Below are positions 1-64,000 of a stretch of 64,000 bases of DNA, piece by piece; position 1 is the stretch's first letter, and the number at the start of each line of letters is the position of its first letter. A program made the position numbers and the translations under genes. The stretch spans positions 62,001-126,000 of the forward strand of contig NZ_CP041025.1 in assembly GCF_006385135.1 (NCBI RefSeq), in the 5' to 3' direction. A model generated the notes under the pieces. It worked only from the letters and a program-made list of their open reading frames with translations, was not told the DNA's origin and ran no database searches. Source of the DNA: Paremcibacter congregatus (GTDB lineage Bacteria > Pseudomonadota > Alphaproteobacteria > Sphingomonadales > Emcibacteraceae).

Positions 1-1
1 G

Positions 2-889
2 GTGCTTCTCGGTGCGGTCGGTGGACCGAAATGGGACGGGGTGGATTACGACAAACGTCCGGAAGCGGGGTTGTTGACCCTGCGCAAGGAGCTGGACCTG
101 TTCGCCAATCTGCGGCCGGCGGTTTGTTTCGAAGCGCTGGTGGACGCCTCCAGTCTGAAGCCGGAACTGGTCAGTGGCCTCGACATCATGATCGTGCGCG
201 AACTGACCGGCGGGGTTTATTTTGGCGAACCGCGTGGCATTGAAACTCTGGAAAACGGGGAACGTCGCGGGATCAATACCCAGGTCTATACCACGTCTGA
301 AATTCATCGTATCGCCCATGTGGCGTTCGATCTGGCGGGCAAGCGCGATGGACGGGTGACCTCGTCCGAAAAAGCGAATGTGATGGAAAGCGGCCTGCTG
401 TGGCGGGAAGAAGTCATTAAGGTCGCGGAATCCTATCCGGATATTACCCTCGACCATATGCTGGCCGACAGCTGCGCCATGCAATTGGTGCGGGCGCCGA
501 AACAGTTTGATGTGATTGTCACGGACAATCTGTTCGGAGATCTGCTCAGCGATGTGGCCGCCATGTTGACCGGTTCGCTCGGCATGTTGCCGTCGGCTTC
601 TCTGGGGGCCAAGGGGGGCGGGGCGTTGTATGAGCCGGTGCATGGCAGTGCGCCGGATATCGCGGGCCAAGGCATCGCCAACCCGATCGCGACGATCCTC
701 AGTCTCGCCATGGCGCTGCGCTATACCTATGAACGTCCAGAGGAAGCGCAATTGATCGAGGATGCCGTACAAGGCGTGCTCGCCGGGGGTCTGCGCACCG
801 CCGATATTATGCAGCCGGGCAAGGCCAAGGTATCCACCTCGGTCATGGGGGACAGTATTTTGCGTCAGCTGGATCGGCTGAACGCATAA
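2..889 (+). CDS. leuB: 3-isopropylmalate dehydrogenase, 3' part (LeuB)
   Basis: The enzyme oxidatively decarboxylates 3-isopropylmalate to 2-oxoisocaproate in leucine synthesis, using NAD+ and a divalent metal in the cytoplasm. The visible 295 residues begin inside the conserved [11 protein letters not shown] segment, so about 70-75 N-terminal residues lie left of the window; the GTG at position 2 is an internal Val codon, not a start. The dimer-interface and metal-site signature [11 protein letters not shown] is present near the middle, followed by the glycine-rich [12 protein letters not shown] and the [13 protein letters not shown] nucleotide-site motif. It lies 71 bases upstream of asd on the same strand. 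Identity is secure; only the start is missing. Confidence 0.96.
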
Positions 890-960
890 CGTAATGCGAA
901 AAGACAAGAGACACTCTGTACGAGAGACACTCTATTTAAATAAAAGATTAGGAGTACACT

Positions 961-1980
961 ATGTCATATAAAATAGCCGTTGTCGGCGCCACCGGTAATG
1001 TCGGTCGGGAAATGCTGAACATTCTGGCGGAACGCCAGTTCCCGGCATCGGAAGTGGTGGCGCTTGCCTCCCGCCGGTCCCTGGGTCAGGAAGTCACATA
1101 TGGTGAGAAAACCCTGAAAACAAAATGTCTGGATGATTATGATTTCACCGGAACAGATATCGCGTTGATGTCTGCGGGCGGGTCGATTTCAAAAGCCTGG
1201 GGCGAGAAGATCGGCGCCACCGGTTGTGTGGTGATCGACAATAGTTCCCATTTCCGCATGGACCCGGATGTGCCGTTGATCGTGCCGGAAGTCAATCCGG
1301 ACGCCCTTGCCGGTTACACCAAGAAGAACATCATCGCCAACCCCAACTGCTCCACGGCGCAGATGATGGTGGCGTTGAAGCCGTTGCATGATTACGCGAC
1401 CATCAAACGGGTTGTGGTGTCCACATACCAGTCCGTGTCCGGCAGTGGCAAGGCGGCGATGGAAGAGCTCTGGAGCCAGACCCGGGCGATTTTTGTCAAT
1501 GATCCGATCGAACCGACTGTCTATCCGAAACAGATTGCCTTCAATGTGATCCCGCAGATCGACGTCTTCATGGACAGTGGCGATACCAAGGAAGAATGGA
1601 AAATGGTTGCCGAGACTGGCAAGATCCTTGACCCGGACATCCGGGTTACCGCAACATGTGTGCGTGTGCCGGTGTTTCTTGGCCATTCTGAATCAATCAA
1701 TATCGAATTCGAGAAGCCGATTGATGAAACCCGCATTTACGAAATTCTGCGGGAAGCCCCCGGTCTGATGGTGGTCGACAAGCGCGAAGACGGCGGTTAT
1801 GTCACGCCGGTGGAATGCGCCGGGGAATTCGCCACTTACATCAGCCGCATGCGCCGCGATGTCACGGTGGAGAATGGCATTAATCTGTGGTGCGTGTCCG
1901 ACAACCTGCTGAAAGGCGCAGCCCTGAACGCGGTGCAGATCGCGGAAAGCCTGTGCAACAGATACCTGAAAAAAGGTTAA
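961..1980 (+). CDS. asd: Aspartate-semialdehyde dehydrogenase
   Basis: Asd reduces aspartyl phosphate to aspartate semialdehyde with NADPH, the branch point to lysine/diaminopimelate, threonine and methionine. The 339 residues match the usual family length. An N-terminal nucleotide-binding turn (VVGATGNVGREML, residues 7-19) and the catalytic Cys130 in ANPNCSTAQM are visible. The ATG has an AGGAG ribosome-binding site six bases upstream (950-954), which fixes the start. It follows leuB and is closed by a strong terminator. A DapC-like aminotransferase for the lysine branch lies about 10 kb away on the other strand. Confidence 0.97.
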   Translation: MSYKIAVVGATGNVGREMLNILAERQFPASEVVALASRRSLGQEVTYGEKTLKTKCLDDYDFTGTDIALMSAGGSISKAWGEKIGATGCVVIDNSSHFRMDPDVPLIVPEVNPDALAGYTKKNIIANPNCSTAQMMVALKPLHDYATIKRVVVSTYQSVSGSGKAAMEELWSQTRAIFVNDPIEPTVYPKQIAFNVIPQIDVFMDSGDTKEEWKMVAETGKILDPDIRVTATCVRVPVFLGHSESINIEFEKPIDETRIYEILREAPGLMVVDKREDGGYVTPVECAGEFATYISRMRRDVTVENGINLWCVSDNLLKGAALNAVQIAESLCNRYLKKG

Positions 1981-2045
1981 GGCATGGTTTGCCGCCAAAG
2001 GATCCTGTTGTTCTGAGGCGGCAAGACAAAAGATAATTTTATAAG

Positions 2046-2078
2046 GAGACGAATGGCTTTCATTCGTCTCTTTTTTTT
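2046..2078 (+). terminator. Intrinsic terminator after asd
   Basis: A perfect 10-bp stem (2046-2055 with 2061-2070) with a 5-base loop is followed directly by eight T residues (2071-2078). It ends the leuB-asd transcription unit. Confidence 0.93.
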
Positions 2079-2156
2079 GTCGTTTCGTCGTATTGGGCCG
2101 GGTGGCTGGGCGATGGCCTGTTAGGCTCTGGCCCATTAACTTAAAAGAGGTGTAGA

Positions 2157-3971
2157 ATGTCTTATCAATTTAATCTGAAACAAAAAGCCGTCGCTGGAAT
2201 ATCGGCGCTTTTGCTGAGCAGCACATCGGTTTTTGCCGTTGATGAAGCCCCGGCCAAGATCAATGATTTCTTCGAGGCGGTATTTATCGAAGCGGTGATG
2301 GATTCACCGGAATCCTTGACGTATACCCGTTTGATGGAGCAACAGGGGAAGCCGTGGCGTCATGACGAACTCGACGACAACAGCCGCGCCCATGCGGATG
2401 CGTTGATCGCGCTGCAAAAACATAATTACGATGTATTGAAAACGTATGACGAGGCGGCGTTGAGCGACAGCGAACGTCTGTCGAAACAGATCATGACCTG
2501 GACGATGGAAAATGATTTCCGCAACAATAAATTCCGCGACCATGACTATGAAATCACCCAGCTGGACGGGTTGATGACGGACTATCCACTGTTTATGAAC
2601 GGCTATCATCAGGTGTCTGACCAGAATAGCGCCGAGGATTATGTCGCCCGTCTGCATGCGGTGGGGGCGCAATTCGAAAATTCCATGAAACGTCTGAAAC
2701 TGCAGCAGGAAAAAGGCATCATTCTGCCGAAATTCCTGATCCGCAAAGTTATCGACAATAATACCGCCTTCACGGCGACGGCGGCGACAGAAAATATCCT
2801 GTATAAAACTCTGGCCAAAAAACTCGACGGGGCTAAAGGGATGACCGCGGCGGATAAAACCGCCCTTCTCGCCCGGGCGCAGTCGGCCATTGAAACAGAG
2901 GTTTATCCGGCGTACAACACCATGATCGTCTATTTCAAAGATCTGGAAAAGATCGCCACGAATGAGGCGGGCGTATGGAAATTACCGGACGGAGAAGCCT
3001 ATTATGCGGCGCAGATTCAGTCCAACACCACGACCAAAATGTCGGCGGAGGAAATTCATAACATCGGCCTGCGTGAAGTCGATCGCATTCAGGGCGAAAT
3101 CCTGGGGATCCTCAAAGGGGAAGGTTATGATACAAGCGCCGGTTTTGAACCCCTGATTCAGCAGCTGGCGGAGGAGGAGCGGTTTTATTATCCGGATACA
3201 GACGCGGGTCGGGCGCAAATCCTGAAAGATTACCAAACCATCATTGATGAGGTGAATGAAACGGTTTCCGGGGCGTTCAATGTCAAGCCCAGAATGGGGG
3301 TTGATGTGCAACGTGTTCCGAAATTCTCGGAGAAAACCGCGCCGGGCGCCTATTATTCCGGCCCGGCTCTTGATGGCTCCCGCCCCGGCACATTCTGGGC
3401 CAATCTCTATGACATCAAGGCGACGCCCAAATATGGCATGCGCACCCTGTCCTATCATGAGGCGGTCCCGGGGCATCATTTCCAGATCGCCATTGCCCAG
3501 GAGTTGAAGGATATTCCGATGTTCCGTAAATTTGGCGGCTTTACCGCCTATGTCGAGGGCTGGGCGTTATATTCCGAGAAACTGGCTAAGGAAATGGGGC
3601 TGCAGGATGACCCCTATGACGATATCGGGCGGCTGCAGGCGGAATTGTTCCGTGCGGTGCGTCTGGTGGTTGATACAGGGATGCATCATAAACGCTGGAC
3701 CCGGGATGAGGCCGTTGATTATATGGCGAAGAACACCGGCATGGCCATGTCCGATGTGGTGACGGAGATTGAGCGTTATATCGTGTGGCCAGGACAGGCG
3801 CTGGCTTACAAGGTCGGCATGATGAAGATCGTCGATCTTCGGGCCAAGGCCAAGAAAGCTCTGGGCGCGAAATTTGACATCCGGACATTCCATGATGTGG
3901 TGTTGACCAACGGCGCTCTGCCGCTGGATATCCTCGCCAAACAGGTGGAAGATTACGCCGCGGGCAAGTGA
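2157..3971 (+). CDS. Secreted DUF885 family hydrolase
   Basis: This 604-residue protein belongs to the DUF885 family, which has gluzincin-like metallopeptidase features; few members are characterised, so substrate and even peptidase activity are inferred. A signal peptide is seen (hydrophobic residues 11-22, probable cut after Ala27 in SVFA). A metal-binding HExxPGHH motif lies near residue 431 (YHEAVPGHHF). A GGFTAYVEGWALY segment about 30 residues on supplies the probable third ligand. The start has a good AGAGGTG ribosome-binding site. It stands alone between two terminators, next to a TonB receptor and an M2 peptidase, which suggests a role in periplasmic peptide breakdown. Confidence 0.88.
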   Translation: MSYQFNLKQKAVAGISALLLSSTSVFAVDEAPAKINDFFEAVFIEAVMDSPESLTYTRLMEQQGKPWRHDELDDNSRAHADALIALQKHNYDVLKTYDEAALSDSERLSKQIMTWTMENDFRNNKFRDHDYEITQLDGLMTDYPLFMNGYHQVSDQNSAEDYVARLHAVGAQFENSMKRLKLQQEKGIILPKFLIRKVIDNNTAFTATAATENILYKTLAKKLDGAKGMTAADKTALLARAQSAIETEVYPAYNTMIVYFKDLEKIATNEAGVWKLPDGEAYYAAQIQSNTTTKMSAEEIHNIGLREVDRIQGEILGILKGEGYDTSAGFEPLIQQLAEEERFYYPDTDAGRAQILKDYQTIIDEVNETVSGAFNVKPRMGVDVQRVPKFSEKTAPGAYYSGPALDGSRPGTFWANLYDIKATPKYGMRTLSYHEAVPGHHFQIAIAQELKDIPMFRKFGGFTAYVEGWALYSEKLAKEMGLQDDPYDDIGRLQAELFRAVRLVVDTGMHHKRWTRDEAVDYMAKNTGMAMSDVVTEIERYIVWPGQALAYKVGMMKIVDLRAKAKKALGAKFDIRTFHDVVLTNGALPLDILAKQVEDYAAGK

Positions 3972-4008
3972 CAGGATACCGGTTTTAAGAGATTCCGGAT
4001 ATAATATT

Positions 4009-4041
4009 GACCCCGGTATTCTGATATGTCGGGGTCTTTTT
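4009..4041 (+). terminator. Intrinsic terminator after the DUF885 gene
   Basis: A 7-bp GC-rich stem (4009-4015 with 4030-4036) has a 14-base loop and is followed by five T residues (4037-4041). Confidence 0.82.
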
Positions 4042-4108
4042 CTGCCTGTGAGCCTTTGAGAATATTTATATGATAAAAACCTCAAAACAAAACAACATAT
4101 TGGATAAG

Positions 4109-4146
4109 CAGTTGTTTACATATGGTATTTCATATATAAACAACTG
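4109..4146. promoter_or_regulatory. Promoter overlapped by a long palindrome, upstream of the TonB receptor gene
   Basis: Two 16-base arms (4109-4124 and 4131-4146) are complementary with a single mismatch around a 6-base centre. A sigma-70-like promoter is embedded in the dyad: TTGTTT at 4112-4117, a 17-base spacer and TATAAA at 4135-4140. The start point would be near 4147, leaving a leader of about 105 bases before the receptor gene. A dyad covering both hexamers is a typical repressor operator; the regulator is unknown. The rest of 3972-4252 is AT-rich with no visible gene. Confidence 0.6.
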
Positions 4147-4252
4147 GTAAGGCACGGAAAATACACAACATAATAACATATTTTCATGCTTTACGGGAGC
4201 TACATCAAAACTGTCAAAATCAATATTTTCATTTCAGTAAAGAGGAAACACC

Positions 4253-6496
4253 ATGAAACTACACCAGATTTTATATACACTTCCCGTTATGTTAATGGGC
4301 GTGTCGCCCAGTATGGCGCAGGAGGAAGCCTCGGGTTCTTTGGCTTTGGAGGAAATCGTTGTGACGGCGTTGAAGCGCGCCACCAATATTCAGGACACCC
4401 CCCTTAGTATCAGTGCCGTTAGCGGAGATATGCTGGAAAGAATAGGCGCCGATGATATCGTTGATTATTTCGCTACTGTTCCGGGGTTGAGCATCGTGGA
4501 TCAGGGGCCGGGTGAACGTCGGCTGGTGATCCGGGGTATTAACGGGGTTGGTGAAGCCCAAGTTGGCCTTTATTATGATGAGACCTATGTGACCGGTGCT
4601 CCCGGCGCGGAAGCGGATAGCGGGGCCCGTCAACCAGACTTCAAACTGATCGATATTGCCCGGGTAGAGGTACTGAAAGGTCCGCAAGGCACACTTTATG
4701 GTTCCGGATCCGTGGGGGGAACCGTGCGGGTGATCACCAACAAGCCTAATGTAGATGAGTTCGAAGTTTTTGCAGAAGGCGATTTATCCACGACAACGGG
4801 AGGTGGTGAAGGATGGGGCCTGAACGCCATGGCGAACGCGCCACTGGTCGAAGGTAAACTCGGTATGCGTGTTGTGGGCTACTATCGTGATGAAGATGGC
4901 TTCATTGATAATGTGCCCCTGAACACTGAAAATATAAATGATGAAAAAACCTGGGGCGGCAGGGTAGCTTTGAGGCTTCAGGCCGCTGAAAATCTGACCA
5001 TCGATGCCAAGGTCATGCTGCAACGCACGGACAGTGGCGGGCGCCCGGAATTCTTTCCTTCCATTGGAGATCTGCAGACAGACCGGGTTACTCAGGAATT
5101 TCTAATTGATGATTCCGAGATTTACAATCTGACTGTAGACTGGGAATTCGACGATTTTCAACTGGTTGCTTCAACGTCTTATTATGAGCGTTTTGTTGAA
5201 TTTAACTTTGACACGACGCCGTTTATTGCCGGATTTGACAATGCCGGAATTTGCGGACTGCGCGCCGAGCATGCCTGTTCTGATGGCGAACTGGCCGCTC
5301 ATAGCGACTATATCAACGGGTTGTTGCCGGCAACCGTTAAGCAGCCCCAGAATGTCAATAACTGGACCAACGAATTGCGTGTTAATTCGACAGGTGAAGG
5401 ACCTTTGTACTGGACGTTAGGGCTCTTTACCGAAAGCCGGGAATCTGATTTGAAGAGTCAGGTACTGGCGGCGACACCCGACGGGTTGGCGCGGGAGCCG
5501 TTTGAATATATTTTTTTCCGGGAAGCCACGGAAAAAGTAGATCAGTTGTCTCTCTTTGGAGAAGTCACCTATGATGTAACAGAAGATCTGAGTATCACTG
5601 GTGGCATGCGTTGGTATGATTACGATAAAACCAATACGGGGAAAACTAATGTTGGTTTTGCGCTGGTTAATGCCCCGGCCGGACCGGCGCCTGATGGCGA
5701 TGCATCGCAGAAAGGGACTATCTTCAAGGGTAATATCTCCTATCATGTCAATGATGATGTCCTGTTGTATGGTACCGTTGTGGAAGGTTTCCGTCTCGGT
5801 GGCGCCAATCAGTCGGTGTTTGTCGAAGTGCCGGCACAATTTGGTCCGGATTCCGTAACCAACTATGAAATTGGTGCGAAAACCAATTTCATGGACAATC
5901 GGATAAAACTGAATGTTGCCTTGTTCAAAATGGTCTGGGACAATATGCAGGTTGGTGGAACCACCCCGGACGGCGCATTCGCATTTATCGGCAATGCCGG
6001 TAAAGCGGCGGTGGACGGGATTGAAGTCGAGTTTGATGCTCAGGCAACTGATCGGCTTCTGATCTCTGGCGGGATGACCATACAGAACGCCAGACTGACA
6101 GAAGATCAGATTGATGAGAATGGTGATTTCGAAGCGCCCGGTGTCAAAGGGGATCGCATTCCGAGAGTGCCTAGATTCATGGCGAATCTTGCTGTGGATT
6201 ACGGGTGGACGATGAGTGACGATATGGAAGGTTTTGCGCGACTGGATTATAATTATATGGGATCACGCAATTCTACACTGAGCACCACAGACGAATTTTT
6301 CCTTAATATTGAGGATTATTCCATGTTTAACGCCAGCGTTGGTATTACGACTGATGGCTGGCGCGCCTCTCTTTACGCCAAGAACCTGTTTAATAAACGG
6401 GCACAAAGTAACCGGGGCAATGATGACTTCACAGCCCAGTCTATTTTCACAATGCGGCCGCAAACATTCGGTCTCAAGGTGAGGCGTGATTTCTAA
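4253..6496 (+). CDS. TonB-dependent outer-membrane receptor
   Basis: This 747-residue protein imports a ligand across the outer membrane using TonB/ExbBD energy. A signal peptide ends near Ala22 (SPSMAQ). A TonB-box-like LEEIVVTA follows at about residues 32-39, then the plug domain (PLSISAVSGDMLERIGADDI onwards) with RVEVLKGPQGTLYGSGSVGG, and a C-terminal beta-barrel ending in aromatic RRDF. The general architecture matches the receptors abundant in Sphingomonadales-like alphaproteobacteria. The ligand is unknown; the flanking secreted DUF885 hydrolase and M2 peptidase make a peptide or amino-acid conjugate plausible. GAGG six bases before the ATG supports the start. It is transcribed alone from the operator-overlapped promoter and ends at its own terminator. 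Confidence 0.93.
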   Translation: MKLHQILYTLPVMLMGVSPSMAQEEASGSLALEEIVVTALKRATNIQDTPLSISAVSGDMLERIGADDIVDYFATVPGLSIVDQGPGERRLVIRGINGVGEAQVGLYYDETYVTGAPGAEADSGARQPDFKLIDIARVEVLKGPQGTLYGSGSVGGTVRVITNKPNVDEFEVFAEGDLSTTTGGGEGWGLNAMANAPLVEGKLGMRVVGYYRDEDGFIDNVPLNTENINDEKTWGGRVALRLQAAENLTIDAKVMLQRTDSGGRPEFFPSIGDLQTDRVTQEFLIDDSEIYNLTVDWEFDDFQLVASTSYYERFVEFNFDTTPFIAGFDNAGICGLRAEHACSDGELAAHSDYINGLLPATVKQPQNVNNWTNELRVNSTGEGPLYWTLGLFTESRESDLKSQVLAATPDGLAREPFEYIFFREATEKVDQLSLFGEVTYDVTEDLSITGGMRWYDYDKTNTGKTNVGFALVNAPAGPAPDGDASQKGTIFKGNISYHVNDDVLLYGTVVEGFRLGGANQSVFVEVPAQFGPDSVTNYEIGAKTNFMDNRIKLNVALFKMVWDNMQVGGTTPDGAFAFIGNAGKAAVDGIEVEFDAQATDRLLISGGMTIQNARLTEDQIDENGDFEAPGVKGDRIPRVPRFMANLAVDYGWTMSDDMEGFARLDYNYMGSRNSTLSTTDEFFLNIEDYSMFNASVGITTDGWRASLYAKNLFNKRAQSNRGNDDFTAQSIFTMRPQTFGLKVRRDF

Positions 6497-6547
6497 AGCT
6501 TATGAGCAGAAATCAAATCTGGTCATATGACCGGTAAAACAGGATTG

Positions 6548-6580
6548 AAAGGCGCGCTTTACAGGCGCGCCTTTTATTTT
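6548..6580 (+). terminator. Intrinsic terminator after the TonB receptor gene
   Basis: A 10-bp stem (6548-6557 with 6565-6574) rich in GC, with a 7-base loop, runs into a T-rich stretch up to 6580. The stem is A/T-ended on both sides, so it may act in both directions. Confidence 0.88.
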
Positions 6581-6672
6581 ATACAATCGGATCTATAGGG
6601 GCTTTTTGTGTCTTCTTTCCTGTGTTAGGCTCCGGACTGTTCCAATTACAACAAGGGGATAAGGATAATATC

Positions 6673-8469
6673 ATGATGAAAAAAACAAGTATGCTGGTGA
6701 TTGCCATGATGCTGGCGGGGTGCGACGCCAATGTCGATGTCAATATCAAGGGAGAGCCAACCGCGGAAGAGGCCAAGGCCTTTGTCGCGGCCGTGGAAAA
6801 AGACTATGCTGAGAAAAGCGAATTTGCCTCGCGGGTTTTCTGGGTGCAGGCCAACTTCATGACCGAGGACACTAACGCCATGGCGGCCGAGGTCGGGGCG
6901 GAGATGACGGCTCTGGCGGTGAAATATGCCAATGACGCCAAGAAATTTAATGACCTGACGCTTGATGCGGAACTGCGGCGCAAGCTGGAGATACTGAAGC
7001 TCGGCATCACTCTGCCGGCGCCGAGTAATGAAGCGGACAATAAGGAACTGGCGACAATTTCCGCCAAACTCGACAGCATGTATGCCACCGGCAAAGCGCC
7101 TGATGGTCGCACATTGGGCGAGCTGAGTGACGTGATGGCCACTTCGCGTGACCCGCAGGAACTGCTCAAGGCCTGGACCGGCTGGCGGACGATTTCACCG
7201 GCGATGAAGGATAAATACGCCCGTATGGTGGAAATCGCCAACAAGGGGGCAAAGGAGCTTGGCTATAGCGATGTGGGCTATATGTGGCGCGCCGGATATG
7301 ATATGCCTGCCGATGATTTCCGTGCAGAGGCCGACCGTCTGTGGGGTCAGGTCAAGCCTCTGTATGATTCCCTGCATTGCCATGTGCGGGCCAAACTCAA
7401 TGATAAATATGGCGACGAGGTTGTGCCACTGGATCAACCGATTCCGGCCCATCTGATGGGCAATATGTGGGCTCAGGAATGGGGCAACATTTATGACGTG
7501 GTGGCGCCCGAAGGCAGCGATATCGGCTATGATCTCACGAAGGCGCTTAAGGACAAGGACTATGACGCCGTCAAGATGGTGAAAACCGGCGAGCAGTTTT
7601 TCACCTCACTCGGCCTGGACCCCCTGCCGGATACCTTCTGGACGCGGTCCCTGATCACCAAGCCGCGGGACCGGGAAGTGCAATGTCATGCCAGCGCTTG
7701 GAATATTGACAATAAAGACGATGTCCGGATTAAGATGTGCACCAAGGTCAATGCGGACGACTTCCAGACGGTGCATCACGAGCTGGGTCATAATTTCTAT
7801 CAGCGGGCCTATAAGAACCAGTCCATATTGCATCAGGGCGGGGCTAACGACGGCTTCCATGAGGCGATCGGTGACGCCATTGCCCTCAGCATCACCCCGG
7901 ATTATCTCAAACAGCTGGGTCTGATCGACACGGTGCCGGGACCGGAGAGCGATCTTGGGCTTTTGATGCGCCGGGCGATGGATAAGGTGGCCTTCCTGCC
8001 TTTTGGCTTGATGGTCGATCAATGGCGCTGGCAAGTGTTTAATGGGGAATTGACGCCCGAGACCTATAATGACGGCTGGTGGGCCCTGCGCGAGAAATAT
8101 CAGGGCATTCGGCCCCCGGTGGAGCGGGCGGCCGATGATTTTGATCCCGGTGCGAAATATCATATTCCCGGCAACACGCCTTATATGCGCTATTTTCTCG
8201 CTCGGGTGCTGCAGTTCCAGTTCCATAAAGCCGCCTGCGCCGAAGCAGGGTTCGATGGCCCGCTGCATCGTTGCACCATTTATGGTAATGAGGATGTCGG
8301 CAAGAAGCTGAACGCCATGCTGGAAATGGGCGCGAGCAAGCCTTGGCCGGACGCGCTGGAAGCCTTCACGGGCACACGTCAGATGGACGGCGGCGCGGTG
8401 CTGGAATATTTCGCACCGCTGAAAGACTGGCTCGATGCGCAGAACAAAGGCCGGACTTGCGGCTGGTAG
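6673..8469 (+). CDS. M2 family (ACE-like) peptidyl-dipeptidase, lipoprotein
   Basis: A 598-residue zinc metallopeptidase of family M2 (bacterial angiotensin-converting-enzyme-like), expected to remove C-terminal dipeptides from oligopeptides in the cell envelope. The zinc motif HHELGHNFYQ lies near residues 367-376, and the third ligand and supporting residues are in GFHEAIGDAIALS about 25 residues on. The N-terminus MMKKTSMLVIAMMLAGC has a lipobox with Cys17, so it is probably a lipoprotein. I start at the ATG at 6673, which has AAGGAT seven bases upstream; a GTG at 6622 in the same frame would bury the signal sequence. It follows the DUF885 hydrolase and TonB receptor. Confidence 0.93.
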   Translation: MMKKTSMLVIAMMLAGCDANVDVNIKGEPTAEEAKAFVAAVEKDYAEKSEFASRVFWVQANFMTEDTNAMAAEVGAEMTALAVKYANDAKKFNDLTLDAELRRKLEILKLGITLPAPSNEADNKELATISAKLDSMYATGKAPDGRTLGELSDVMATSRDPQELLKAWTGWRTISPAMKDKYARMVEIANKGAKELGYSDVGYMWRAGYDMPADDFRAEADRLWGQVKPLYDSLHCHVRAKLNDKYGDEVVPLDQPIPAHLMGNMWAQEWGNIYDVVAPEGSDIGYDLTKALKDKDYDAVKMVKTGEQFFTSLGLDPLPDTFWTRSLITKPRDREVQCHASAWNIDNKDDVRIKMCTKVNADDFQTVHHELGHNFYQRAYKNQSILHQGGANDGFHEAIGDAIALSITPDYLKQLGLIDTVPGPESDLGLLMRRAMDKVAFLPFGLMVDQWRWQVFNGELTPETYNDGWWALREKYQGIRPPVERAADDFDPGAKYHIPGNTPYMRYFLARVLQFQFHKAACAEAGFDGPLHRCTIYGNEDVGKKLNAMLEMGASKPWPDALEAFTGTRQMDGGAVLEYFAPLKDWLDAQNKGRTCGW

Positions 8470-8487
8470 TCACAGGATAGACATGAC

Positions 8488-8518
8488 AAAGGCAGGACTC
8501 TCGGGTCCTGCCTTTTTT
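8488..8518 (+). terminator. Intrinsic terminator after the M2 peptidase gene
   Basis: An 11-bp stem (8488-8498 with 8505-8515) with a 6-base loop ends in a run of T. It lies between convergent genes. On the minus strand it has only a short T run, so its effect on the LolA-like gene would be weaker. Confidence 0.9.
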
Positions 8519-8546
8519 CTGGCTTATGCAAAGATGCTCAAAAATT

Positions 8547-9284
8547 CTAATGGCGACGCGGGCCGCGTTTTGGCGGGCGCGGATCTTTGTAAGTGAAGGC
8601 CTTCTCGTCAATTTTCACATTATATTGCGGGTTGATTAGCGCCACCCGGGTGGTATAGCCTTGGGCATCAATCACTTCCCAGGACCGCAGCTCCATTGAG
8701 CTTTCTTCAAAGATCAGAACAATATAGCCGTATTCCTGACGCTCCGGATCAATTACCGGCACCTTGACCAGTCCGGCGAAATATACGATGTCCGGCACTT
8801 CGACCGAGCCATCGAACCTGATTTCATCATCGACAAGAATGCCGAGCGGTGTTTTCTTGATCGGCCAGCGGCTGACCTGTTTGACATCATAGTCGATAAA
8901 GGTCAGGAGGTTGCCGTTGCTGACCACCAGAAACGGCGCATCGTCGCCAAAATCAAACCGCAGCTTGCCGGGCCGTTCAAGGGAAAGTGTACCTTCGGCA
9001 ACCGTCCCGTCGGGGGCGCGCTGGACGAAGGCGGCGGTCATGGATTTGATGCTGTTGAGGCTTTTTTCAATCCGCTGCAAGGTTTCGGCGTCTTTTTCCG
9101 CTTTGCTTTGGGCGTCCTTGGGGGCTTTTTCGGCGGTCAGGGCCTCGGGCAGATTACGGGGATCGGCGAGGGTGTCGGTTAGGTTCGGTTCGGTGGTCTG
9201 CTGCGCCATTGCCGCAGGGCTGACGCCCAGGCTGGCTGCGCCAAGGAGACAAGCTGCAACGCCGCTGATTAAATAGTGCTTCAT
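8547..9284 (-). CDS. LolA-like outer-membrane lipoprotein carrier protein
   Basis: A periplasmic protein of 245 residues with a clear signal peptide (residues 1-28, SPAAMA then QQ). The core, from RIEKSLNSIKSMTAAFVQ onward, matches LolA: a chaperone that carries lipoproteins from the LolCDE complex to the outer membrane. The pattern of amphipathic beta strands fits (TLSLERPGKLRFDFGDD, FLVVSNGNLLTFIDYDVKQV). An extra linker of about 40 charged, Ala-rich residues separates signal peptide and core, and the C-terminus is very basic (PPKRGPRRH). It is adjacent to ftsK on the same strand, an arrangement known in other proteobacteria. LolA is the best call, though LolA-like paralogues exist. Confidence 0.85.
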   Translation of the reverse strand: MKHYLISGVAACLLGAASLGVSPAAMAQQTTEPNLTDTLADPRNLPEALTAEKAPKDAQSKAEKDAETLQRIEKSLNSIKSMTAAFVQRAPDGTVAEGTLSLERPGKLRFDFGDDAPFLVVSNGNLLTFIDYDVKQVSRWPIKKTPLGILVDDEIRFDGSVEVPDIVYFAGLVKVPVIDPERQEYGYIVLIFEESSMELRSWEVIDAQGYTTRVALINPQYNVKIDEKAFTYKDPRPPKRGPRRH

Positions 9285-9377
9285 AAAACATGTTTCCCGG
9301 TCATAACCCTGACCCCACTTTTATAGGTTAGCCCGCAAAGAGGGCATAAATTTGACAGGTCGTGACCCGATATCTGT

Positions 9378-11798
9378 TTAATGGAAATCCTCACTGTGAT
9401 CCCCCACCAGGACTTCGCGTTTGCCCACATGGTTGGCGGGGCTGACCACGCCTTCCCGCTCCATCTTTTCAATGATGTTGGCGGCCCGGTTATAGCCGAT
9501 CGACAATTGCCGCTGAACATAACTGGTCGAGGCTTTCTTGTCGCGGGCGACAATGGCCACCGCCTTGTCATAAAGGTCATCGCCGCTGTTGCTGTCGCCG
9601 CCGCCGGACATCTGGCTGTTCTGCAGGAAACTGCTGTCAAAGCCTTCATCCGGTTCTTCGGTGAGATTTTCGAGATAATCCGGTTTGCCCTGTTTCTTCA
9701 GTTCCGTCACCACCCGTTCAACTTCGTTATCGCTTACAAAGGGGCCATGCACGCGCTTGATGCGTCCGCCACCCGCCATAAACAGCATGTCGCCCATGCC
9801 GAGCAGCTGCTCCGCGCCCTGTTCCCCAAGGATGGTGCGGCTGTCGATTTTAGAGGTCACTTGAAAGCTGACCCGGGTCGGGAAGTTGGCCTTGATCGTG
9901 CCGGTGATGACATCGACCGAGGGCCGTTGCGTCGCCATGATCAGGTGAATGCCGGCGGCGCGGGCCATCTGGGCCAGCCGCTGGATCAGGGCTTCGATAT
10001 CCTTGCCGGCGACCAGCATCAGGTCGGCCATCTCGTCGACGATCACCACGATCATCGGCAGCGGTGTCAGGTCAATTTCTTCTTCTTCATAAATCGGATC
10101 GCCGGTTTCCTGATCAAAACCGGTCTGTACCCGGTGAATGATCGGTTCGCCTTTTCTGCGCGCGTCCGCCAGGCGTTCATTATAGGCGCTGATGTTGCGC
10201 ACCTGAACCTTGGCCAGCGCCTTGTAGCGTTGTTCCATTTCCCGCACCGCCCATTTGAGCGCCACAACCGCCCGCGCCGGATCGGTCACCACCGGGGTCA
10301 GCAGATGGGGAATGTCATCATAGATCGACAGTTCCAGCATCTTGGGGTCGACCATGATCAGGCGGCATTCCGCCGGGGTCATTTTATAGAGCAGGGACAG
10401 GATCATCACATTGATCGCCACCGATTTACCCGATCCGGTGGTTCCCGCGACCAGAAGATGCGGCATGGCCGCGAGATCGGCGACCACGGGCGCGCCGCCA
10501 ATGTCCTTGCCCATGCACATCGGCAGTTTGGCCTTGCTTTCCTCATAGGCGGCGGAGGCGAATTGTTCCCGCAGCACAACGATTTCCCGCTTGCGGTTCG
10601 GCAGTTCGATGCCGATGGCGTTCTTGCCGGGGACCACGGCGACACGGGCGCTGTCGGCGCACATGGACCGGGCGATGTCGTCAGCCAGATTGATCACGCG
10701 GGTCGATTTGGTGCCCGGCGCCGGCTCCAGTTCATAAAGCGTGACCACGGGGCCGGGACGCACCTTGACGATGTCGCCCTTGACGCCGAAATCATCCAGA
10801 ACGGATTCCAGCATGCGGGCATTTTGTTCCAGTGCGTCATTGCTGAGCTTGTCTTCGGCGGCCAGCGGTTTGGCATTGCTGAGCAGGCTGAGGGGCGGAA
10901 GAACGAAGTCATCGCCTTCGCCCAGATCGAACATGGGCTGGCGTTCCTTGGCTTCCCGGCGGCTTTTTGGCGGGGCTTTGGGTTTACTTTCCACAATCGG
11001 TATGGTTTTCGGGGGGGGGGCAATATCTTCGTTTTTATGCACCACCGGTTCTTTATGTACCGGTTTTTGTTTTTTTGGCCGCACATCGACGCCGCCGGTG
11101 GCGTCTTCTGGGGCGCGGCGCAGGTTATGTTTGATAAACAGGCCAGCGCTTTTGATCCCGAACCATATTTTCGCCAGACACCAGATAATTCCCCGGCCAA
11201 TGGCGCGCCATTCCGCCTTGTCCAGTCCGAGAAAGGCCGGAATGGTGATCAGGAACAACACCAGAAACAGACCGCCGAAGAGAACGGGATAGAAACCGAT
11301 ACCGGTGTGGGACAGGAAGGCCACCAGAAGATCGAACATCTTGTCGCCGAGAATACCGCCCATTTTGAGATTTTGTGCCGGCCAGAAATCGGCTATTGGC
11401 AGAAAGGCGGCGGAGAGTGAGGCCAGCAGGATCGCAACGACCCAAACCATCAGGTTGCGCAAGATGATTGGCAGGCCTTTCAGGCTCAGGATGCGCCAAC
11501 CCCAGGTCAGGAGTGGAAATACCAGTACGACGGCGCCAAGGCCAAAGGACTGGATCATGAAGTCGGACAGTTTGGCGCCGGGCAGCCCGAGCCAGTTCCG
11601 GACCTCGTCGACACCATGCACGCGCCAGCTCGGGTCATTGATATGATAACCGGCCATGGCGACAAAGCCGAGAATGCCCAGCGTGATCAGCAGCATGCCC
11701 CACAAACGGGTGCTGGCATTGATCATAAACAGATAGACCGCCTCCGGCAGTATGGTGCGTTTCTTGGGGTTGGCTATTTTTTTACGTCTGTTGGTCAC
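9378..11798 (-). CDS. ftsK: DNA translocase FtsK
   Basis: FtsK links the division septum to chromosome segregation and pumps DNA with ATP. The 806 residues contain four N-terminal membrane segments (from about residues 33, 67, 97 and 170), a Pro-rich linker (about 215-300), and the motor with Walker A GTTGSGKSVAIN near residue 452 and Walker B IVVIVDEMADLM near 585. The C-terminal winged-helix gamma domain (QRQLSIGYNRAANII) recognises polar DNA motifs. The linker is encoded across a 10-base homopolymer (G on the plus strand, 11011-11020). A very long open frame on the opposite strand is a shadow. LolA-like gene lies downstream on the same strand. Confidence 0.97.
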   Translation of the reverse strand: MTNRRKKIANPKKRTILPEAVYLFMINASTRLWGMLLITLGILGFVAMAGYHINDPSWRVHGVDEVRNWLGLPGAKLSDFMIQSFGLGAVVLVFPLLTWGWRILSLKGLPIILRNLMVWVVAILLASLSAAFLPIADFWPAQNLKMGGILGDKMFDLLVAFLSHTGIGFYPVLFGGLFLVLFLITIPAFLGLDKAEWRAIGRGIIWCLAKIWFGIKSAGLFIKHNLRRAPEDATGGVDVRPKKQKPVHKEPVVHKNEDIAPPPKTIPIVESKPKAPPKSRREAKERQPMFDLGEGDDFVLPPLSLLSNAKPLAAEDKLSNDALEQNARMLESVLDDFGVKGDIVKVRPGPVVTLYELEPAPGTKSTRVINLADDIARSMCADSARVAVVPGKNAIGIELPNRKREIVVLREQFASAAYEESKAKLPMCMGKDIGGAPVVADLAAMPHLLVAGTTGSGKSVAINVMILSLLYKMTPAECRLIMVDPKMLELSIYDDIPHLLTPVVTDPARAVVALKWAVREMEQRYKALAKVQVRNISAYNERLADARRKGEPIIHRVQTGFDQETGDPIYEEEEIDLTPLPMIVVIVDEMADLMLVAGKDIEALIQRLAQMARAAGIHLIMATQRPSVDVITGTIKANFPTRVSFQVTSKIDSRTILGEQGAEQLLGMGDMLFMAGGGRIKRVHGPFVSDNEVERVVTELKKQGKPDYLENLTEEPDEGFDSSFLQNSQMSGGGDSNSGDDLYDKAVAIVARDKKASTSYVQRQLSIGYNRAANIIEKMEREGVVSPANHVGKREVLVGDHSEDFH

Positions 11799-11873
11799 TC
11801 TTGCGCCTTTACCTTATCCCTGTCAGAGGGATATATCCCTTTATCAAATACCTGTTTTTATCCTGCATTAGTT

Positions 11874-13085
11874 TTACAATGTATTTGCGATCTTCTCAAG
11901 CGTCGCTTCCAATAGGGCATCATCATGCACTAAAACAAGGCGAATATAGGGCGTTCCCGGGTTATGACCCGCGGCATCAGGACGGGCGAGATAGGCCCCG
12001 GGCAGAACTTTGATGCCCGCTTTCCGCCACAAGGTGCGGCAGGCGGCTTCCCCGTCGCCGACATTCAGCCAGACGCAAAAGCCGCCGCCGGGCCGCTGAA
12101 AGTTGAATTTATCTCCCAAATACTGCTCCGCCAGGTCAAATTTACGGCGGTATAGCGCCCGGTTATGGATCACATGTTCTTCTTCCTCCCAGGCGGCGGC
12201 GGAGGCCGCCTGAATCGGCAGCGGAAGGGGAGCGCCGCCATAACTGCGCATGCGGATTGTCTCGGCGACAACGCGCGGGTCCCCGGCCATAAACCCTGAT
12301 CGCAATCCGGCGAGATTGGAGCGTTTGGACAGAGAATTGAACACCACGGCATGATCAAAGGGATTGGCCGGGGTTCCAGATCCGTCTGCAGCCATTTCGC
12401 CGCAGACATCCATGAGCCCCACCGGCGGCTGATCATGATAGATTTCAGAATAGCATTCATCCCCCACCAGAATAAAGTCATATTCCCGCGCCAGCGTCAG
12501 CATCTGTTTCAAATAAGCGCGGGACGCCAGAGCGCCTTCCGGATTGGATGGATTGCAGATGAAGGCGAGGGCGGTGCGCTGCAGGGTTTCTTTTGGCAGG
12601 GCGGCATAATCCGGCATGCCGCCGGTGGCGTCACTGCCGGCGACATACAGGGTTTCGGCCCCGGCCGCCGCCGCCGCGCCGGCATAGGGCTGATAAAAAG
12701 GATTGGGACTCAGAACCAGGGGCACCTGGCCTTGCTTTTGGCGGTTGATGGCCACCAGGCCGATGGAAAACAACCCTTCACGGCTGCCGGCCAAGGGCAC
12801 CAGATGGGCCGCTGTCACCTGCCCGGGGGCCAGATTATTGCGCCGGGTGAGCCAGGCGGCCACGGCCGTCTGCCAGGCGTCTGTACCTTGCACCGGGGGA
12901 TATTTATTGTAACTGGCCTGTTCCCGGGTGAGGATTTCGGTCACAAAATCCGGCACGGCATGTTGCGGTTCGCCAACGGACAGATTGAGTGCAGCGCTGG
13001 TGTCATCCGGGGTGAGCCCTTCAAGCAGGGCCCGCATGCGCGGAAAAGGGTAAGGAGGCAGAGACTGAAAACGGGTAAAATTCAC
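11874..13085 (-). CDS. DapC-like class I/II aminotransferase
   Basis: A fold-type I PLP aminotransferase of 403 residues. The N-terminal half with PPYPFPRMRALL and LNLSVGEPQHAVP, and the PLP-lysine segment SLSKRSNLAGLRSGF (Lys near residue 250), resemble the proteobacterial N-succinyldiaminopimelate aminotransferase group. In lysine/peptidoglycan synthesis this transfers an amino group from glutamate to succinyl-amino-ketopimelate. I start at the GTG at 13085, giving VNFTRFQSLPPYPF with AAGG upstream; an ATG at 13124 and the frame to 13232 lack a ribosome-binding site and run over the amt terminator. Exact substrate is inferred. Confidence 0.85.
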   Translation of the reverse strand: MNFTRFQSLPPYPFPRMRALLEGLTPDDTSAALNLSVGEPQHAVPDFVTEILTREQASYNKYPPVQGTDAWQTAVAAWLTRRNNLAPGQVTAAHLVPLAGSREGLFSIGLVAINRQKQGQVPLVLSPNPFYQPYAGAAAAAGAETLYVAGSDATGGMPDYAALPKETLQRTALAFICNPSNPEGALASRAYLKQMLTLAREYDFILVGDECYSEIYHDQPPVGLMDVCGEMAADGSGTPANPFDHAVVFNSLSKRSNLAGLRSGFMAGDPRVVAETIRMRSYGGAPLPLPIQAASAAAWEEEEHVIHNRALYRRKFDLAEQYLGDKFNFQRPGGGFCVWLNVGDGEAACRTLWRKAGIKVLPGAYLARPDAAGHNPGTPYIRLVLVHDDALLEATLEKIANTL

Positions 13086-13152
13086 GGCGGGGGACCTTAA
13101 TAGCCTAGAGAATAAACGAGGCATCTTTATAGCGTGAAGCCGGTGGAAAACC

Positions 13153-13183
13153 AAAAAAAAAGACGATCCTGCAATGAGGATCG
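13153..13183 (-). terminator. Intrinsic terminator after the first amt gene
   Basis: Read on the minus strand, a 7-bp stem (13177-13183 with 13164-13170) is followed by nine T residues (13161-13153). It ends the ammonium transporter transcript before the aminotransferase gene. Confidence 0.85.
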
Positions 13184-13261
13184 CCTTGGAGTTACCTGTT
13201 CTGCAGGACGAGCCGCACAACAAGGGGAACAAAACCGCAGTCCGGCGGTGACCCGGTCCGG

Positions 13262-14488
13262 TTACCGGGGGCCGTAATCATCTTCCGGATAGGCGGAAAT
13301 TTTATGAATTGACAGGTCCGCGCCGGTAAATTCATCTTCCTGGCTCAGCCGGATGCCGACCCATTTTTTCAGGCCACCGTAGATGATAAACCCGAACAGA
13401 CCGCCGATGGTGGCGCCCAGAAGCGACCCGGTTACCTGCGCGGCGATGCTCACGCCGCCGAGCCCCCAGAGGCTTTCCAGCCCGAAGATACCCGCGGCGA
13501 TACCGCCCCAAAGGCCGCATAGGCCATGCAAGGGCCAGACGCCGAGTACATCATCAATTTTCAACTTGTTCTGGGTATAGAGGTAAGCCTTGACGAAGAT
13601 TACCCCGGCAATTGCGCCGGTGACCAGTGCCCCGAGGGGATGCATGATATCTGATCCGGCGCAGATCGCGACCAGACCGGCCAGCGCCCCGTTATGAACA
13701 AAGCCCGGATCATTGCGGCCGACGATAAAGGCCGACAGAATGCCCCCGACCATGGCCAGCAGGCTGTTGACCGCCACCAGGCCGCTGGCCCCCGCCACGT
13801 CCTGGGCGCTCATGACATTGAAGCCGAACCAGCCGATGCACAGAATCCATGACCCCAGGGCGAGAAACGGGATATTTGACGGGGGAATGCCAACCACGGC
13901 GCCGTTGGGCTTGTAATGTCCATGACGCGCGCCGAGCAGAATAACCGCCCCGAGCGCCAGCCAGCCGCCCATGGCGTGAACCACGATCGAGCCGGCAAAG
14001 TCATGAAAAGGCGCTCCGAACAGATTCGTCATGCCCGCCTGAAAACCGAGGCGATCGCCCCAGACCATGCCTTCGAAGAAAGGATAAACCAGACCGACAA
14101 ACAGGGCGGTCGCGATCAGTTGCGGGTTGAATTTCGCCCGTTCGGCGATGCCGCCGGATATGATTGCCGGAACGGCGGCGGCAAACGTCATCAAAAAGAA
14201 GAATTTGACCAGGGTAAAGCCGTTGGCGGCGAATCCTTCAGCGCCGCCGCTGATGTCCCGGGCGCTGCCGAGGAAGCTGACGCCGTAAGCTACCGTATAG
14301 CCAATAAAGAAATAGGCGAGTGTCGAGACGGCAAAGTCGGTGATGATCTTGACCAGCGCATTGACCTGGTTTTTCTTGCGCACGGTGCCGACTTCAAGAA
14401 AGGCAAAGCCCGCATGCATGGCGAAAACCAGAATGGCCCCGATCAATACAAAAAATACATCTGAACCACTTTTCAGGGCGTCCATCAT
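13262..14488 (-). CDS. amt: Ammonium transporter, Amt family (short form)
   Basis: An inner-membrane ammonium channel/transporter of 408 residues with about eleven membrane helices. It lacks a cleaved signal peptide and begins directly with a helix (DVFFVLIGAILVFAMHAG). The two pore histidines are visible in FAGSIVVHAMGGW and WPLHGLCGLWGG. The C-terminal cytoplasmic tail (RLSQEDEFTGADLS) resembles the region that meets PII proteins. It lies 252 bases downstream of a second, longer amt with PII and has its own sigma-54-type promoter, so it can be expressed separately. Closed by a strong terminator. Confidence 0.94.
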   Translation of the reverse strand: MMDALKSGSDVFFVLIGAILVFAMHAGFAFLEVGTVRKKNQVNALVKIITDFAVSTLAYFFIGYTVAYGVSFLGSARDISGGAEGFAANGFTLVKFFFLMTFAAAVPAIISGGIAERAKFNPQLIATALFVGLVYPFFEGMVWGDRLGFQAGMTNLFGAPFHDFAGSIVVHAMGGWLALGAVILLGARHGHYKPNGAVVGIPPSNIPFLALGSWILCIGWFGFNVMSAQDVAGASGLVAVNSLLAMVGGILSAFIVGRNDPGFVHNGALAGLVAICAGSDIMHPLGALVTGAIAGVIFVKAYLYTQNKLKIDDVLGVWPLHGLCGLWGGIAAGIFGLESLWGLGGVSIAAQVTGSLLGATIGGLFGFIIYGGLKKWVGIRLSQEDEFTGADLSIHKISAYPEDDYGPR

Positions 14489-14534
14489 TTCCTCCTCTGT
14501 TATCTGGCGTTTTTACGTCTTGGGCTAAGATATA

Positions 14535-14550
14535 CTCAAGAAGCATGCCA
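14535..14550 (-). promoter_or_regulatory. Sigma-54-type promoter for the first amt gene
   Basis: Minus strand reads TGGCATGCTTCTTGAG. GG and the -12 element have the correct 10-base separation; TTGA replaces the usual TTGC. The predicted start near 14524 leaves a leader of about 36 bases before the ATG at 14488. This fits nitrogen-controlled (NtrC-type) expression; no NtrC site was recognised. Between here and the upstream amt lies a GC stem at 14682-14697 without a T run. Confidence 0.6.
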
Positions 14551-14740
14551 AACCCGCAGAGGACCGGTTTTCCGCGATGTTTTGGAGAACAGGTGGCCTG
14601 AAAGCAACCTGAATTGATCATTTTTTAATCATTGTCCGCCTGCTGGACAGGCGGGCGCACAAATAATAAGCAGAAAGTCCCCTCCGCCAAAAGGCGGAAG
14701 GGATATAAAAAGGGAGCGGCGGGCCGTCGGGCCCGGGCCG

Positions 14741-16069
14741 TTAAATCTTTTGCGATCCGTGGCCGAACTCTGGATAGGCTTCCATGCCCAGTTCCGCCAG
14801 ATCGCCGCCGCGGCTTTCGTCTTCTGCGCTGACCCGGATGCCGACGGTATATTTGAGCAGCATCCACATCACGATACTTGTCGCGGCGACGAAGGCGCCG
14901 ATGGCGGCAACCCCCATCACCTGGGTCACGAAAGACGCCCCGTCATTGGTCAGCGGCACCGCCAGGGTTCCCCAGATACCACAGATCAGATGAACCGGGA
15001 TTGCCCCGACCACATCGTCGATCTTGAACTTGTCGAGCAACGGCACGGTAAAGACCACCAGAGCGCCGCCGACGGCGCCGATCAGGATCGCCTGTCCGAT
15101 GGTCGGCGTCAATGGTTCGGCGGTGATGGATACCAGCCCGGCCAGAGCGCCGTTGAGGACCATGGTCAGATCGACTTTCTTATAAAGCAGTTTGGTCAGC
15201 GCCAGAGCGGCGACAACGCCCCCGGCGGCGGCCATGTTGGTGTTGGCGAAGATCTGCGAAACGGCCACGGCATCAATGGCGCTGCCCAGCGCCAGCTGTG
15301 AGGCCCCGTTAAAGCCGAACCAGCCGAGCCACAGGATGAAGGTCCCGAGGGTCGCAAGGGTCAGCGAGGAGCCGGGTATCGGGCGCACCTGGCCGGTCGG
15401 GCTGTATTTGCCCTGACGGGCGCCGAGAATAATGGCCCCGGTCAGCGCCGCCCAGCCCCCGACGGAATGTACGATGGTGGAACCGGCAAAGTCAGAGAAA
15501 CCGGCAGCACTCAACCATCCGGCGCCCCATGTCCAGGCCCCCTGAATGGGGTAAATGAATCCGGTGAGGACAACAACAAAAGCCAGAAAGGGAAACAGTT
15601 TGATCCGTTCGGCCAGGGTGCCGGAAACGATGGAGGCCGCGGTGGCGACAAACACCATCTGGAAAAACCAGTCGGATGCCGAGGCGTACCCACCGTCAAG
15701 TTTGACGGCTTCCTGCGCGGCGGTTTCGCTTGCGCTCCAGAGCGACAGGGAACCAATAAAGCCGCCGTCAACGCCTGAATACATCAGGTTATACCCGATC
15801 AGGAAATACAAAATCCCGGCGATGGCATAGAGGCTGATGTTTTTCAGGCACATGGTGGCGACATTTTTGGTGCGCACCAGGCCGGCTTCGAGCATGCAAA
15901 AACCCGCCGCCATCCACATGACGAGAAATCCGCCGATCAGGAACAGCAGACTGTTGAGAATAAAGGCGACTTCCGAGTCCACCGCCGCCTGGGCCGGCAG
16001 AATAGCCCCGCCCGTGATCAGGCCGGTCATCAGACCGACAAGTGTTATTTTTTTTGTGTTAAACATCAT
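14741..16069 (-). CDS. amtB: Ammonium transporter, Amt/AmtB family with signal peptide
   Basis: A 442-residue ammonium transporter with an N-terminal signal-like segment (TLVGLMTGLITGGAILPAQA) before the first channel helix, as in AmtB of many proteobacteria. Pore histidines are in FAGSTIVHSVGGW and IPVHLICGIWGT. The tail IRVSAEDESRGGDLAELGM is the PII-contact region. I start at the ATG at 16069, eight bases before the PII stop, because AGGAG is placed five bases upstream; a frame running back into the PII gene is only a shadow. The PII gene lies immediately upstream, forming the classic PII-transporter pair in which PII blocks the channel at high nitrogen. Confidence 0.94.
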   Translation of the reverse strand: MMFNTKKITLVGLMTGLITGGAILPAQAAVDSEVAFILNSLLFLIGGFLVMWMAAGFCMLEAGLVRTKNVATMCLKNISLYAIAGILYFLIGYNLMYSGVDGGFIGSLSLWSASETAAQEAVKLDGGYASASDWFFQMVFVATAASIVSGTLAERIKLFPFLAFVVVLTGFIYPIQGAWTWGAGWLSAAGFSDFAGSTIVHSVGGWAALTGAIILGARQGKYSPTGQVRPIPGSSLTLATLGTFILWLGWFGFNGASQLALGSAIDAVAVSQIFANTNMAAAGGVVAALALTKLLYKKVDLTMVLNGALAGLVSITAEPLTPTIGQAILIGAVGGALVVFTVPLLDKFKIDDVVGAIPVHLICGIWGTLAVPLTNDGASFVTQVMGVAAIGAFVAATSIVMWMLLKYTVGIRVSAEDESRGGDLAELGMEAYPEFGHGSQKI

Positions 16070-16076
16070 ACTTCTC

Positions 16077-16415
16077 CTAAAGGGCTTCCTCACCCATTTC
16101 ACCGGTGCGAATGCGCGTGGCCTGTTCCAGGTCCATTTCGAAAATCTTGCCATCACCGAAATCACCGCAGTAAGCCGCGTGACGCAAAGCCTCCCGCACG
16201 GCTTCGACCATATTGTCCTTAACGGCCAGTTCCAGCCGGACCTTCGGCACGAAGGCGACTTCATATTCTGCGCCGCGATAAATTTCCGAATGGCCCTTTT
16301 GTCGGCCATAGCCTTTGACTTCGCTGACCGTCAGGCCATTAATGCCCACATCATTCAATGCCTCACGCACTTCATCGAGTTTGAAAGGCTTGATGATTGC
16401 CGTTATCATTTTCAT
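16077..16415 (-). CDS. glnK: PII nitrogen regulatory protein (GlnK-type)
   Basis: PII senses ATP/ADP, 2-oxoglutarate and, by uridylylation, glutamine, and controls AmtB and nitrogen enzymes. The 112 residues are the family length. The T-loop has Tyr51 in GAEYEVAFVPK, the uridylylation site, and Tyr46. The C-terminal RIRTGE (101-106) is intact. The B-loop is unusual: residues 83-90 read CGDFGDGK instead of the common TGKIGDGK, so Thr83, Lys85 and Ile86 are replaced although Gly84, Gly87-Lys90 remain. The gene precedes amtB, so GlnK is more likely than GlnB, and it has a sigma-54-type promoter. Confidence 0.93.
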   Translation of the reverse strand: MKMITAIIKPFKLDEVREALNDVGINGLTVSEVKGYGRQKGHSEIYRGAEYEVAFVPKVRLELAVKDNMVEAVREALRHAAYCGDFGDGKIFEMDLEQATRIRTGEMGEEAL

Positions 16416-16454
16416 AGGGTTTTCCTTAATCTTGCGTTACAATAACCTTCTCTT

Positions 16455-16470
16455 TTCAAGACTCGTGCCA
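16455..16470 (-). promoter_or_regulatory. Sigma-54-type promoter for glnK-amtB
   Basis: Minus strand reads TGGCACGAGTCTTGAA: a perfect -24 element and the right spacing, with TTGA instead of TTGC at -12, the same variation as at the other amt promoter. The predicted start near 16444 gives a leader of about 29 bases to the ATG at 16415. The remaining sequence to 16682 is very AT-rich with no gene; it must also hold the ubiH promoter. Confidence 0.7.
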
Positions 16471-16682
16471 AGATGGAAATAATCAATCAAGGCATTGAAA
16501 ATAAATGAAAAATAGAAAATCATGTTGAAAACGGGTTGAAAGAAACACCTTATTTATGCCTTAATTTTAATCTTTTTATGAAAATGAATAAAAATTAATC
16601 ATTTCTTTTTATTTGCCGGATGGGGGCCGGAAGAGTAAAAATAGGCGTGAACAAATAACTTATTGAACGAGAGCCTTTACCT

Positions 16683-17921
16683 ATGCCCCAAGCCCCCAAG
16701 AGCGAAAAAGCAGCCGAACGTTATGACGTGATCATTTCCGGTGCCGGCGTTGTGGGGCTGACTTTGGCGGTGGCATTGGGTCAACAGGGACTGAAAGTGG
16801 CTCTGATCGATAGCAGCGATATTGCCGCAACGCTCAGTGATGACTTCGATGGCCGGTCCTATGCGATTTCCTATGCCCCGTATATTATGTTGAAGACATT
16901 GGGTCTTTGGGACCGGGTCGGGGGGCAGGCCCAGCCAATTCATGACATTCATATCACCGACGGTCACGCCCCGGCCTTTCTGCATTTTGATGAAAGGGAA
17001 CTGGGGGACGGGCCGCTTGGGCAGATGGTGGAGGTGCGGCATTTGCGACGCGGTCTGCATGAGGCCATGCGCGATACGCCGCAGGTCACCCTGTTCGCGC
17101 CGGATAAAATTACCGATACCGCCAAGACACCGGGCCATTGCCGGGTTAGTCTGGAGAGTGGCCAGGATATTACGGCCGCCTTGCTGGTGTCCGCCGAAGG
17201 CCGCCAGTCTCCCCTGCGGGTCGCCCATGGTATTCAGGTGCGTAAATGGGATTATCAGCAGACGGCGCTGGTGACCACTGTTGCCCATGAAAAGGACCAT
17301 GGGGGGTGCGCTCATGAACGGTTTTATCCGAGCGGACCATTCGCGATCCTGCCTTTGCCGGACAAGAGATCCTCAATCGTCTGGTGCGAACCTCCGGATC
17401 TGGCCGAGACAATCATGGGGTTGTCCGATGCGGCTTATGATGCCGAATTGAAAAAGAAATTTGGGGACTTCCTCGGCGAGGTTCATCATCTGGGCCAGCG
17501 TTGGTCCTACCCTCTTTCCTCGCAACTGGCCGATGAGTATCTGGCGGACCGTTTTTGCCTGATCGGCGATGCGGCCCACGGCATTCATCCGATTGCCGGG
17601 CAGGGGTTTAACCTTGGCTTGCGTGATATTGCGGTGCTGGTGGAGGTTTTGGTTGACGCCAAACGGCTGGGGGGCGATCTCGGGTCGGAATTCACCCTGG
17701 AACGCTATGCGCGCTGGCGGCGGGCCGACAACACCGTTCTAGCGCTGGGTATGGATGGTCTGACCCGTCTGTTTTCCAATGATCTGCCACTGGTGCGGGA
17801 CGCCCGGCGTCTGGGGCTGGAGATTGTCGGCGAACTGCCGGGGGTGAAGAAATTCTTTATGCGTCATGCCCGGGGCACGGTTGGCAAGTTGCCGAAATTA
17901 CTGCGGGGTGAGCTGCTCTAG
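16683..17921 (+). CDS. ubiH: UbiH/Coq6-family FAD-dependent monooxygenase
   Basis: A flavin monooxygenase of 412 residues that hydroxylates the aromatic ring during ubiquinone synthesis at the inner membrane. The FAD Rossmann motif [16 protein letters not shown] occupies residues 18-33 and the second FAD motif with [21 protein letters not shown] sits near residues 297-317; both are diagnostic for the UbiH/UbiF/UbiI group. Which ring position is used cannot be read from sequence, so the symbol is by family. The stop overlaps the end of folB on the opposite strand by four bases. Confidence 0.86.
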
Positions 17922-18286
17922 GCGCGGCGGGCTTCAACCGTATAGCCAACCGACACGCAATCGGGGTAGACATCCGGTTTGGCGAGCGCCACCCGGGCGA
18001 AAGTTACCTCATTCTGCTTAAAACAGATCTGCAGGATTTCCTGAGCCAGTGTTTCCTGCAGGTTGAAATGCCGTCCGTCGGTAAGCGCGGCGATCTCCCG
18101 GCGTAGAAAATCATAATCCAGTGTATGACGGATATCGTCTCCGGGAATTTCCTGATCCAGTCCGATGGTGACGGTGAACAGGATGTTCTGGGGCGCGCGC
18201 CTTTCGTGGTCATGAATGCCTATGCTGACCGGGTGTCTGAATTCTTTCAGGATGATTTCCTGGCGGGTGACGGTAAAGGCGGTCAT
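17918..18286 (-). CDS. folB: Dihydroneopterin aldolase (FolB family)
   Basis: FolB cleaves dihydroneopterin to hydroxymethyl-dihydropterin and glycolaldehyde in folate synthesis. The 122 residues match the family length and fold ([21 protein letters not shown] at residues 21-41, then [10 protein letters not shown] and the C-terminal pterin-site region [20 protein letters not shown]). Its start overlaps the upstream SDR gene by ATGA, so the two are translationally coupled. Epimerase or FolX-like activity cannot be excluded. Confidence 0.85.
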
Positions 18287-19059
18287 GGTGTTTCCTTCAG
18301 GATATCGGCGGCCAGGCGGGCGATGTCGCGATCGCCGCTCATCAGACGTTGGCCGCTGTCGACGGGAATGATGGCGCCATTGAGGCTTTCGGTCTGGATC
18401 AGATACAGGGCCGTACGGGCGATATCTGTGACCTCGGTCGGTTTCTGACGGGGGTTCATTTTGCGGGAGAGAGCGAAATTCTCTTCTGACTGATCGCCGC
18501 TGAGCAGCATCAGGCCGGGGGCAATGCCATTGACCCGCAACCGGGGCGCCAAGGCCAGAGCCATGGCTTCGGTCGCGCCGGACAGGGCGTATTTGCTGAT
18601 GGTATAGCTGAAGAAGTCGGCGTTCATGGCGAAGATCTTGTTATCTATAACCGTGCAGATGGAGCCTTCCTCCCCGTCGGGAATCAGACGGTGCAGCCCA
18701 CGGGACAGCTGAAGAATGCTTCGGCAGTTGACATCCATATGGCGCTGGAAACTTTGTTCGGTGAAATTCAGAAGGCTATCGTCCTCGAACAGGGAAGCGT
18801 TATTGATGATATGTCGCAGGGGCGGGGTTTGTGCGCCGAGCGTGGTGATCATCGTTTCCACCGCATCATAATCGCCGAGATCGCAGATGACGATGTTGCC
18901 GCTGCCCCCCTGTGCGGTAATTTCCCGCAGGGTATCCTCGGCGTCATGTTTTGAGCGGTGGCAATGCAGGATGATGTGATACCCCTGCGCCGCCAGGAAT
19001 TGGGCAATCACTTTCCCCGTCCGTTTCGCCGCCCCGGTGACCAGCACGCTCTGATGCAT
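18283..19059 (-). CDS. SDR oxidoreductase, FolM/pteridine-reductase-like
   Basis: A 258-residue short-chain dehydrogenase. Instead of the common TGxxxGIG turn it has TGAAKRTGK (residues 8-16); TGxxxRxG is typical of pteridine reductase and FolM (dihydromonapterin reductase). The NNAS motif and the catalytic YTISK (near residue 151) are present. The four-base overlap with folB supports a role in pterin or folate metabolism, reducing a dihydropterin or dihydrofolate with NADPH. Function is inferred from this motif and context; direct assignment to FolM is not certain. Confidence 0.75.
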   Translation of the reverse strand: MHQSVLVTGAAKRTGKVIAQFLAAQGYHIILHCHRSKHDAEDTLREITAQGGSGNIVICDLGDYDAVETMITTLGAQTPPLRHIINNASLFEDDSLLNFTEQSFQRHMDVNCRSILQLSRGLHRLIPDGEEGSICTVIDNKIFAMNADFFSYTISKYALSGATEAMALALAPRLRVNGIAPGLMLLSGDQSEENFALSRKMNPRQKPTEVTDIARTALYLIQTESLNGAIIPVDSGQRLMSGDRDIARLAADILKETP

Positions 19060-19231
19060 AAAATAAATTCCCAGCCGTAAAAATGATTTTGATGTTTATA
19101 TCTAAACCATTTGAATGGGCGGGTAAAGCAGGGAGCCAGAGGAAAGTCAGGCAACACTTCCTCGAGGTCGAGCTGCAGCAAAGCAACATAAAGAGGAACG
19201 GGTCATTCTTACCGCGTTGCAGGCGGGTGCT

Positions 19232-19747
19232 TTAGGCCCGGCGGCGGCGTCCGAGGAGCAGTCCGGCGAGACCCAGGCCTATAAGGCCCAGCGTGGCGGG
19301 TTCCGCAACAGGCGCAGCAGCGATGACCTGACCGCGTATTTCTCCCCCCGGATGAGTGGCGGTGTGAATATTGATATAGAAGCGGTTGGCTTTGAATTCA
19401 TCCATGAGGAAAGCATTCAGCGTCGTGGCCCCGATAGAAGGCGAGGTCAGTCCACTGATGCCGCCGACGTTAATCACAACGCCGCCGTTAATGCCGGCCG
19501 GGGCATTGTGTATATGCATTGCCACTGCCGGTCCTGTGAGGTTGGCCCACATAATATTCCAGGTGAAATCTCCGGTGATGTCGTTCAATGTCCCTGTAGC
19601 GGAGCCGGTTGCCGGGCTGCCAGAACCAGGGACTTCTTGAAGGCCGTCCAGGGCGGCGGTCCAGGGAATAACCGTGGCATGTGCGCTATGGGACAGAAGC
19701 AACGCCAGAGCGCCGAGCAGGAAGGAAATAGGTTTTCTCATGATCAT
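19232..19747 (-). CDS. CHRD-domain protein with PEP-CTERM sorting signal
   Basis: A secreted protein of 171 residues. It has a signal peptide (FLLGALALLLSHSAHA), a CHRD domain (ALDGLQEVP, then MHIHNAPAGINGGVVINVG and IHTATHPGGEIRGQV) and a C-terminal PEP-CTERM tripartite signal (AEPATLGLIGLGLAGLLLG followed by RRRRA). PEP-CTERM proteins are processed by an exosortase and usually accompany exopolysaccharide loci; no exosortase is present here. I use the ATG at 19747 with AAGAAG upstream: the upstream in-frame ATG at 19822 lies over the promoter. The gene stands alone under an apparent sigma-54 promoter. Confidence 0.86.
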   Translation of the reverse strand: MIMRKPISFLLGALALLLSHSAHATVIPWTAALDGLQEVPGSGSPATGSATGTLNDITGDFTWNIMWANLTGPAVAMHIHNAPAGINGGVVINVGGISGLTSPSIGATTLNAFLMDEFKANRFYINIHTATHPGGEIRGQVIAAAPVAEPATLGLIGLGLAGLLLGRRRRA

Positions 19748-19805
19748 GACTTCTTTCTGGCGGGAATGCCTTTTATCTAATGGTGTAATAGATTCATTTG
19801 TCACA

Positions 19806-19821
19806 TGCATAAAGTGTGCCA
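19806..19821 (-). promoter_or_regulatory. Sigma-54 promoter of the CHRD/PEP-CTERM gene
   Basis: Minus strand reads TGGCACACTTTATGCA: -24 TGGCAC and -12 TGCA at the correct spacing. The predicted start near 19795 leaves a leader of about 48 bases before the ATG at 19747. Two near-identical dyads upstream look like enhancer sites for an activator. Confidence 0.75.
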
Positions 19822-19882
19822 CATTATTTCGTTACGTTTAATCAGTAACTTAGAATAATCGTGCAGGAAACAGGGCTGCAAA

Positions 19883-19901
19883 CTGTAAAGATTTTCGACA
19901 G
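19883..19901. promoter_or_regulatory. Upstream palindromic activator site 1
   Basis: Imperfect dyad with CTGT and ACAG ends, TGTAAAGATTTTCGACA core, centred about 97 bases upstream of the predicted sigma-54 start. It matches site 2 at 14 of 17 core positions. Confidence 0.55.
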
Positions 19902-20005
19902 TATTGAGCCGCTTACACTTCTGGAAAAGAGTATTGGTTAATGCAGAATTGAATATTTACTTCAGTTGCAATGGGTTGGGTGAAAGGCCAGGCAGAATAT
20001 AGAAG

Positions 20006-20022
20006 TGTAAAGAATTCTGACA
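20006..20022. promoter_or_regulatory. Upstream palindromic activator site 2
   Basis: TGTAAAGAATTCTGACA, an imperfect palindrome centred about 219 bases upstream of the predicted start, in the same orientation as site 1. The rest of the 447-base gap 19748-20194 has no gene that I can support; the promoter of the plus-strand gene at 20195 must also lie here. Confidence 0.55.
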
Positions 20023-20194
20023 GCCGGAAACCCCGCTGGCGCAAAAAACTCTGGTATCAGGCGTGAGGCACAGAGTGGCGGGAAATTATATGGTTTGTTA
20101 AGGCGCTCTGGAGTAGTCTTTAAAAAGAGGGGCTGTCTCCATGAGGTGCATCAGTTCTTTCTTTTTTCTGTTTCCGTAATGGTTGTTGAGAATA

Positions 20195-21145
20195 ATGTTC
20201 CAAACTTTTGTAAATGGCCCAATAAATATTATCCGATCCTGTGTACACTTCCGGCGAAAAGATTTGCGGGGCCAATGGTATTTATGGCTTGCCGTCCGGC
20301 GTTGGGGGCTTCTTTTGCTGATGGGAGGCGCGATGCCATGGGCGGCTCAGGCGGGAGAACCGCGGGTGATCATCTATCCGTTGGCGGAACTGAACACCCA
20401 GGCGCAGGCTTTCTACCCGGTGCGTCTGCTGGAAGAGGCTTTGGCGAGGTCGGGGGCACACTATCGGGCGCGCGCCTCTGGGGTGAGTATGCTACAAGGG
20501 CGGGCCTTGCGCCAACTGGAGGAGGCGCAGGGTATCGATGTGATGTGGTCGATGACCTCCGTCGCCCGGGAGGCCAAGTTATTGCCGATCCGCATCCCGA
20601 TTTATAAAGGCCTGATCAGCTGGCGGTTGTTTCTTATTCATGAGAGCCAGGCGGTGCGCTTTAACCAGATCAAAGACCTGGCGTCTCTCAAGCAGCGCGT
20701 GGCGGGGCAGGTTCACGATTGGCCCGACAAACAGATCCTGCAGGCCAATGGGTTTTCGGTTTATGGCAGTTCGACCTATGGCTCTCTGTTTCGCATGCTG
20801 GCACAAAAGCGCATCGATTATTTCCCCCGTTCCCTGATTGAGATCTGGGACGAGGCGGCGCAGCATCAAGCGGCGGGGCTTATGGTCGAGCCATCGTTTC
20901 TGATCCGCTATCCCAGCGCGTCTTACTTTTTTGTGCGGCGGGGCGATCATGCGCTGGCGGAAGCGCTCTCCCAGGGGCTTGAAATGATGATCCAGGACGG
21001 GTCCTTTGACCGACTTTTCATGGAATTTCACGGCAATCTGATCAAGAAAGCGGCCATAGAGGATCTGGTGATTTTCGACCTGGACAACCCAACCCTGCCA
21101 CCAAAAACGCCCCTGAACCGTAAAGAGCTCTGGTTCCGGGAGTGA
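20195..21145 (+). CDS. Periplasmic solute-binding-like protein (family 3 fold)
   Basis: A 316-residue exported protein resembling the extracellular solute-binding protein family 3 fold. A signal-like segment (WGLLLLMGGAMPWAAQAG) is preceded by an unusually long basic N-terminus; the start could be the ATG at 20195 or a TTG at 20183 or later, with no strong ribosome-binding site. Mature-region features include RLLEEALARSG, an AQKRIDYFPRSLIEIWDEA segment and a C-terminal QDGSFDRLFMEFHGNLIKKA typical of the family. No transporter permease is nearby, so it is probably a stand-alone sensor or enzyme-like member. Function unknown. Confidence 0.72.
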   Translation: MFQTFVNGPINIIRSCVHFRRKDLRGQWYLWLAVRRWGLLLLMGGAMPWAAQAGEPRVIIYPLAELNTQAQAFYPVRLLEEALARSGAHYRARASGVSMLQGRALRQLEEAQGIDVMWSMTSVAREAKLLPIRIPIYKGLISWRLFLIHESQAVRFNQIKDLASLKQRVAGQVHDWPDKQILQANGFSVYGSSTYGSLFRMLAQKRIDYFPRSLIEIWDEAAQHQAAGLMVEPSFLIRYPSASYFFVRRGDHALAEALSQGLEMMIQDGSFDRLFMEFHGNLIKKAAIEDLVIFDLDNPTLPPKTPLNRKELWFRE

Positions 21146-21159
21146 GCGGCAAATCTACA

Positions 21160-21696
21160 CTAGAGATCGTTAATCGTCATGTCCGGGCGTTGCCACCAGG
21201 GTGTCTCAGGACCATCATAATGGGCGGCGGAGATGACGTCTTTCGCATCACCGCTGAAGCTGACGGTATTGGTCGGCGTCTCTTCGATTTCGACCTTGCG
21301 GCAGCGCACGGCGAGACCCTGATCGGCCATCAGCGCGTTGATTTTTGACATGAAAAGCGCCGCCAGAACCTCTGTCGTGGGATCGCCGGGCGTGATCATA
21401 AGGTGGGCCAGATTTTCCGACTCCCGGGTTTTGAAATAGTCGAGCATCGGATCCTGAGACGAGAGCTGCAGGCTGTGATCCACATGATCGTCGATCCATT
21501 GGTGCCAGACTTGTTTCAATACCGCGAAGGGGGCCATCATATTGACGCCGCCGTCGAGGGTGTCATTGCCGATGGAGACCAGATAAACCTTGACGAATTC
21601 GTTATGGCCATGGGGAACGAAACACCGGCTGTTCCTGATGTTGAACAAACGATGGGCCATGCAGTATCGACGGGTAAAACAAATTTCAAAGCTCAT
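21160..21696 (-). CDS. 6-carboxytetrahydropterin synthase / PTPS family protein (QueD-like)
   Basis: A 178-residue member of the pyruvoyl-tetrahydropterin synthase family, longer than the 120-residue QueD. Zinc ligands His15, His29 and His31 (in AHRLF and PHGHNEF) and the catalytic-type Cys25 are visible. VEIEETPTNTVSFSG near the C-terminus provides the pterin-anchoring Glu. The family makes the queuosine precursor carboxytetrahydropterin or related pterins from dihydroneopterin triphosphate. The large insertion between the histidine motif and the C-terminal motif and the absence of other que genes leave the product open. Confidence 0.82.
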   Translation of the reverse strand: MSFEICFTRRYCMAHRLFNIRNSRCFVPHGHNEFVKVYLVSIGNDTLDGGVNMMAPFAVLKQVWHQWIDDHVDHSLQLSSQDPMLDYFKTRESENLAHLMITPGDPTTEVLAALFMSKINALMADQGLAVRCRKVEIEETPTNTVSFSGDAKDVISAAHYDGPETPWWQRPDMTINDL

Positions 21697-21791
21697 AATC
21701 CGCTTGATACCCGAGCGCTGCCCCTGAGTCCAGAATATTTATTTATCCTGTAAAGCAACCAGGCCGTCAGAATGATCGGGTCTTCTGGTCC

Positions 21792-22481
21792 TTAACGCCC
21801 CAGCCGGTAACCCCCGGCTTCGGTGACCAGAATGCTCGCGGCGGAAGGATTGGGTTCGATCTTCTGACGCAGGCGGTAAATATGGGTTTCCAGCGTATGG
21901 GTGGTCACCCCGGCGTTATATCCCCAAACCTCATCCAGCAAGATATCGCGACTAACCGGATTACCGTCGGACCGCTTGAGGAATTTCAAAATCGCGGTTT
22001 CCTTTTCCGTCAGGCGGATCACGTCACCGCTTTCCCGGTGGGTGAGTTGTTTTTCGCCCGGTTTGAAATCGTAGGGGCCGATGACAAAAGAGGCGTCCTC
22101 GCTCATGGCGTGCTGGCGTAACTGGGCCCGGATCCGGGCCAGCAGGATGCCGAATTTGAACGGTTTGGTGACATAATCATTGGCCCCGGCGTCAAGGCCG
22201 AGGATGGTGTCGCTGTCGCTGTCATTGCCGGTCAGCATGATGATCGGGGTTTTGATGCCGGCTTTGCGCATCATGCGGCAAACCTCGCGGCCATCCAGAT
22301 CGGGCAGCCCCACATCCAGTAGAATCAAATTATATTTGCCTTCTTTCGCGGCTTTCAGGCCATCCATGCCGCAACTGGCTTCCTGGGTTGAGAACTCTTC
22401 ATGGAAGGCGAGTTGTTCCGCCAAAGTCCCGCGCAGAAGCGCGTCATCGTCAATCAGTAAAAGTTTATAGCTTTGATCCAT
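21792..22481 (-). CDS. OmpR/PhoB-family response regulator
   Basis: A 229-residue regulator: receiver domain (residues 1-120) with acidic pair DDD11-13, phosphoacceptor Asp56 in LLDVGLPDLDG and Lys in VTKPFK; then a winged-helix DNA-binding domain (LTEKETAILKFLKRSDG, THTLETHIYRLRQKIEP). It is an orphan with no kinase adjacent and lies 98 bases from the divergent ribA. The regulated genes are unknown. Confidence 0.92.
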   Translation of the reverse strand: MDQSYKLLLIDDDALLRGTLAEQLAFHEEFSTQEASCGMDGLKAAKEGKYNLILLDVGLPDLDGREVCRMMRKAGIKTPIIMLTGNDSDSDTILGLDAGANDYVTKPFKFGILLARIRAQLRQHAMSEDASFVIGPYDFKPGEKQLTHRESGDVIRLTEKETAILKFLKRSDGNPVSRDILLDEVWGYNAGVTTHTLETHIYRLRQKIEPNPSAASILVTEAGGYRLGR

Positions 22482-22579
22482 GATTAATCCTGTTTTTTTT
22501 GACCTTAGCGCACTATATATATCATATTAGCACTTAAAGGATGAGAGTTAAGTGTTTTGATCAATGAGTATCCTGTTAT

Positions 22580-23752
22580 ATGGACCCTAATATGGCGATC
22601 AGCCCAAAGACTGCAACAGATAGGGGAGGAAAAACCCTGTTTGATCACACAATTGTGACCGTGGAACGGGCGGCAAGCGAATTGCGGCGCGGGCGACCGG
22701 TGTTGGCGTGGGATCAGCAGCGGGCGGTTGTGGTGCAATCGGCGGAATTGCTTCAGGAGGACTGGATAGACGGTTTGCGGAGTCTTGCTGATGGCGAGCC
22801 TGTGGTCGGACTGACTTATAATCGGGCCAATATCCTGCATGTTCTGCCCCGCAGTGGCGATGTGGCGCTGGTCCTGTTGCCGGAGATTATGGCGGGGGAC
22901 AGTCAGGCCCGGGTGATACAATCCATGGCCGATCCCGATGATGACCTGATGCGGCCCCTGCTTGGCCCCTTTCATGTGGCGCCCACGGGGGCGGAACCGA
23001 TGCATGAAGCGGGACTGAAACTGTGTAAACTGGCACGTTTGTTGCCAGCCGCATTGTTTTCGGCGTCATTTGACGTCCCGGACGCGCCCGGATGGGCGGC
23101 GGCGCGCGGTCTGTTGTCGGTGGCGGCCAAGGATATCATGTCCTATGATCAGAGCGACGCGGCGGCCTTGCGGCAGATTACGGCGGCCAAGGTGCCGCTG
23201 GCGGGGGCGGAACAGACCACCATGGTGGCCTTTCGTCCTGACGACGGCGGCACGGAACATTTTGCGTTGCTGATCGGCGACCCCAACCGGCATGATCCGG
23301 TATTGACCCGCATTCATTCGGAATGTTTCACGGGCGATCTTCTGGGATCCCTGAAATGCGACTGCGGTGAACAGTTGAACGGGGCGATTCGTCATATGCA
23401 GGACCAGGGCGGCGGGGTGTTGCTTTATCTGGCGCAGGAAGGCCGCGGGATCGGTCTGATCAATAAACTGCGGGCCTACCAGCTGCAGGACCAGGGGTTT
23501 GATACGGTCGACGCCAACGAACGGCTCGGGTTTCAGTCGGATGAACGTATTTTTGGCCCGGCGGCGCAGATGCTGAAGATCATGGGCTTTGACAAAGTGC
23601 GGCTTCTCACTAATAATCCCCTAAAAGTAGAAGGCTTGGAAGCCTGCGGCGTGACGGTCACCGAACGGGTGAAGCATGCCTTTCCATCCAATGCCCATAA
23701 TGACCATTATTTAAAGACCAAGAAAAAACGATCCGGCCATCTCTTGCCGTAA
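22580..23752 (+). CDS. ribA: GTP cyclohydrolase II
   Basis: RibA opens GTP to diaminohydroxyribosylaminopyrimidine phosphate, the first step of riboflavin synthesis. In 390 residues the C-terminal half carries the zinc cysteines in HSECFTGDLLGSLKCDCGE (about residues 247-265), the EGRGIGL catalytic loop and the LLTNNPLKVEGL GTP site. The N-terminal 180 residues occupy the place of RibB in RibBA but lack the RibB acidic metal motif, so this is a RibA with a degenerate or unrelated N-terminal domain, as in other alphaproteobacteria. It is transcribed divergently from the response regulator. Confidence 0.92.
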   Translation: MDPNMAISPKTATDRGGKTLFDHTIVTVERAASELRRGRPVLAWDQQRAVVVQSAELLQEDWIDGLRSLADGEPVVGLTYNRANILHVLPRSGDVALVLLPEIMAGDSQARVIQSMADPDDDLMRPLLGPFHVAPTGAEPMHEAGLKLCKLARLLPAALFSASFDVPDAPGWAAARGLLSVAAKDIMSYDQSDAAALRQITAAKVPLAGAEQTTMVAFRPDDGGTEHFALLIGDPNRHDPVLTRIHSECFTGDLLGSLKCDCGEQLNGAIRHMQDQGGGVLLYLAQEGRGIGLINKLRAYQLQDQGFDTVDANERLGFQSDERIFGPAAQMLKIMGFDKVRLLTNNPLKVEGLEACGVTVTERVKHAFPSNAHNDHYLKTKKKRSGHLLP

Positions 23753-23792
23753 CTATTTATTTTGTAACACTTTTAACTGTATTGAATTTCAC

Positions 23793-25016
23793 ATGAGACC
23801 TGATTTATCCCCCCGGGTACTGGCGTTCTTTCTCGCGGCCCTTGTTGCCCTGACGCCGTTTTCCATCGACACCTATCTGCCGGGCATGCCGGCGATGGCG
23901 GCTTATTTTTCGACAACCAATGGCATGGTGGAAATAACGGTCGGGACTTTCTTCTTTGGCTATGCCATGGGGCAGTTGGTTGGCGGGCCGTTGTCGGATC
24001 ACTTCGGGCGTCGCCGGGTCGGGGGCCCGGGGGTCATGATCTTCTTTCTGGCGACCGTTCTGATTATTTTCGCCCCGAATATTGAAACCGTGATCGCCGC
24101 GCGCTTCCTGCAGGCCTTCGGCGGCGGTTTTATTACCGTGATTGCACCATCCGTGGTGCGGGATCGTTTTACCGGCAAGGAAGCGGCGCGAATGTACGCC
24201 CTGATCGGGGTGGTGATGATGTTGGCGCCTCTGGTGGCGCCGGCGGTGGGGGCTTTGTTGCTGAAACTGTCTGACTGGCGGATGATTTTTGCCTTCCTCG
24301 GCGCCTATGCCCTGTTTAGCGGCGCGATTATATTTTTTGCCCTGCCGGAACGCAAAAGCGCCCTGTCCGATAAATTGCGTCTCGACAAGGTTTGGGCCAG
24401 CTATAAAAGCGTTCTGACGCACCGTAAGGCGGTGGGTTATATGGTGACCCAGACCTTCAGTTCCGGGGTAATGTTTATTTTTCTCACCGGGTCTTCTTTT
24501 GCCTATATCACCTATCTCGGGGCGTCGCCGGATCTGTTTTCGATTCTGTTCGGGGCCAATATTCTGACCATGATGTTTTTTAACCGGCTGAATCCGATTC
24601 TGCTGAAAACCTTTACACCCCATCAATTGATCGGGGCGGGTGTGACGATTCAGCTTGTGGCCAATCTTTTGCTGTGGACGGGGCAGATGTTTGAGGTGCC
24701 TTTCATTGACCCGAAAAGTTTCTATCTTGTGGTGCCGATGGTTATGCTGGCGGTCGGGGTGTCGGGCATCACCATGCCCAACAGCATGGCCTGCTTCCTT
24801 GAAGATTTCGAGGAGAACAGCGGTTCGGCGACAGCGATACTGGGCACCAGTCAGTTTGTTATCGGGGCGTTGCTCGGGGCGACATTGGGGCTGTTGCACA
24901 GTGAAAGTGTTCAGCCGATGGCGACGATGATGCTGATATCGAGTTTGATTGCGGTGACAAGTTACCGGCTGTTGGCATCACGCAAGGCCCCCGCCGCCGC
25001 GGACGGGAAAGCGTAA
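23793..25016 (+). CDS. MFS multidrug exporter, Bcr/CflA family
   Basis: A 407-residue major facilitator transporter with twelve predicted helices. The first helix contains the family sequence PFSIDTYLPGMPAMA, and the loop between helices 2 and 3 carries motif A (GGPLSDHFGRRRVGG). These features fit the Bcr/CflA drug-proton antiporter group at the inner membrane. The substrate is unknown. Its last 39 bases overlap the 3' end of the convergent histidine kinase gene. Confidence 0.9.
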   Translation: MRPDLSPRVLAFFLAALVALTPFSIDTYLPGMPAMAAYFSTTNGMVEITVGTFFFGYAMGQLVGGPLSDHFGRRRVGGPGVMIFFLATVLIIFAPNIETVIAARFLQAFGGGFITVIAPSVVRDRFTGKEAARMYALIGVVMMLAPLVAPAVGALLLKLSDWRMIFAFLGAYALFSGAIIFFALPERKSALSDKLRLDKVWASYKSVLTHRKAVGYMVTQTFSSGVMFIFLTGSSFAYITYLGASPDLFSILFGANILTMMFFNRLNPILLKTFTPHQLIGAGVTIQLVANLLLWTGQMFEVPFIDPKSFYLVVPMVMLAVGVSGITMPNSMACFLEDFEENSGSATAILGTSQFVIGALLGATLGLLHSESVQPMATMMLISSLIAVTSYRLLASRKAPAAADGKA

Positions 25017-26621
25017 CGTCACCCGCAATCCGGACTCGCGGTTGCTCAGGTTGATTTCTCCCTGATGGGCATCAATGATGGCCTTGACCAGGCTGAGACC
25101 CAAACCGTTACCTTCTGTGGTGCGGCTGCTGTCGAGGCGGGCAAAGCGGGTCAGCATTTTCTGCTGCGCGGCCTCGGGGATGCCCGGCCCGCTGTCTTCA
25201 ATGTAGATTTCAAGACAGTGATTCTTGCGTTCGGCGGACAGGATGATTTTACCGCCGTCCGGGGTATATTTCACCGCATTGTCAATCAGGTTGGCGAAAA
25301 CCTGAAACAATAGATTACGGTCGCCATAGATCAGGTAGTTATCCTGATGATGTTGCAGGGTCTGGTGCTTTTTCTGCGCCAGAGGCAGATAGAGATCACA
25401 GATATCCTGCAACATGCCGTGCAGTTCTATGTTTTCCCGATCCAGGGGCACCGCGCCGGATTCCAGGTTGCTGATTCTCAGGATGGCGTTAAAAGAATCG
25501 AGGATGCGATCCATTTGCTGCAGGGCCTGTTCCTTGTCGCCGGGGGTGGGGCCCAGTTTTTCCAGGCGATGGCGCAGCAGGGTCAGGGGGGTGCGCAGAT
25601 CGTGGGCAATGTTGTTGCTCAGGTGACGCATGTCGTCGAGTTTTTGTTCTATCCCCCCGAGCATCTGGTTGAGGTTATGGCTCAGCTGGTCGAATTCGCT
25701 GCGGCCCCGGCCCTCGGGAATTCGGCGACTCAGGTCGTTATGTAGCAGGATATCGGCGGCCGTTTGGTTGATGCCGGTCAGGCGGTGGTGGATCTTCCAG
25801 CCAATGATCATGGTGGTGATGAATCCGGCGACGATCAGCAGACAGAGTCCGATCAAAAGCCTGTTCAGGAAAATGCCCGGATTTTCCATGGCGCGGGTGT
25901 CGAAGGCGGCAATAAGAATAAGACCGGGATCAAGAGACAGGCTTTCAATCAGCTGAAAATTTTCCTGAAGAAGATTATCGTGCTGAATGAAATCAAACAT
26001 CATCTCGGGGTCGTCTTCTCCTTCTGTGTGCCATTCCCATTGACGTTCGCTTTCGATATCGGGAAGGGTGAGGAGGGGATATTCAATATGACGGTTCTTT
26101 TTTTCGCGGGTTTCAGGCCATTTTTTTAGGCTTTTTTCCAGACTCTTTTCGCGCAGAATATGAACTTCCCTTTCCCGCAAGTCTTCCCGGAACGGCCGTA
26201 CTTTTTGTATCACAGAATAATCCGGGTCCAGATCTTCGGGGGGCGGAACGGCTTCTGTCGGCATGGGAGGCACCGGCGAAAGGGGTCCTGGACTGATGAC
26301 CACCCGTTCCGGGGCGAACAGATTCATATTGCCGGAGATCAATTTCCCCCGGTCGATCAGCGCATAACGGAACCCCTGATCCTGACTGTTCTGATGTTCT
26401 TCCAGCCGGTCGATCAGGGCGGAGAGGCCGTCTTCCTTGAACAGGGATTTGAAGGCGCCGATTTCCCGGTTGACCAACGGTTTGGCAAAGCTGTTGATTT
26501 GCAAATGAGCAATATTGTCCCGGAAATACAGCAAGGCGCCCAGCGCCAGAATGACCGCAAGACCATAGAGCAGAACCAAACGTCCGATATAACTGGTGAG
26601 CAAAAAATATCCCTGTTTCAT
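24978..26621 (-). CDS. Membrane sensor histidine kinase
   Basis: A 547-residue inner-membrane kinase. It has a helix at about residues 11-30, a periplasmic sensor of roughly 220 residues rich in Pro, Glu and charged residues, a second helix (LLIGLCLLIVAGFITTMIIG), HAMP, then the phosphoacceptor His in NNIAHDLRTPLTLLRH near residue 343, N-box LIDNAVKYTPDGG, and DSGPGIPEA and GNGLGLSLVKA in the ATPase domain. It is the third gene of a PepSY-regulator-kinase operon. The signal may be metal or envelope stress, inferred only from PepSY proteins linked to other two-component systems. Confidence 0.93.
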   Translation of the reverse strand: MKQGYFLLTSYIGRLVLLYGLAVILALGALLYFRDNIAHLQINSFAKPLVNREIGAFKSLFKEDGLSALIDRLEEHQNSQDQGFRYALIDRGKLISGNMNLFAPERVVISPGPLSPVPPMPTEAVPPPEDLDPDYSVIQKVRPFREDLREREVHILREKSLEKSLKKWPETREKKNRHIEYPLLTLPDIESERQWEWHTEGEDDPEMMFDFIQHDNLLQENFQLIESLSLDPGLILIAAFDTRAMENPGIFLNRLLIGLCLLIVAGFITTMIIGWKIHHRLTGINQTAADILLHNDLSRRIPEGRGRSEFDQLSHNLNQMLGGIEQKLDDMRHLSNNIAHDLRTPLTLLRHRLEKLGPTPGDKEQALQQMDRILDSFNAILRISNLESGAVPLDRENIELHGMLQDICDLYLPLAQKKHQTLQHHQDNYLIYGDRNLLFQVFANLIDNAVKYTPDGGKIILSAERKNHCLEIYIEDSGPGIPEAAQQKMLTRFARLDSSRTTEGNGLGLSLVKAIIDAHQGEINLSNRESGLRVTLRFPVRGGGGLA

Positions 26622-26624
26622 AAT

Positions 26625-27314
26625 TCAGAGGGCCTCAATTTTATACCCGGCGCCGCGCACGGTATGCAGCAGGGCGGGCAGGCCCCGGCTGTCTATTTTC
26701 TTACGCAGATTACTCATATGCACATCAATGACATTGGTGCGCGTATCGAAATGATAACCCCAGACATTTTCCAGCAGCATGGTGCGGGTCATCACCCGAC
26801 CGGGATGGCGCATCAATTGTTCAAGAAGATTGAATTCTTTACCCTGCAGCGGAATTTCCGCGTCGTTGCGGTAAACCTTGTGGCGCAAAAGATCCACGCG
26901 CAGATCGGCAAGAACCAGTTCGGTGACCTCCGCCTCCCGGCCGGGCGGTCGCCGGCTCAGGGCGTCAAGGCGGGCGAGAAGTTCGCTAAAAGCGAAAGGC
27001 TTGGTGAGATAATCATCGCCACCGGCTTTCAGGCCGCGCACCCGTTCATCGACCTGCCCAAGAGCGCTGAGGAACAGAACCGGCGTCGGGTCGCCGCTGG
27101 CGCGCAGGGCCTTGACGATGCTCAGGCCATCCAGTTCGGGCAGCATGCGGTCAATGATGAGCACGTCAAAATCGCTGGAGATCGCCTGAGCAAGGCCGTC
27201 GCGGCCATTGTGCATGGTGCAGACCTGATGACCGACTTCTTCCAGACCTTTCTGGATAAAGTCGGCCACTTCACGTTCGTCTTCTATCAGGAGCAGATGC
27301 AAGGTTACTGGCAC
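26625..27314 (-). CDS. OmpR-family response regulator
   Basis: A 229-residue response regulator, partner of the following kinase: receiver with Asp55 in LIIDRMLPELDG and KPFAF, then a winged-helix domain ending GAGYKIEAL. The start is uncertain: the GTG at 27314 lies in the end of the PepSY gene and the only Shine-Dalgarno-like GAGGAG sits next to it, while a TTG at 27302 (LHLLLIEDE) would have it 11 bases away. Either way the gene is translationally coupled to the PepSY gene, and only three bases separate it from the kinase. Confidence 0.92.
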   Translation of the reverse strand: MPVTLHLLLIEDEREVADFIQKGLEEVGHQVCTMHNGRDGLAQAISSDFDVLIIDRMLPELDGLSIVKALRASGDPTPVLFLSALGQVDERVRGLKAGGDDYLTKPFAFSELLARLDALSRRPPGREAEVTELVLADLRVDLLRHKVYRNDAEIPLQGKEFNLLEQLMRHPGRVMTRTMLLENVWGYHFDTRTNVIDVHMSNLRKKIDSRGLPALLHTVRGAGYKIEAL

Positions 27315-28165
27315 TCCTCTAGGGGGCTGAATTCCCGGATGATTTCGAATTCACCGCGTCGACCTTCATGCTGCATTTCAATGGCATATTCGATTTCGCG
27401 ATCGACGTCGCTGAAGTCGAAGGCAAAGTCATCACCATCATGACCGCTTGTTCTGCTGAGCCAGCGTTGCATATGTGGTCCTTTCAATCGTTCCGGATGA
27501 ACGGGGGGTACCGGTGGAATAGGCATGTCCTCCATATCAAAACCCATCATGCCATGGTGATTGCGGATGGCAAGAATTTTTCCGGTGCTGCCGCTGATCA
27601 AAATGTTTTTAAGATCGTCTTTTTCGCTTTCAATCACAATACTATAGGCCATATTACCGGGTTCATCGTGCAGGTTGGCGCTGATGATCCGGCCTTTAAC
27701 TTTCTGTTGCGCCTGTTTCATGGCCTCTTTCAGGTCCATTTTCAGCTTGTCGTTACCCTGACCGCGCAAGGCGTCATAAATGCGGCTGTCTTTTTTAATT
27801 CGGGGGAGGATCACCTTGCCGGTATCGGCGGCGACCTGAAGATATCTGACGCCTTCCTCGGTGGCGACCCGCACCTGATAGCGTGGCACGCCATGGGTCA
27901 GCAGGCGCACGTCAAAGGCTTTGCCCTGGGCGTGCTTTTCCGCCGCCGCCATGGCCGCCTCAAGGGAGACGATATTTGTAAAATCTATTCTGTCGCTGTG
28001 GTTTTGATAAATGGTGATGGTTCGACAGTTTCCATCTCCCTCTTTGATGATGCGTTCAATTTTCTTGTCGGATTTTTTTGTTTCTTCCCGGGCCTCTGTA
28101 ATCAGGGCGGTGGTGGAAAAAAGCAGGACTACACTGAGCCCTGTCGCAAGTTTCGGAAGTATCAC
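27305..28165 (-). CDS. Exported PepSY-domain protein
   Basis: A 286-residue secreted protein with a signal peptide (GLSVVLLFSTTALITEA) and two PepSY-like modules (VSLEAAMAAAEKHAQGKAFD through VRYLQVAADTGKVI, and MDLKEAMKQAQQKVKGRIIS through IYNVLI-type KNILISGSTGKILA). PepSY domains inhibit or chaperone peptidases and sensor partners. The C-terminus is rich in His, Pro and Asp/Glu. I choose the GTG at 28165, which has GAGGAG six bases upstream; the ATG at 28189 has none. First gene of the operon with regulator and kinase, so it may modulate the kinase. Confidence 0.82.
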   Translation of the reverse strand: MILPKLATGLSVVLLFSTTALITEAREETKKSDKKIERIIKEGDGNCRTITIYQNHSDRIDFTNIVSLEAAMAAAEKHAQGKAFDVRLLTHGVPRYQVRVATEEGVRYLQVAADTGKVILPRIKKDSRIYDALRGQGNDKLKMDLKEAMKQAQQKVKGRIISANLHDEPGNMAYSIVIESEKDDLKNILISGSTGKILAIRNHHGMMGFDMEDMPIPPVPPVHPERLKGPHMQRWLSRTSGHDGDDFAFDFSDVDREIEYAIEMQHEGRRGEFEIIREFSPLEECQ

Positions 28166-28329
28166 GGTTTTCTCCTCATGTATGTTCAAGAGGCTTTACC
28201 ATAGAAGGGGCATGTGAAAGGAACCTTTGGCCCGGATTAAAAAAAGTTAATGTTGGTCGGGAGGCGCGTTAAGTCGTTGTGGTTCGACGTTTTATGTCCT
28301 CATTCATGTTGCCTTTAATTCCGGGAACG

Positions 28330-29385
28330 TTACAGCAGTTCATGCTTTTTCAGTTGATGGCGCAGCTGGTGATAGGTGAGATTGAGGAATTTGGCGGTGT
28401 CGCGCTGGTTATGCCTGTTGCTCTCGAGCGCATCGACCAGAAGTTTGCGCTCCAGCGTTGCGATGGTTTCGGTGTAATCCAGCGGTTTGCCATCAAACAG
28501 GATATTTTCCGTCCGGGTCGGGGGCTCTATCGCCTTCGGGCCATCCGGGGCAGAGGATGGCGGGTTCGCGGCGGCGGGCGTTGCCGGCGCGCCGGGGCGG
28601 AAAGGGGATTTGAAGGGGTCGATTTCCAGCACATTGATCGGCGAAAATTCATCTTCGGCGTGATAGACCGCGCGTTCAATGACATTCTTCAGTTCACGGA
28701 TATTGCCTGGCCAGTCATGTTGCATCAGGGCGTCGGTCATTTCGTCGGAAAAGCCAGGGAAGCTCATCCATTCCAGTTCCTGGGCCACCCGCTGGCCGAA
28801 TTGAAAGGCGAGCAGCAAAATATCCTCGCGGCGATGGCGCAGGGGCGGCAGCGTGATCACGTCAAGCGCCAGCCGGTCGAGCAGGTCATGGCGAAATTCA
28901 CCGCGGTCGGCGGCGGCGGGCAGATCAATATTGGTGGCCCCGATCAGCCGCACATCGGTTTCCAACGTCCTGTTGCTGCCGATGCGCTGAAAGGTGCCAT
29001 ATTCGGTGACCCGCAGCAGTTTTTCCTGGGCCGATTGCGAGGTGGTGGCGATTTCGTCCAGAAACAGGGTGCCCTGATGGGCTTCTTCGAAACGACCAAT
29101 CCGTTTGGCATTGGCGCCGGTGAAGGCCCCGGCCTCATGGCCGAACAGTTCCGATTCCAGCAAATTGTCGGGCAGGGCCGCGCAATTGACCTGGACAAAT
29201 CCTTTTTCCCAGCGCGGCGAGAGAAAATGCAGCCGGGCCGCGATCAGTTCCTTGCCGGTGCCGCGTTCGCCGATCACCAGCACCGGCCGGTCATGCTTGG
29301 CGGCGCGGCTGCATTGGTCCATGATTTCAAGAAAATGCGGACTTTCACCAATGATGGTTTGATCCTGAGGGGCATTTAGGCGCAT
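28330..29385 (-). CDS. pspF: Sigma-54 activator PspF
   Basis: A bacterial enhancer-binding protein of 351 residues without a receiver domain, as PspF. The AAA+ domain has Walker A GERGTGKELIA, the sigma-54 contact loop GAFTGA near residue 88 and Walker B TLFLDEI; a Fis-type helix-turn-helix ends the protein (QRDTAKFLNLTYHQLRHQL). An inter-domain linker of about 60 residues is Pro/Ala rich. It is divergent from pspA, whose promoter is sigma-54 type. In the known system PspA holds PspF inactive until the inner membrane is stressed. Confidence 0.93.
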   Translation of the reverse strand: MRLNAPQDQTIIGESPHFLEIMDQCSRAAKHDRPVLVIGERGTGKELIAARLHFLSPRWEKGFVQVNCAALPDNLLESELFGHEAGAFTGANAKRIGRFEEAHQGTLFLDEIATTSQSAQEKLLRVTEYGTFQRIGSNRTLETDVRLIGATNIDLPAAADRGEFRHDLLDRLALDVITLPPLRHRREDILLLAFQFGQRVAQELEWMSFPGFSDEMTDALMQHDWPGNIRELKNVIERAVYHAEDEFSPINVLEIDPFKSPFRPGAPATPAAANPPSSAPDGPKAIEPPTRTENILFDGKPLDYTETIATLERKLLVDALESNRHNQRDTAKFLNLTYHQLRHQLKKHELL

Positions 29386-29417
29386 TTTGTCACTCTTTTA
29401 AAAATATTGTTAAAAAA

Positions 29418-29461
29418 TAGTGTAAAGTTCAAAATAACATTAGGCAAGAAAAATGAACTTT
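29418..29461. promoter_or_regulatory. Candidate PspF enhancer sites upstream of pspA
   Basis: TAGTGTAA at 29418-29425 resembles the Enterobacterial PspF site as I recall it. An 8-base inverted pair, AAAGTTCA (29424-29431) and TGAACTTT (29454-29461), lies about 75-115 bases upstream of the predicted pspA start, suited to two opposed activator sites. Comparative support is needed from the sequence alone. Confidence 0.45.
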
Positions 29462-29509
29462 TCCTGAATAGTCAAATGAAATCAATATCTTGATGATTCT
29501 TTTAAAAAC

Positions 29510-29525
29510 TGGCACGGGTTGTGCA
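29510..29525 (+). promoter_or_regulatory. Sigma-54 promoter of the psp operon
   Basis: TGGCACGGGTTGTGCA has a perfect -24 element and TGCA at -12 with canonical spacing. The predicted start near 29536 leaves a leader of about 44 bases before pspA. Confidence 0.85.
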
Positions 29526-29579
29526 ATGTAGGTAAGCGAGTACCACGAGAGGGGTGCGGGATTAAAACGGAGAAAGATT

Positions 29580-30275
29580 ATGGGCATTTTTACACGCCTC
29601 ACTGACATTGTTAATTCAAACATCAACCACATCCTGGACAAGGCGGAAGATCCCGCCAAAATGATCCGGATGATGGTACAGGAAATGGAAGACACCCTCG
29701 TTGAGGTCCGCTCCTCCGCCGCCCGTGTTATTGCGGACCGGAAAGAGCTGGAACGCAACATGGTGCGGTTGCAGGAAGCCCAGGACGATTGGTACGCCAA
29801 GGCGGAACTGGCGCTTAATAAAAACCGGGAAGATCTGGCCAATGCGGCTTTGATCGAACGATCCAAACTGGCGGAACTGGCCGCCGGTCTCGAAGACGAG
29901 CGAGGACCTCTGGAAGAAGCTCTGACCAAATATGAGAGCGACATCATCAGTCTGGAAGCCAAGATCAAGGAAGCCAAGCAGAAGCAGCGGTCCCTGGTCG
30001 AACGTCAACAGAGTGCGACAAGTCAGCTTAAAGTACGGCAGAAACTGTATGATAACCGGATTGGCGACGTCATGGTCCGCTTTACACAGATGGAAAAACG
30101 TGTTGATGATACGGAAAGTCGGGTCGAAGCCTCTGAACTGGGTCGGGAAAAATCCCTGAGTGATGAGTTCGCCGATCTCGAAGGCCAACAGAAGGTTGCC
30201 GATGATCTGGCGGCGCTGAAAGCGAAAATGGCAAAAGCCAAATCCTCTGACAGCAAACCGGCTGCGAAGAAGTAA
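29580..30275 (+). CDS. pspA: Phage shock protein A
   Basis: PspA is the peripheral inner-membrane effector and negative regulator of the phage shock response, related to ESCRT-III proteins. The 231 residues are almost wholly helical: an amphipathic N-terminal helix (MGIFTRLTDIVNSNINHIL), a conserved AEDPAKMIRMMVQEMEDTL at residues 21-39, long coiled coils and a Lys-rich end. A good context is given by the sigma-54 promoter and divergent pspF. First gene of a five- to six-gene operon. Confidence 0.95.
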   Translation: MGIFTRLTDIVNSNINHILDKAEDPAKMIRMMVQEMEDTLVEVRSSAARVIADRKELERNMVRLQEAQDDWYAKAELALNKNREDLANAALIERSKLAELAAGLEDERGPLEEALTKYESDIISLEAKIKEAKQKQRSLVERQQSATSQLKVRQKLYDNRIGDVMVRFTQMEKRVDDTESRVEASELGREKSLSDEFADLEGQQKVADDLAALKAKMAKAKSSDSKPAAKK

Positions 30276-30289
30276 AACAATAAACGGGG

Positions 30290-30303
30290 GCCGCTTTGGC
30301 GGC
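30290..30303 (+). other. Hairpin between pspA and pspB
   Basis: A 5-bp GC stem (30290-30294 with 30299-30303) with a 4-base loop and no T run. It may protect the 3' end of the pspA message and let pspA be produced in excess of the later genes; this is inference. Confidence 0.35.
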
Positions 30304-30358
30304 TCACCACAAAAAGACCCTACGGGGGATTTAGCCGATTTAAGAAAGGTTTGAGGAC

Positions 30359-30574
30359 ATGGAAACTCTCGGTATTTTATTTATGGTCATTGTTGCACCG
30401 CTGTTGATTATTTTTCATTATACAACCAAGTGGAAGCAGTCGAAGACCCTGACATCAGAGGATGAGAAAATCCTCACCGAACTCTGGGACAGCGCGGAAC
30501 GTATTGAAGGCCGTATCCAGAATATCGAGCGTATCCTGGATACGGAGTCTCCAGACTGGAGGGACGAGAAATGA
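30359..30574 (+). CDS. pspB: Phage shock protein B
   Basis: A 71-residue bitopic inner-membrane protein with an N-terminal helix (LGILFMVIVAPLLIIFHY) and the cytoplasmic family motif AERIEGRIQNIERILDTE followed by PDWR. PspB acts with PspC as the sensor that pulls PspA from PspF during membrane stress. Its stop overlaps pspC by ATGA. Confidence 0.92.
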   Translation: METLGILFMVIVAPLLIIFHYTTKWKQSKTLTSEDEKILTELWDSAERIEGRIQNIERILDTESPDWRDEK

Positions 30575-30978
30575 ACGCCCATCCTCACAATGAACCGCCC
30601 CGTTATAACAAGATTTATCTGGATAAAAAGAATGGCAAAGTCTGTGGCGTTTGCGCCGGGATTGCCGATTATACCGGGATCGACGCCACCATTATCCGGA
30701 TTGTCACCATCCTGGGTCTGATCTCCCCCGCCAGCGGCGTTGTCGTGATCGCCTACTGCCTGATGTGCTGGTTGGTTGATCCAAAACCGAAAGATCTTTT
30801 TGAAAGCCAGAAGGAAGATGAATTCTGGAAAGGGGTCCGGACCCAGCCGAAAAATACCATCCGGGACGTCCGGCATAAATTCCGGGAAATAGAGCGCCGC
30901 CTGCGCGCCGCCGAGGCCCGGGTCACGTCCAAGGAATACCGTCTTCATAAAGAATTTGAAGACCTGGAAAAGAAGTAA
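30571..30978 (+). CDS. pspC: Phage shock protein C
   Basis: A 135-residue inner-membrane protein with a PspC domain (residues 10-70: KVCGVCAGIADYTGIDATIIRI and a helix GVVVIAYCLMCWLV) and a charged coiled-coil C-terminus (RDVRHKFREIERRLRAAEARV) suited to contacting PspB or PspA. Overlaps pspB by four bases, so the pair is coupled. Confidence 0.92.
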   Translation: MNAHPHNEPPRYNKIYLDKKNGKVCGVCAGIADYTGIDATIIRIVTILGLISPASGVVVIAYCLMCWLVDPKPKDLFESQKEDEFWKGVRTQPKNTIRDVRHKFREIERRLRAAEARVTSKEYRLHKEFEDLEKK

Positions 30979-31038
30979 CGCGGAAATCGATCGGGATATC
31001 CGCCCCAAGATCAAGACAAGACGAGAAGGAATCATAAT

Positions 31039-31275
31039 ATGCGAGACTATCGGAAATCTGAAACACACCGGGACCGTAAATTTTACAAGAACAGCCGTCA
31101 GGGCAAGATCTGCGGGATCTTCTCCGGCCTGGGGGACTATCTCGGGATTAACCCTCTGATCCTGCGTATTCTGGGCATCATAGCGGTACTTGCCACGGGA
31201 CCGATTGTTATTCTGGGTTATCTGCTGGTCAGCGTGCTGCTTGATGATAACCCCAACGGCCTTTACGGCGCTTGA
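31039..31275 (+). CDS. Small second PspC-domain protein
   Basis: A 78-residue protein that is essentially a bare PspC domain: KICGIFSGLGDYLGINPLILRI and a membrane helix (GIIAVLATGPIVILGYLLVSVLL). It lacks the coiled-coil tail of pspC encoded 60 bases upstream. It has AGGA upstream and lies in the same operon. Probably a paralogue that tunes PspB/PspC sensing. Confidence 0.85.
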   Translation: MRDYRKSETHRDRKFYKNSRQGKICGIFSGLGDYLGINPLILRILGIIAVLATGPIVILGYLLVSVLLDDNPNGLYGA

Positions 31276-31314
31276 TTGACGATATAATAAGAAAATGATT
31301 TAGAGGACAGAAGA

Positions 31315-31587
31315 ATGAATCCCTTTGAAATGGTGGTGCTGATTGTAATGGTGGTGATGGTTGCGGGGGTGCTGAAAAGCTTTATCGAACGCAAGAAACC
31401 AGGGGGGCAGTCCGGGGATATGATGGACAAATTCATGGATGATATGGGGCTTGGGGATTACGCGACGAAATCAAGCCTTGCGCCCTATCTCGAAAAGATT
31501 GATGCCATGGAAGAACGCATTCGGGTGCTGGAACGCATTGCAACGGACAAAAAACGTAATCTCGCAGATGAGATTAACCGACTTTAG
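31315..31587 (+). CDS. Small PspB-like membrane protein
   Basis: A 90-residue bitopic protein with an N-terminal helix (MVVLIVMVVMVAGVLKSFI), a Gly/Met/Asp-rich middle and a C-terminal coiled coil ending MEERIRVLERIATDK. The last part resembles the RI-x-x-LE-x-I core of PspB, so with the bare PspC upstream it may form a second sensor pair. This relationship is my inference; sequence similarity is short. Spaced 39 bases after the second PspC gene with AGAGGA before the ATG. Confidence 0.75.
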   Translation: MNPFEMVVLIVMVVMVAGVLKSFIERKKPGGQSGDMMDKFMDDMGLGDYATKSSLAPYLEKIDAMEERIRVLERIATDKKRNLADEINRL

Positions 31588-31599
31588 GGCGGTCATAGG

Positions 31600-32166
31600 A
31601 TGACAGAGGACAGAACAGTGGCACATCTGGATACAAAGATTATCGTTATCCCGGCGGATGACAATCCGGCCCGGGGAACCCTGAAAATAGGAGATCGCAC
31701 GTTTCCCTGCGCCCTGGGAAAACAAGGGATCACCCGCATTAAGCAGGAAGGGGATATGAAAACACCGGAGGGAGAATTTCCCCTGCGCTCGGTTTTTTAC
31801 CGATATGATAAGTTGTCTAAGCCTATTTATAGCAGGATGCCGATGCTGGCCCTGATGGAGGAAGACGGCTGGTGCGACGATCCCGAGGATGAGGCCTATA
31901 ACACCCAGGTGATGTTGCCCTATCATGCCAGCGCCGAACGCTTGTGGCGGGAAGATGATGTCTATGACGTGATTGTGGTTCTTGGCCATAATGATGATCC
32001 GGTGGAGCAGGGCAAAGGCAGCGCCATCTTTCTGCATGTGGCCCGAGAAGACGAAGGGGGCACCTTGAAGGGGACCGAGGGCTGTATCGCCGTAGCAAAA
32101 GAGGACCTTCTGGAAATTTTGCCCATATTATCGCCTGAGACAACTTTAAAAGTGGTGACGCATTAA
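31600..32166 (+). CDS. L,D-transpeptidase (YkuD) family protein
   Basis: A 188-residue protein with the YkuD catalytic motif: His in GHNDD, then GSAIFLHVAR and GTEGCIAV with the nucleophile Cys near residue 162. The family cross-links peptidoglycan or attaches lipoproteins to it. No signal peptide is seen, so export is unclear. The ATG at 31600 has a weak ribosome-binding site; a GTG at 31618 with AGAGGA is an alternative. It is the last gene after the psp operon, 12 bases behind it, and may share envelope-stress expression. Confidence 0.82.
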   Translation: MTEDRTVAHLDTKIIVIPADDNPARGTLKIGDRTFPCALGKQGITRIKQEGDMKTPEGEFPLRSVFYRYDKLSKPIYSRMPMLALMEEDGWCDDPEDEAYNTQVMLPYHASAERLWREDDVYDVIVVLGHNDDPVEQGKGSAIFLHVAREDEGGTLKGTEGCIAVAKEDLLEILPILSPETTLKVVTH

Positions 32167-32225
32167 GAATTTCGACCATCATGCAAGTTGCGTTTAACAG
32201 CCAACCTGTCTGATATCTTCCAACT

Positions 32226-32263
32226 CCCGGCCCTTCCCAAGGAAGGCGCCGGGTATTTTTTTT
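32226..32263 (+). terminator. Terminator of the psp/YkuD operon
   Basis: A long stem (32226-32237 with 32241-32253, one bulge) is followed by a T-rich run to 32263. It separates the operon from the convergent yggS gene. Confidence 0.9.
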
Positions 32264-32280
32264 ACGAAAGAGGCTGTTCG

Positions 32281-32946
32281 TTATCCCAGTGGCGGGCGGT
32301 CACCGAACAGGGCGGTGCCGACCCGGACAGACGTGGCGCCGCAACGAATGGCGGTTTCAAAATCGCCGCTCATGCCCATCGACAGTTTGTTCAGCCCGTT
32401 ACGGTCGGCTATCTCTTTCAATAAAGTAAAATAGGGCGTCGGGTCTTGTCCGGCCGGCGGAATGCACATCAGACCTTCAAGAGGCAGTTTGAGCTCATCC
32501 CGGCACAGGCGGATAAAATCATCGGCTTTTTGCGGCAGGATGCCGGCCTTCTGTTCTTCCTGGCCCACATTGACCTGAATATAACAGCGCGGGTGACGTC
32601 CTTCCTCGGCACTGATGCGGGCGATGGCGCGGGCGAGTTTCGGACGGTCGACGGTCTCTATGACCTCGAAAATCTGGATCGCCTGACGCACCTTGTTGCT
32701 TTGCAGGGGGCCGATCAGATGCAGGTCGATATCGGGATAGCTTTCACGCAATATTGGCCATTTTTGGGCCGCTTCCTGGACTTTATTCTCGCCGAAGGTC
32801 CGGTGTCCGGCGGCCAATACTGGCGTAATGACGTCATTTGGTTTGGTTTTGGAGACGGCAACCAGGGTAATGTCCGTCGCGGGTCGCCCGGCTTCTGCGG
32901 CGGCGCGGCGGATATTGTTTTCTACGGCTTCAAGTTTGCTGGTCAA
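32281..32946 (-). CDS. yggS: PLP homeostasis protein, YggS/PROSC family
   Basis: A 221-residue PLP-binding barrel protein that buffers pyridoxal phosphate in the cytoplasm. The PLP lysine is Lys33 in VAVSKTKP; FGENKVQEA and the phosphate-site SMGMSGDFETAI are conserved. It starts at TTG (32946) with AGGA upstream and is divergent from the TenI-like gene. Confidence 0.92.
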   Translation of the reverse strand: MTSKLEAVENNIRRAAAEAGRPATDITLVAVSKTKPNDVITPVLAAGHRTFGENKVQEAAQKWPILRESYPDIDLHLIGPLQSNKVRQAIQIFEVIETVDRPKLARAIARISAEEGRHPRCYIQVNVGQEEQKAGILPQKADDFIRLCRDELKLPLEGLMCIPPAGQDPTPYFTLLKEIADRNGLNKLSMGMSGDFETAIRCGATSVRVGTALFGDRPPLG

Positions 32947-32974
32947 GGTCTGTGTCCTGGTTTATGCTGCGGTT

Positions 32975-33607
32975 ATGCAAGATCAAGACGCGACATTATC
33001 AGACATTGCCCGGCGCCTCAATCAGGATTATGGCGGGCCGCAGGACATGCCGGTGGCTTTCTTCATCACCGATGCAACCGCAGTGCCGGACCCCGCGGCG
33101 GTGATCGCCGCCCTGCCCCGGGATGCGGCGGTGATCTTTCGCGATTATGATCATCCGCATCGGGCGGACCTGGGATATCATCTGAGACAACTTTGCCGCG
33201 ACAAAGGGGTGCGGTTTCTGGTGGCGGGTGACCGGGATCTGGCGGAGACACTGATGGCGGACGGTGTGCATTTGCCGGAGGTCGCGATGGCGCGGGCGGG
33301 TGATCTGCGTCGGCAATGTCCTGATTATCTGATTACTGCAGCCTGTCACGATTCTGCGGCGGCCGCACGGGCGGGCGGATTGCCGATAGATGCGCTGCTG
33401 GCGGCCCCGACCTTCCCCACGCAGAGCCACCCGGAAACTTTCAAGGCGCCTCAGACGACTTTAGGAGTGGCGGGGCTGAAACCGCTGGTGGCGGCCTCGT
33501 CTTTGCCGGTTTATGCCCTGGGGGGGATTACAAAAAAGAATGCCCGCCAGCTCCGTGGCACGGGAGTGGCGGGCATAGCAGCGATTCGGGGTTTTGGTGT
33601 GGCTTAA
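32975..33607 (+). CDS. TenI/ThiE-like thiamine phosphate synthase family protein
   Basis: A 210-residue protein of the ThiE/TenI TIM-barrel family. RFLVAGDRDLAETLMADGVHLPE and the C-terminal SLPVYALGGITKKNARQL are recognisable. The ThiE hallmarks are altered: the usual QLREK is IFRDYD, the ND pair is GD, and the GxSxH substrate region is TAACHD. It may be a TenI-type or unrelated phosphate-binding paralogue and not a true thiamine phosphate synthase. I start at the ATG at 32975. Its 3' end contains a minus-strand terminator for cysNC. Confidence 0.7.
   Translation: MQDQDATLSDIARRLNQDYGGPQDMPVAFFITDATAVPDPAAVIAALPRDAAVIFRDYDHPHRADLGYHLRQLCRDKGVRFLVAGDRDLAETLMADGVHLPEVAMARAGDLRRQCPDYLITAACHDSAAAARAGGLPIDALLAAPTFPTQSHPETFKAPQTTLGVAGLKPLVAASSLPVYALGGITKKNARQLRGTGVAGIAAIRGFGVA
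33532..33575 (-). terminator. Terminator of cysDNC, inside the TenI-like gene
   Basis: On the minus strand a 13-bp stem with one bulge (33575-33563 with 33554-33541) is followed by a T-rich run ending at 33532. It lies within the coding sequence of the convergent TenI-like gene, about 65 bases past the cysNC stop. Confidence 0.75.
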
Positions 33608-33638
33608 CCCTCGTTCAGCCTTGGAGGTTCTCTGAACT

Positions 33639-35555
33639 TTAAATCGAGAAATCCAGGCTTTTGCTGCGGCTGAGGGACAAATGTTCCTCAATGTAATCGA
33701 CGATCTGATCGACACAGGTTTCGATGTCCTGACTGACCGTATCAACGACCAATTGTGGGTTTTCCGGTGCTTCATACGGCGCGGAAACGCCGGTAAATTC
33801 GGCAATCTCGCCGCTGCGGGCTTTTTTATAGAGCCCCTTCGGGTCACGGCCTTCGCAGGCGGCCACGTCGGCCTTGATATAGATTTCGTGGAAATTACTG
33901 CCAACTGCGGTGCGCGCCCGATCCCGATCAGACCGGTAGGGCGAGATGAAGGAGGTGATCGCCACCATGCCGGCGCGGCTGAACAGGCCCGCCACTTCAC
34001 CGATGCGACGGATATTCTCGGCCCGGTCCTCGGGACTGAAGCCCAGATTGGCGTTCAGGCCGTGACGGACATTGTCGCCGTCGAGCACGTATGACTGATA
34101 GCCTTTCTGGAACAGGCGTTTTTCCACCAGCACCGCCAGCGTTGATTTGCCGGACCCACTCAGGCCTGTGAACCACAGCACGCCGCCGATATGACCGTTG
34201 CGGGCCGCGCGGGCCTCTTCGGTGACGTCATGACTGACGCGGGTGATATTCTCGGATTTCTGGGTGATCAGGTCGCGCTGGTCGGCGTACCCGGTCATGT
34301 TGATTACCCCGCCGGCGGCGATATTGTAATTGTCGATCAATACAAAACGGCCGGTGGCGGCGACATCGTCATACCCGTCGAGCGCCAGCATCTTGCGGGC
34401 CCGCAGCACCACTTCGCCAATACTGTTGCGTTGCAGTTCGCTTCCGGCGCCTTCGGACAGGGTGTCGGTGTTGATTACGGTGCGGATTTCCTGCACCTCG
34501 ACCTGACATTCGCCGGTATGCAGTTTCATGGTGTAACACTTACCAACGGTCAGGGGATCTTTCGCCAGCCAAAACAGCCGGGCGGTGAAAACGTCGGTTT
34601 CCAATGGCGGGGTCGCCACATGGCTCGCCAGTTCGCCGCGTTCGATAAACAGCTGGTGATCGAGCGTGATGCCAATGGAGGCCCCGGCGGAGGCCGATGT
34701 CGGCTGTTCCGGCACGGACCAGGCTTCGATGGATTTGATGCGCGCCTTCTTGTTGGACGGCGAGAAGAGCAATTCGTCACCGACCTTCAGAGTGCCGCTT
34801 TCGATTCGCCCCGCGAGAATGCGGCGTTCGTCAAATTTATAAACGTCCTGGATGGGAAAGCGCAACGGCGCATCCACCGGCAGGGAGGTGTCCTCGAAAC
34901 TGTCCAGCGCTTCGACCAGGGTCGGCCCCTGATACCAGTCCATATTGGCGGAACGGCTGGCGATATTATCGCCTTCGCGGGCGGAAACCGGAATAAGATA
35001 GGTCGGCGTCACTCCGATGGAGGTCAGGTAAGCGCGATATTCTGTCTCGATGGCGTCGAACTTCGCCTGATCATAATCGATCATGTCCATTTTGTTGACG
35101 GCGATGGCGATCTGTTTGACGCCAAGCAGATGCAACAGATAGCCATGCTTGCGGGATTGTTCCTGCACGCCTTCGCCGGCGTCAATCACGAGTACGGCGG
35201 CCTCAGAGGAGGCGGCACCAGTGATCATATTCTTGAGGAATTCCGTATGGCCAGGGGCATCAATGATGACATAGTCGCGCTGGTCGGTATTGAACCAGAT
35301 TTGCGAGGTGTCGATGGTGATGCCCTGATCGCGTTCGGCCTGCATGGCGTCCATCAGAAAGGCATATTCAAACGGGAGACCCCGTTGATCGCACATGGCC
35401 TGAATGGCTTCCAGTTTGCCGTCTGGCAGGGAGCCGGTGTCATGGAACAGACGGCCCACCAGGGTTGATTTGCCGTGATCCACATGGCCCACGATGACGA
35501 TTTTCAGCAGATCGCGCTGCTGCGCTTCGGTGTATTCGGTCATTTTTTCACTCAA
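33639..35555 (-). CDS. cysNC: Sulfate adenylyltransferase subunit 1 / adenylylsulfate kinase fusion
   Basis: A bifunctional 638-residue enzyme of sulfate activation. Residues 1-450 are CysN, a GTPase that drives the CysD reaction, with [14 protein letters not shown] (residues 18-31), DAPGHTEF and NKMD. Residues from about 460 are APS kinase (CysC), with P-loop [29 protein letters not shown] and the phosphate loop. Together with CysD it makes PAPS from sulfate. Encoded three bases after cysD; ended by the terminator inside the neighbouring gene. Confidence 0.95.
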
Positions 35556-35558
35556 CTC

Positions 35559-36359
35559 TTACATATAGCCATTGGCGCGCAGCCGTTCAAAACTGTCTTC
35601 GGCTTCATGATCCATCGCCCGGCCGGACCGTTCGGAAACCGTTGTGGTTTCAAGTTCGCGGATGATTTCCGGGATGGTGGTGGCGTCGCTGTCGACCGGA
35701 TTGGTGATATCCTCATCGCCGAGCGAGCGATAGCGCTTGCCATTTTTGGCGAAATAGAGCGGGATTACCGGAATGCCTTCGCGCAGGGTATATTTCCAGA
35801 TGTCCACTTCCGTCCAATGCAGCAGCGGATGGATACGCACATGCACATTCGGCGGGAAGCTGGTGTTATACTGATTCCAGAATTCCGGCGGCTGGTCGCG
35901 GAAGTCCCATTCGCCGGTGGTCTGGCGCGGGCTGAACACCCGTTCCTTGGCGCGCAGGGCTTCTTCGTCGCGGCGGATGCCGGCGATGACGCCGTCAAAT
36001 TTATGCTCGGCGAGGAACCGTTTCAGGCCTTCTGTCTTGCGGGCGGCGGCGCGGGTGGCCGGCGGCAGGCTCGGGTCAATCTCGCTTAAGGGCGGGCATT
36101 CGCCGCGCATAAAGTTCAGGCCCCACTCGTCGGCATACTGATCGCGGAAATCATACATTTCCTTGAATTTCTTGCCGGTATCCACATGCATGGCCGGAAA
36201 AGGCACCTTGCCGAAGAACGCCTTGCGGGCCAGCCACAGCATGACATTACTGTCCTTGCCCAATGACCACAACAGGCCGATCTTACCCAATCTGTTGAAA
36301 GCTTCCCGCAGGATATAAATGCTCTCGGCTTCCAGTTCATCCAAATGTGACATCGTCAT
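35559..36359 (-). CDS. cysD: Sulfate adenylyltransferase subunit 2 (short form)
   Basis: CysD joins sulfate and ATP to adenylylsulfate with the GTPase CysN. The PP-loop SLGKDSNVMLWLARKAF, HVDTGKKFKEMYDFRD and RRDEEALRAKERVFS are conserved. At 266 residues it is about 35 shorter than Escherichia coli CysD: the segment between IPLYFAKNGKRYRSLG and TTIPEIIRELETT is reduced, and the usual LGCWP stretch reads LGDED. First gene of cysD-cysNC. The 236 bases upstream (36360-36595) are AT-rich with no gene. Confidence 0.92.
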   Translation of the reverse strand: MTMSHLDELEAESIYILREAFNRLGKIGLLWSLGKDSNVMLWLARKAFFGKVPFPAMHVDTGKKFKEMYDFRDQYADEWGLNFMRGECPPLSEIDPSLPPATRAAARKTEGLKRFLAEHKFDGVIAGIRRDEEALRAKERVFSPRQTTGEWDFRDQPPEFWNQYNTSFPPNVHVRIHPLLHWTEVDIWKYTLREGIPVIPLYFAKNGKRYRSLGDEDITNPVDSDATTIPEIIRELETTTVSERSGRAMDHEAEDSFERLRANGYM

Positions 36360-36595
36360 TGCACTATTCTCTTATGCTCTTCCTGTGTGTAGGGGCGGTA
36401 AGGACGCCCAGTCTAGCACTGTTTCCATCCCAGGGGGAGGATTTGATTCTTCAATTCCACACAACACATAGTCGTTTCTGAGCAAAACATCAATATAATA
36501 CATTTAAAAAGTATAAAATAATTTATAATACACAAAACAAGTGTTAAAAATGAGCAGATTTTATTCTGGGCCCGGGCGCACAGGTGAGGGCCAGC

Positions 36596-37519
36596 CTAGA
36601 AGTTTACATTCGTGCCGAGGAAAAATACCTGACTGTTGCGCAGGCGATCAATCTCGCTATCCTGACCATAGGAATAATAAGTAAATCGGCCGGTAAAGCG
36701 GATGTTGGAGTTCAGATGATAGGCCGCCCCCAGTTCAAGGGCGTAGGTGGTGTCATAAAATTCTTCGATAGAGGCGAAAAGCCGGTCACGTTCGCGCTTA
36801 TATTCACCAAATTTGAGATCCGCCCCCCATTTGTTGCCGAGATAGCCAAAGCCGATGTCGTAGCCTTTCAGGCCTTCGTCATGCAGCAGGCGTTCCTGAC
36901 TGAAGGAGGCGCCGAGGGTAAAGCCGGCATAGCCCACATCAAAGGACAGATTATAAACCTGGCGGTTATTGATCTGGTTGAAGTCCGCACCTTCATACAG
37001 GGGAGAGAGAATGGAAGTCGGTTCCGTGAGGAATTGCGAGCCGAGGGAAAGTTCTATCGACCGGGTGTCGCTGATAACGCCGGGACGTCCATAGGAGAAG
37101 GTCACGCGGTTTCCCGTGGCCCATCCGCCATAATTGGCAACCGTGCCCCGCGGGGCGTTGGCGATGCCGCTTTCCCCCATATTGAAAATCAAGGACGGCT
37201 TGACGTCGAAGGACTGGGTGACCGTCACCTTTTTCTCAGGTTGTTTCGCCCCTTGAAATGTCAGCGTGGTATCGGGCTCTGACAGCCTGATATACTGATC
37301 TTGGTTGGCGGCGGAAGGTTTTTCCAGTTGAATGGCTTCTGAAACTGTTTTTTCCTGCTTTTCGGCATCTTTGCCAAAGAAGGACAGAATAACGGAGGTG
37401 AGGCTTTTATCATTTACGGCGTCAGAATCGGAGGTTGGCGCGGCGCCATGGGCCATCGTCCCCACGGTGTATAGTCCAAGGGTGCAAAAAAGGGCTATGC
37501 TGCCTTTCAAGCGGTTCAC
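36596..37519 (-). CDS. Exported outer-membrane beta-barrel protein, unknown function
   Basis: A 307-residue protein with a signal peptide (SIALFCTLGLYTVGTMAHGAA) and, after a charged linker (residues 30-100), alternating amphipathic strands ending in VNF, the C-terminal aromatic typical of barrel proteins inserted by BAM. The middle strands read, for example, NRVTFSYGRPG and YNLSFDVGYAGFTLGASFS. No specific family recognised. GTG start with GAGG eight bases upstream. Encoded upstream of cysD in the same direction, 236 bases apart. Confidence 0.72.
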   Translation of the reverse strand: MNRLKGSIALFCTLGLYTVGTMAHGAAPTSDSDAVNDKSLTSVILSFFGKDAEKQEKTVSEAIQLEKPSAANQDQYIRLSEPDTTLTFQGAKQPEKKVTVTQSFDVKPSLIFNMGESGIANAPRGTVANYGGWATGNRVTFSYGRPGVISDTRSIELSLGSQFLTEPTSILSPLYEGADFNQINNRQVYNLSFDVGYAGFTLGASFSQERLLHDEGLKGYDIGFGYLGNKWGADLKFGEYKRERDRLFASIEEFYDTTYALELGAAYHLNSNIRFTGRFTYYSYGQDSEIDRLRNSQVFFLGTNVNF

Positions 37520-37555
37520 GACGTATCCTCACTCTGAACTTAATTTTCGGATCTG

Positions 37556-37576
37556 AACGTTAAGTTCTCTAACGTT
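37556..37576. promoter_or_regulatory. Inverted repeat upstream of the beta-barrel gene
   Basis: AACGTTA at 37556-37562 and TAACGTT at 37570-37576 form a perfect 7-base inverted pair with a 7-base spacer, 37 bases before the start codon on the minus strand. A second inverted pair, GAACTTAA (37536-37543) and TTAAGTTC (37560-37567), overlaps it. Possible operator. Confidence 0.45.
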
Positions 37577-38087
37577 TTGTATATCAATCAAACGCATTGT
37601 TATTTATTCTCTGCTTCAGGAATTCTTCGGCAACGGTTGTTATGTCGCGTCATTTTTCCTTTTGGCAGTATTGGTGCAATCCTTATAGAATCACACGTCT
37701 GTTTGCAAGTATATATTATTACACATTAGAATCAACCAAAATCACAGAATTTGTCTGGATCACAGGGCAGGTCGGGATGAATAAAAATTGAATAAAATAA
37801 GGGGACTAGGCCCTTTCGTTCAATTCCTGGATTATTGAGAAAGCAGACTCCGTATCTTTCCGCCATTGCCCGATTATGAACAAAATTATAGAAGAAATTC
37901 TTGTTTGGCCCGAAACAACAAGATAAACAGCTTTAAAGCGGGGACGTCACCGGCTATGATGCCGTAAATTTTGACTTTAGTGCTACGGGACGGAGCCACC
38001 ATTGAAAGCGCAAGACGCTGCGCCGCAAGAAATGTCCAAACTGAAGTCGGGTAGCTTTGAGCCGTGTTTAACAAGAATGGAATATGC
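37577..38087. other. Intergenic region, no gene supported
   Basis: About 510 bases between divergent genes. The left part to about 37830 is very AT-rich. From about 37938 it becomes more GC-rich with short complementary segments (37962-37966 with 37984-37988; 38007-38010 with 38016-38019; 37942-37945 with 38034-38037), which could fold as an RNA leader for the lipoprotein gene. No known riboswitch was recognised. Confidence 0.4.
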
Positions 38088-38570
38088 ATGACCGTGAATG
38101 ATATAATAACGAATGGGATAAAAAAATCAGCAAAGGCCGTCGTGCTTGGGGGTATGGCCGGGGTGATGATGACCCTGGGGGGCTGCAGCATTTTTGGCGG
38201 CAATGATAAAGCCGCCAATATTGAAGCCGCGGAAGAAGTATATCAAATCGGGGTCAATGCCTATCTTTGGCGCGCCTCCCTTGAGACGCTCGATTTTATG
38301 CCGTTGCTGACGGCCGACAATAATGGCGGTGTGATCCTTAGCGACTGGAAAGTTAATCCGCAAAATCCGGAGGAACGCACCAAGGTTGACGTCCGGATAG
38401 TCGGTAAAAAATTAACCGCGGATTCCGTCAAGGTGACCGTGCATCGTCAGGCCAAATCGTCGACGGGCTGGACCGATATGGCGCCACGGCCGGGGGCTTC
38501 TATCAACATCCGCAACGCGATTCTGATGCAGGCCAAACTGCTGCGGCGTAATAACGCGCCGACGAAATAG
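38088..38570 (+). CDS. DUF3576 family lipoprotein
   Basis: A 160-residue alphaproteobacterial lipoprotein of the DUF3576 group. The lipobox is LGGC with Cys33, followed by the conserved domain (NAYLWRASLETLDFMPLLTAD to GGVILSDW). The family is typically encoded just before leuS, as here, and its role at the envelope is unknown. I use the ATG at 38088, GGA seven bases upstream; the ATG at 38064 is an alternative. Confidence 0.85.
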   Translation: MTVNDIITNGIKKSAKAVVLGGMAGVMMTLGGCSIFGGNDKAANIEAAEEVYQIGVNAYLWRASLETLDFMPLLTADNNGGVILSDWKVNPQNPEERTKVDVRIVGKKLTADSVKVTVHRQAKSSTGWTDMAPRPGASINIRNAILMQAKLLRRNNAPTK

Positions 38571-38625
38571 GCCGCAAGACGCGTACACAGGGGTGCCCAG
38601 GCAAGGGGCTTCTGAAACCAATGAT

Positions 38626-38661
38626 GACGGACAGCTGACCCGGGTTGGTCTGTCCGTCTTT
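38626..38661 (+). terminator. Probable terminator before leuS
   Basis: A perfect 9-bp stem (38626-38634 with 38650-38658) with a 15-base loop is followed only by TTT. It may be a weak terminator or attenuator ahead of leuS. Confidence 0.5.
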
Positions 38662-38695
38662 AGTTACGATACAAAGTATTAGGATCAGGAACATT

Positions 38696-41251
38696 ATGAC
38701 ACGCTATAACGCGGGCCTCAGCGAGGCGAAATGGCAAAAAATCTGGCAGGACCGGGATACCTTTACCGCGACAGAAGACCCGACGCGGCCAAAATATTAT
38801 GTGTTGGAAATGTTCCCGTATCCGTCCGGCAAGATCCACATGGGCCATGTACGCAACTATACCCAGGGCGATGTGGTGGCGCGTTATCGCCGGGCCAAGG
38901 GTTTTAATGTGCTGCATCCCATGGGCTGGGACGCCTTCGGCATGCCGGCGGAAAATGCCGCCATGGAACATAACGTGCATCCGGCCAAATGGACCTATGA
39001 AAATATCGATCATATGCGCGGTCAGCTGAAACAGATGGGGCTTAGCCTCGACTGGTCCCGGGAATTCGCCACCTGCGATCCTGATTATTATGGACAGGAA
39101 CAGAAAATGTTCCTTGATTTCATGGACAGTGACCTGGTCTATCGCAAGGAATCCTGGGTCAACTGGGATCCGGTGGACAATACCGTGCTCGCCAATGAGC
39201 AGGTCGTGGATGGTTGCGGCTGGCGTTCCGGTGCGCCGGTGGAACGGCGGCGGCTGAGCCAGTGGTTCCTGAAGATCACCGACTATGCTGACGAGCTCAA
39301 CAGCGCGCTGAATGATCTCGACCGCTGGCCGGAAAAGGTCCGCACCATGCAGCAGAACTGGATCGGACGGTCCGAAGGGTTGCGGCTGTTTTTCGATATC
39401 CCGGGGGAAGACAGGCTTGAAGTCTACACCACCCGCCCCGACACCATCTTCGGCGCCTGCGGCATGGCGGTGGCGGCGGATCACCCGCTGGCTGAGAAAC
39501 TGGCGCAGGATAATCCGGATTTGCAGGCCTTCATCCTCGAATGTCGCGCCGGCGGTACCACCGAAGAAGCCATGGAAAAGATGGAGAAAAAGGGCTTTGA
39601 CACCGGCCTGAAAGCCAAAAGCCCGTTCGAGGACCGCGATCTGCCGATCTATGTCGCCAACTTTGTTTTGATGGAGTATGGCACCGGTGCGATCTTTATG
39701 TCCGCCGCCCATGACCAGCGCGATCTGGACTTCGCCCATAAATACGGGCTTGATGTCCGTACGGTCATTCGGCCTGACGGTGAGTCCGACAGTTTCCACG
39801 TTGATAAAGAGGCCTATGTCGGGCCTGGCACCCTGTTTAATTCCCAGTGGCTTGATGGCCTGACCATTGAGGCGGCCAAGGCGGAAGTCATCCGCCGCGC
39901 CGAAGACGGCGGTTTTGGCAAGAAGACCATTAATTTCCGTCTGCGTGACTGGGGCATCTCCCGTCAGCGTTATTGGGGCTGTCCGATCCCGGTGATCCAT
40001 TGTGACGCCTGCGGTATCGTGCCGGTGCCGAAAGACCAGCTACCGGTAAAATTGCCGGATGATGTGAGTTTTGACAGACCGGGCAACCCGCTGGAACATC
40101 ACCCGACCTGGAAACATGTAGACTGCCCTTCCTGCGGTGCGGCGGCGCGGCGGGAGACAGACACTTTTGACACGTTCATCGACTCGAGCTGGTATTTTGC
40201 CCGTTTCTGTTCACCAAAGTCTGCGGACCCGGTGGATAAGGCGGCGGCGGATTACTGGTTGCCGGTGGACCAATATGTCGGCGGCGTCGAGCATGCGATC
40301 CTGCATCTGCTCTATTCCCGCTTTTTCACCCGCGCCATGAAAAAAGTTGACCTCCTGTCGGTGGATGAACCTTTTGACGGCCTGTTCACCCAGGGCATGG
40401 TCTGTCATGAGACTTATCAGAATGCGGCGGGCGACTGGCTGTTCCCGGCCGATCTGACCCGCAATGACGCCGGGGTTCTGGTGGAAAAGCATAACGGCGC
40501 GGAAGTGACCGTTGGCCGTTCAATCAAAATGTCGAAGTCGAAGAAAAACGTCGTTGATCCGACCGAGATTATTGATCAATATGGCGCCGACACGGCGCGC
40601 TGGTTCATGTTGTCCGACAGCCCGCCCGAGCGCGATCTGGAATGGACGGAAGAAGGCGTCGAAGGCGCCTGGCGCTTCACCCAGCGTCTGTGGCGCACGG
40701 TGATCACCGGTTGTGACGGCCTGACGGCGGCCGCAGACGAGCCGGCGGACTTTGGCAAGGCGGCGGCGGCATTGCGCCGCATGACCCATGTCAGCATCGC
40801 CAGTGTCGGCAAGGATATCGAGGATTTCCACTTCAACAACTGCGTGGCCCAGATCTATAAATTCGCCAATGCCATCAGCGGTTTCAAGCCGGACAGATCA
40901 GACGGCGATGCCTATGCCCTGCGCGAAGCCCTGACCTGTCTGGTGCAGATTTCGGCGCCGATGATGCCGCATCTGGCGGAAGAGATGTGGCAGCATATGG
41001 GCTATGACGGCATTCTCACCGATGCGGCCTGGCCTGTGGCCCGCCCCGAACTGATGGAACAGAATACTGTCACTATTGCGATCCAGGTCAAAGGCAAGCT
41101 GCGCGACACCATTGACATGGCAAAGGACATGGATAAAGCCGAAGTCGAGAAGATCGCGCTGGCGTCTGAGAAGATTCGTCAGTTTGTCGGCGACAATCCG
41201 ATCCGCAAAGTGATTGTCGTCCCCAACAAGATCGTCAATATCGTTATCTAG
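38696..41251 (+). CDS. leuS: Leucyl-tRNA synthetase
   Basis: A class I synthetase of 851 residues. The HIGH motif is HMGHVRNY within [15 protein letters not shown] (about residues 41-55), the KMSKS motif is [10 protein letters not shown] near residue 612, and a connective editing domain with [12 protein letters not shown] lies between. A C-terminal tRNA-binding domain follows. The ATG at 38696 has AGGA upstream; the longer in-frame extension to 38645 lacks support. Followed at once by lptE and holA, the usual alphaproteobacterial order. Confidence 0.97.
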
Positions 41252-41260
41252 GACCCGCTT

Positions 41261-41836
41261 ATGCAACTGCGCCATATCTTGAAAACGTTTCTGGGTGTTT
41301 TTCTCCTGACCGGGCTGCTGGCCGGGTGCGGGTTCAAGCCCATGTATGGACAGTTTTCCGATGGAAAAAGCGACCTGAGGGATGTCATGGCCAATATCCG
41401 GGTGGACAGCATCACCGAGGAGGGACGGCCGTCGCGCATCGGGCAGGTGATTCGCAATAACCTGATGGATCGGTTGACGCCCTATGGGGAGACAAAGTCG
41501 GCGGAATATATCCTGCGGGTGACGTTTCTCATCGAAGAGCATGGCTATGGTATTCGGGAAGATGAATCAGTGACGTTGCAGAATCTGAAACTGATCACCG
41601 CCTATCAGCTGGAAGAAGTGGCGACATCGAAAGTTATTCTGGATTCGGCGGCGCGCGGTCTGGTGACTTATGACTTGGCCCAGTCGGATTATTCCAATAT
41701 GATTGCCCGGAACGCCTCGCTAGGCCGCCTGGTCGAGGAGGTCAGCAATCAGATGGCCACCCGTATCGGGGCCTATTTCAGTCAAAATGAGGCCCAACAG
41801 AAGACACCGCAAAAGACAACCCAGAATACGCAATGA
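41261..41836 (+). CDS. lptE: LPS-assembly lipoprotein LptE
   Basis: An outer-membrane lipoprotein of 191 residues that plugs and helps assemble the LPS translocon LptD. Lipobox LLAGC with Cys23, followed by GFKPMYG, is typical. Then ILRVTFLIEEHGYGIREDESV and a Gln/Thr-rich tail. Position between leuS and holA is conserved. Overlaps holA by four bases (ATGA). Confidence 0.9.
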   Translation: MQLRHILKTFLGVFLLTGLLAGCGFKPMYGQFSDGKSDLRDVMANIRVDSITEEGRPSRIGQVIRNNLMDRLTPYGETKSAEYILRVTFLIEEHGYGIREDESVTLQNLKLITAYQLEEVATSKVILDSAARGLVTYDLAQSDYSNMIARNASLGRLVEEVSNQMATRIGAYFSQNEAQQKTPQKTTQNTQ

Positions 41837-42867
41837 AGCTCAACAAGAACGACGCCAACGCCCAGGTCCGCAAACTCAACCCCGCTTATCGGGCGGTGCT
41901 GATTTATGGCCGGGATGAGGGTCTGGTGCGCGAACGGGCGGAAAAAATAGCCAAGCAGATCGCCCCTGACCTGCGCGATCCTTTTCTGGTGGCCAATATT
42001 GAACCGGGCCGCCTGAAAGATGAACCGGCCCTGCTGGCGGATGAGGCGGCCGCGATTTCCATGATGGGCGGGCAACGGGTGATCCGGGTTGACGGGGCCG
42101 GGGAAAATGTCACGGCCGCGGCGAAATCTTTTCTCGACGATCCGATCGGCGACGGACTGGTGATCATCACCGCCGGCAGCCTCAAGGCGACCGCCGGGCT
42201 GGTCAAATTATTCAACAAGGCCAAGAATGCGGCGGCAATTGCCTGTTACGAAGATGACCAGGGGAATTTGCAAAGTCTGATCCTGGAAGTGATGGGCGCG
42301 CATAATCTGGGACTGGAACCCGAAGCGGCAATCTATCTGCAGCATAACCTCGGCGGCGACCGCATGGTGTCGCGGGGCGAGCTGGAAAAACTGGCGCTTT
42401 ATATGGGGCCGTCCGAAGGAGGCCGCCGCATGGTCAGTCTGAATGACGCCCGCGCCTGTGTCGGCGACAGTGGCACCCTGACCCTGGATATGATTGCCGA
42501 GGCGACCACCGGCGGCGACCTGAAAACCCTGGATGATACCTTGTTCAAGGCGTTCAACCGGGGGGAGAACGCCATTCCCATTTTGCGCAATGTGGCGCGG
42601 CGGCTGCAGAAACTGCATCTGGTGCGCGGCAGCATGGATCAGGGCATGGGGGCCGAACAGGCGGTGATGGCGGTGGTGTATAATAAATTTTCGCCCGAGA
42701 AAAAATCCCTGATGGCCCAACTGGGCAAATGGTCGACCTCGAAACTTGGCAATGCCCTGGATATCGTGTTTGAGGCGGAGGCGGAATGCAAGATCACCGG
42801 CCTGCCCGCCGAGGCGATCTGCGCCCGCGCCTGTCTGCGCATCGCCAATGCGGCGCGGATGCGGTGA
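41833..42867 (+). CDS. holA: DNA polymerase III delta subunit
   Basis: HolA, 344 residues, is the sliding-clamp-opening subunit of the clamp loader. AVLIYGRDEGLVRERAEKI matches the N-terminal domain and VEGLMGAHNLG-type NLGLEPEAAIYLQHNLGGDR and a LRNVARRLQKLHLVRG segment match the middle and C-terminal collar domains. It follows lptE with an ATGA overlap. The downstream gene starts six bases after its stop. Confidence 0.92.
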   Translation: MKLNKNDANAQVRKLNPAYRAVLIYGRDEGLVRERAEKIAKQIAPDLRDPFLVANIEPGRLKDEPALLADEAAAISMMGGQRVIRVDGAGENVTAAAKSFLDDPIGDGLVIITAGSLKATAGLVKLFNKAKNAAAIACYEDDQGNLQSLILEVMGAHNLGLEPEAAIYLQHNLGGDRMVSRGELEKLALYMGPSEGGRRMVSLNDARACVGDSGTLTLDMIAEATTGGDLKTLDDTLFKAFNRGENAIPILRNVARRLQKLHLVRGSMDQGMGAEQAVMAVVYNKFSPEKKSLMAQLGKWSTSKLGNALDIVFEAEAECKITGLPAEAICARACLRIANAARMR

Positions 42868-42872
42868 CGAAT

Positions 42873-43454
42873 ATGATTGAACTATCCGAAAATGCGGCGT
42901 TGATTATTGTCGACATGCAAAAAGCCATTGAGGCGCCCTATTGGGCGGCGGTGGGCCCACGCAATAATCCGCAGGCCGAACGGATCCTGAGGGATCTTCT
43001 CACCCGCTGGCGCGCTTCCGGGCGACCGGTGGTGATTGTGCGCCACGATTCCCGGGAAGACGCCTCGGCATTTCGGCCCGATACCGCAACTCACGCCTTT
43101 CTCGACGGGCTGGAGCCTCTGCCGGGTGATATCGTGATCGGCAAATGCACCAACAGTGCCTTTATCGCCACGGATCTGGCGGAAATTCTCAAAAAGCACG
43201 GCATCACCGATGTGTTTTTTGCCGGAGTGAAAACCAATAACTCTGTCGAGGCGACTGTGCGGATGTCGGGCAATCTGGGGCTGCGCAGTTTCCTGATCGA
43301 AGACTGCTGTTTTACCTTCGCCATGAGGGATTACGCCGGCGTGATCCGCAGCGCCCAAGAGGTGCATGACATGGCACTGGCCAATATGGCGGGAGAATAT
43401 TGTCAGATTGTCACGGCGCAAGAGCTCATCTTTCCGTCCGAACGTCAGAACTAA
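42873..43454 (+). CDS. Isochorismatase-fold hydrolase with altered catalytic Cys
   Basis: A 193-residue protein of the isochorismatase/cysteine hydrolase fold. The Asp (LIIVDMQKAI) and Lys (VIGKCTNSAF) of the usual triad are present. The position of the nucleophile Cys, normally in GVxTxxCV, reads GVKTNNSV, a Ser. Activity may therefore be lost or changed. Starts at ATG 42873 (a GTG at 42864 is possible). Same strand and close behind holA; substrate unknown. Confidence 0.82.
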   Translation: MIELSENAALIIVDMQKAIEAPYWAAVGPRNNPQAERILRDLLTRWRASGRPVVIVRHDSREDASAFRPDTATHAFLDGLEPLPGDIVIGKCTNSAFIATDLAEILKKHGITDVFFAGVKTNNSVEATVRMSGNLGLRSFLIEDCCFTFAMRDYAGVIRSAQEVHDMALANMAGEYCQIVTAQELIFPSERQN

Positions 43455-43465
43455 AGCGTCGCCGC

Positions 43466-44245
43466 TCAGTAGACCGGCGTGCGCTTATTGAGAAAGGCCT
43501 CGACACCTTCTTGATGATCCGGGCCGTCGAAGGCTTTGGTAAATATCTCTTCGGACAGTTCATCGTCATCCCGCATCCCGTTTTGAACCCGTTTGATCAC
43601 CTGTTTGATTTCTTTCAGGCTGTGGGGGCTGTTGGCCAGCAACAGGGCGGCATAATCACGGACTTCCTGTTCCAGCATAGCGGGGGCGTAAATTTCGTTG
43701 ACCAGTCCGGTCTGCAGGGCTTTGGTGGCGGACAGGATTCGGGCGGAAAAAAGAATGTCACGGGTGGCGGCCGGTCCCACCTGATCCAGAAGCCGCCGGG
43801 TGTCGGACAGGCCGTAAACCAGCCCGAGTTTGGCGGGCGTGATGCCGTAGCGGGAACTGGTGTCACCGAACCGCAAGTCGCAGCAGAGCGCGAGGATGCA
43901 GCCACCCCCGACGCAGGCCCCCTGGATCATCGCCAGAGTGGGAATATCGCAATCCTCCAGGGCGGCGCAGGCGGCCCGAAGCGCCTGACGATTTTCGTCC
44001 CGGGCTGTCATGTCGGTCATGAACAAGTCGAACTCGCTGATGTCGGCCCCGGCGCAGAAGATATTCTCCACAGCGCTACGCAGGATCAGAAGCTTGATCG
44101 CCGGATCTTTGACGGCATCGCGCACCAGATCCGGGATCGCCTGCCACATTTCTTTATTGAGGGCGTTTTTACGGGCGGGGCGATTGAGGGTCAACCAGCC
44201 TATATTCTGGTCTTTTTCGAGATATATCGGGGCATCTGACATCAT
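43466..44245 (-). CDS. Enoyl-CoA hydratase/isomerase family protein
   Basis: A 259-residue crotonase-fold protein. The CoA/oxyanion segments FCAGADISEF and GACVGGGCILALCCDLR are clear. The two catalytic glutamates of hydratases are missing: the first position is Ile (GGGCIL) and the second, in RYGITPAKLGL, has no Glu. It may be an isomerase or another crotonase-type enzyme and not a hydratase. Convergent with the isochorismatase-like gene, with an 11-base gap. Confidence 0.85.
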   Translation of the reverse strand: MMSDAPIYLEKDQNIGWLTLNRPARKNALNKEMWQAIPDLVRDAVKDPAIKLLILRSAVENIFCAGADISEFDLFMTDMTARDENRQALRAACAALEDCDIPTLAMIQGACVGGGCILALCCDLRFGDTSSRYGITPAKLGLVYGLSDTRRLLDQVGPAATRDILFSARILSATKALQTGLVNEIYAPAMLEQEVRDYAALLLANSPHSLKEIKQVIKRVQNGMRDDDELSEEIFTKAFDGPDHQEGVEAFLNKRTPVY

Positions 44246-44331
44246 GGTGGCGGGCTTTCAACTGGCGGTCACTAAAGCCGGCAGCTTATCCCATGAGGAT
44301 CAAAAATAAAACATAAAGTCAGTCGGGGGGA

Positions 44332-45240
44332 TCAGAGATTGAATTTGGTGACAGCCAGGACTTTATTGCCTTTGTCGAGATATTCCAGATAGTCAAAACT
44401 GGTGGCGCGGGCCAGCGCAATACCCCGACCATGATGGGTCTGGTTGGTGAGCAGGTCGTCTTCCAGATAGCTATCGTAATCAAACCCGTTGCCTTGATCC
44501 GTGATCTTGAACGTGACGAGGTTACTTTCTCGCTCAAAAACGATTTCGACGTATTTGTCTTTGTTTTCAGGCAGGTGAAGGCGTCTTTGAATTTCGTCCC
44601 GATGTTTGTTTTCAGCCATCAGTTCGCGTTTTTCCTCATGACTGATGCTCAGGTTGCCATGTTCAATACCATTGGCGAGCAATTCGAACAGACCAAAGGC
44701 GACCCGGTCCGGTTCAGGGCAAGCCAGGGACAACATGGTGGTCAGGGCTTCGGCCTGATCAAATGTCTTGATGCGGAAAGTACCCCGGGTAATGGCGCCA
44801 ATGACGGATTCCCGGGAATGAATTTCCCGCCGTAGCGCCCGTCGCTGGGCAAATTCGCTTTCGGCGCTTAACACCATGGAATAAAGCGAACTTGCGGTAA
44901 AAGGATGTTGCAGCCAGAGATATGGCGCTGAATGTTTGAACGGTTTGATCCGGTCCTGTTCCTGAACGTCGACACGCAGTATCAACGGGATATCGCGCAG
45001 GGTAGTGGTTGACGTTAACTGCTTGAGGAAATTACCATTTTCCATGATAATACGGTAATTGACGATGATGGTATGAATGGCGCCCACTTTTTCGGTCAGT
45101 AGCATCAGGGCGTCTTTTAAAGACGTGGCCTCAACAAAGGGGCAATCACACGTCGTCAGTATTCCGGGAATGTCAGTAGTGCCCCCAGCTTTGAGGGGTG
45201 TCTGATTAGTGTCATGTATAACCAATACAGTCATGGCCAA
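44332..45240 (-). CDS. Pseudo-receiver plus RsbW-like ATPase (serine kinase/anti-sigma type)
   Basis: A 302-residue protein. Residues 1-125 look like a receiver fold but the acidic pocket is changed (VIHDTN for the acid pair, VNYRI where the phosphoacceptor Asp should be). The C-terminal half is a GHKL ATPase of the anti-sigma kind, with N-box GLFELLANGIEHGNL and G1 motif TDQGNGFDY, then HHGRGIALARA. Such proteins bind or phosphorylate STAS antagonists. It is divergent from, and next to, the STAS-CheY-CheA operon, which encodes two STAS proteins and a PP2C phosphatase. Confidence 0.8.
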   Translation of the reverse strand: MAMTVLVIHDTNQTPLKAGGTTDIPGILTTCDCPFVEATSLKDALMLLTEKVGAIHTIIVNYRIIMENGNFLKQLTSTTTLRDIPLILRVDVQEQDRIKPFKHSAPYLWLQHPFTASSLYSMVLSAESEFAQRRALRREIHSRESVIGAITRGTFRIKTFDQAEALTTMLSLACPEPDRVAFGLFELLANGIEHGNLSISHEEKRELMAENKHRDEIQRRLHLPENKDKYVEIVFERESNLVTFKITDQGNGFDYDSYLEDDLLTNQTHHGRGIALARATSFDYLEYLDKGNKVLAVTKFNL

Positions 45241-45467
45241 ACTTTGCCTTCGGTCGTGGGGTAATCATTGCTCAACGGGCCACACAATAGAAGAAAAATG
45301 GTTTCAACTTTATTAATGGGGGGCCGATGACCTTCCCCGCATCCATGTTTTCTCATAGATAGTACCGGTTTTGGGGAGTCTGAGAACATTTGCAACATAA
45401 AAACATTATTATATTCGTAAATAATAATCTTCTTAAAACAAATTTAAGGTTTCCCGTCTAGCGTGTC

Positions 45468-45479
45468 CTGTCTAGACAG
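45468..45479. promoter_or_regulatory. 12-bp perfect palindrome before the chemosensory operon
   Basis: CTGTCTAGACAG is perfectly symmetric and lies 38 bases before the first start codon of the operon. The intergenic 45241-45517 (277 bases) contains AT-rich promoter-like sequence and no gene. Possible operator. Confidence 0.4.
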
Positions 45480-45517
45480 TAAAGTATGTGAGTTACAGTT
45501 CAAGCATTGAGGGTATA

Positions 45518-45832
45518 ATGAGCGCATTCACGATAGAGACTTCACATGAAGAAAATAGAATCCAATTACATTCTGTTCTGGACCTGTCCTCGGCGGAAGA
45601 TTTGCTTCATGGATTTCGAAATTGCCTGGAGACTGGTAATGCTCTTGTTGTGTCCGGGGCGGAGGTGGAACGCTTGACCACGCCCTGCATTCAGATCCTG
45701 TGCGCCGTACAGAAAAAAGCGGCTCTCCTGAATGTTCCTTTCACTTTTTCCGAAATGTCAGATGCCTGCAGACAGGCTTTGACAGACGTTGGAATCCCTC
45801 AGGATTCTCTCATTCTGGAGCACACAATATGA
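45518..45832 (+). CDS. STAS-domain protein, non-canonical phosphosite
   Basis: A 104-residue single STAS domain (LHSVLDLSSAEDLLHGFRN, then LVVSGAEVERLTTPCIQIL). The Ser of the phosphosite, normally DSSG or DSAG, is replaced by TTPC. Starts at ATG 45518 with GAGGGT upstream; an alternative start at 45488 is less good. First gene of the chemosensory operon and overlapped by cheY (ATGA). It may be a binding partner of the divergent ATPase. Confidence 0.78.
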   Translation: MSAFTIETSHEENRIQLHSVLDLSSAEDLLHGFRNCLETGNALVVSGAEVERLTTPCIQILCAVQKKAALLNVPFTFSEMSDACRQALTDVGIPQDSLILEHTI

Positions 45833-46194
45833 GTAGAACTGCATTAACAATTGACGATTCAAAAACCATGCGGGACATGGTGTCATTTACCCTGAAGAAC
45901 GCTGGCTTTGAAGTTATGGAAGCAGAAAATGGTCAACTGGGCCTGGACCAGGTAAGCAACGGGAAATTTGATGTGATTATCACAGACATCAATATGCCGA
46001 TTATGGATGGTCTTACCTTTACCCGGGAGGCCCGAAAGCTATCACAAGCCAGGACGACCCCCATTCTGATCCTGACGACGGAAAGCGATTCCAATATTAA
46101 AAATGAAGGCCGAAGCGCAGGTGCGACAGGCTGGATTGTTAAACCGTTCAACCCGGAAAAACTGCTTCAGGTTGTTGAGAAAGTGTGTGGATAA
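45829..46194 (+). CDS. cheY: Chemotaxis response regulator CheY
   Basis: A single-domain receiver of 121 residues: acid pair at residues 9-10 (LTIDDSKTMR), phosphoacceptor Asp53 in ITDINMPIMDG, Thr in ILTTES and Lys in IVKPFNPEKL. It receives phosphate from CheA. Four-base overlap with the STAS gene shows coupling. Confidence 0.94.
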   Translation: MSRTALTIDDSKTMRDMVSFTLKNAGFEVMEAENGQLGLDQVSNGKFDVIITDINMPIMDGLTFTREARKLSQARTTPILILTTESDSNIKNEGRSAGATGWIVKPFNPEKLLQVVEKVCG

Positions 46195-46270
46195 AGCACT
46201 TTCTCCTCATATGAATTTGCTGTTGCGCCAGAGGCATGCGCGTTAACGGCGTTGCGAAAAGGGGACTTTA

Positions 46271-48373
46271 ATGTCAGATCCGATGGAACAGTTTAAGGCC
46301 ATTTTCTTTGAGGAATGCGCAGAACTGTTGATCAGCCTGGAAGAAGGCCTGATGCAGTTGCAGGCGGGTGACAGTGATGTGGAAACCCTGCATTCTGTCT
46401 TTCGCGCGGTGCATTCCATCAAGGGCGGGGCGGGAACCTTTGGTTTTGCGCAGTTGGTGTCTTTTGCACATATTCAGGAAACCCTGCTCGATGATATGCG
46501 CGCCGGCGCCCTGGAAATGGAACCGGCCTATTTGGATGTTTTGCTGAAAGCCTTTGACGTTCTGACCGAACTGGTCGGGGCGGCGCAGCAGGGGATTGTG
46601 CTGGATGAGAATTACGGCGCGGAAGTCGCCCGGGCGATGACGGATATTTTGAAACATACCGGTGTGCCGCTTTCCGGGGAGGAGGATCATGCGGCGGCGC
46701 AGGCGGACTCCGGACTAGGAGAAGTGGCGGCAAAAGAACACCTTTTCCAGATTCTGTTTAAACCCTTTCCCGATATGTTCCAACGGGCCAATGAACCGTT
46801 GCTTTTGATCCGTGAACTGGCGTGCCTTGGACGGCTGGAGACAATACTGGATCAGACGGCGTTGCCGGATCTGGAAGACATGAAGGCCGAACAGGCCTAT
46901 TTTATCTGGCGGTTTCGTCTGGTCACTTCGGCGAATGTTGCCGATATAGAAGAGATCTTCGAATTTGTCGAAGGCGATTGTGATCTGGACATTACCGACC
47001 TTGGACCCTACCTGTCACCTGATGCTTTTGTCGCAGATGACGCGGCCGGTCTGTTTGAACCGGAAGACACGCTTGTCGCGTCGTCTCAGAAAACGACCCG
47101 GCCAAAAGACACGAAAGTGCGCGCCCGCAGTGAAGAGGTGGTCAGCAAGTCAATCCGGGTCGAGCTCGACAAGGTAGATCGTCTGGTGAATATGGTGGGT
47201 GAACTGGTTATCACCCAGGCCATGTTACAGGAACAGGGTGGTCAGATACTGGTCGAACAATATCCTAATCTGGTGCAGGGCATCGATGAAATGTCCCGTC
47301 ATGTGCGTGAATTGCAGGACAGCGTTATGGCAATCCGCGCCCAACCGGTAAAATCCGTGTTCTCGCGCATGCCACGACTGGTGCGGGAACTGACCGGCGC
47401 CTTGGACAAGAAAGCCCGTCTGGTGATGTCGGGGGAAGAGACCGAAGTTGATAAAACCGTGACGGAACGCATCGGTGATCCATTGATGCATATGATCCGC
47501 AACAGTGTTGATCATGGGCTGGAATCCCCGGAGGAGCGTCGGGCAGCGGGCAAGGATGAAGAAGGCGTTATACATTTATCGGCCTTTCATCGCGGCGGAC
47601 GAATATTTATCGAAATAGCTGATGACGGGGCGGGGATTAATCAGGATGTGGTGTTGAGAAAGGCCATTGAACGGGGTCTGGTGCATTCAGACGCGATCCT
47701 GAACGACGATGAAATCAACAATCTGATCTTTATGCCGGGTTTTTCCACGGCCGAGGCCGTGACCAATGTGTCGGGGCGCGGCGTGGGCATGGATGTGGTG
47801 CGCAAGAATATTCAAGGCCTCGGCGGGCGGATATCCATCGATTCAACACCGGGCAAGGGCAGTAAATTCAGCATGTCGCTGCCGCTGACCCTGGCGGTGA
47901 TGGACGGCATGGTGGTCGAAATTGGTCGGGAGAAATACGTGCTTCCTCTGGCCAATATCATTCAAAGTCTGCGTCCGGAACCGGATGAGATAAGCGCGTT
48001 GCCCGATGGCCGCAATCTGATGATGTTTCGCGGTGATTATATCAGTCTGGTGCCGCTTTATGACATTTTCAAGGTGCAGGACGCGCAACGTGATCCCTGC
48101 AACGGTCTTGTGGTCGTTGTTGAGGGGGAAGGCGGAGTCCTGATGGGCTTTATTGTCGATGATCTGGTCAATCAACAACAGGTCGTGATCAAAAGCCTGG
48201 AAGAAAACTATGAATTGGTCGAAGGCGTTTCAGGCGCGACCATTCTGGGCAATGGCCTGGTGTCCCTGATTGTTGATATCGCCGCCGTGCAGAGTCTGAG
48301 CTCCGGCCCGTATGAATTATCAGAGACATCGCCCCGTCCATCAGAATCCAAGACAGAGGTACGATACCAATGA
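46271..48373 (+). CDS. cheA: Chemotaxis histidine kinase CheA
   Basis: A 700-residue kinase. P1 has phosphoacceptor His48 in FRAVHSIKGGAGTFGF. A P2-like domain (residues about 150-240) precedes dimerisation helices (KVDRLVNMVGELVITQAML), the ATPase domain (HMIRNSVDHGLESPEERR, ADDGAGIN, FMPGFSTAEAV, GRGVGMDVVRKNI) and the CheW-like C-terminal domain. It follows cheY by 76 bases and overlaps cheW by ATGA. Confidence 0.97.
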   Translation: MSDPMEQFKAIFFEECAELLISLEEGLMQLQAGDSDVETLHSVFRAVHSIKGGAGTFGFAQLVSFAHIQETLLDDMRAGALEMEPAYLDVLLKAFDVLTELVGAAQQGIVLDENYGAEVARAMTDILKHTGVPLSGEEDHAAAQADSGLGEVAAKEHLFQILFKPFPDMFQRANEPLLLIRELACLGRLETILDQTALPDLEDMKAEQAYFIWRFRLVTSANVADIEEIFEFVEGDCDLDITDLGPYLSPDAFVADDAAGLFEPEDTLVASSQKTTRPKDTKVRARSEEVVSKSIRVELDKVDRLVNMVGELVITQAMLQEQGGQILVEQYPNLVQGIDEMSRHVRELQDSVMAIRAQPVKSVFSRMPRLVRELTGALDKKARLVMSGEETEVDKTVTERIGDPLMHMIRNSVDHGLESPEERRAAGKDEEGVIHLSAFHRGGRIFIEIADDGAGINQDVVLRKAIERGLVHSDAILNDDEINNLIFMPGFSTAEAVTNVSGRGVGMDVVRKNIQGLGGRISIDSTPGKGSKFSMSLPLTLAVMDGMVVEIGREKYVLPLANIIQSLRPEPDEISALPDGRNLMMFRGDYISLVPLYDIFKVQDAQRDPCNGLVVVVEGEGGVLMGFIVDDLVNQQQVVIKSLEENYELVEGVSGATILGNGLVSLIVDIAAVQSLSSGPYELSETSPRPSESKTEVRYQ

Positions 48374-48921
48374 CAACAGAAGTTTTACAGACAGAAACAG
48401 AGACCAGATCCGACACCGACGGCATGACCCGTCAATATATCTCCTTTACCATCGGGGCGGAGACTTATGCGGTGAAAATCACCATGGTGCGGGAGATCAA
48501 AGGCTGGATCCCGACAACCAGTCTGCCGAATGCACCGGATTATATGCGGGGCGTGATTAATTTGCGGGGTGTTATTGTCCCGGTATTTGACATGCGAACC
48601 CGTTTCGGGCGCGGGCGTACAGAACCGGGCAAAACCCATGTGGTGATCATTGTCACGCTTGAGGAACGCACCATCGGCATTCTGGTGGACGCGGTATCTG
48701 ACATTCTGACCATTGCCGCGGAAGATATTCTTGCCGTGCCGGATCAGGACGCCAATCCGGAATATGCCTTTATGGAAGGCCTGGTGTCCGTAAATGAAAA
48801 GATGATTGCGATTGTAAAGCCGAGAATGCTGTTCGATATGAACAAAATTCCGGACATGGATCTGGCCGGAAACGCCAGTGACGAGAATACCGGGGATATG
48901 GCCCGTGCGGCGGTTGCGTAA
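48370..48921 (+). CDS. cheW: Coupling protein CheW
   Basis: CheW joins receptors to CheA. The 183-residue protein has the SH3-like repeats (QYISFTIGAETYAVKITMVREI, TTSLPNAPDYMRGVINLRGVIVPVFDMRTRFG) and an N-terminal extension of about 20 acidic residues. Start overlaps cheA. Confidence 0.95.
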   Translation: MTTEVLQTETETRSDTDGMTRQYISFTIGAETYAVKITMVREIKGWIPTTSLPNAPDYMRGVINLRGVIVPVFDMRTRFGRGRTEPGKTHVVIIVTLEERTIGILVDAVSDILTIAAEDILAVPDQDANPEYAFMEGLVSVNEKMIAIVKPRMLFDMNKIPDMDLAGNASDENTGDMARAAVA

Positions 48922-48979
48922 TCGCATGCGGCAGGCACAAAATTGATATTTGAGACAAGTTAGCGAAAGAGGCACTGTT

Positions 48980-51900
48980 ATGGGACGTTTTTTAAAAGAT
49001 AATCAACTGATGAAGAAGCTGCTGAACGCCAGTTTAATGACCAAACTTATTGGCGGTATCGTGACGCCGGGGGTTATCACTATTGTTCTGGGGGTGATGA
49101 TTTACAACACAACCGTTGAAACCACCCATCAGGAGCTCGAAAGCAAATTTATCAATGTTATAGAGTCCCGAAAGGCCGGGCTTGAGCAATATCTCGGCTC
49201 CATCCAAGAAGACCTTGTGATTGTCGCCCAGAATCCTGCCACCGTCGAGGCGATCAAGACTTTTTCCAAGGGGTGGCGCGATCTCGGCGCCAACGCGGGG
49301 ACGGAACTGCAGTCGAATTATATTTTCAAAAACCCACATCCGCCAGGCCAGAAAGACAAGTTGATGTCCGCTCAGGATGGCTCTAACTATAGCCAGGCTC
49401 ATGCGACATATCATTCCTGGTTCCGCAATCTTCAGGAAAAACGGGGCTATTACGATGTCTTTCTGTTCGATACAGAAGGAAATCTGGTCTACACGGTCTT
49501 TAAGGAGCCGGATTATGCGACCAATTTTACCACGGGTCCCTGGCGCGAAACCGATTTGGCCAAGGCGTATATGGCCGCCAAGAATGCCGGACGTCCGGGC
49601 GTGGTGTCCTTCTTTGACTTCAAAGGATATGAACCAAGTAACGGCGCGGCGGCCAGTTTTATTTCAACGTCAATTTATGATGTCGACGGGACTTTTGTCG
49701 GCGTTCTCGCCTATCAGATGCCGATCGCCAACATTAATGCTGTGATGGGGCAATCCACCGGGCTGGGGAAAACCGGGGACGCTTTTATCGTTGGCGAAGA
49801 TCTGTTGATGCGGACGGACAGTCGTTTCGTTACCGGCACGGAAAATTCGACAATCCTGACCCGGAAAGTGGATACGGAAGACGTTCAGCAAGCTTTGCAA
49901 GGTAAAACCGGCAACCTGGAAACGTTGAATCATGATAATACCGAAGTGATATCTTTTTATGAGCCTTTTCGCTTCGAAGGTGTGAAATGGGCATTGATTG
50001 GCCAGATTGACAAGGCGGAATACATGATGCCGATAAATCAGGTAACCCAGATCCTGCTTCTGGCGCTGGCGGTGGTCTTTATTCTTTCCGCCGTGATGGT
50101 CATCATTTTATCGCGGCTTATCGGTGCGCCGATTGTCGCCGCCACCGAGTGCCTTATTGCCCTTTCCAAGGGCAACAGAGCACAGCTCGATCTTGATTTA
50201 AGCAGAACTGATGAGATTGGCCGTATGGCCAATGCCATGACGGTTCTGCAGTCAGAGGCTCTGGAAAACCTGAGGATCAGGGAAGCAACCAACAGCGCCA
50301 AGACCAATATCATGGTCGCGGATGCGGACTATAACATCGTTTATATGAACCAGACCATGCAGGATATGATGCGGGAAAATGAACAGAAACTGCGCCAGGA
50401 TCTGCCCAAGCTGGATGCCCGGAAACTGGTTGGCGTGAACATTGATATTTTTCACAAGGACCCTTCTCATCAGCGGCGCATTCTTGATGGATTGACCGGT
50501 ATCAAGGAAACCACAATTAAAGTGGCGGGATTGTCGTTTGATCTGGTGGTGAATCCGATCATCGATCAGGACGGCAACAGGGCCGGTACGGTCGTGGAAT
50601 GGGAAGATGTGACGAAAAAACTGGCCCGCGAGCAGGAAGATATGCGGATTGCCAACGACAATCAACGCATCAAGATTGCCCTGGATAATGCCAGCACCAA
50701 CATGATGGTGGCCGACAAGGATTACAAGATTGTCTATATGAACAATGTTTTACTGAAAATGATGCGCGAGGCTGAATCGGATTTGCGTAAGGATCTTCCG
50801 CATTTTGACGCCAGCAAGATTGTCGGCAGCAACATTGATATTTTCCATAAAAATCCGGGCCACCAGAGAGGCTTGCTTGATAATCTGACATCTACCTATG
50901 AGGCGAACATCAAGGTTGGCGGATTTGATTTCAATCTGGTCGTCAACCCGGTAACGGACGACAGTGGGGCGCGTCTGGGCGTCGTGGTTGAATGGAAAGA
51001 CATGACCCAGGAACTGGCAATTGAGGCTGAACTGAATGTCGTGGTCAATGCCGCCGCTGCCGGTGACTTTACCAAAAGGGTGGTCACGGAAGGCAAGCAG
51101 GGCTTCATGCTCAACCTGGCCAATAACATGAACAGCATTGGCGAGAACACCCAGGCGGCGACAGATGATCTGGCGCGGGTTCTGGCGGAACTGGCCAAAG
51201 GGAATCTGACCGAAACCATTGACGCCGACTATGAAGGCACCTTCGAGCTGCTGAAAGACAGTTCCAACGAAACGGCAGAACAGCTGACCAATATTGTCAG
51301 CCAGGTCAATACCTCTGCCGGGGAAGTGGCGACCGCCTCGGCGGAATTGTCCACCGGAAGTGATGACCTCAGCCGGCGCACAGAGGCCCAGGCCTCTGCA
51401 CTGGAAGAGACCGCGGCCTCCATGGAGGAATTGGCGGTGACGGTTAAACAAAATGCGGATAATGCAGGCGATGCCAATAAGCTCGCCGATACATCCCGTG
51501 AGATGGCGGTCAGTGGCGGCGCGGTCGCCAAGCAGGCCGTCGATGCCATGGGCGCGATTGAGGCGTCTTCACAGAAAGTTTCCGATATCATTGGCGTGAT
51601 TGACGACCTTGCCTTTCAGACCAACCTTCTGGCCCTGAATGCGGCGGTGGAAGCCGCCCGGGCCGGGGAAGCCGGCAAGGGATTTGCGGTTGTGGCGGAA
51701 GAAGTCCGCACATTGGCGCAACGCTCGGCCCAGTCTTCGAACGAGATCAAATCTCTTATCACCAGTTCCAATACCCAGATTAAAAACGGGGTCGAACTGG
51801 TCAATAACGTCGGGACAGCCTTGAATGACATTATGGAATCAATCACCCAGGTGGCCGAAATTGTATCAGAGATCGCCAATGCCAGCGCCGAACAGACCCA

Positions 51901-52222
51901 GGGCATTGACGAGGTCAATGTCGCGATTGCGGAAATGGATGATATGACCCAGCAAAATTCATCCCTGGTGGAACAAAGCACTGCTGCCGCCCGGCTGCTG
52001 GAGCGTCAGGCGGCCGAGATGCAACGTTTGATGTCCTTCTTCAAGATCGGGGATGCCATGGGGGGACAACGGGCGGCTGCCCCGGTTCTGACCCAACGGG
52101 GTCAGGCCAGTCGTTCTATCGGTCTGGTGGAAAGCCCGGAATCTGTGGTAACGCCGAATCTTAAAAAGAAATCTGTGGCGAACGGCAGTGTGGGCACGGA
52201 TCCGGATTGGGCTGAATTTTAA
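48980..52222 (+). CDS. Methyl-accepting chemotaxis receptor with tandem PAS domains
   Basis: A 1080-residue membrane receptor. Helix 1 is at about residues 19-42, a Cache-type periplasmic domain follows, then helix 2 (about 355-378) and a HAMP-like stretch. Two PAS domains repeat with a 131-residue period (from about residues 441 and 572), both with YMN, LRxDLP, NIDIFHK and LVVNP. HAMP follows at about 681, then the signalling domain with the hairpin tip near [20 protein letters not shown]. The C-terminus is DPDWAEF, a CheR/CheB-tethering-like pentapeptide. Start ATG 48980 with AGAGGC upstream; a TTG 30 bases earlier is less likely. Confidence 0.93.
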
Positions 52223-52234
52223 GAGGGGAAATAT

Positions 52235-53122
52235 ATGTCGGAAAGCGGAATGCCGCTCGCGCGGGAAAAGGAGCGGGAATTTGAATGGCGCCAACAGGAT
52301 TTTGATTTTTTATCCGCGTTGCTTCACGACAAAACAGGCATTGTGCTGACCGCGAAAAAGAAAGAAATGGTTTATGGGCGTCTGGTACGCCGTCTGCGGG
52401 TGCTGCGGCTTGACAGCTTTGAAGCCTATTGCCGTTATCTGGCCGGACCGGACGGGGAAACGGAACTGGGTATGGCGCTCAATGCGATTACCACCAATAC
52501 GACCAATTTCTTTCGGGAAATTCATCATTTTGAATTCCTGCGGGACAAAATTCTCCAGCCCCTGCGCCGTCAGGTTGATGCCGATGCCGGGCATCCGGTG
52601 CGGATATGGTCTGCAGGCTGTTCTTCGGGACAGGAACCCTACAGCATTGCGATGGTGATGCGGCGTACGTTGGGGGGACGGACGCGGAATTGCAAAATTC
52701 TGGCGACGGATCTGGACACCAACATGCTGGATATGGCGAAGGCGGGATATTATGAGGCGGAACGCTGTGCCGATACGATTCCGAAAAACCTGTTCAAGAC
52801 CTACACCCGTCCGAGCCGGAGACGAACGACCCGAGGACATCAGGAAGAATTGCGGGAAATGTCACCGGACCTGAAAGAGATTATTACGTTTAAAGAACTT
52901 AATTTGTTGCACCCCTGGCCGATGCGGGGGAAGTTCGATGCTATCTTTTGCCGTAATGTGATGATTTATTTTGACCGGGAGACACAAACCAACCTTGTGC
53001 GTCGCTACGCTGAATATTTAAAGCCCAACGGAATTTTATTCGTCGGACATTCTGAAAGCCTTCTGAATGTATCAGACATATATAAATGTGAAGGTAAAAC
53101 GATTTATAGGGTGCTGACATGA
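52235..53122 (+). CDS. cheR: Chemotaxis receptor methyltransferase CheR
   Basis: A 295-residue SAM-dependent methyltransferase that methylates receptor glutamates. It has an N-terminal helical domain, the TTNFFREIHHFEFLRD segment, SAM motif SAGCSSGQEPYSIAM and FDAIFCRNVMIYFD. The beta-subdomain used to bind a receptor C-terminal pentapeptide fits the DWAEF end of the adjacent receptor. Good AGAGGGGA ribosome-binding site; overlaps cheD by ATGA. Confidence 0.95.
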   Translation: MSESGMPLAREKEREFEWRQQDFDFLSALLHDKTGIVLTAKKKEMVYGRLVRRLRVLRLDSFEAYCRYLAGPDGETELGMALNAITTNTTNFFREIHHFEFLRDKILQPLRRQVDADAGHPVRIWSAGCSSGQEPYSIAMVMRRTLGGRTRNCKILATDLDTNMLDMAKAGYYEAERCADTIPKNLFKTYTRPSRRRTTRGHQEELREMSPDLKEIITFKELNLLHPWPMRGKFDAIFCRNVMIYFDRETQTNLVRRYAEYLKPNGILFVGHSESLLNVSDIYKCEGKTIYRVLT

Positions 53123-53790
53123 GGGGGCTCGTGTCCGAGAGGACCCACAATGTAATGGAAAAAAGACCTGGATTAAAGGATCGGCGGCGGCGGATAGAGG
53201 CAGTGGAAGCTAAAGTAGGGTCAACCTATTTTAACCAGCACTTCAATGCCACGGTGCATCAAGTCAATCAGGGGGGCTATTGCGTTCTGGTGCAGTCCGA
53301 AGACATGATCATGACCACATTAGGATCCTGTATTTCTGTTTGCGTTTATGATCCGCTCATCAGGGTGGGAGGCATGAACCATTTTCTGCTGCCGGAAAAC
53401 AAAGGCGCGGAAACGAAGAATGATTTCTCGATGCGCTATGGCAACAACGCCATGGAATATCTGATCAACGATATTTTACGGTGTGGTGGTCAGCGGGAAC
53501 GTCTGGTTCTCAAGGCGTTCGGGGCGGGGAATGTGTTGAAGATCAAGGCGGACATCGGGGCAAAGAATATTGAATTCCTGCACCAGTATGTCAAAGCCGA
53601 GAATCTGTATCTGGAAACCTGTGATCTCGGGGGGAATTATCCGCGCCGGGTTGCTTTCTGTCCTTCGACGGGCAAAGTTTTCGTCAGAATACTGCGCCGT
53701 ACGAGCGATCTGAATATCGTGGCCCAGGAAACAAAATTCCGGAACCGGATAGAACAGGAAACTTTAGGGGGTGAGGTTGAACTTTTTTAG
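53119..53790 (+). CDS. cheD: Chemoreceptor glutamine deamidase CheD
   Basis: A 223-residue CheD deamidase with the catalytic Cys71 in TTLGSCISVCVYDP and His88 in GGMNHFLLP. The N-terminal basic extension (about 35 residues) is not part of the family core. Its C-terminus reads GGEVELF, an acidic, Phe-ended tail similar in style to the receptor and CheZ-like tails. Same operon, overlapping cheR by four bases. Confidence 0.94.
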   Translation: MRGLVSERTHNVMEKRPGLKDRRRRIEAVEAKVGSTYFNQHFNATVHQVNQGGYCVLVQSEDMIMTTLGSCISVCVYDPLIRVGGMNHFLLPENKGAETKNDFSMRYGNNAMEYLINDILRCGGQRERLVLKAFGAGNVLKIKADIGAKNIEFLHQYVKAENLYLETCDLGGNYPRRVAFCPSTGKVFVRILRRTSDLNIVAQETKFRNRIEQETLGGEVELF

Positions 53791-53802
53791 GAGAGCCCGG
53801 TT

Positions 53803-54867
53803 GTGTCGCCACAGATAAAATTACTCATCATTGATGATTCTATCCTGATCAGAACCATGATCCGGGCCGTCGTGTCGGCTGACCCGATGATTACGGTGGT
53901 GGGCGAAGCCGCGGATCCTTATCAGGCGCGGGAGAAGATTAAACAGCTTAATCCTGATGTGGTGACTTTGGATGTGGAAATGCCCCGGATGGATGGCATT
54001 GCTTTTCTCGAAAAGATCATGTCCCTGCGCCCCATGCCGGTGATTATGGTGTCGACCCTGACGGGCAAGGGGACGGAAGTAACCCTGCGGGCGCTTGAAC
54101 TCGGGGCGGTGGATTATGTCGCCAAACCACAAGATCAGGATCTTAGCAGCATCGCCACGGAGTTGATTGCCAAAATAAAAATTGCCCGGTTTGCGCAGGT
54201 CCGTCAAAGCGGGCGGGCCCGCACCCCGGACAAAGGCGGGCGCCCACTGGCGGGGCCCGCCTGCTATAACGCCAAGATCATTGTTATTGGCTCGTCAACC
54301 GGTGGGGTGGAGGCCTTGCACGCGATTATCAGGAGACTGCCGGCCGGCTGTCCGCCGATCGTGATCGCCCAGCATATTTCCGGCGGGTTCTCGGCCCGGT
54401 TTGCCGCCCGGGTCGATAAAGACTGCGCCCCCCGGGTCAAGGAAATCGAGGACGGGGAGATATTGCAGGCGGGAACCATTTATATTGGCGAGGGCGGGAA
54501 GCATTTTACCGTTCGCAAACGCGGCGTCCAGTTGATTGGTCATGTGGCCTGCGGGGATGAAAATGACAGCTACCGCCCGTCGGTTGATCGGCTGTTCAAG
54601 TCGGTGGTGACGAGTGTCGGTGCCGATGCGGTGGGGGTAATTCTGACCGGCATGGGCAAGGACGGCGCGGAAGGATTACTGAGCCTGCGCCGGGCCGGGG
54701 CAATGACATTGGGACAGGATGAAGCAAGCTGCGTCGTATATGGCATGCCGAAGGCCGCAATGATGGCCGGGGCGGTTGCGAAACAGGTGCCTTTGTCCCA
54801 AATGGCCCAGGAAATACTAATCGCCAGCGCCGGGAATAAAACGGCGCGGAAAGCAGGGGTGGCATGA
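53803..54867 (+). CDS. cheB: Protein-glutamate methylesterase CheB
   Basis: A 354-residue CheB: receiver with Asp57 in TLDVEMPRMDG, then the methylesterase domain with catalytic Ser in IGSSTGGVEA, His in IAQHISGGF and Asp in TGMGKDGAEG. Starts with GTG; AGGAG lies upstream. Overlaps the CheZ-like gene by ATGA. Confidence 0.95.
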   Translation: MSPQIKLLIIDDSILIRTMIRAVVSADPMITVVGEAADPYQAREKIKQLNPDVVTLDVEMPRMDGIAFLEKIMSLRPMPVIMVSTLTGKGTEVTLRALELGAVDYVAKPQDQDLSSIATELIAKIKIARFAQVRQSGRARTPDKGGRPLAGPACYNAKIIVIGSSTGGVEALHAIIRRLPAGCPPIVIAQHISGGFSARFAARVDKDCAPRVKEIEDGEILQAGTIYIGEGGKHFTVRKRGVQLIGHVACGDENDSYRPSVDRLFKSVVTSVGADAVGVILTGMGKDGAEGLLSLRRAGAMTLGQDEASCVVYGMPKAAMMAGAVAKQVPLSQMAQEILIASAGNKTARKAGVA

Positions 54868-55550
54868 GCAAAACAAACTCGCACAAGAGATACCATAACG
54901 ATGCGCCCGGCGAAAAGGCGGTGGCCGAGTCATTGGGAGATATGGAATTGACATTTAAGGACGTGTATCAAATTCAACAAAGCACTCTGGCCAATATCGC
55001 CAGTGAAATTGTGATCATTTCCGATATGGTCGAGGAGCGAATGACCGAACTGTCATCCGAATTCAGGCATCTTGTCACCTCTTCTCAGCAACAGGAGAAA
55101 ACCATCGGCGAGGCCCGGCGATTGCTGAGGCCTGATTTCATGACGACGGAGCGTCAGACATCGCACGCCGTGTATAAACTTTTTTCAGATCGCCCGGAAA
55201 TGACCGGTGATCTGAAACAAAATTCAGACCGTATGGTATATGCGATGCAATTCCAGGATCAGATGCGTCAGAGAATGCAGGCGATAGCGGCGACGTTAAA
55301 TATGCTGGGTGGTCTTCCCGCCGAAGGGGAAAGTTATTCAGAAAATAATAATATAAAGGAAAAGGTAACTATTTCAGATGATAATAAGCGTTTCCTGCAT
55401 CAGGTGATCAAAAGATGTGCCCCCAAGGAACTGGATCAGAGATACATCATGAAAATGTTTTTTGGCGGCGACAGGGATGAAGAAGAAAAGGCTGGTTCAG
55501 GCTTGGGTGTGCGGCAGGATAGCGATGCGACGGATATTGAATTTTTTTAA
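54864..55550 (+). CDS. CheZ-like CheY-P phosphatase candidate
   Basis: A 228-residue helical protein. Residues 128-136 read MQFQDQMRQ, and Asp132 and Gln136 have the same spacing as Asp143 and Gln147 of Escherichia coli CheZ. A long helix pair precedes this, and a flexible acidic linker leads to a C-terminal ATDIEFF, like the CheY-binding end of CheZ. Similarity outside this motif is low, so the call is a motif-and-context inference. It overlaps cheB by four bases, so it is part of the operon. Confidence 0.6.
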   Translation: MSKTNSHKRYHNDAPGEKAVAESLGDMELTFKDVYQIQQSTLANIASEIVIISDMVEERMTELSSEFRHLVTSSQQQEKTIGEARRLLRPDFMTTERQTSHAVYKLFSDRPEMTGDLKQNSDRMVYAMQFQDQMRQRMQAIAATLNMLGGLPAEGESYSENNNIKEKVTISDDNKRFLHQVIKRCAPKELDQRYIMKMFFGGDRDEEEKAGSGLGVRQDSDATDIEFF

Positions 55551-55564
55551 CTGAAGGATGCCAA

Positions 55565-55873
55565 ATGGAATATCAAGTAGATGTCAAAGAGGATGTATTT
55601 GAAGCCAAACTCAGCGAGAAGATAACATTTTCAGACCTGGATGGTTTCCGGGAAATGGTCAAGCGCATGGTCGCCAGCCATTCCGAGAATAATATTGTTG
55701 ATCTCTCGGCGGTGGAGTTTATTGATTCGGCAGGGTTAGGCATGTTGCTTCTGGCCCGGGATGAAATTTCAAAAACATCCGCCAATCTGACTTTGCGGTC
55801 ACCGCAGGGGCAGGTCAAGCGCATGTTTTCTGTCGCCCGGTTCGATCAGATGTTTGAAATAGATAATTCATAA
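55565..55873 (+). CDS. STAS anti-sigma factor antagonist
   Basis: A 102-residue STAS protein with the canonical phosphosite EFIDSAGLGML (Ser55), so it could be phosphorylated by an RsbW-type kinase and restored by a PP2C phosphatase. It lies 14 bases after the CheZ-like gene and 68 bases before the PP2C gene. It differs from the other STAS protein of this locus, which lacks the Ser. Confidence 0.88.
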   Translation: MEYQVDVKEDVFEAKLSEKITFSDLDGFREMVKRMVASHSENNIVDLSAVEFIDSAGLGMLLLARDEISKTSANLTLRSPQGQVKRMFSVARFDQMFEIDNS

Positions 55874-55941
55874 AATCCTGATATTTTCCAGCCGCCACGG
55901 GTCGCGATACCCTTATGTTTTGAATAAAAAGAGTAACGGCG

Positions 55942-57186
55942 ATGTGTCCTACATCAATGTATAGTGCCAAGAATAACCTGAAGAAACAGGGTGATGCTAT
56001 TTCCGATATGGCGGAAGACATTTTCGGGTGCCGGATTCTTATCGTTGACGATGAAGATTTCAACCGCGAACTTGTGGCGGCGATTCTCGAACGCGAAGGA
56101 TACACCAAGCTCTATTTCGCCGAGGATGGTCAGGACGCGCTGACCAAGGCGAAAGAGATTGAACCCGACCTGATTGTGATGGATGTGGTGATGCCGGGTA
56201 TGGACGGGGTCGCCGCCTGCAGAGAATTGCGCACCGAGGAGCCGTTTAAAAACACCCCGATCATCATCCATACCTTTCAAACAGACCCGGAAGAGCGGGC
56301 CCGAATCTATCAGGCTGGCGCCACGGATATTTTTCCAAAACCGGTCGCCAGAGGTGAAGTTGTCAATCGGATCAAGATGCATTTGACATATACCCGCATG
56401 ATGCTTGGGTTGCAGGATTATCATCAGCGTCTGACCCGCGACCTGGAAATCGCCCGGTCCATGCAGGGGGCGTTGTTGCCTGATGCGGAGGAACTGGTCA
56501 GTCTTGAGGATAGCCACCAGATCAGCATCCTGTCACAATATGAAGCATCGGATGAACTGGGGGGTGATTTCTGGGGGCTTGAGCGTCTGGATGATGATCG
56601 TATTTTTGTCTATGTGACTGATTTCGCCGGGCACGGCATTTCTGCGGCTCTCAATACCTTTCGCCTGCATTCCCTGATTTCCAATTACCGGAACCGCCCG
56701 GGATTTAAAATTGTGTCTCCGGCGTATTATCTGGAAAAACTCAATAAAGATTTGTTTCAGCTTCTGCCTATGGAACAATATGCCACCATGTTGTGCGGTA
56801 TCATTGATACCAGGAACAACACCTTCAGTTATTCCTCTGCGGCGTCGACGGCGCCCTTGATCCTGAAAACCGGGACCCGACAGATTCGCGAATTGGACCC
56901 GACCGGCTACCCCTTGGGCATGATTCAGGAGGCCGCTTATGACGTGCGGGTGGAGCCTTTTGAAAAAGGGGATATGCTGTTTTTATATAGCGATGTTCTG
57001 GTGGAAAGCGAAGACCAGATGGGCCGGATGATCGGCAATGAACAATTTCTCGAGATGTGCCGGGATTCAAGTGTCAATGTGGTGGAAGGAAAACATTTCC
57101 TGCAGCGGTTCCAGAAATTGTTCGATATGTATGTGGTGCGGCCCCTGAAAGATGATCTGACGGCGGTGACGCTCGAACGGCTGTAA
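55942..57186 (+). CDS. Receiver-PP2C phosphatase (RsbU/SpoIIE type)
   Basis: A 414-residue protein with an N-terminal receiver (acid pair in VDDED, phosphoacceptor Asp81 in VMDVVMPGMDG) and a C-terminal PP2C-type phosphatase (ASDELGGDFWGLE, VTDFAGHGISAAL, DDLTAVTLERL). Phosphorylation of the receiver by CheA could control dephosphorylation of the STAS antagonist. The start is not well fixed; 55942, 55960 or 56008 are possible. It ends the operon next to the convergent Lrp gene. Confidence 0.9.
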   Translation: MCPTSMYSAKNNLKKQGDAISDMAEDIFGCRILIVDDEDFNRELVAAILEREGYTKLYFAEDGQDALTKAKEIEPDLIVMDVVMPGMDGVAACRELRTEEPFKNTPIIIHTFQTDPEERARIYQAGATDIFPKPVARGEVVNRIKMHLTYTRMMLGLQDYHQRLTRDLEIARSMQGALLPDAEELVSLEDSHQISILSQYEASDELGGDFWGLERLDDDRIFVYVTDFAGHGISAALNTFRLHSLISNYRNRPGFKIVSPAYYLEKLNKDLFQLLPMEQYATMLCGIIDTRNNTFSYSSAASTAPLILKTGTRQIRELDPTGYPLGMIQEAAYDVRVEPFEKGDMLFLYSDVLVESEDQMGRMIGNEQFLEMCRDSSVNVVEGKHFLQRFQKLFDMYVVRPLKDDLTAVTLERL

Positions 57187-57194
57187 GGGCCGGG

Positions 57195-57620
57195 CTATAT
57201 TTCAAACTTGGTTGAAAGAACGATTGAGGAGGTGGTCTTGTTGATCCCGTCCATGCGGCCTATTTCGTCCAGAGTCGAATCAATTTCTTCCGTGGTTTCC
57301 GCCTTGACCAGGGCAATCATGTCATAAATACCGCTGACCGCATAGACGGCCTTGATCAGGGGAATTTTACGCAGGCGGGCCAGAATCTGGTCGGCATTCT
57401 TGGGGTTAAGCTGAATCAGAACATGCGCCGTGATCAGACGGTTCTGATAATCTTCATTAAACCGAATGGTATAGCCGGCGATGATGCCGCGGTCTTCCAG
57501 ACGCGCGATGCGGTCCTGCACGGTTGATCGTGACAGGCCGAGTTTGCGGGCCAGCGCCGTGGTGCTTTCCCGGCCATTGTTTTTCAACAGATTGACGAGT
57601 TTCTGATCAGTATCATCCAT
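57195..57620 (-). CDS. Lrp/AsnC family transcriptional regulator
   Basis: A 141-residue regulator with an N-terminal helix-turn-helix (TTALARKLGLSRSTVQDRIARLEDRGII) and a C-terminal RAM ligand-binding domain (VYAVSGIYDMIALVKAET). It is transcribed divergently from the acyl-CoA-synthetase gene, with 188 bases between them, and may control it. Ligand unknown. Confidence 0.9.
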   Translation of the reverse strand: MDDTDQKLVNLLKNNGRESTTALARKLGLSRSTVQDRIARLEDRGIIAGYTIRFNEDYQNRLITAHVLIQLNPKNADQILARLRKIPLIKAVYAVSGIYDMIALVKAETTEEIDSTLDEIGRMDGINKTTSSIVLSTKFEI

Positions 57621-57808
57621 ATATGATAAATGCCGAATTTTCCGGTAATATGCAAGTCAAAACCCATCAACATGACAGGTAATTTTGCACAAAATGCATG
57701 ATTGTGCCGTCGGGGCATTCGCGTTATGCTGCGGTATAAAAAGAAAGCTGGGAGGCGACGATCAAAATCAAAACAGCACAAGACTGCGCAGAACTTGCCC
57801 AAATACCG

Positions 57809-59599
57809 TTGCAGAACCGCCTTGATGGCTTGACGTCAACATATGCCGTGATCCGCCGCGCCGCCGCCCGCTGGCCGGACAAGGCGGCGATCCGGTTCCT
57901 GCCCACTGCCGCCCTGGATGAAACAGGGATTGAAATCAGTTATGCCGCCCTTTTCGCCCGGGTCACCCGTACAGCGAACCTGTTGCATGATCTGGGCATT
58001 GGCCCGGGGGACGTAGTGTCTTATTTACTGCCCAATCTACCGGAAACCCATTATGTGTTGTGGGGGGCGGAGGCCGCCGGCGTGGTTAATCCAATCAACC
58101 CGCTACTGGAAACAGATCATATGGTGGCGATCATGCAGGCCGCGGGTACCAAGGTTCTTGTTGCATCTGCCGCGCCGGACATCTGGCGCAAGGCTCTGGA
58201 TATAAAGGCGCAGGTGCCGAGCCTGCGCCATCTGGTTCAGGTCGGGGGGACGGGGGAGACGGACGGATCTGTGGTGATTTATGATCAGCTGGTTGACACA
58301 TATCCGGCGGATCATCTGGCCAGCGGTCGTGACATCCGCCCTGATGACATCTGTTCCCTGTTCCACACCGGGGGCACGACCGGGGTCCCCAAACTTGCCA
58401 TGCACAGTCATTACAATGAAGTGGCCAATGCCTGCATGCTGGCCCTGTCTGCTGAATTAAGCGAGGCGGATGTCGGGCTGTGCGGGTTGCCGTTGTTTCA
58501 TGTGAACGGGGCGATTGTTACCGGGATTGGATGTTTTTTCAGCGGTGCGACGGTGGTTCTGGCGACGCCGGGCGGATATCGGACGCCGGCGCTTCTGGCC
58601 CATTTCTGGCAGATTGTCGCCCGTTATCAGGTCACCTTCTTCAGCGGTGTGCCAACGATTTATGCCGGTTTGTTGCAGACGCCGGTGGGGGAGACCGATG
58701 TGTCGAGCCTGCGCATGGCGATTTGTGGCGCGGCCCCTATGCCGCGGGACATTATTCGCCAGTTTGAGGCCCGCACCGGCCTGACCCTGATTGAGGGATA
58801 TGGCCTGACAGAAGGCACCTGTGTCAGTTGCGTCAATCCCCTGTATGGAGAGCGTCGCATTGGTTCTATCGGATTCAGCATGCCGTATCAGGATATGAAA
58901 ACCGTGATCATCGACGGGGAAGGCGCCTATGTGCGGGATTGCGCCCCGGAAGAAATTGGCACCGTGGTGATCCGGGGCCCCAATGTCTTCCACGGGTATC
59001 TACAGGAAGAGGCCAACGCGGGCATCTGGGTTGAGGGGGACTGGTTCAATACGGGTGATATGGGGCGCCAGGATGCAGAAGGCTACTTCTGGCTTACCGG
59101 GCGCACCAAGGAGCTGATCATTCGCGGCGGGCATAATATTGATCCGGCGATCATTGAAAATGAACTGGTCAAGCATCCGGCCGTGGCCCAGGTGGCGGCG
59201 GTGGGAAAGCCGGACGCTTATGCCGGGGAACTACCGGTGGCCTATGTGGTGCTGAAACCGGGCATGACCTGTAGTATAGCGGCCCTGATCGGGTTTGCGG
59301 CCCAGGGGATCGCGGAACGGGCGGCGGTGCCGAAAGACATTTATCAGGTTGATGCCCTGCCGCTGACGGCGGTGGGCAAGATTTTCAAGCCGGACCTGAA
59401 ACGGGATGCCATCCGGCGCGTCATTGCCACGGAACTGGCCGATTTTGCGGCAGAAATAAATATTTCTGTGGCAGCGGACAAGACATATGGTACTGTGGCG
59501 ACCATTCATTATGATTCAGCCCTGTCGGCAGAACAAATCAGAAAAATACGACAGACCATGGGTCATTTTGCGTTTCAAACGATATTAAAAGAAAAATAA
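57809..59599 (+). CDS. Acyl-CoA synthetase (AMP-forming)
   Basis: A long-chain-type acyl-CoA ligase of about 600 residues. The AMP-binding P-loop LFHTGGTTGVPK is near residue 186, with GYGLTEGT and WFNTGDMGRQDAEGYFWLTGRTKE downstream. It activates a carboxylic acid to its CoA thioester. The TTG listed here has no ribosome-binding site. A strong GGGAGG precedes an in-frame ATC at 57761, which would add IKIKTAQDCAELAQIP and resembles the N-terminus of homologues; see findings. The gene is followed closely by the NSS symporter. Confidence 0.9.
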   Translation: MQNRLDGLTSTYAVIRRAAARWPDKAAIRFLPTAALDETGIEISYAALFARVTRTANLLHDLGIGPGDVVSYLLPNLPETHYVLWGAEAAGVVNPINPLLETDHMVAIMQAAGTKVLVASAAPDIWRKALDIKAQVPSLRHLVQVGGTGETDGSVVIYDQLVDTYPADHLASGRDIRPDDICSLFHTGGTTGVPKLAMHSHYNEVANACMLALSAELSEADVGLCGLPLFHVNGAIVTGIGCFFSGATVVLATPGGYRTPALLAHFWQIVARYQVTFFSGVPTIYAGLLQTPVGETDVSSLRMAICGAAPMPRDIIRQFEARTGLTLIEGYGLTEGTCVSCVNPLYGERRIGSIGFSMPYQDMKTVIIDGEGAYVRDCAPEEIGTVVIRGPNVFHGYLQEEANAGIWVEGDWFNTGDMGRQDAEGYFWLTGRTKELIIRGGHNIDPAIIENELVKHPAVAQVAAVGKPDAYAGELPVAYVVLKPGMTCSIAALIGFAAQGIAERAAVPKDIYQVDALPLTAVGKIFKPDLKRDAIRRVIATELADFAAEINISVAADKTYGTVATIHYDSALSAEQIRKIRQTMGHFAFQTILKEK

Positions 59600-59634
59600 C
59601 CGAACAATAAAAATAAAGGATTGGGATTAATAAA

Positions 59635-61014
59635 ATGCAAGCAGCAAAACATGAACATTGGTCTTCGGGCTTTACGTTTCTTCTCGCGGCGGTGGGGAGC
59701 GCCGTGGGGCTCGGCAACATCTGGCGCTTTCCTTATGTGGTGGCGGAAAACGGAGGCGGTGCCTTCGTCCTGATTTATCTGGCGATCGTGGTGGTCTTTG
59801 GCATTCCATTGCTGATGTCGGAACTGATGATTGGCCGGAAATCCCAGAAACCGCCGCTGGACGCCATGCGCAGCTTCAAGGTGTCCAAGGCCCAGCGCCT
59901 GTGGGATGCCGTCGGCTGGTCTTATCTTCTGGTGCCAATGGGCATTTTGACCTTCTATTCCGTGGTTGCCGGCTGGACGCTGGACTATGCCATTGGTATG
60001 GGTATTGGCACCTTCAATGACCTGAAGGAAGGCGAATCCGCGCAAATCTTCGCTGACTTACAAGCCAGCCCTGCAAAACTGATTTTCTGGATGACCCTGT
60101 CGGTGGGCATCACGGTCGGCATCGTGGCCCGCGGCCTGAAATCAGGACTGGAGCAAACGGTCAAAATTCTGATGCCGGCTCTGTTCGCCATTCTGGTTAT
60201 TCTGGTGTTATATGCTTCCATCACCGGGGATTTTGTCCGCAGTTTCAGCTTTATGTTTACCCCGGATTTCAGCAAGATCACCCCGGAACTGGTGCTTATG
60301 GCGGCGGGACAGGCCTTCTTCTCCCTGTCGCTCGGTAGTGGCGCGATCATGGTCTATGGCTCTTATCTGACCAAGGATATCTCCATTCCCAAGATGGCGG
60401 TGGGCGTGGCATTTGCCGATACCTTTGTCGCTTTACTCGCCGGTTTCGCCATCTTCCCGATCGTCTTTGCCTTTGGTGTTGACCATGCGGCAGGGCCGGG
60501 TCTGGTGTTTGTCACCCTGCCGATCGTCTTTAACGATATGGGTGGCATTGGTCAGGTCTTTGGCCTGCTGTTCTTCCTGCTGCTGGCTTTCGCGGCGGTT
60601 ACCTCGACCATCTCCCTGCTGGAGCCAATGGTGGCGCAGCTGTCGGAAAGTGGCAAAATCAAGCGCCCCCGGGCGGCGATTTACGCCGGGGCGGCCTTCT
60701 GGTTCGTCGGCATCTTTGTCGCCTTGTCGAATAATATCCTGGCGGAAGTCTATCCTTTGGGTTTCATTCCCCTGTTCGCGGGGATGAATATTGAAGGCCT
60801 GATCAACTTCCTGGCGGCGAATGTCTTTATGGTGCTGAACGGCATGCTGGTGGCGATCTTCGTCGGCTGGGCGGTGAAACGTTCGGTGACGCTCGAGGAA
60901 ATGGGTCTCGGTGATTCCGTGATCTTCAAGATCTGGTTTGCCCTGGTGCGTTTTGTCGTGCCAGTGGGCGTCAGCCTGATCTTCCTGGATGTGGCCTTCG
61001 GCATCTTCCAGTAA
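59635..61014 (+). CDS. Neurotransmitter:sodium symporter family transporter
   Basis: A 459-residue sodium-dependent transporter of the NSS/SNF family with 11-12 helices. The first helix has the diagnostic GSAVGLGNIWRFPYV (unwound, sodium- and substrate-binding), followed by GGGAFVLIY. Members take up amino acids such as tryptophan or leucine. It lies 35 bases after the acyl-CoA synthetase and is closed by a strong terminator. Proximity to the hut genes does not establish histidine as the substrate. Confidence 0.92.
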   Translation: MQAAKHEHWSSGFTFLLAAVGSAVGLGNIWRFPYVVAENGGGAFVLIYLAIVVVFGIPLLMSELMIGRKSQKPPLDAMRSFKVSKAQRLWDAVGWSYLLVPMGILTFYSVVAGWTLDYAIGMGIGTFNDLKEGESAQIFADLQASPAKLIFWMTLSVGITVGIVARGLKSGLEQTVKILMPALFAILVILVLYASITGDFVRSFSFMFTPDFSKITPELVLMAAGQAFFSLSLGSGAIMVYGSYLTKDISIPKMAVGVAFADTFVALLAGFAIFPIVFAFGVDHAAGPGLVFVTLPIVFNDMGGIGQVFGLLFFLLLAFAAVTSTISLLEPMVAQLSESGKIKRPRAAIYAGAAFWFVGIFVALSNNILAEVYPLGFIPLFAGMNIEGLINFLAANVFMVLNGMLVAIFVGWAVKRSVTLEEMGLGDSVIFKIWFALVRFVVPVGVSLIFLDVAFGIFQ

Positions 61015-61031
61015 AGCGATATTCTGAAATG

Positions 61032-61070
61032 AAAAAGCCCCGGCCTTGAAATACAGGTCGGGGCTTTTTT
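61032..61070. terminator. Bidirectional terminator between the symporter and hutG
   Basis: An 11-bp stem (61032-61042 with 61059-61069) has A residues on one side and T residues on the other, so it can end transcripts from both the symporter gene and the convergent hut operon. Confidence 0.92.
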
Positions 61071-61086
61071 GATTTGTCGAGGTCGC

Positions 61087-61889
61087 CTAGAAGAACTTTT
61101 GGCACTGTCGCAGCATGTCTTTCAGCACGGGCCGGAGCCTGGCGGCGCGCGCCTCCTGAAAGATGAAGTCCGGGGCTTCGTCCATATAGGTGATTTGCGA
61201 TGTTTCCATCTGCACCGCATGAATGTTAGCGGCCGGGTCGCCGTAGTGACGGGTGATGTAGCCGCCCTTGAAGCGGCCATTGAGGATGGTGCTATAGTCC
61301 GACGCTTCGCCGATCTCTCGCAGCAGCTCCGCCAGCGCCGGATCGCAGCTCACCCCGTTGCCGGTGCCAAGATTAAGATCCGGCAGGCGTCCGTCAAAAA
61401 AGCGTGGTACACGGCTCTGGATCGAATGGGCGTCCCACAGGATGGCGAAACCAAATTCCTGTTTGATCCGGGCGAGCTCCGCCGCGATCTGATCATGATA
61501 GGGCTGCCAATACAGCGCTTTGCGGCGGGCGATCTCTTGCGGTCCTGGCGCCTGTCCCGCAAGATACAGCGGTTCGGTGCCAAAGCCGGTGGTAGGACAT
61601 AATTCAGTTTCGCTCATCCCCGGATAGAGCGCCTGACCAGCCTCCCCGCGATTGAGATCGATGACATAGCGGCTATAGCGCGCTTTGATCACGGAACAGC
61701 CGAGATCATCGAGGAAGTCATACAGCCGGTCCACATACCAATCAGTATCGGTGAGCTTCCGAGCCTCATCACTCAGGCTAGCGGCGATATCCTCGGGCAG
61801 CGCCAGCCCCACATGAGGCATGCTGACCAGAATCGGGCCACGGCCTTTGGTGAAATGATAGGGGGTGAAATGATCGGGCCTGTCCGTCA

Positions 61890-61893
<4 letters not shown>
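61087..61893 (-). CDS. hutG: N-formylglutamate deformylase-like amidohydrolase (HutG)
   Basis: A 268-residue member of the N-formylglutamate amidohydrolase family. [10 protein letters not shown] and the RYVIDLNRG and [13 protein letters not shown] segments carry the metal ligands. It releases glutamate and formate at the end of the five-step histidine pathway. Four-base overlap with hutH; the pathway context supports the call. Confidence 0.92.
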
Positions 61894-63440
<1,547 letters not shown>

Positions 63441-63449
63441 GGCGGCGTC

Positions 63450-64000
63450 CTATTCTGTAATCATCGGAAGTTTCAGGCCTTTTTCACGGGCGCAGTCGAT
63501 GGCGATGTCATAACCGGCGTCGGCGTGACGCATCACCCCGGTGCCGGGATCGTTCCACAGCACCCGGCCGAGTTTCTCCGCCGCATCGTCGGTGCCGTCG
63601 GCAAGGATCACCACCCCGGAATGCTGGGAGAAGCCCATGCCGACCCCGCCGCCGTGATGGAGGCTGACCCAGGTGGCCCCGCCTGCCGTATTGAGCAGCG
63701 CGTTGAGCAACGGCCAGTCGGACACGGCGTCGCTGCCGTCTTTCATGGCTTCGGTTTCCCGGTTGGGGCTGGCCACCGAACCACTGTCCAGATGATCGCG
63801 GCCGATAACCACGGGGGCTTTCAGCTCGCCGCTTCTGACCATTTCATTGAACGCCAGCCCCAGCCGGTGGCGATCGCCGAGTCCGACCCAGCAGATGCGC
63901 GCCGGCAGGCCCTGAAACTGGATACGCTCCCGGGCCATATCGAGCCAGTTATGCAGATGCGGATTGTCCGGGATCAGTTCCTTGACCTTCTGATCGGTCT
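63450..64000 (-). CDS. hutU: Urocanate hydratase, 3' part
   Basis: The C-terminal about 180 residues of HutU, which hydrates urocanate to imidazolone propionate with NAD+. The reading frame stays open through the right edge of the window (residues ending [18 protein letters not shown]), so the N-terminal part lies outside. The NAD-related [19 protein letters not shown] and [19 protein letters not shown] are present. First gene of hutUHG in this order. Confidence 0.95.

Follow-up and report, generated by a model that had tools for sequence, protein, structure and literature searches.

The locus considered here raises the question of what a chemosensory system may govern when its genes adjoin those of a partner switch, and of how the resulting signal may be ended. 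In the window—the whole stretch of DNA analysed, 64,000 nucleotides of Paremcibacter congregatus—twelve genes occupy positions 44332..57186, and the first-pass annotation of their set, order and position was confirmed for all twelve, with Pfam and NCBIfam support, as listed:

44332..45234, minus strand: switch kinase, a presumed anti-sigma-type ATPase divergent from the operon, with an N-terminal degenerate receiver and HATPase_c_2 (Pfam, E 2.3e-8)
45518..45832, plus strand: STAS1, a small STAS_2 protein (Pfam, E 2.6e-8)
45829..46194, plus strand: CheY, a single receiver with intact phospho-site (Pfam Response_reg, E 1.6e-27)
46271..48373, plus strand: CheA histidine kinase (Pfam Hpt, H-kinase_dim, HATPase_c, CheW)
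48370..48921, plus strand: CheW coupling protein (Pfam CheW, E 1.4e-33)
49010..52222, plus strand: chemoreceptor, dCache-HAMP-PAS-PAS-HAMP-MA (Pfam dCache/PAS/HAMP/MCPsignal)
52235..53122, plus strand: CheR methyltransferase (NCBIfam PRK10611, E 8.1e-74, below cut-off)
53119..53790, plus strand: CheD deamidase with the C-terminal tail EVELF (Pfam CheD, E 1.1e-25; alignment A4)
53803..54867, plus strand: CheB methylesterase (NCBIfam PRK00742, 403 bits against a cut-off of 293)
54864..55550, plus strand: helical protein of 228 aa, a receptor-less McpA derivative and proposed CheY phosphatase (no Pfam or NCBIfam match; genus profile fits both McpA ends)
55565..55873, plus strand: STAS2, the antagonist, with phosphorylatable Ser55 in DSAGLG (Pfam STAS, E 1.1e-15; NCBIfam ant_ant_sig above cut-off; alignment A6)
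55942..57186, plus strand: receiver-PP2C phosphatase of the SpoIIE/RsbU type (Pfam Response_reg, E 1.3e-28; SpoIIE, E 3.5e-33)

When the same gene set was sought elsewhere, it was found in genomes of the same genus, in further families and orders as well, and with a changed arrangement in Nitrospirales, which recurrence places the layout beyond chance. We read the cluster as a chemosensory system of the stage 1 F7 type that has the partner switch as its output and the 228-aa protein as the element ending its signal, a reading to which we assign a probability of roughly 0.55. The published stage 1 F7 cluster runs STAS, cheY, cheA, cheW, receptor, cheR, cheD, cheB, mcpA, STAS, serine phosphatase (PMC7184735), so that the comparison with Vibrio cholerae cluster III, drawn at the outset, was the right one: the order there and in Methylomicrobium alcaliphilum is the same, except that the mcpA slot here holds a derivative. 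The receptor ends, moreover, in DWAEF, a tether-like pentapeptide fitting the x-[HFYW]-x2-[HFYW] tether of stage 1 F7 receptors. The present cluster differs in its alphaproteobacterial (Emcibacter-like) host, in its dCache receptor, in an ATPase that is split off, divergent and provided with a pseudoreceiver, and in having a single cheW (by Pfam, the remaining CheW matches of the genome lying inside CheA or at 2.5 Mb) as opposed to the two cheW-like genes of stage 1 F7.

We infer the following scheme in all its phosphotransfer steps, its phosphatase action and its client. Receptor arrays would control CheA, the adaptation of the receptors being set by CheR, CheB and CheD; CheA-P would charge CheY and presumably the PP2C receiver as well; the charged PP2C would then remove the phosphate from Ser55 of STAS2, which residue the divergent pseudoreceiver-ATPase would re-phosphorylate; and the balance between phosphorylated and free STAS2 would decide whether the ATPase (or STAS2 itself) held its client. 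The 228-aa protein would most likely stop the signal, acting as a phosphatase on CheY-P (or on the PP2C receiver).

That last protein had been called CheZ-like, of which description the DxxxQ spacing of CheZ stood, but not the identity: Pfam and NCBIfam scans gave no match, with no score for PF04344, so that a canonical CheZ is ruled out. Judged from its sequence, the protein is instead an McpA-like receptor minus the whole signalling hairpin, with a CheZ-like helix and tail retained. Its conserved parts are an N-terminal helix, an FQDxxxQ helix (D132, Q136) and the C-terminal tail DIEFF; the helix and the short, acidic, hydrophobic tail resemble CheZ (PF04344), whose own tail binds CheY, whereas the N-terminal half fits McpA. 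The gene sits in the slot of an McpA-like receptor gene, and in hhalign the genus profile matched McpA N-termini at 94.9% (P 4.8e-8) and McpA C-termini at 98.6% (P 1.4e-15), mismatched end pairings giving 0.1–4.5%. With McpA-like receptors (CttP/PA0180, VCA1088) it thus shares the gene slot, the terminal segments—those matched being from the McpA-like proteins sampled here, not from CttP/PA0180 or VCA1088—and an [IV]x[LF]F tail; in contrast to those receptors, it has no methyl-accepting signalling hairpin (no MCPsignal by Pfam). A receptor-less McpA derivative in the McpA slot is one of two apparently new features of this locus.

The D132 and Q136 positions of the DxxxQ motif are, we take it, those of the catalytic residues of CheZ. 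In alignment A7 the pattern Q-F-Q-D...Q is invariant, D and Q at the CheZ spacing being among only six invariant columns, and of 24 receptor reading frames caught by a hairpin-tip pattern the 6 that carried FQDxxxQ were all of the McpA type, the motif being absent from the 18 others. McpA has FEDxxxQ, with D and Q retained, at two loci (L200 and L213); a single McpA-labelled protein, at L211, was without it. The FQD region of McpA agreed with CheZ profiles at 79.8–88.5% (controls, 0.7–4.4%), which agreement is partly built in, since both sets were selected by the motif, and masking the motif lowered it to 14.9%. The C-terminal profile of the window's genus by itself reached 1.9% against CheZ, while the Pfam CheZ model matched 4 of 14 single McpA-type proteins, all below cut-off, and, at E<=10, two of the 18 sequences in A7. 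A search with profile A7 picked up a true CheZ in one genome (G105; E 6.2e-7; Pfam CheZ, 57.8 bits), and another cluster (L207) has one CheY next to a short QFQD protein and a second next to a true CheZ (233 bits). CheZ forms a dimer with a four-helix bundle; the predicted structure here consists of two long helices, though in a poor model (pTM 0.36; 0.33 for a second), and because the models are weak nothing is inferred from the fold; a fold search with the former returned nothing at E<=0.001 and no CheZ among the 50 matches listed. Profile A2, compared with solved structures, gave no relevant match (best E 0.045).

These similarities admit the tentative proposal—somewhat short of an even chance—that McpA-like proteins in general might be receptor-phosphatase fusions, in which an array-docking hairpin would carry, attached at an almost constant length, an active site of the CheZ type together with a docking tail shared with CheD. 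Such proteins could be the missing CheY phosphatase of ancestral F7 systems, of which several lineages, this one included, would have receptor-less forms. The principal competing account, which we regard as rather unlikely but as the strongest of the alternatives, is that the 228-aa protein and the C-terminal parts of McpA serve structure or docking and are not phosphatases: a tail-bearing adaptor would bring CheR, CheD or CheY to the arrays, and DxxxQ would be a coiled-coil contact. Docking does appear to be selected, because the [IV]x[LF]F tail is found on all 18 labelled McpA proteins and on 7 of 14 CheD proteins; the similarity to CheZ is weak; and a 2025 review, in the passages concerned, places VCA1088 in system III and has the E-W/V-E-x-F tail as one that may bind CheR3 (PMC11940527). 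Against a role in docking alone stand the invariance of D and Q at the CheZ spacing, retained even in the FED variants; the survival of DxxxQ in proteins without any receptor part; and the statement, in the portion of Ortega et al. dealing with the tail, that the valine form blocks the interaction with CheR in P. aeruginosa (PMC7184735).

The same authors, in the sections that treat McpA, describe the role of its conserved C-terminus as important yet unclear, McpA itself as dispensable for the array, and cheZ, in genomes of stages 1 and 2, as occurring only alongside F6 (Ortega et al., PMC7184735); and a 2020 review, where it discusses VCA1088, is aware of no experiments except the deletion reported by Ortega et al. 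(PMC7534058). A lineage that has kept the two ends of McpA and discarded the receptor part indicates which part of McpA matters, and so gives a hint of what this enigmatic group of receptors, present in many bacteria, may do; with DxxxQ as its motif, that role can be tested directly. Titles, abstract openings and passages of the literature—a coverage that left aside supplements and most subscription papers—contained no statement of a CheZ motif on McpA.

As to the switch, its components are all present: an intact GHKL ATP site, a STAS protein with a phosphorylatable Ser and a PP2C with metal-site residues. The ATP-site residues of the ATPase are invariant in alignment A1, as are the columns of the receiver and metal-site residues of the receiver-PP2C in alignment A3, and STAS1 has TTPC at the position of the DSAG of STAS2 (alignment A5). 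The ATPase had been said to carry a dead receiver, and so it does: the Pfam scan of its N-terminal region gave no receiver match, and in an alignment with 81 relatives (76 of 80 loci plus five genus or order loci, the others being dropped by length or score) H and D stand at the two acid-pocket positions, N at the phospho-site, D in place of Thr and H in place of Lys, as against an acid, phospho-Asp and Lys retained in 71 of the 81. Throughout the genome the receiver-PP2C is the one SpoIIE match above cut-off, and PF01740 matched twice, in STAS2 and in a 588-aa frame.

The association of chemosensory genes with a partner switch was already published (PMC7184735, PMC9855816). The Che1 cluster of Shewanella oneidensis includes the CrsR/CrsA switch, for which RpoS is the presumed target (PMC9855816); its components are those of the present cluster, but here no RpoS is recognised in the genome and the ATPase is a protein of its own. 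In CrsR and HsbR a single chain comprises receiver, PP2C and ATPase domains, which are here divided between two genes. In Pseudomonas HsbR/HsbA, as set out in the pertinent parts of PMC6482189, receiver, PP2C and GHKL kinase domains likewise bear on one STAS antagonist, although HsbR is a single, HptB-charged chain. The other feature that looks new is that the switch kinase forms a protein by itself and that its receiver is dead. At one locus (L200) a single 584-aa protein in the matching slot contains a receiver, a PP2C and, by a match below cut-off (E 4.3e-5), HATPase_c_2, which chain links the PP2C of this cluster to its ATPase. A seemingly frequent fusion of the two among relatives was a labelling artefact, receiver having matched receiver; among the candidates checked, only L200 had all three domains.

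The proposed tie between the chemosensory module and a complete switch is supported by that chain and by co-loss: of the seven same-genus genomes whose receiver-PP2C is intact, six have the ATPase, as against one of the seven that lack an intact one. The halves are found together in other genomes, as had been predicted, but have also separated in evolution. One genome (G011) keeps che genes with STAS2, PP2C and ATPase all absent, another (G009) has che genes without any of the three within reach of its contig, and two (G017, G018) possess the ATPase with no F7-like CheA, which cases rule out an obligate coupling; a further one (G421) has McpA, STAS2 and ATPase, its sole CheA being of a large, 920-aa kind. 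These separations, together with the flagellins of this genome and the charging of P. aeruginosa HsbR by HptB and not CheA (in the relevant passages of PMC6482189), would suit an account in which the switch and the chemosensory genes are mere neighbours, CheY acting elsewhere (for example on a motor or another receiver) and another kinase serving the PP2C receiver. We consider that account unlikely in view of the shared operon position, the linkage of the halves across the genus, other families, Pseudomonadota and Nitrospirales, and the published Shewanella Che1 link (PMC9855816), there worded as "could be".

If the switch is the output, its client must be sought outside the RpoS type: the genome had no match above the TIGR02394 cut-off, with two sigma-70 matches below, so that RpoS is unsupported as the client, the client differs from that of RpoS-type systems, and—the chemosensory link existing in such a genome—clients other than RpoS must exist. 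The absence of flagellar genes held for the 64-kb window, but not for the genome: three flagellin matches above cut-off lie at 3.05 Mb, and CheZ is encoded twice outside this cluster. A 1066-aa frame at 2.506 Mb encodes a further CheA, a candidate for the additional (F6) system expected in a genome with a stage 1 F7 cluster. There may also be a tie to flagella: in the two loci checked (L066, L068) of four from Nitrospirales, a FliA/WhiG sigma gene (above the TIGR02479 cut-off) directly precedes the receiver-PP2C and ATPase genes and itself follows those of FlhB and FlhA. This neighbourhood, and the binding of FlgM by HsbA (in the parts of PMC6482189 on that protein), point to a FliA-type (sigma-28) factor or the anti-sigma FlgM as client, whereby motility would be governed through gene expression rather than the motor; since no sigma gene adjoins the present cluster, as judged by eye, we hold this doubtful. 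That the client is an enzyme, for example a diguanylate cyclase, is improbable to a like degree: it would accord with the lack of an RpoS over cut-off and with the cyclase HsbD being bound by phosphorylated HsbA, but the operon proteins scanned with Pfam include no cyclase domain, and the ATPase domains of the CrsR and HsbR types bind a sigma factor (both literature points from passages of PMC6482189).

All twelve genes of the cluster, in the order that the first-pass annotation had given, were recovered within the window: a divergent ATPase, STAS1, CheY, CheA, CheW, receptor, CheR, CheD, CheB, a 228-aa protein, STAS2, and a receiver-PP2C.

44332-57186, the cluster
45518-45832, STAS1
49010-52222, the receptor
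54864-55550, + strand, the 228-aa protein, earlier called CheZ-like
57195-61014, downstream genes: an AsnC-like regulator and transporters, named by eye

In a scan of the operon proteins Pfam recognized the ATPase, both STAS proteins, CheY, CheA, CheW, the receptor, CheD, and the receiver-PP2C, with CheR (below its cut-off) and CheB being recognized through NCBIfam; the 228-aa protein matched no family in either database. Overlaps of a few bases occur at 45829/45832, 48370/48373, 53119/53122, and 54864/54867. The window (C1:62001-126000 of the contig) belongs to a 4.19-Mb genome on a single contig, which genome also holds flagellins, a second CheA, and two CheZ genes elsewhere, so that the cluster is an extra chemosensory system. 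The partner switch of the cluster, in turn, looks to be the only one of its kind there, since the sole SpoIIE match over the cut-off was the PP2C of the cluster (one further match lay below), PF01740, used alone for the STAS search, matched STAS2 and one 588-aa frame, and HATPase_c_2 had four matches over the cut-off, the cluster ATPase among them.

At the position of the Asp-Ser-Ala-Gly of STAS2, STAS1 has Thr-Thr-Pro-Cys; because TTPC or STPC was retained in 10 of the 10 STAS1 sequences aligned, phosphorylation of this protein may fall on Thr or may not occur. The same-genus counterparts of the receptor vary from 755 to 1026 aa and align best with that of the window in the C-terminal part, for which reason the sensor half may have been swapped among these clusters. 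The downstream regulator and transporter genes again adjoin the cluster in same-genus loci.

When the same gene set was sought in other genomes, it was found in same-genus, order-level, Maricaulis, and Nitrospirales loci. Four same-genus loci (L039, L041, L044, L046) have the cluster with a divergent ATPase ahead of STAS1. Two order-level relatives, L053 and L054, have the ATPase as the final gene, on the strand of the cluster, and in them an McpA-like receptor of 356-397 aa occupies the slot of the 228-aa protein; the Maricaulis locus L093 has that same layout, as does L133, though with STAS2 undetected. The Nitrospirales loci L066 and L068 unite receiver-PP2C, ATPase, STAS proteins, McpA, CheY, CheA, CheW, and receptor, with parts of the set present in L100 and L108. 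The annotation had supposed a non-flagellar output; the FliA/WhiG sigma gene (L066:7601-8401, L068:7551-8351) immediately before the receiver-PP2C and receiver-ATPase of those two loci, downstream of flagellar export genes, cautions against that reading. This sigma factor and a STAS protein fused to HDOD in L068 are possible candidate clients of the switch.

The association of a chemosensory system with a partner switch was upheld in gene content, and the main idea of the annotation is already published for relatives: the same order is the stage 1 F7 of Ortega et al. (2020; PMC7184735), where the conserved McpA C-terminus is left unexplained; CrsR and CrsA lie within the Shewanella Che1 cluster, for which a part in RpoS regulation is offered as a possibility ("could be"; Fortier et al., 2022; PMC9855816); and the workings of switches of this type are set out in the HsbR study (PMC6482189). 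What is added here is a form from an alphaproteobacterium, a kinase that is split off and has a dead receiver, and an McpA that lacks its receptor part.

The two halves are modules that are linked, co-inherited, and separable. The comparison covered 14 same-genus genomes that carry the cluster (the own one included; kin to one another, and some fragments). With PP2C scored at the cluster, the ATPase was found in 6 of the 7 whose receiver-PP2C is intact, all but the 74%-complete G002, and in one of the 7 without it (G015); a formal match in G001 (18.8 bits, receiver part only, internal stop) was left out of the count. Neither PP2C receiver nor ATPase was found in G006, G008, and G010. Separation is seen in G011, and in G009 up to its contig end, where the che genes are retained and no STAS2, PP2C, or ATPase was found; in G017 and G018, which possess the ATPase and whose best CheA matches, at 273.5 and 281.9 bits, do no better than the large kind; and in a Kordiimonas MAG (L057:7796-10696) with STAS2, receiver-PP2C, and ATPase next to the same holA-like gene, no che genes nearby, and CheA matches of the large kind. 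In L200 a single 584-aa protein in the matching slot combines receiver, SpoIIE, and HATPase_c_2 (the last at E 4.3e-5, below the Pfam cut-off). Two small alphaproteobacterial genomes (L187:8908-11020, L189:8730-9733) have McpA, STAS2, and ATPase consecutively, and the stretch fetched around them holds no labeled che genes. In G421 a single CheA was seen, in a 920-aa frame. In L051 and L052 STAS2, PP2C, and ATPase were not found and the 228-aa protein is shortened, with an altered tail; in L051 the CheD tail is lengthened too.

The ATPase family is widespread: at least 456 of 587 candidate stretches were confirmed, 80 being kept, and the best named relative among the matches listed, at 65% identity, was a MAG under the name Emcibacter sp.; the window would come from an Emcibacter-like alphaproteobacterium. 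The "dead receiver" proposed for this protein was confirmed, and the receiver died in one lineage: of 81 aligned relatives 71 keep its residues, L066, L068, L100, and L108 have kept them as well, and they are lost in the window ATPase and its alphaproteobacterial che-linked relatives.

The 228-aa protein is best read as an McpA minus the signaling hairpin, since the slot is shared and both ends match. By BLAST it resembles the L053-type McpA only weakly (E 1.2e-5, 24-25%), but with hhalign the window-genus profile matched McpA N-termini at 94.9% (P 4.8e-8) and C-termini at 98.6% (P 1.4e-15), mismatched pairings giving 0.1-4.5%. No match to it was found in the same-genus G003 and G014 (64% and 67% complete). 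The 18-sequence alignment of the McpA-type C-terminal part (A7) has six invariant residues, Q, F, Q, D, Q four after the D, and the last F, of which the D...Q spacing (D132 and Q136 in the window) reads as the DxxxQ pattern that holds the catalytic residues of CheZ. To that extent "CheZ-like" was apt. With hhalign the McpA FQD region matched CheZ at 79.8-88.5%, a partly circular value in that the sequences were chosen by motif (controls, 0.7-4.4%; motif masked, 14.9%), and the window genus alone gave 1.9%. Less circular are the retrieval by A7 of a true CheZ in G105 (E 6.2e-7; 57.8 bits with Pfam CheZ) and the Pfam CheZ scans, in which four proteins matched below the cut-off, the short one of L188 (E 2e-4) and those labeled McpA in L192 (0.0013), L216 (0.0095), and L187 (0.034), and ten other McpA-type proteins scanned singly did not match. 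This similarity is suggestive of homology or convergence, and is not proof. Of most use is the proposal, open to test, that McpA-like proteins would be the phosphatases of F7 systems.

Matches to A7 were present in 78 of 397 Pseudomonadota genomes; since at least one of these is a true CheZ, the figure does not count McpA alone. Neighborhoods were fetched for 32 of the matches, of which 21 hold a protein with QFQDxxxQ and an [IV]x[LF]F tail, nearly always amid che genes, and L200 and L213 have QFEDxxxQ plus the tail; neither form was found in the remaining 9, one of which is the true CheZ. The hairpin tip lies 116-118 residues from the FQD in 24 of the 26 long forms with a tip pattern, and 123 in L093 and L133. 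Receptor-less short forms occur in L188, L207, and L214, the arrangement in L207 being telling: within one cluster the short QFQD protein adjoins one CheY, and a true CheZ another.

Counted over the proteins of L185-L216 whose ends are complete, the [IV]x[LF]F tail occurs in 18/18 labeled McpA and 7/14 CheD, in none of the CheR (0/21), CheB (0/24), CheW (0/27), or CheY (0/25), and in 2/26 labeled MCP, each of these two being the FQD protein of its locus. The common tail suggests that CheD and McpA share one docking partner. A pentapeptide-like tail of McpA is already published (PMC7184735, PMC11940527), and the portions of the literature consulted hold no mention of an [IV]x[LF]F-type tail on CheD. 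Close to the C-terminus of the L053 McpA (10104-11297) are two motifs that resemble the tail (EIEMF ... NIELF), which may point to duplication of a putative docking site, and an unlabeled 588-aa open frame near the che cluster of L213 (3745-5511) ends in DIELF.
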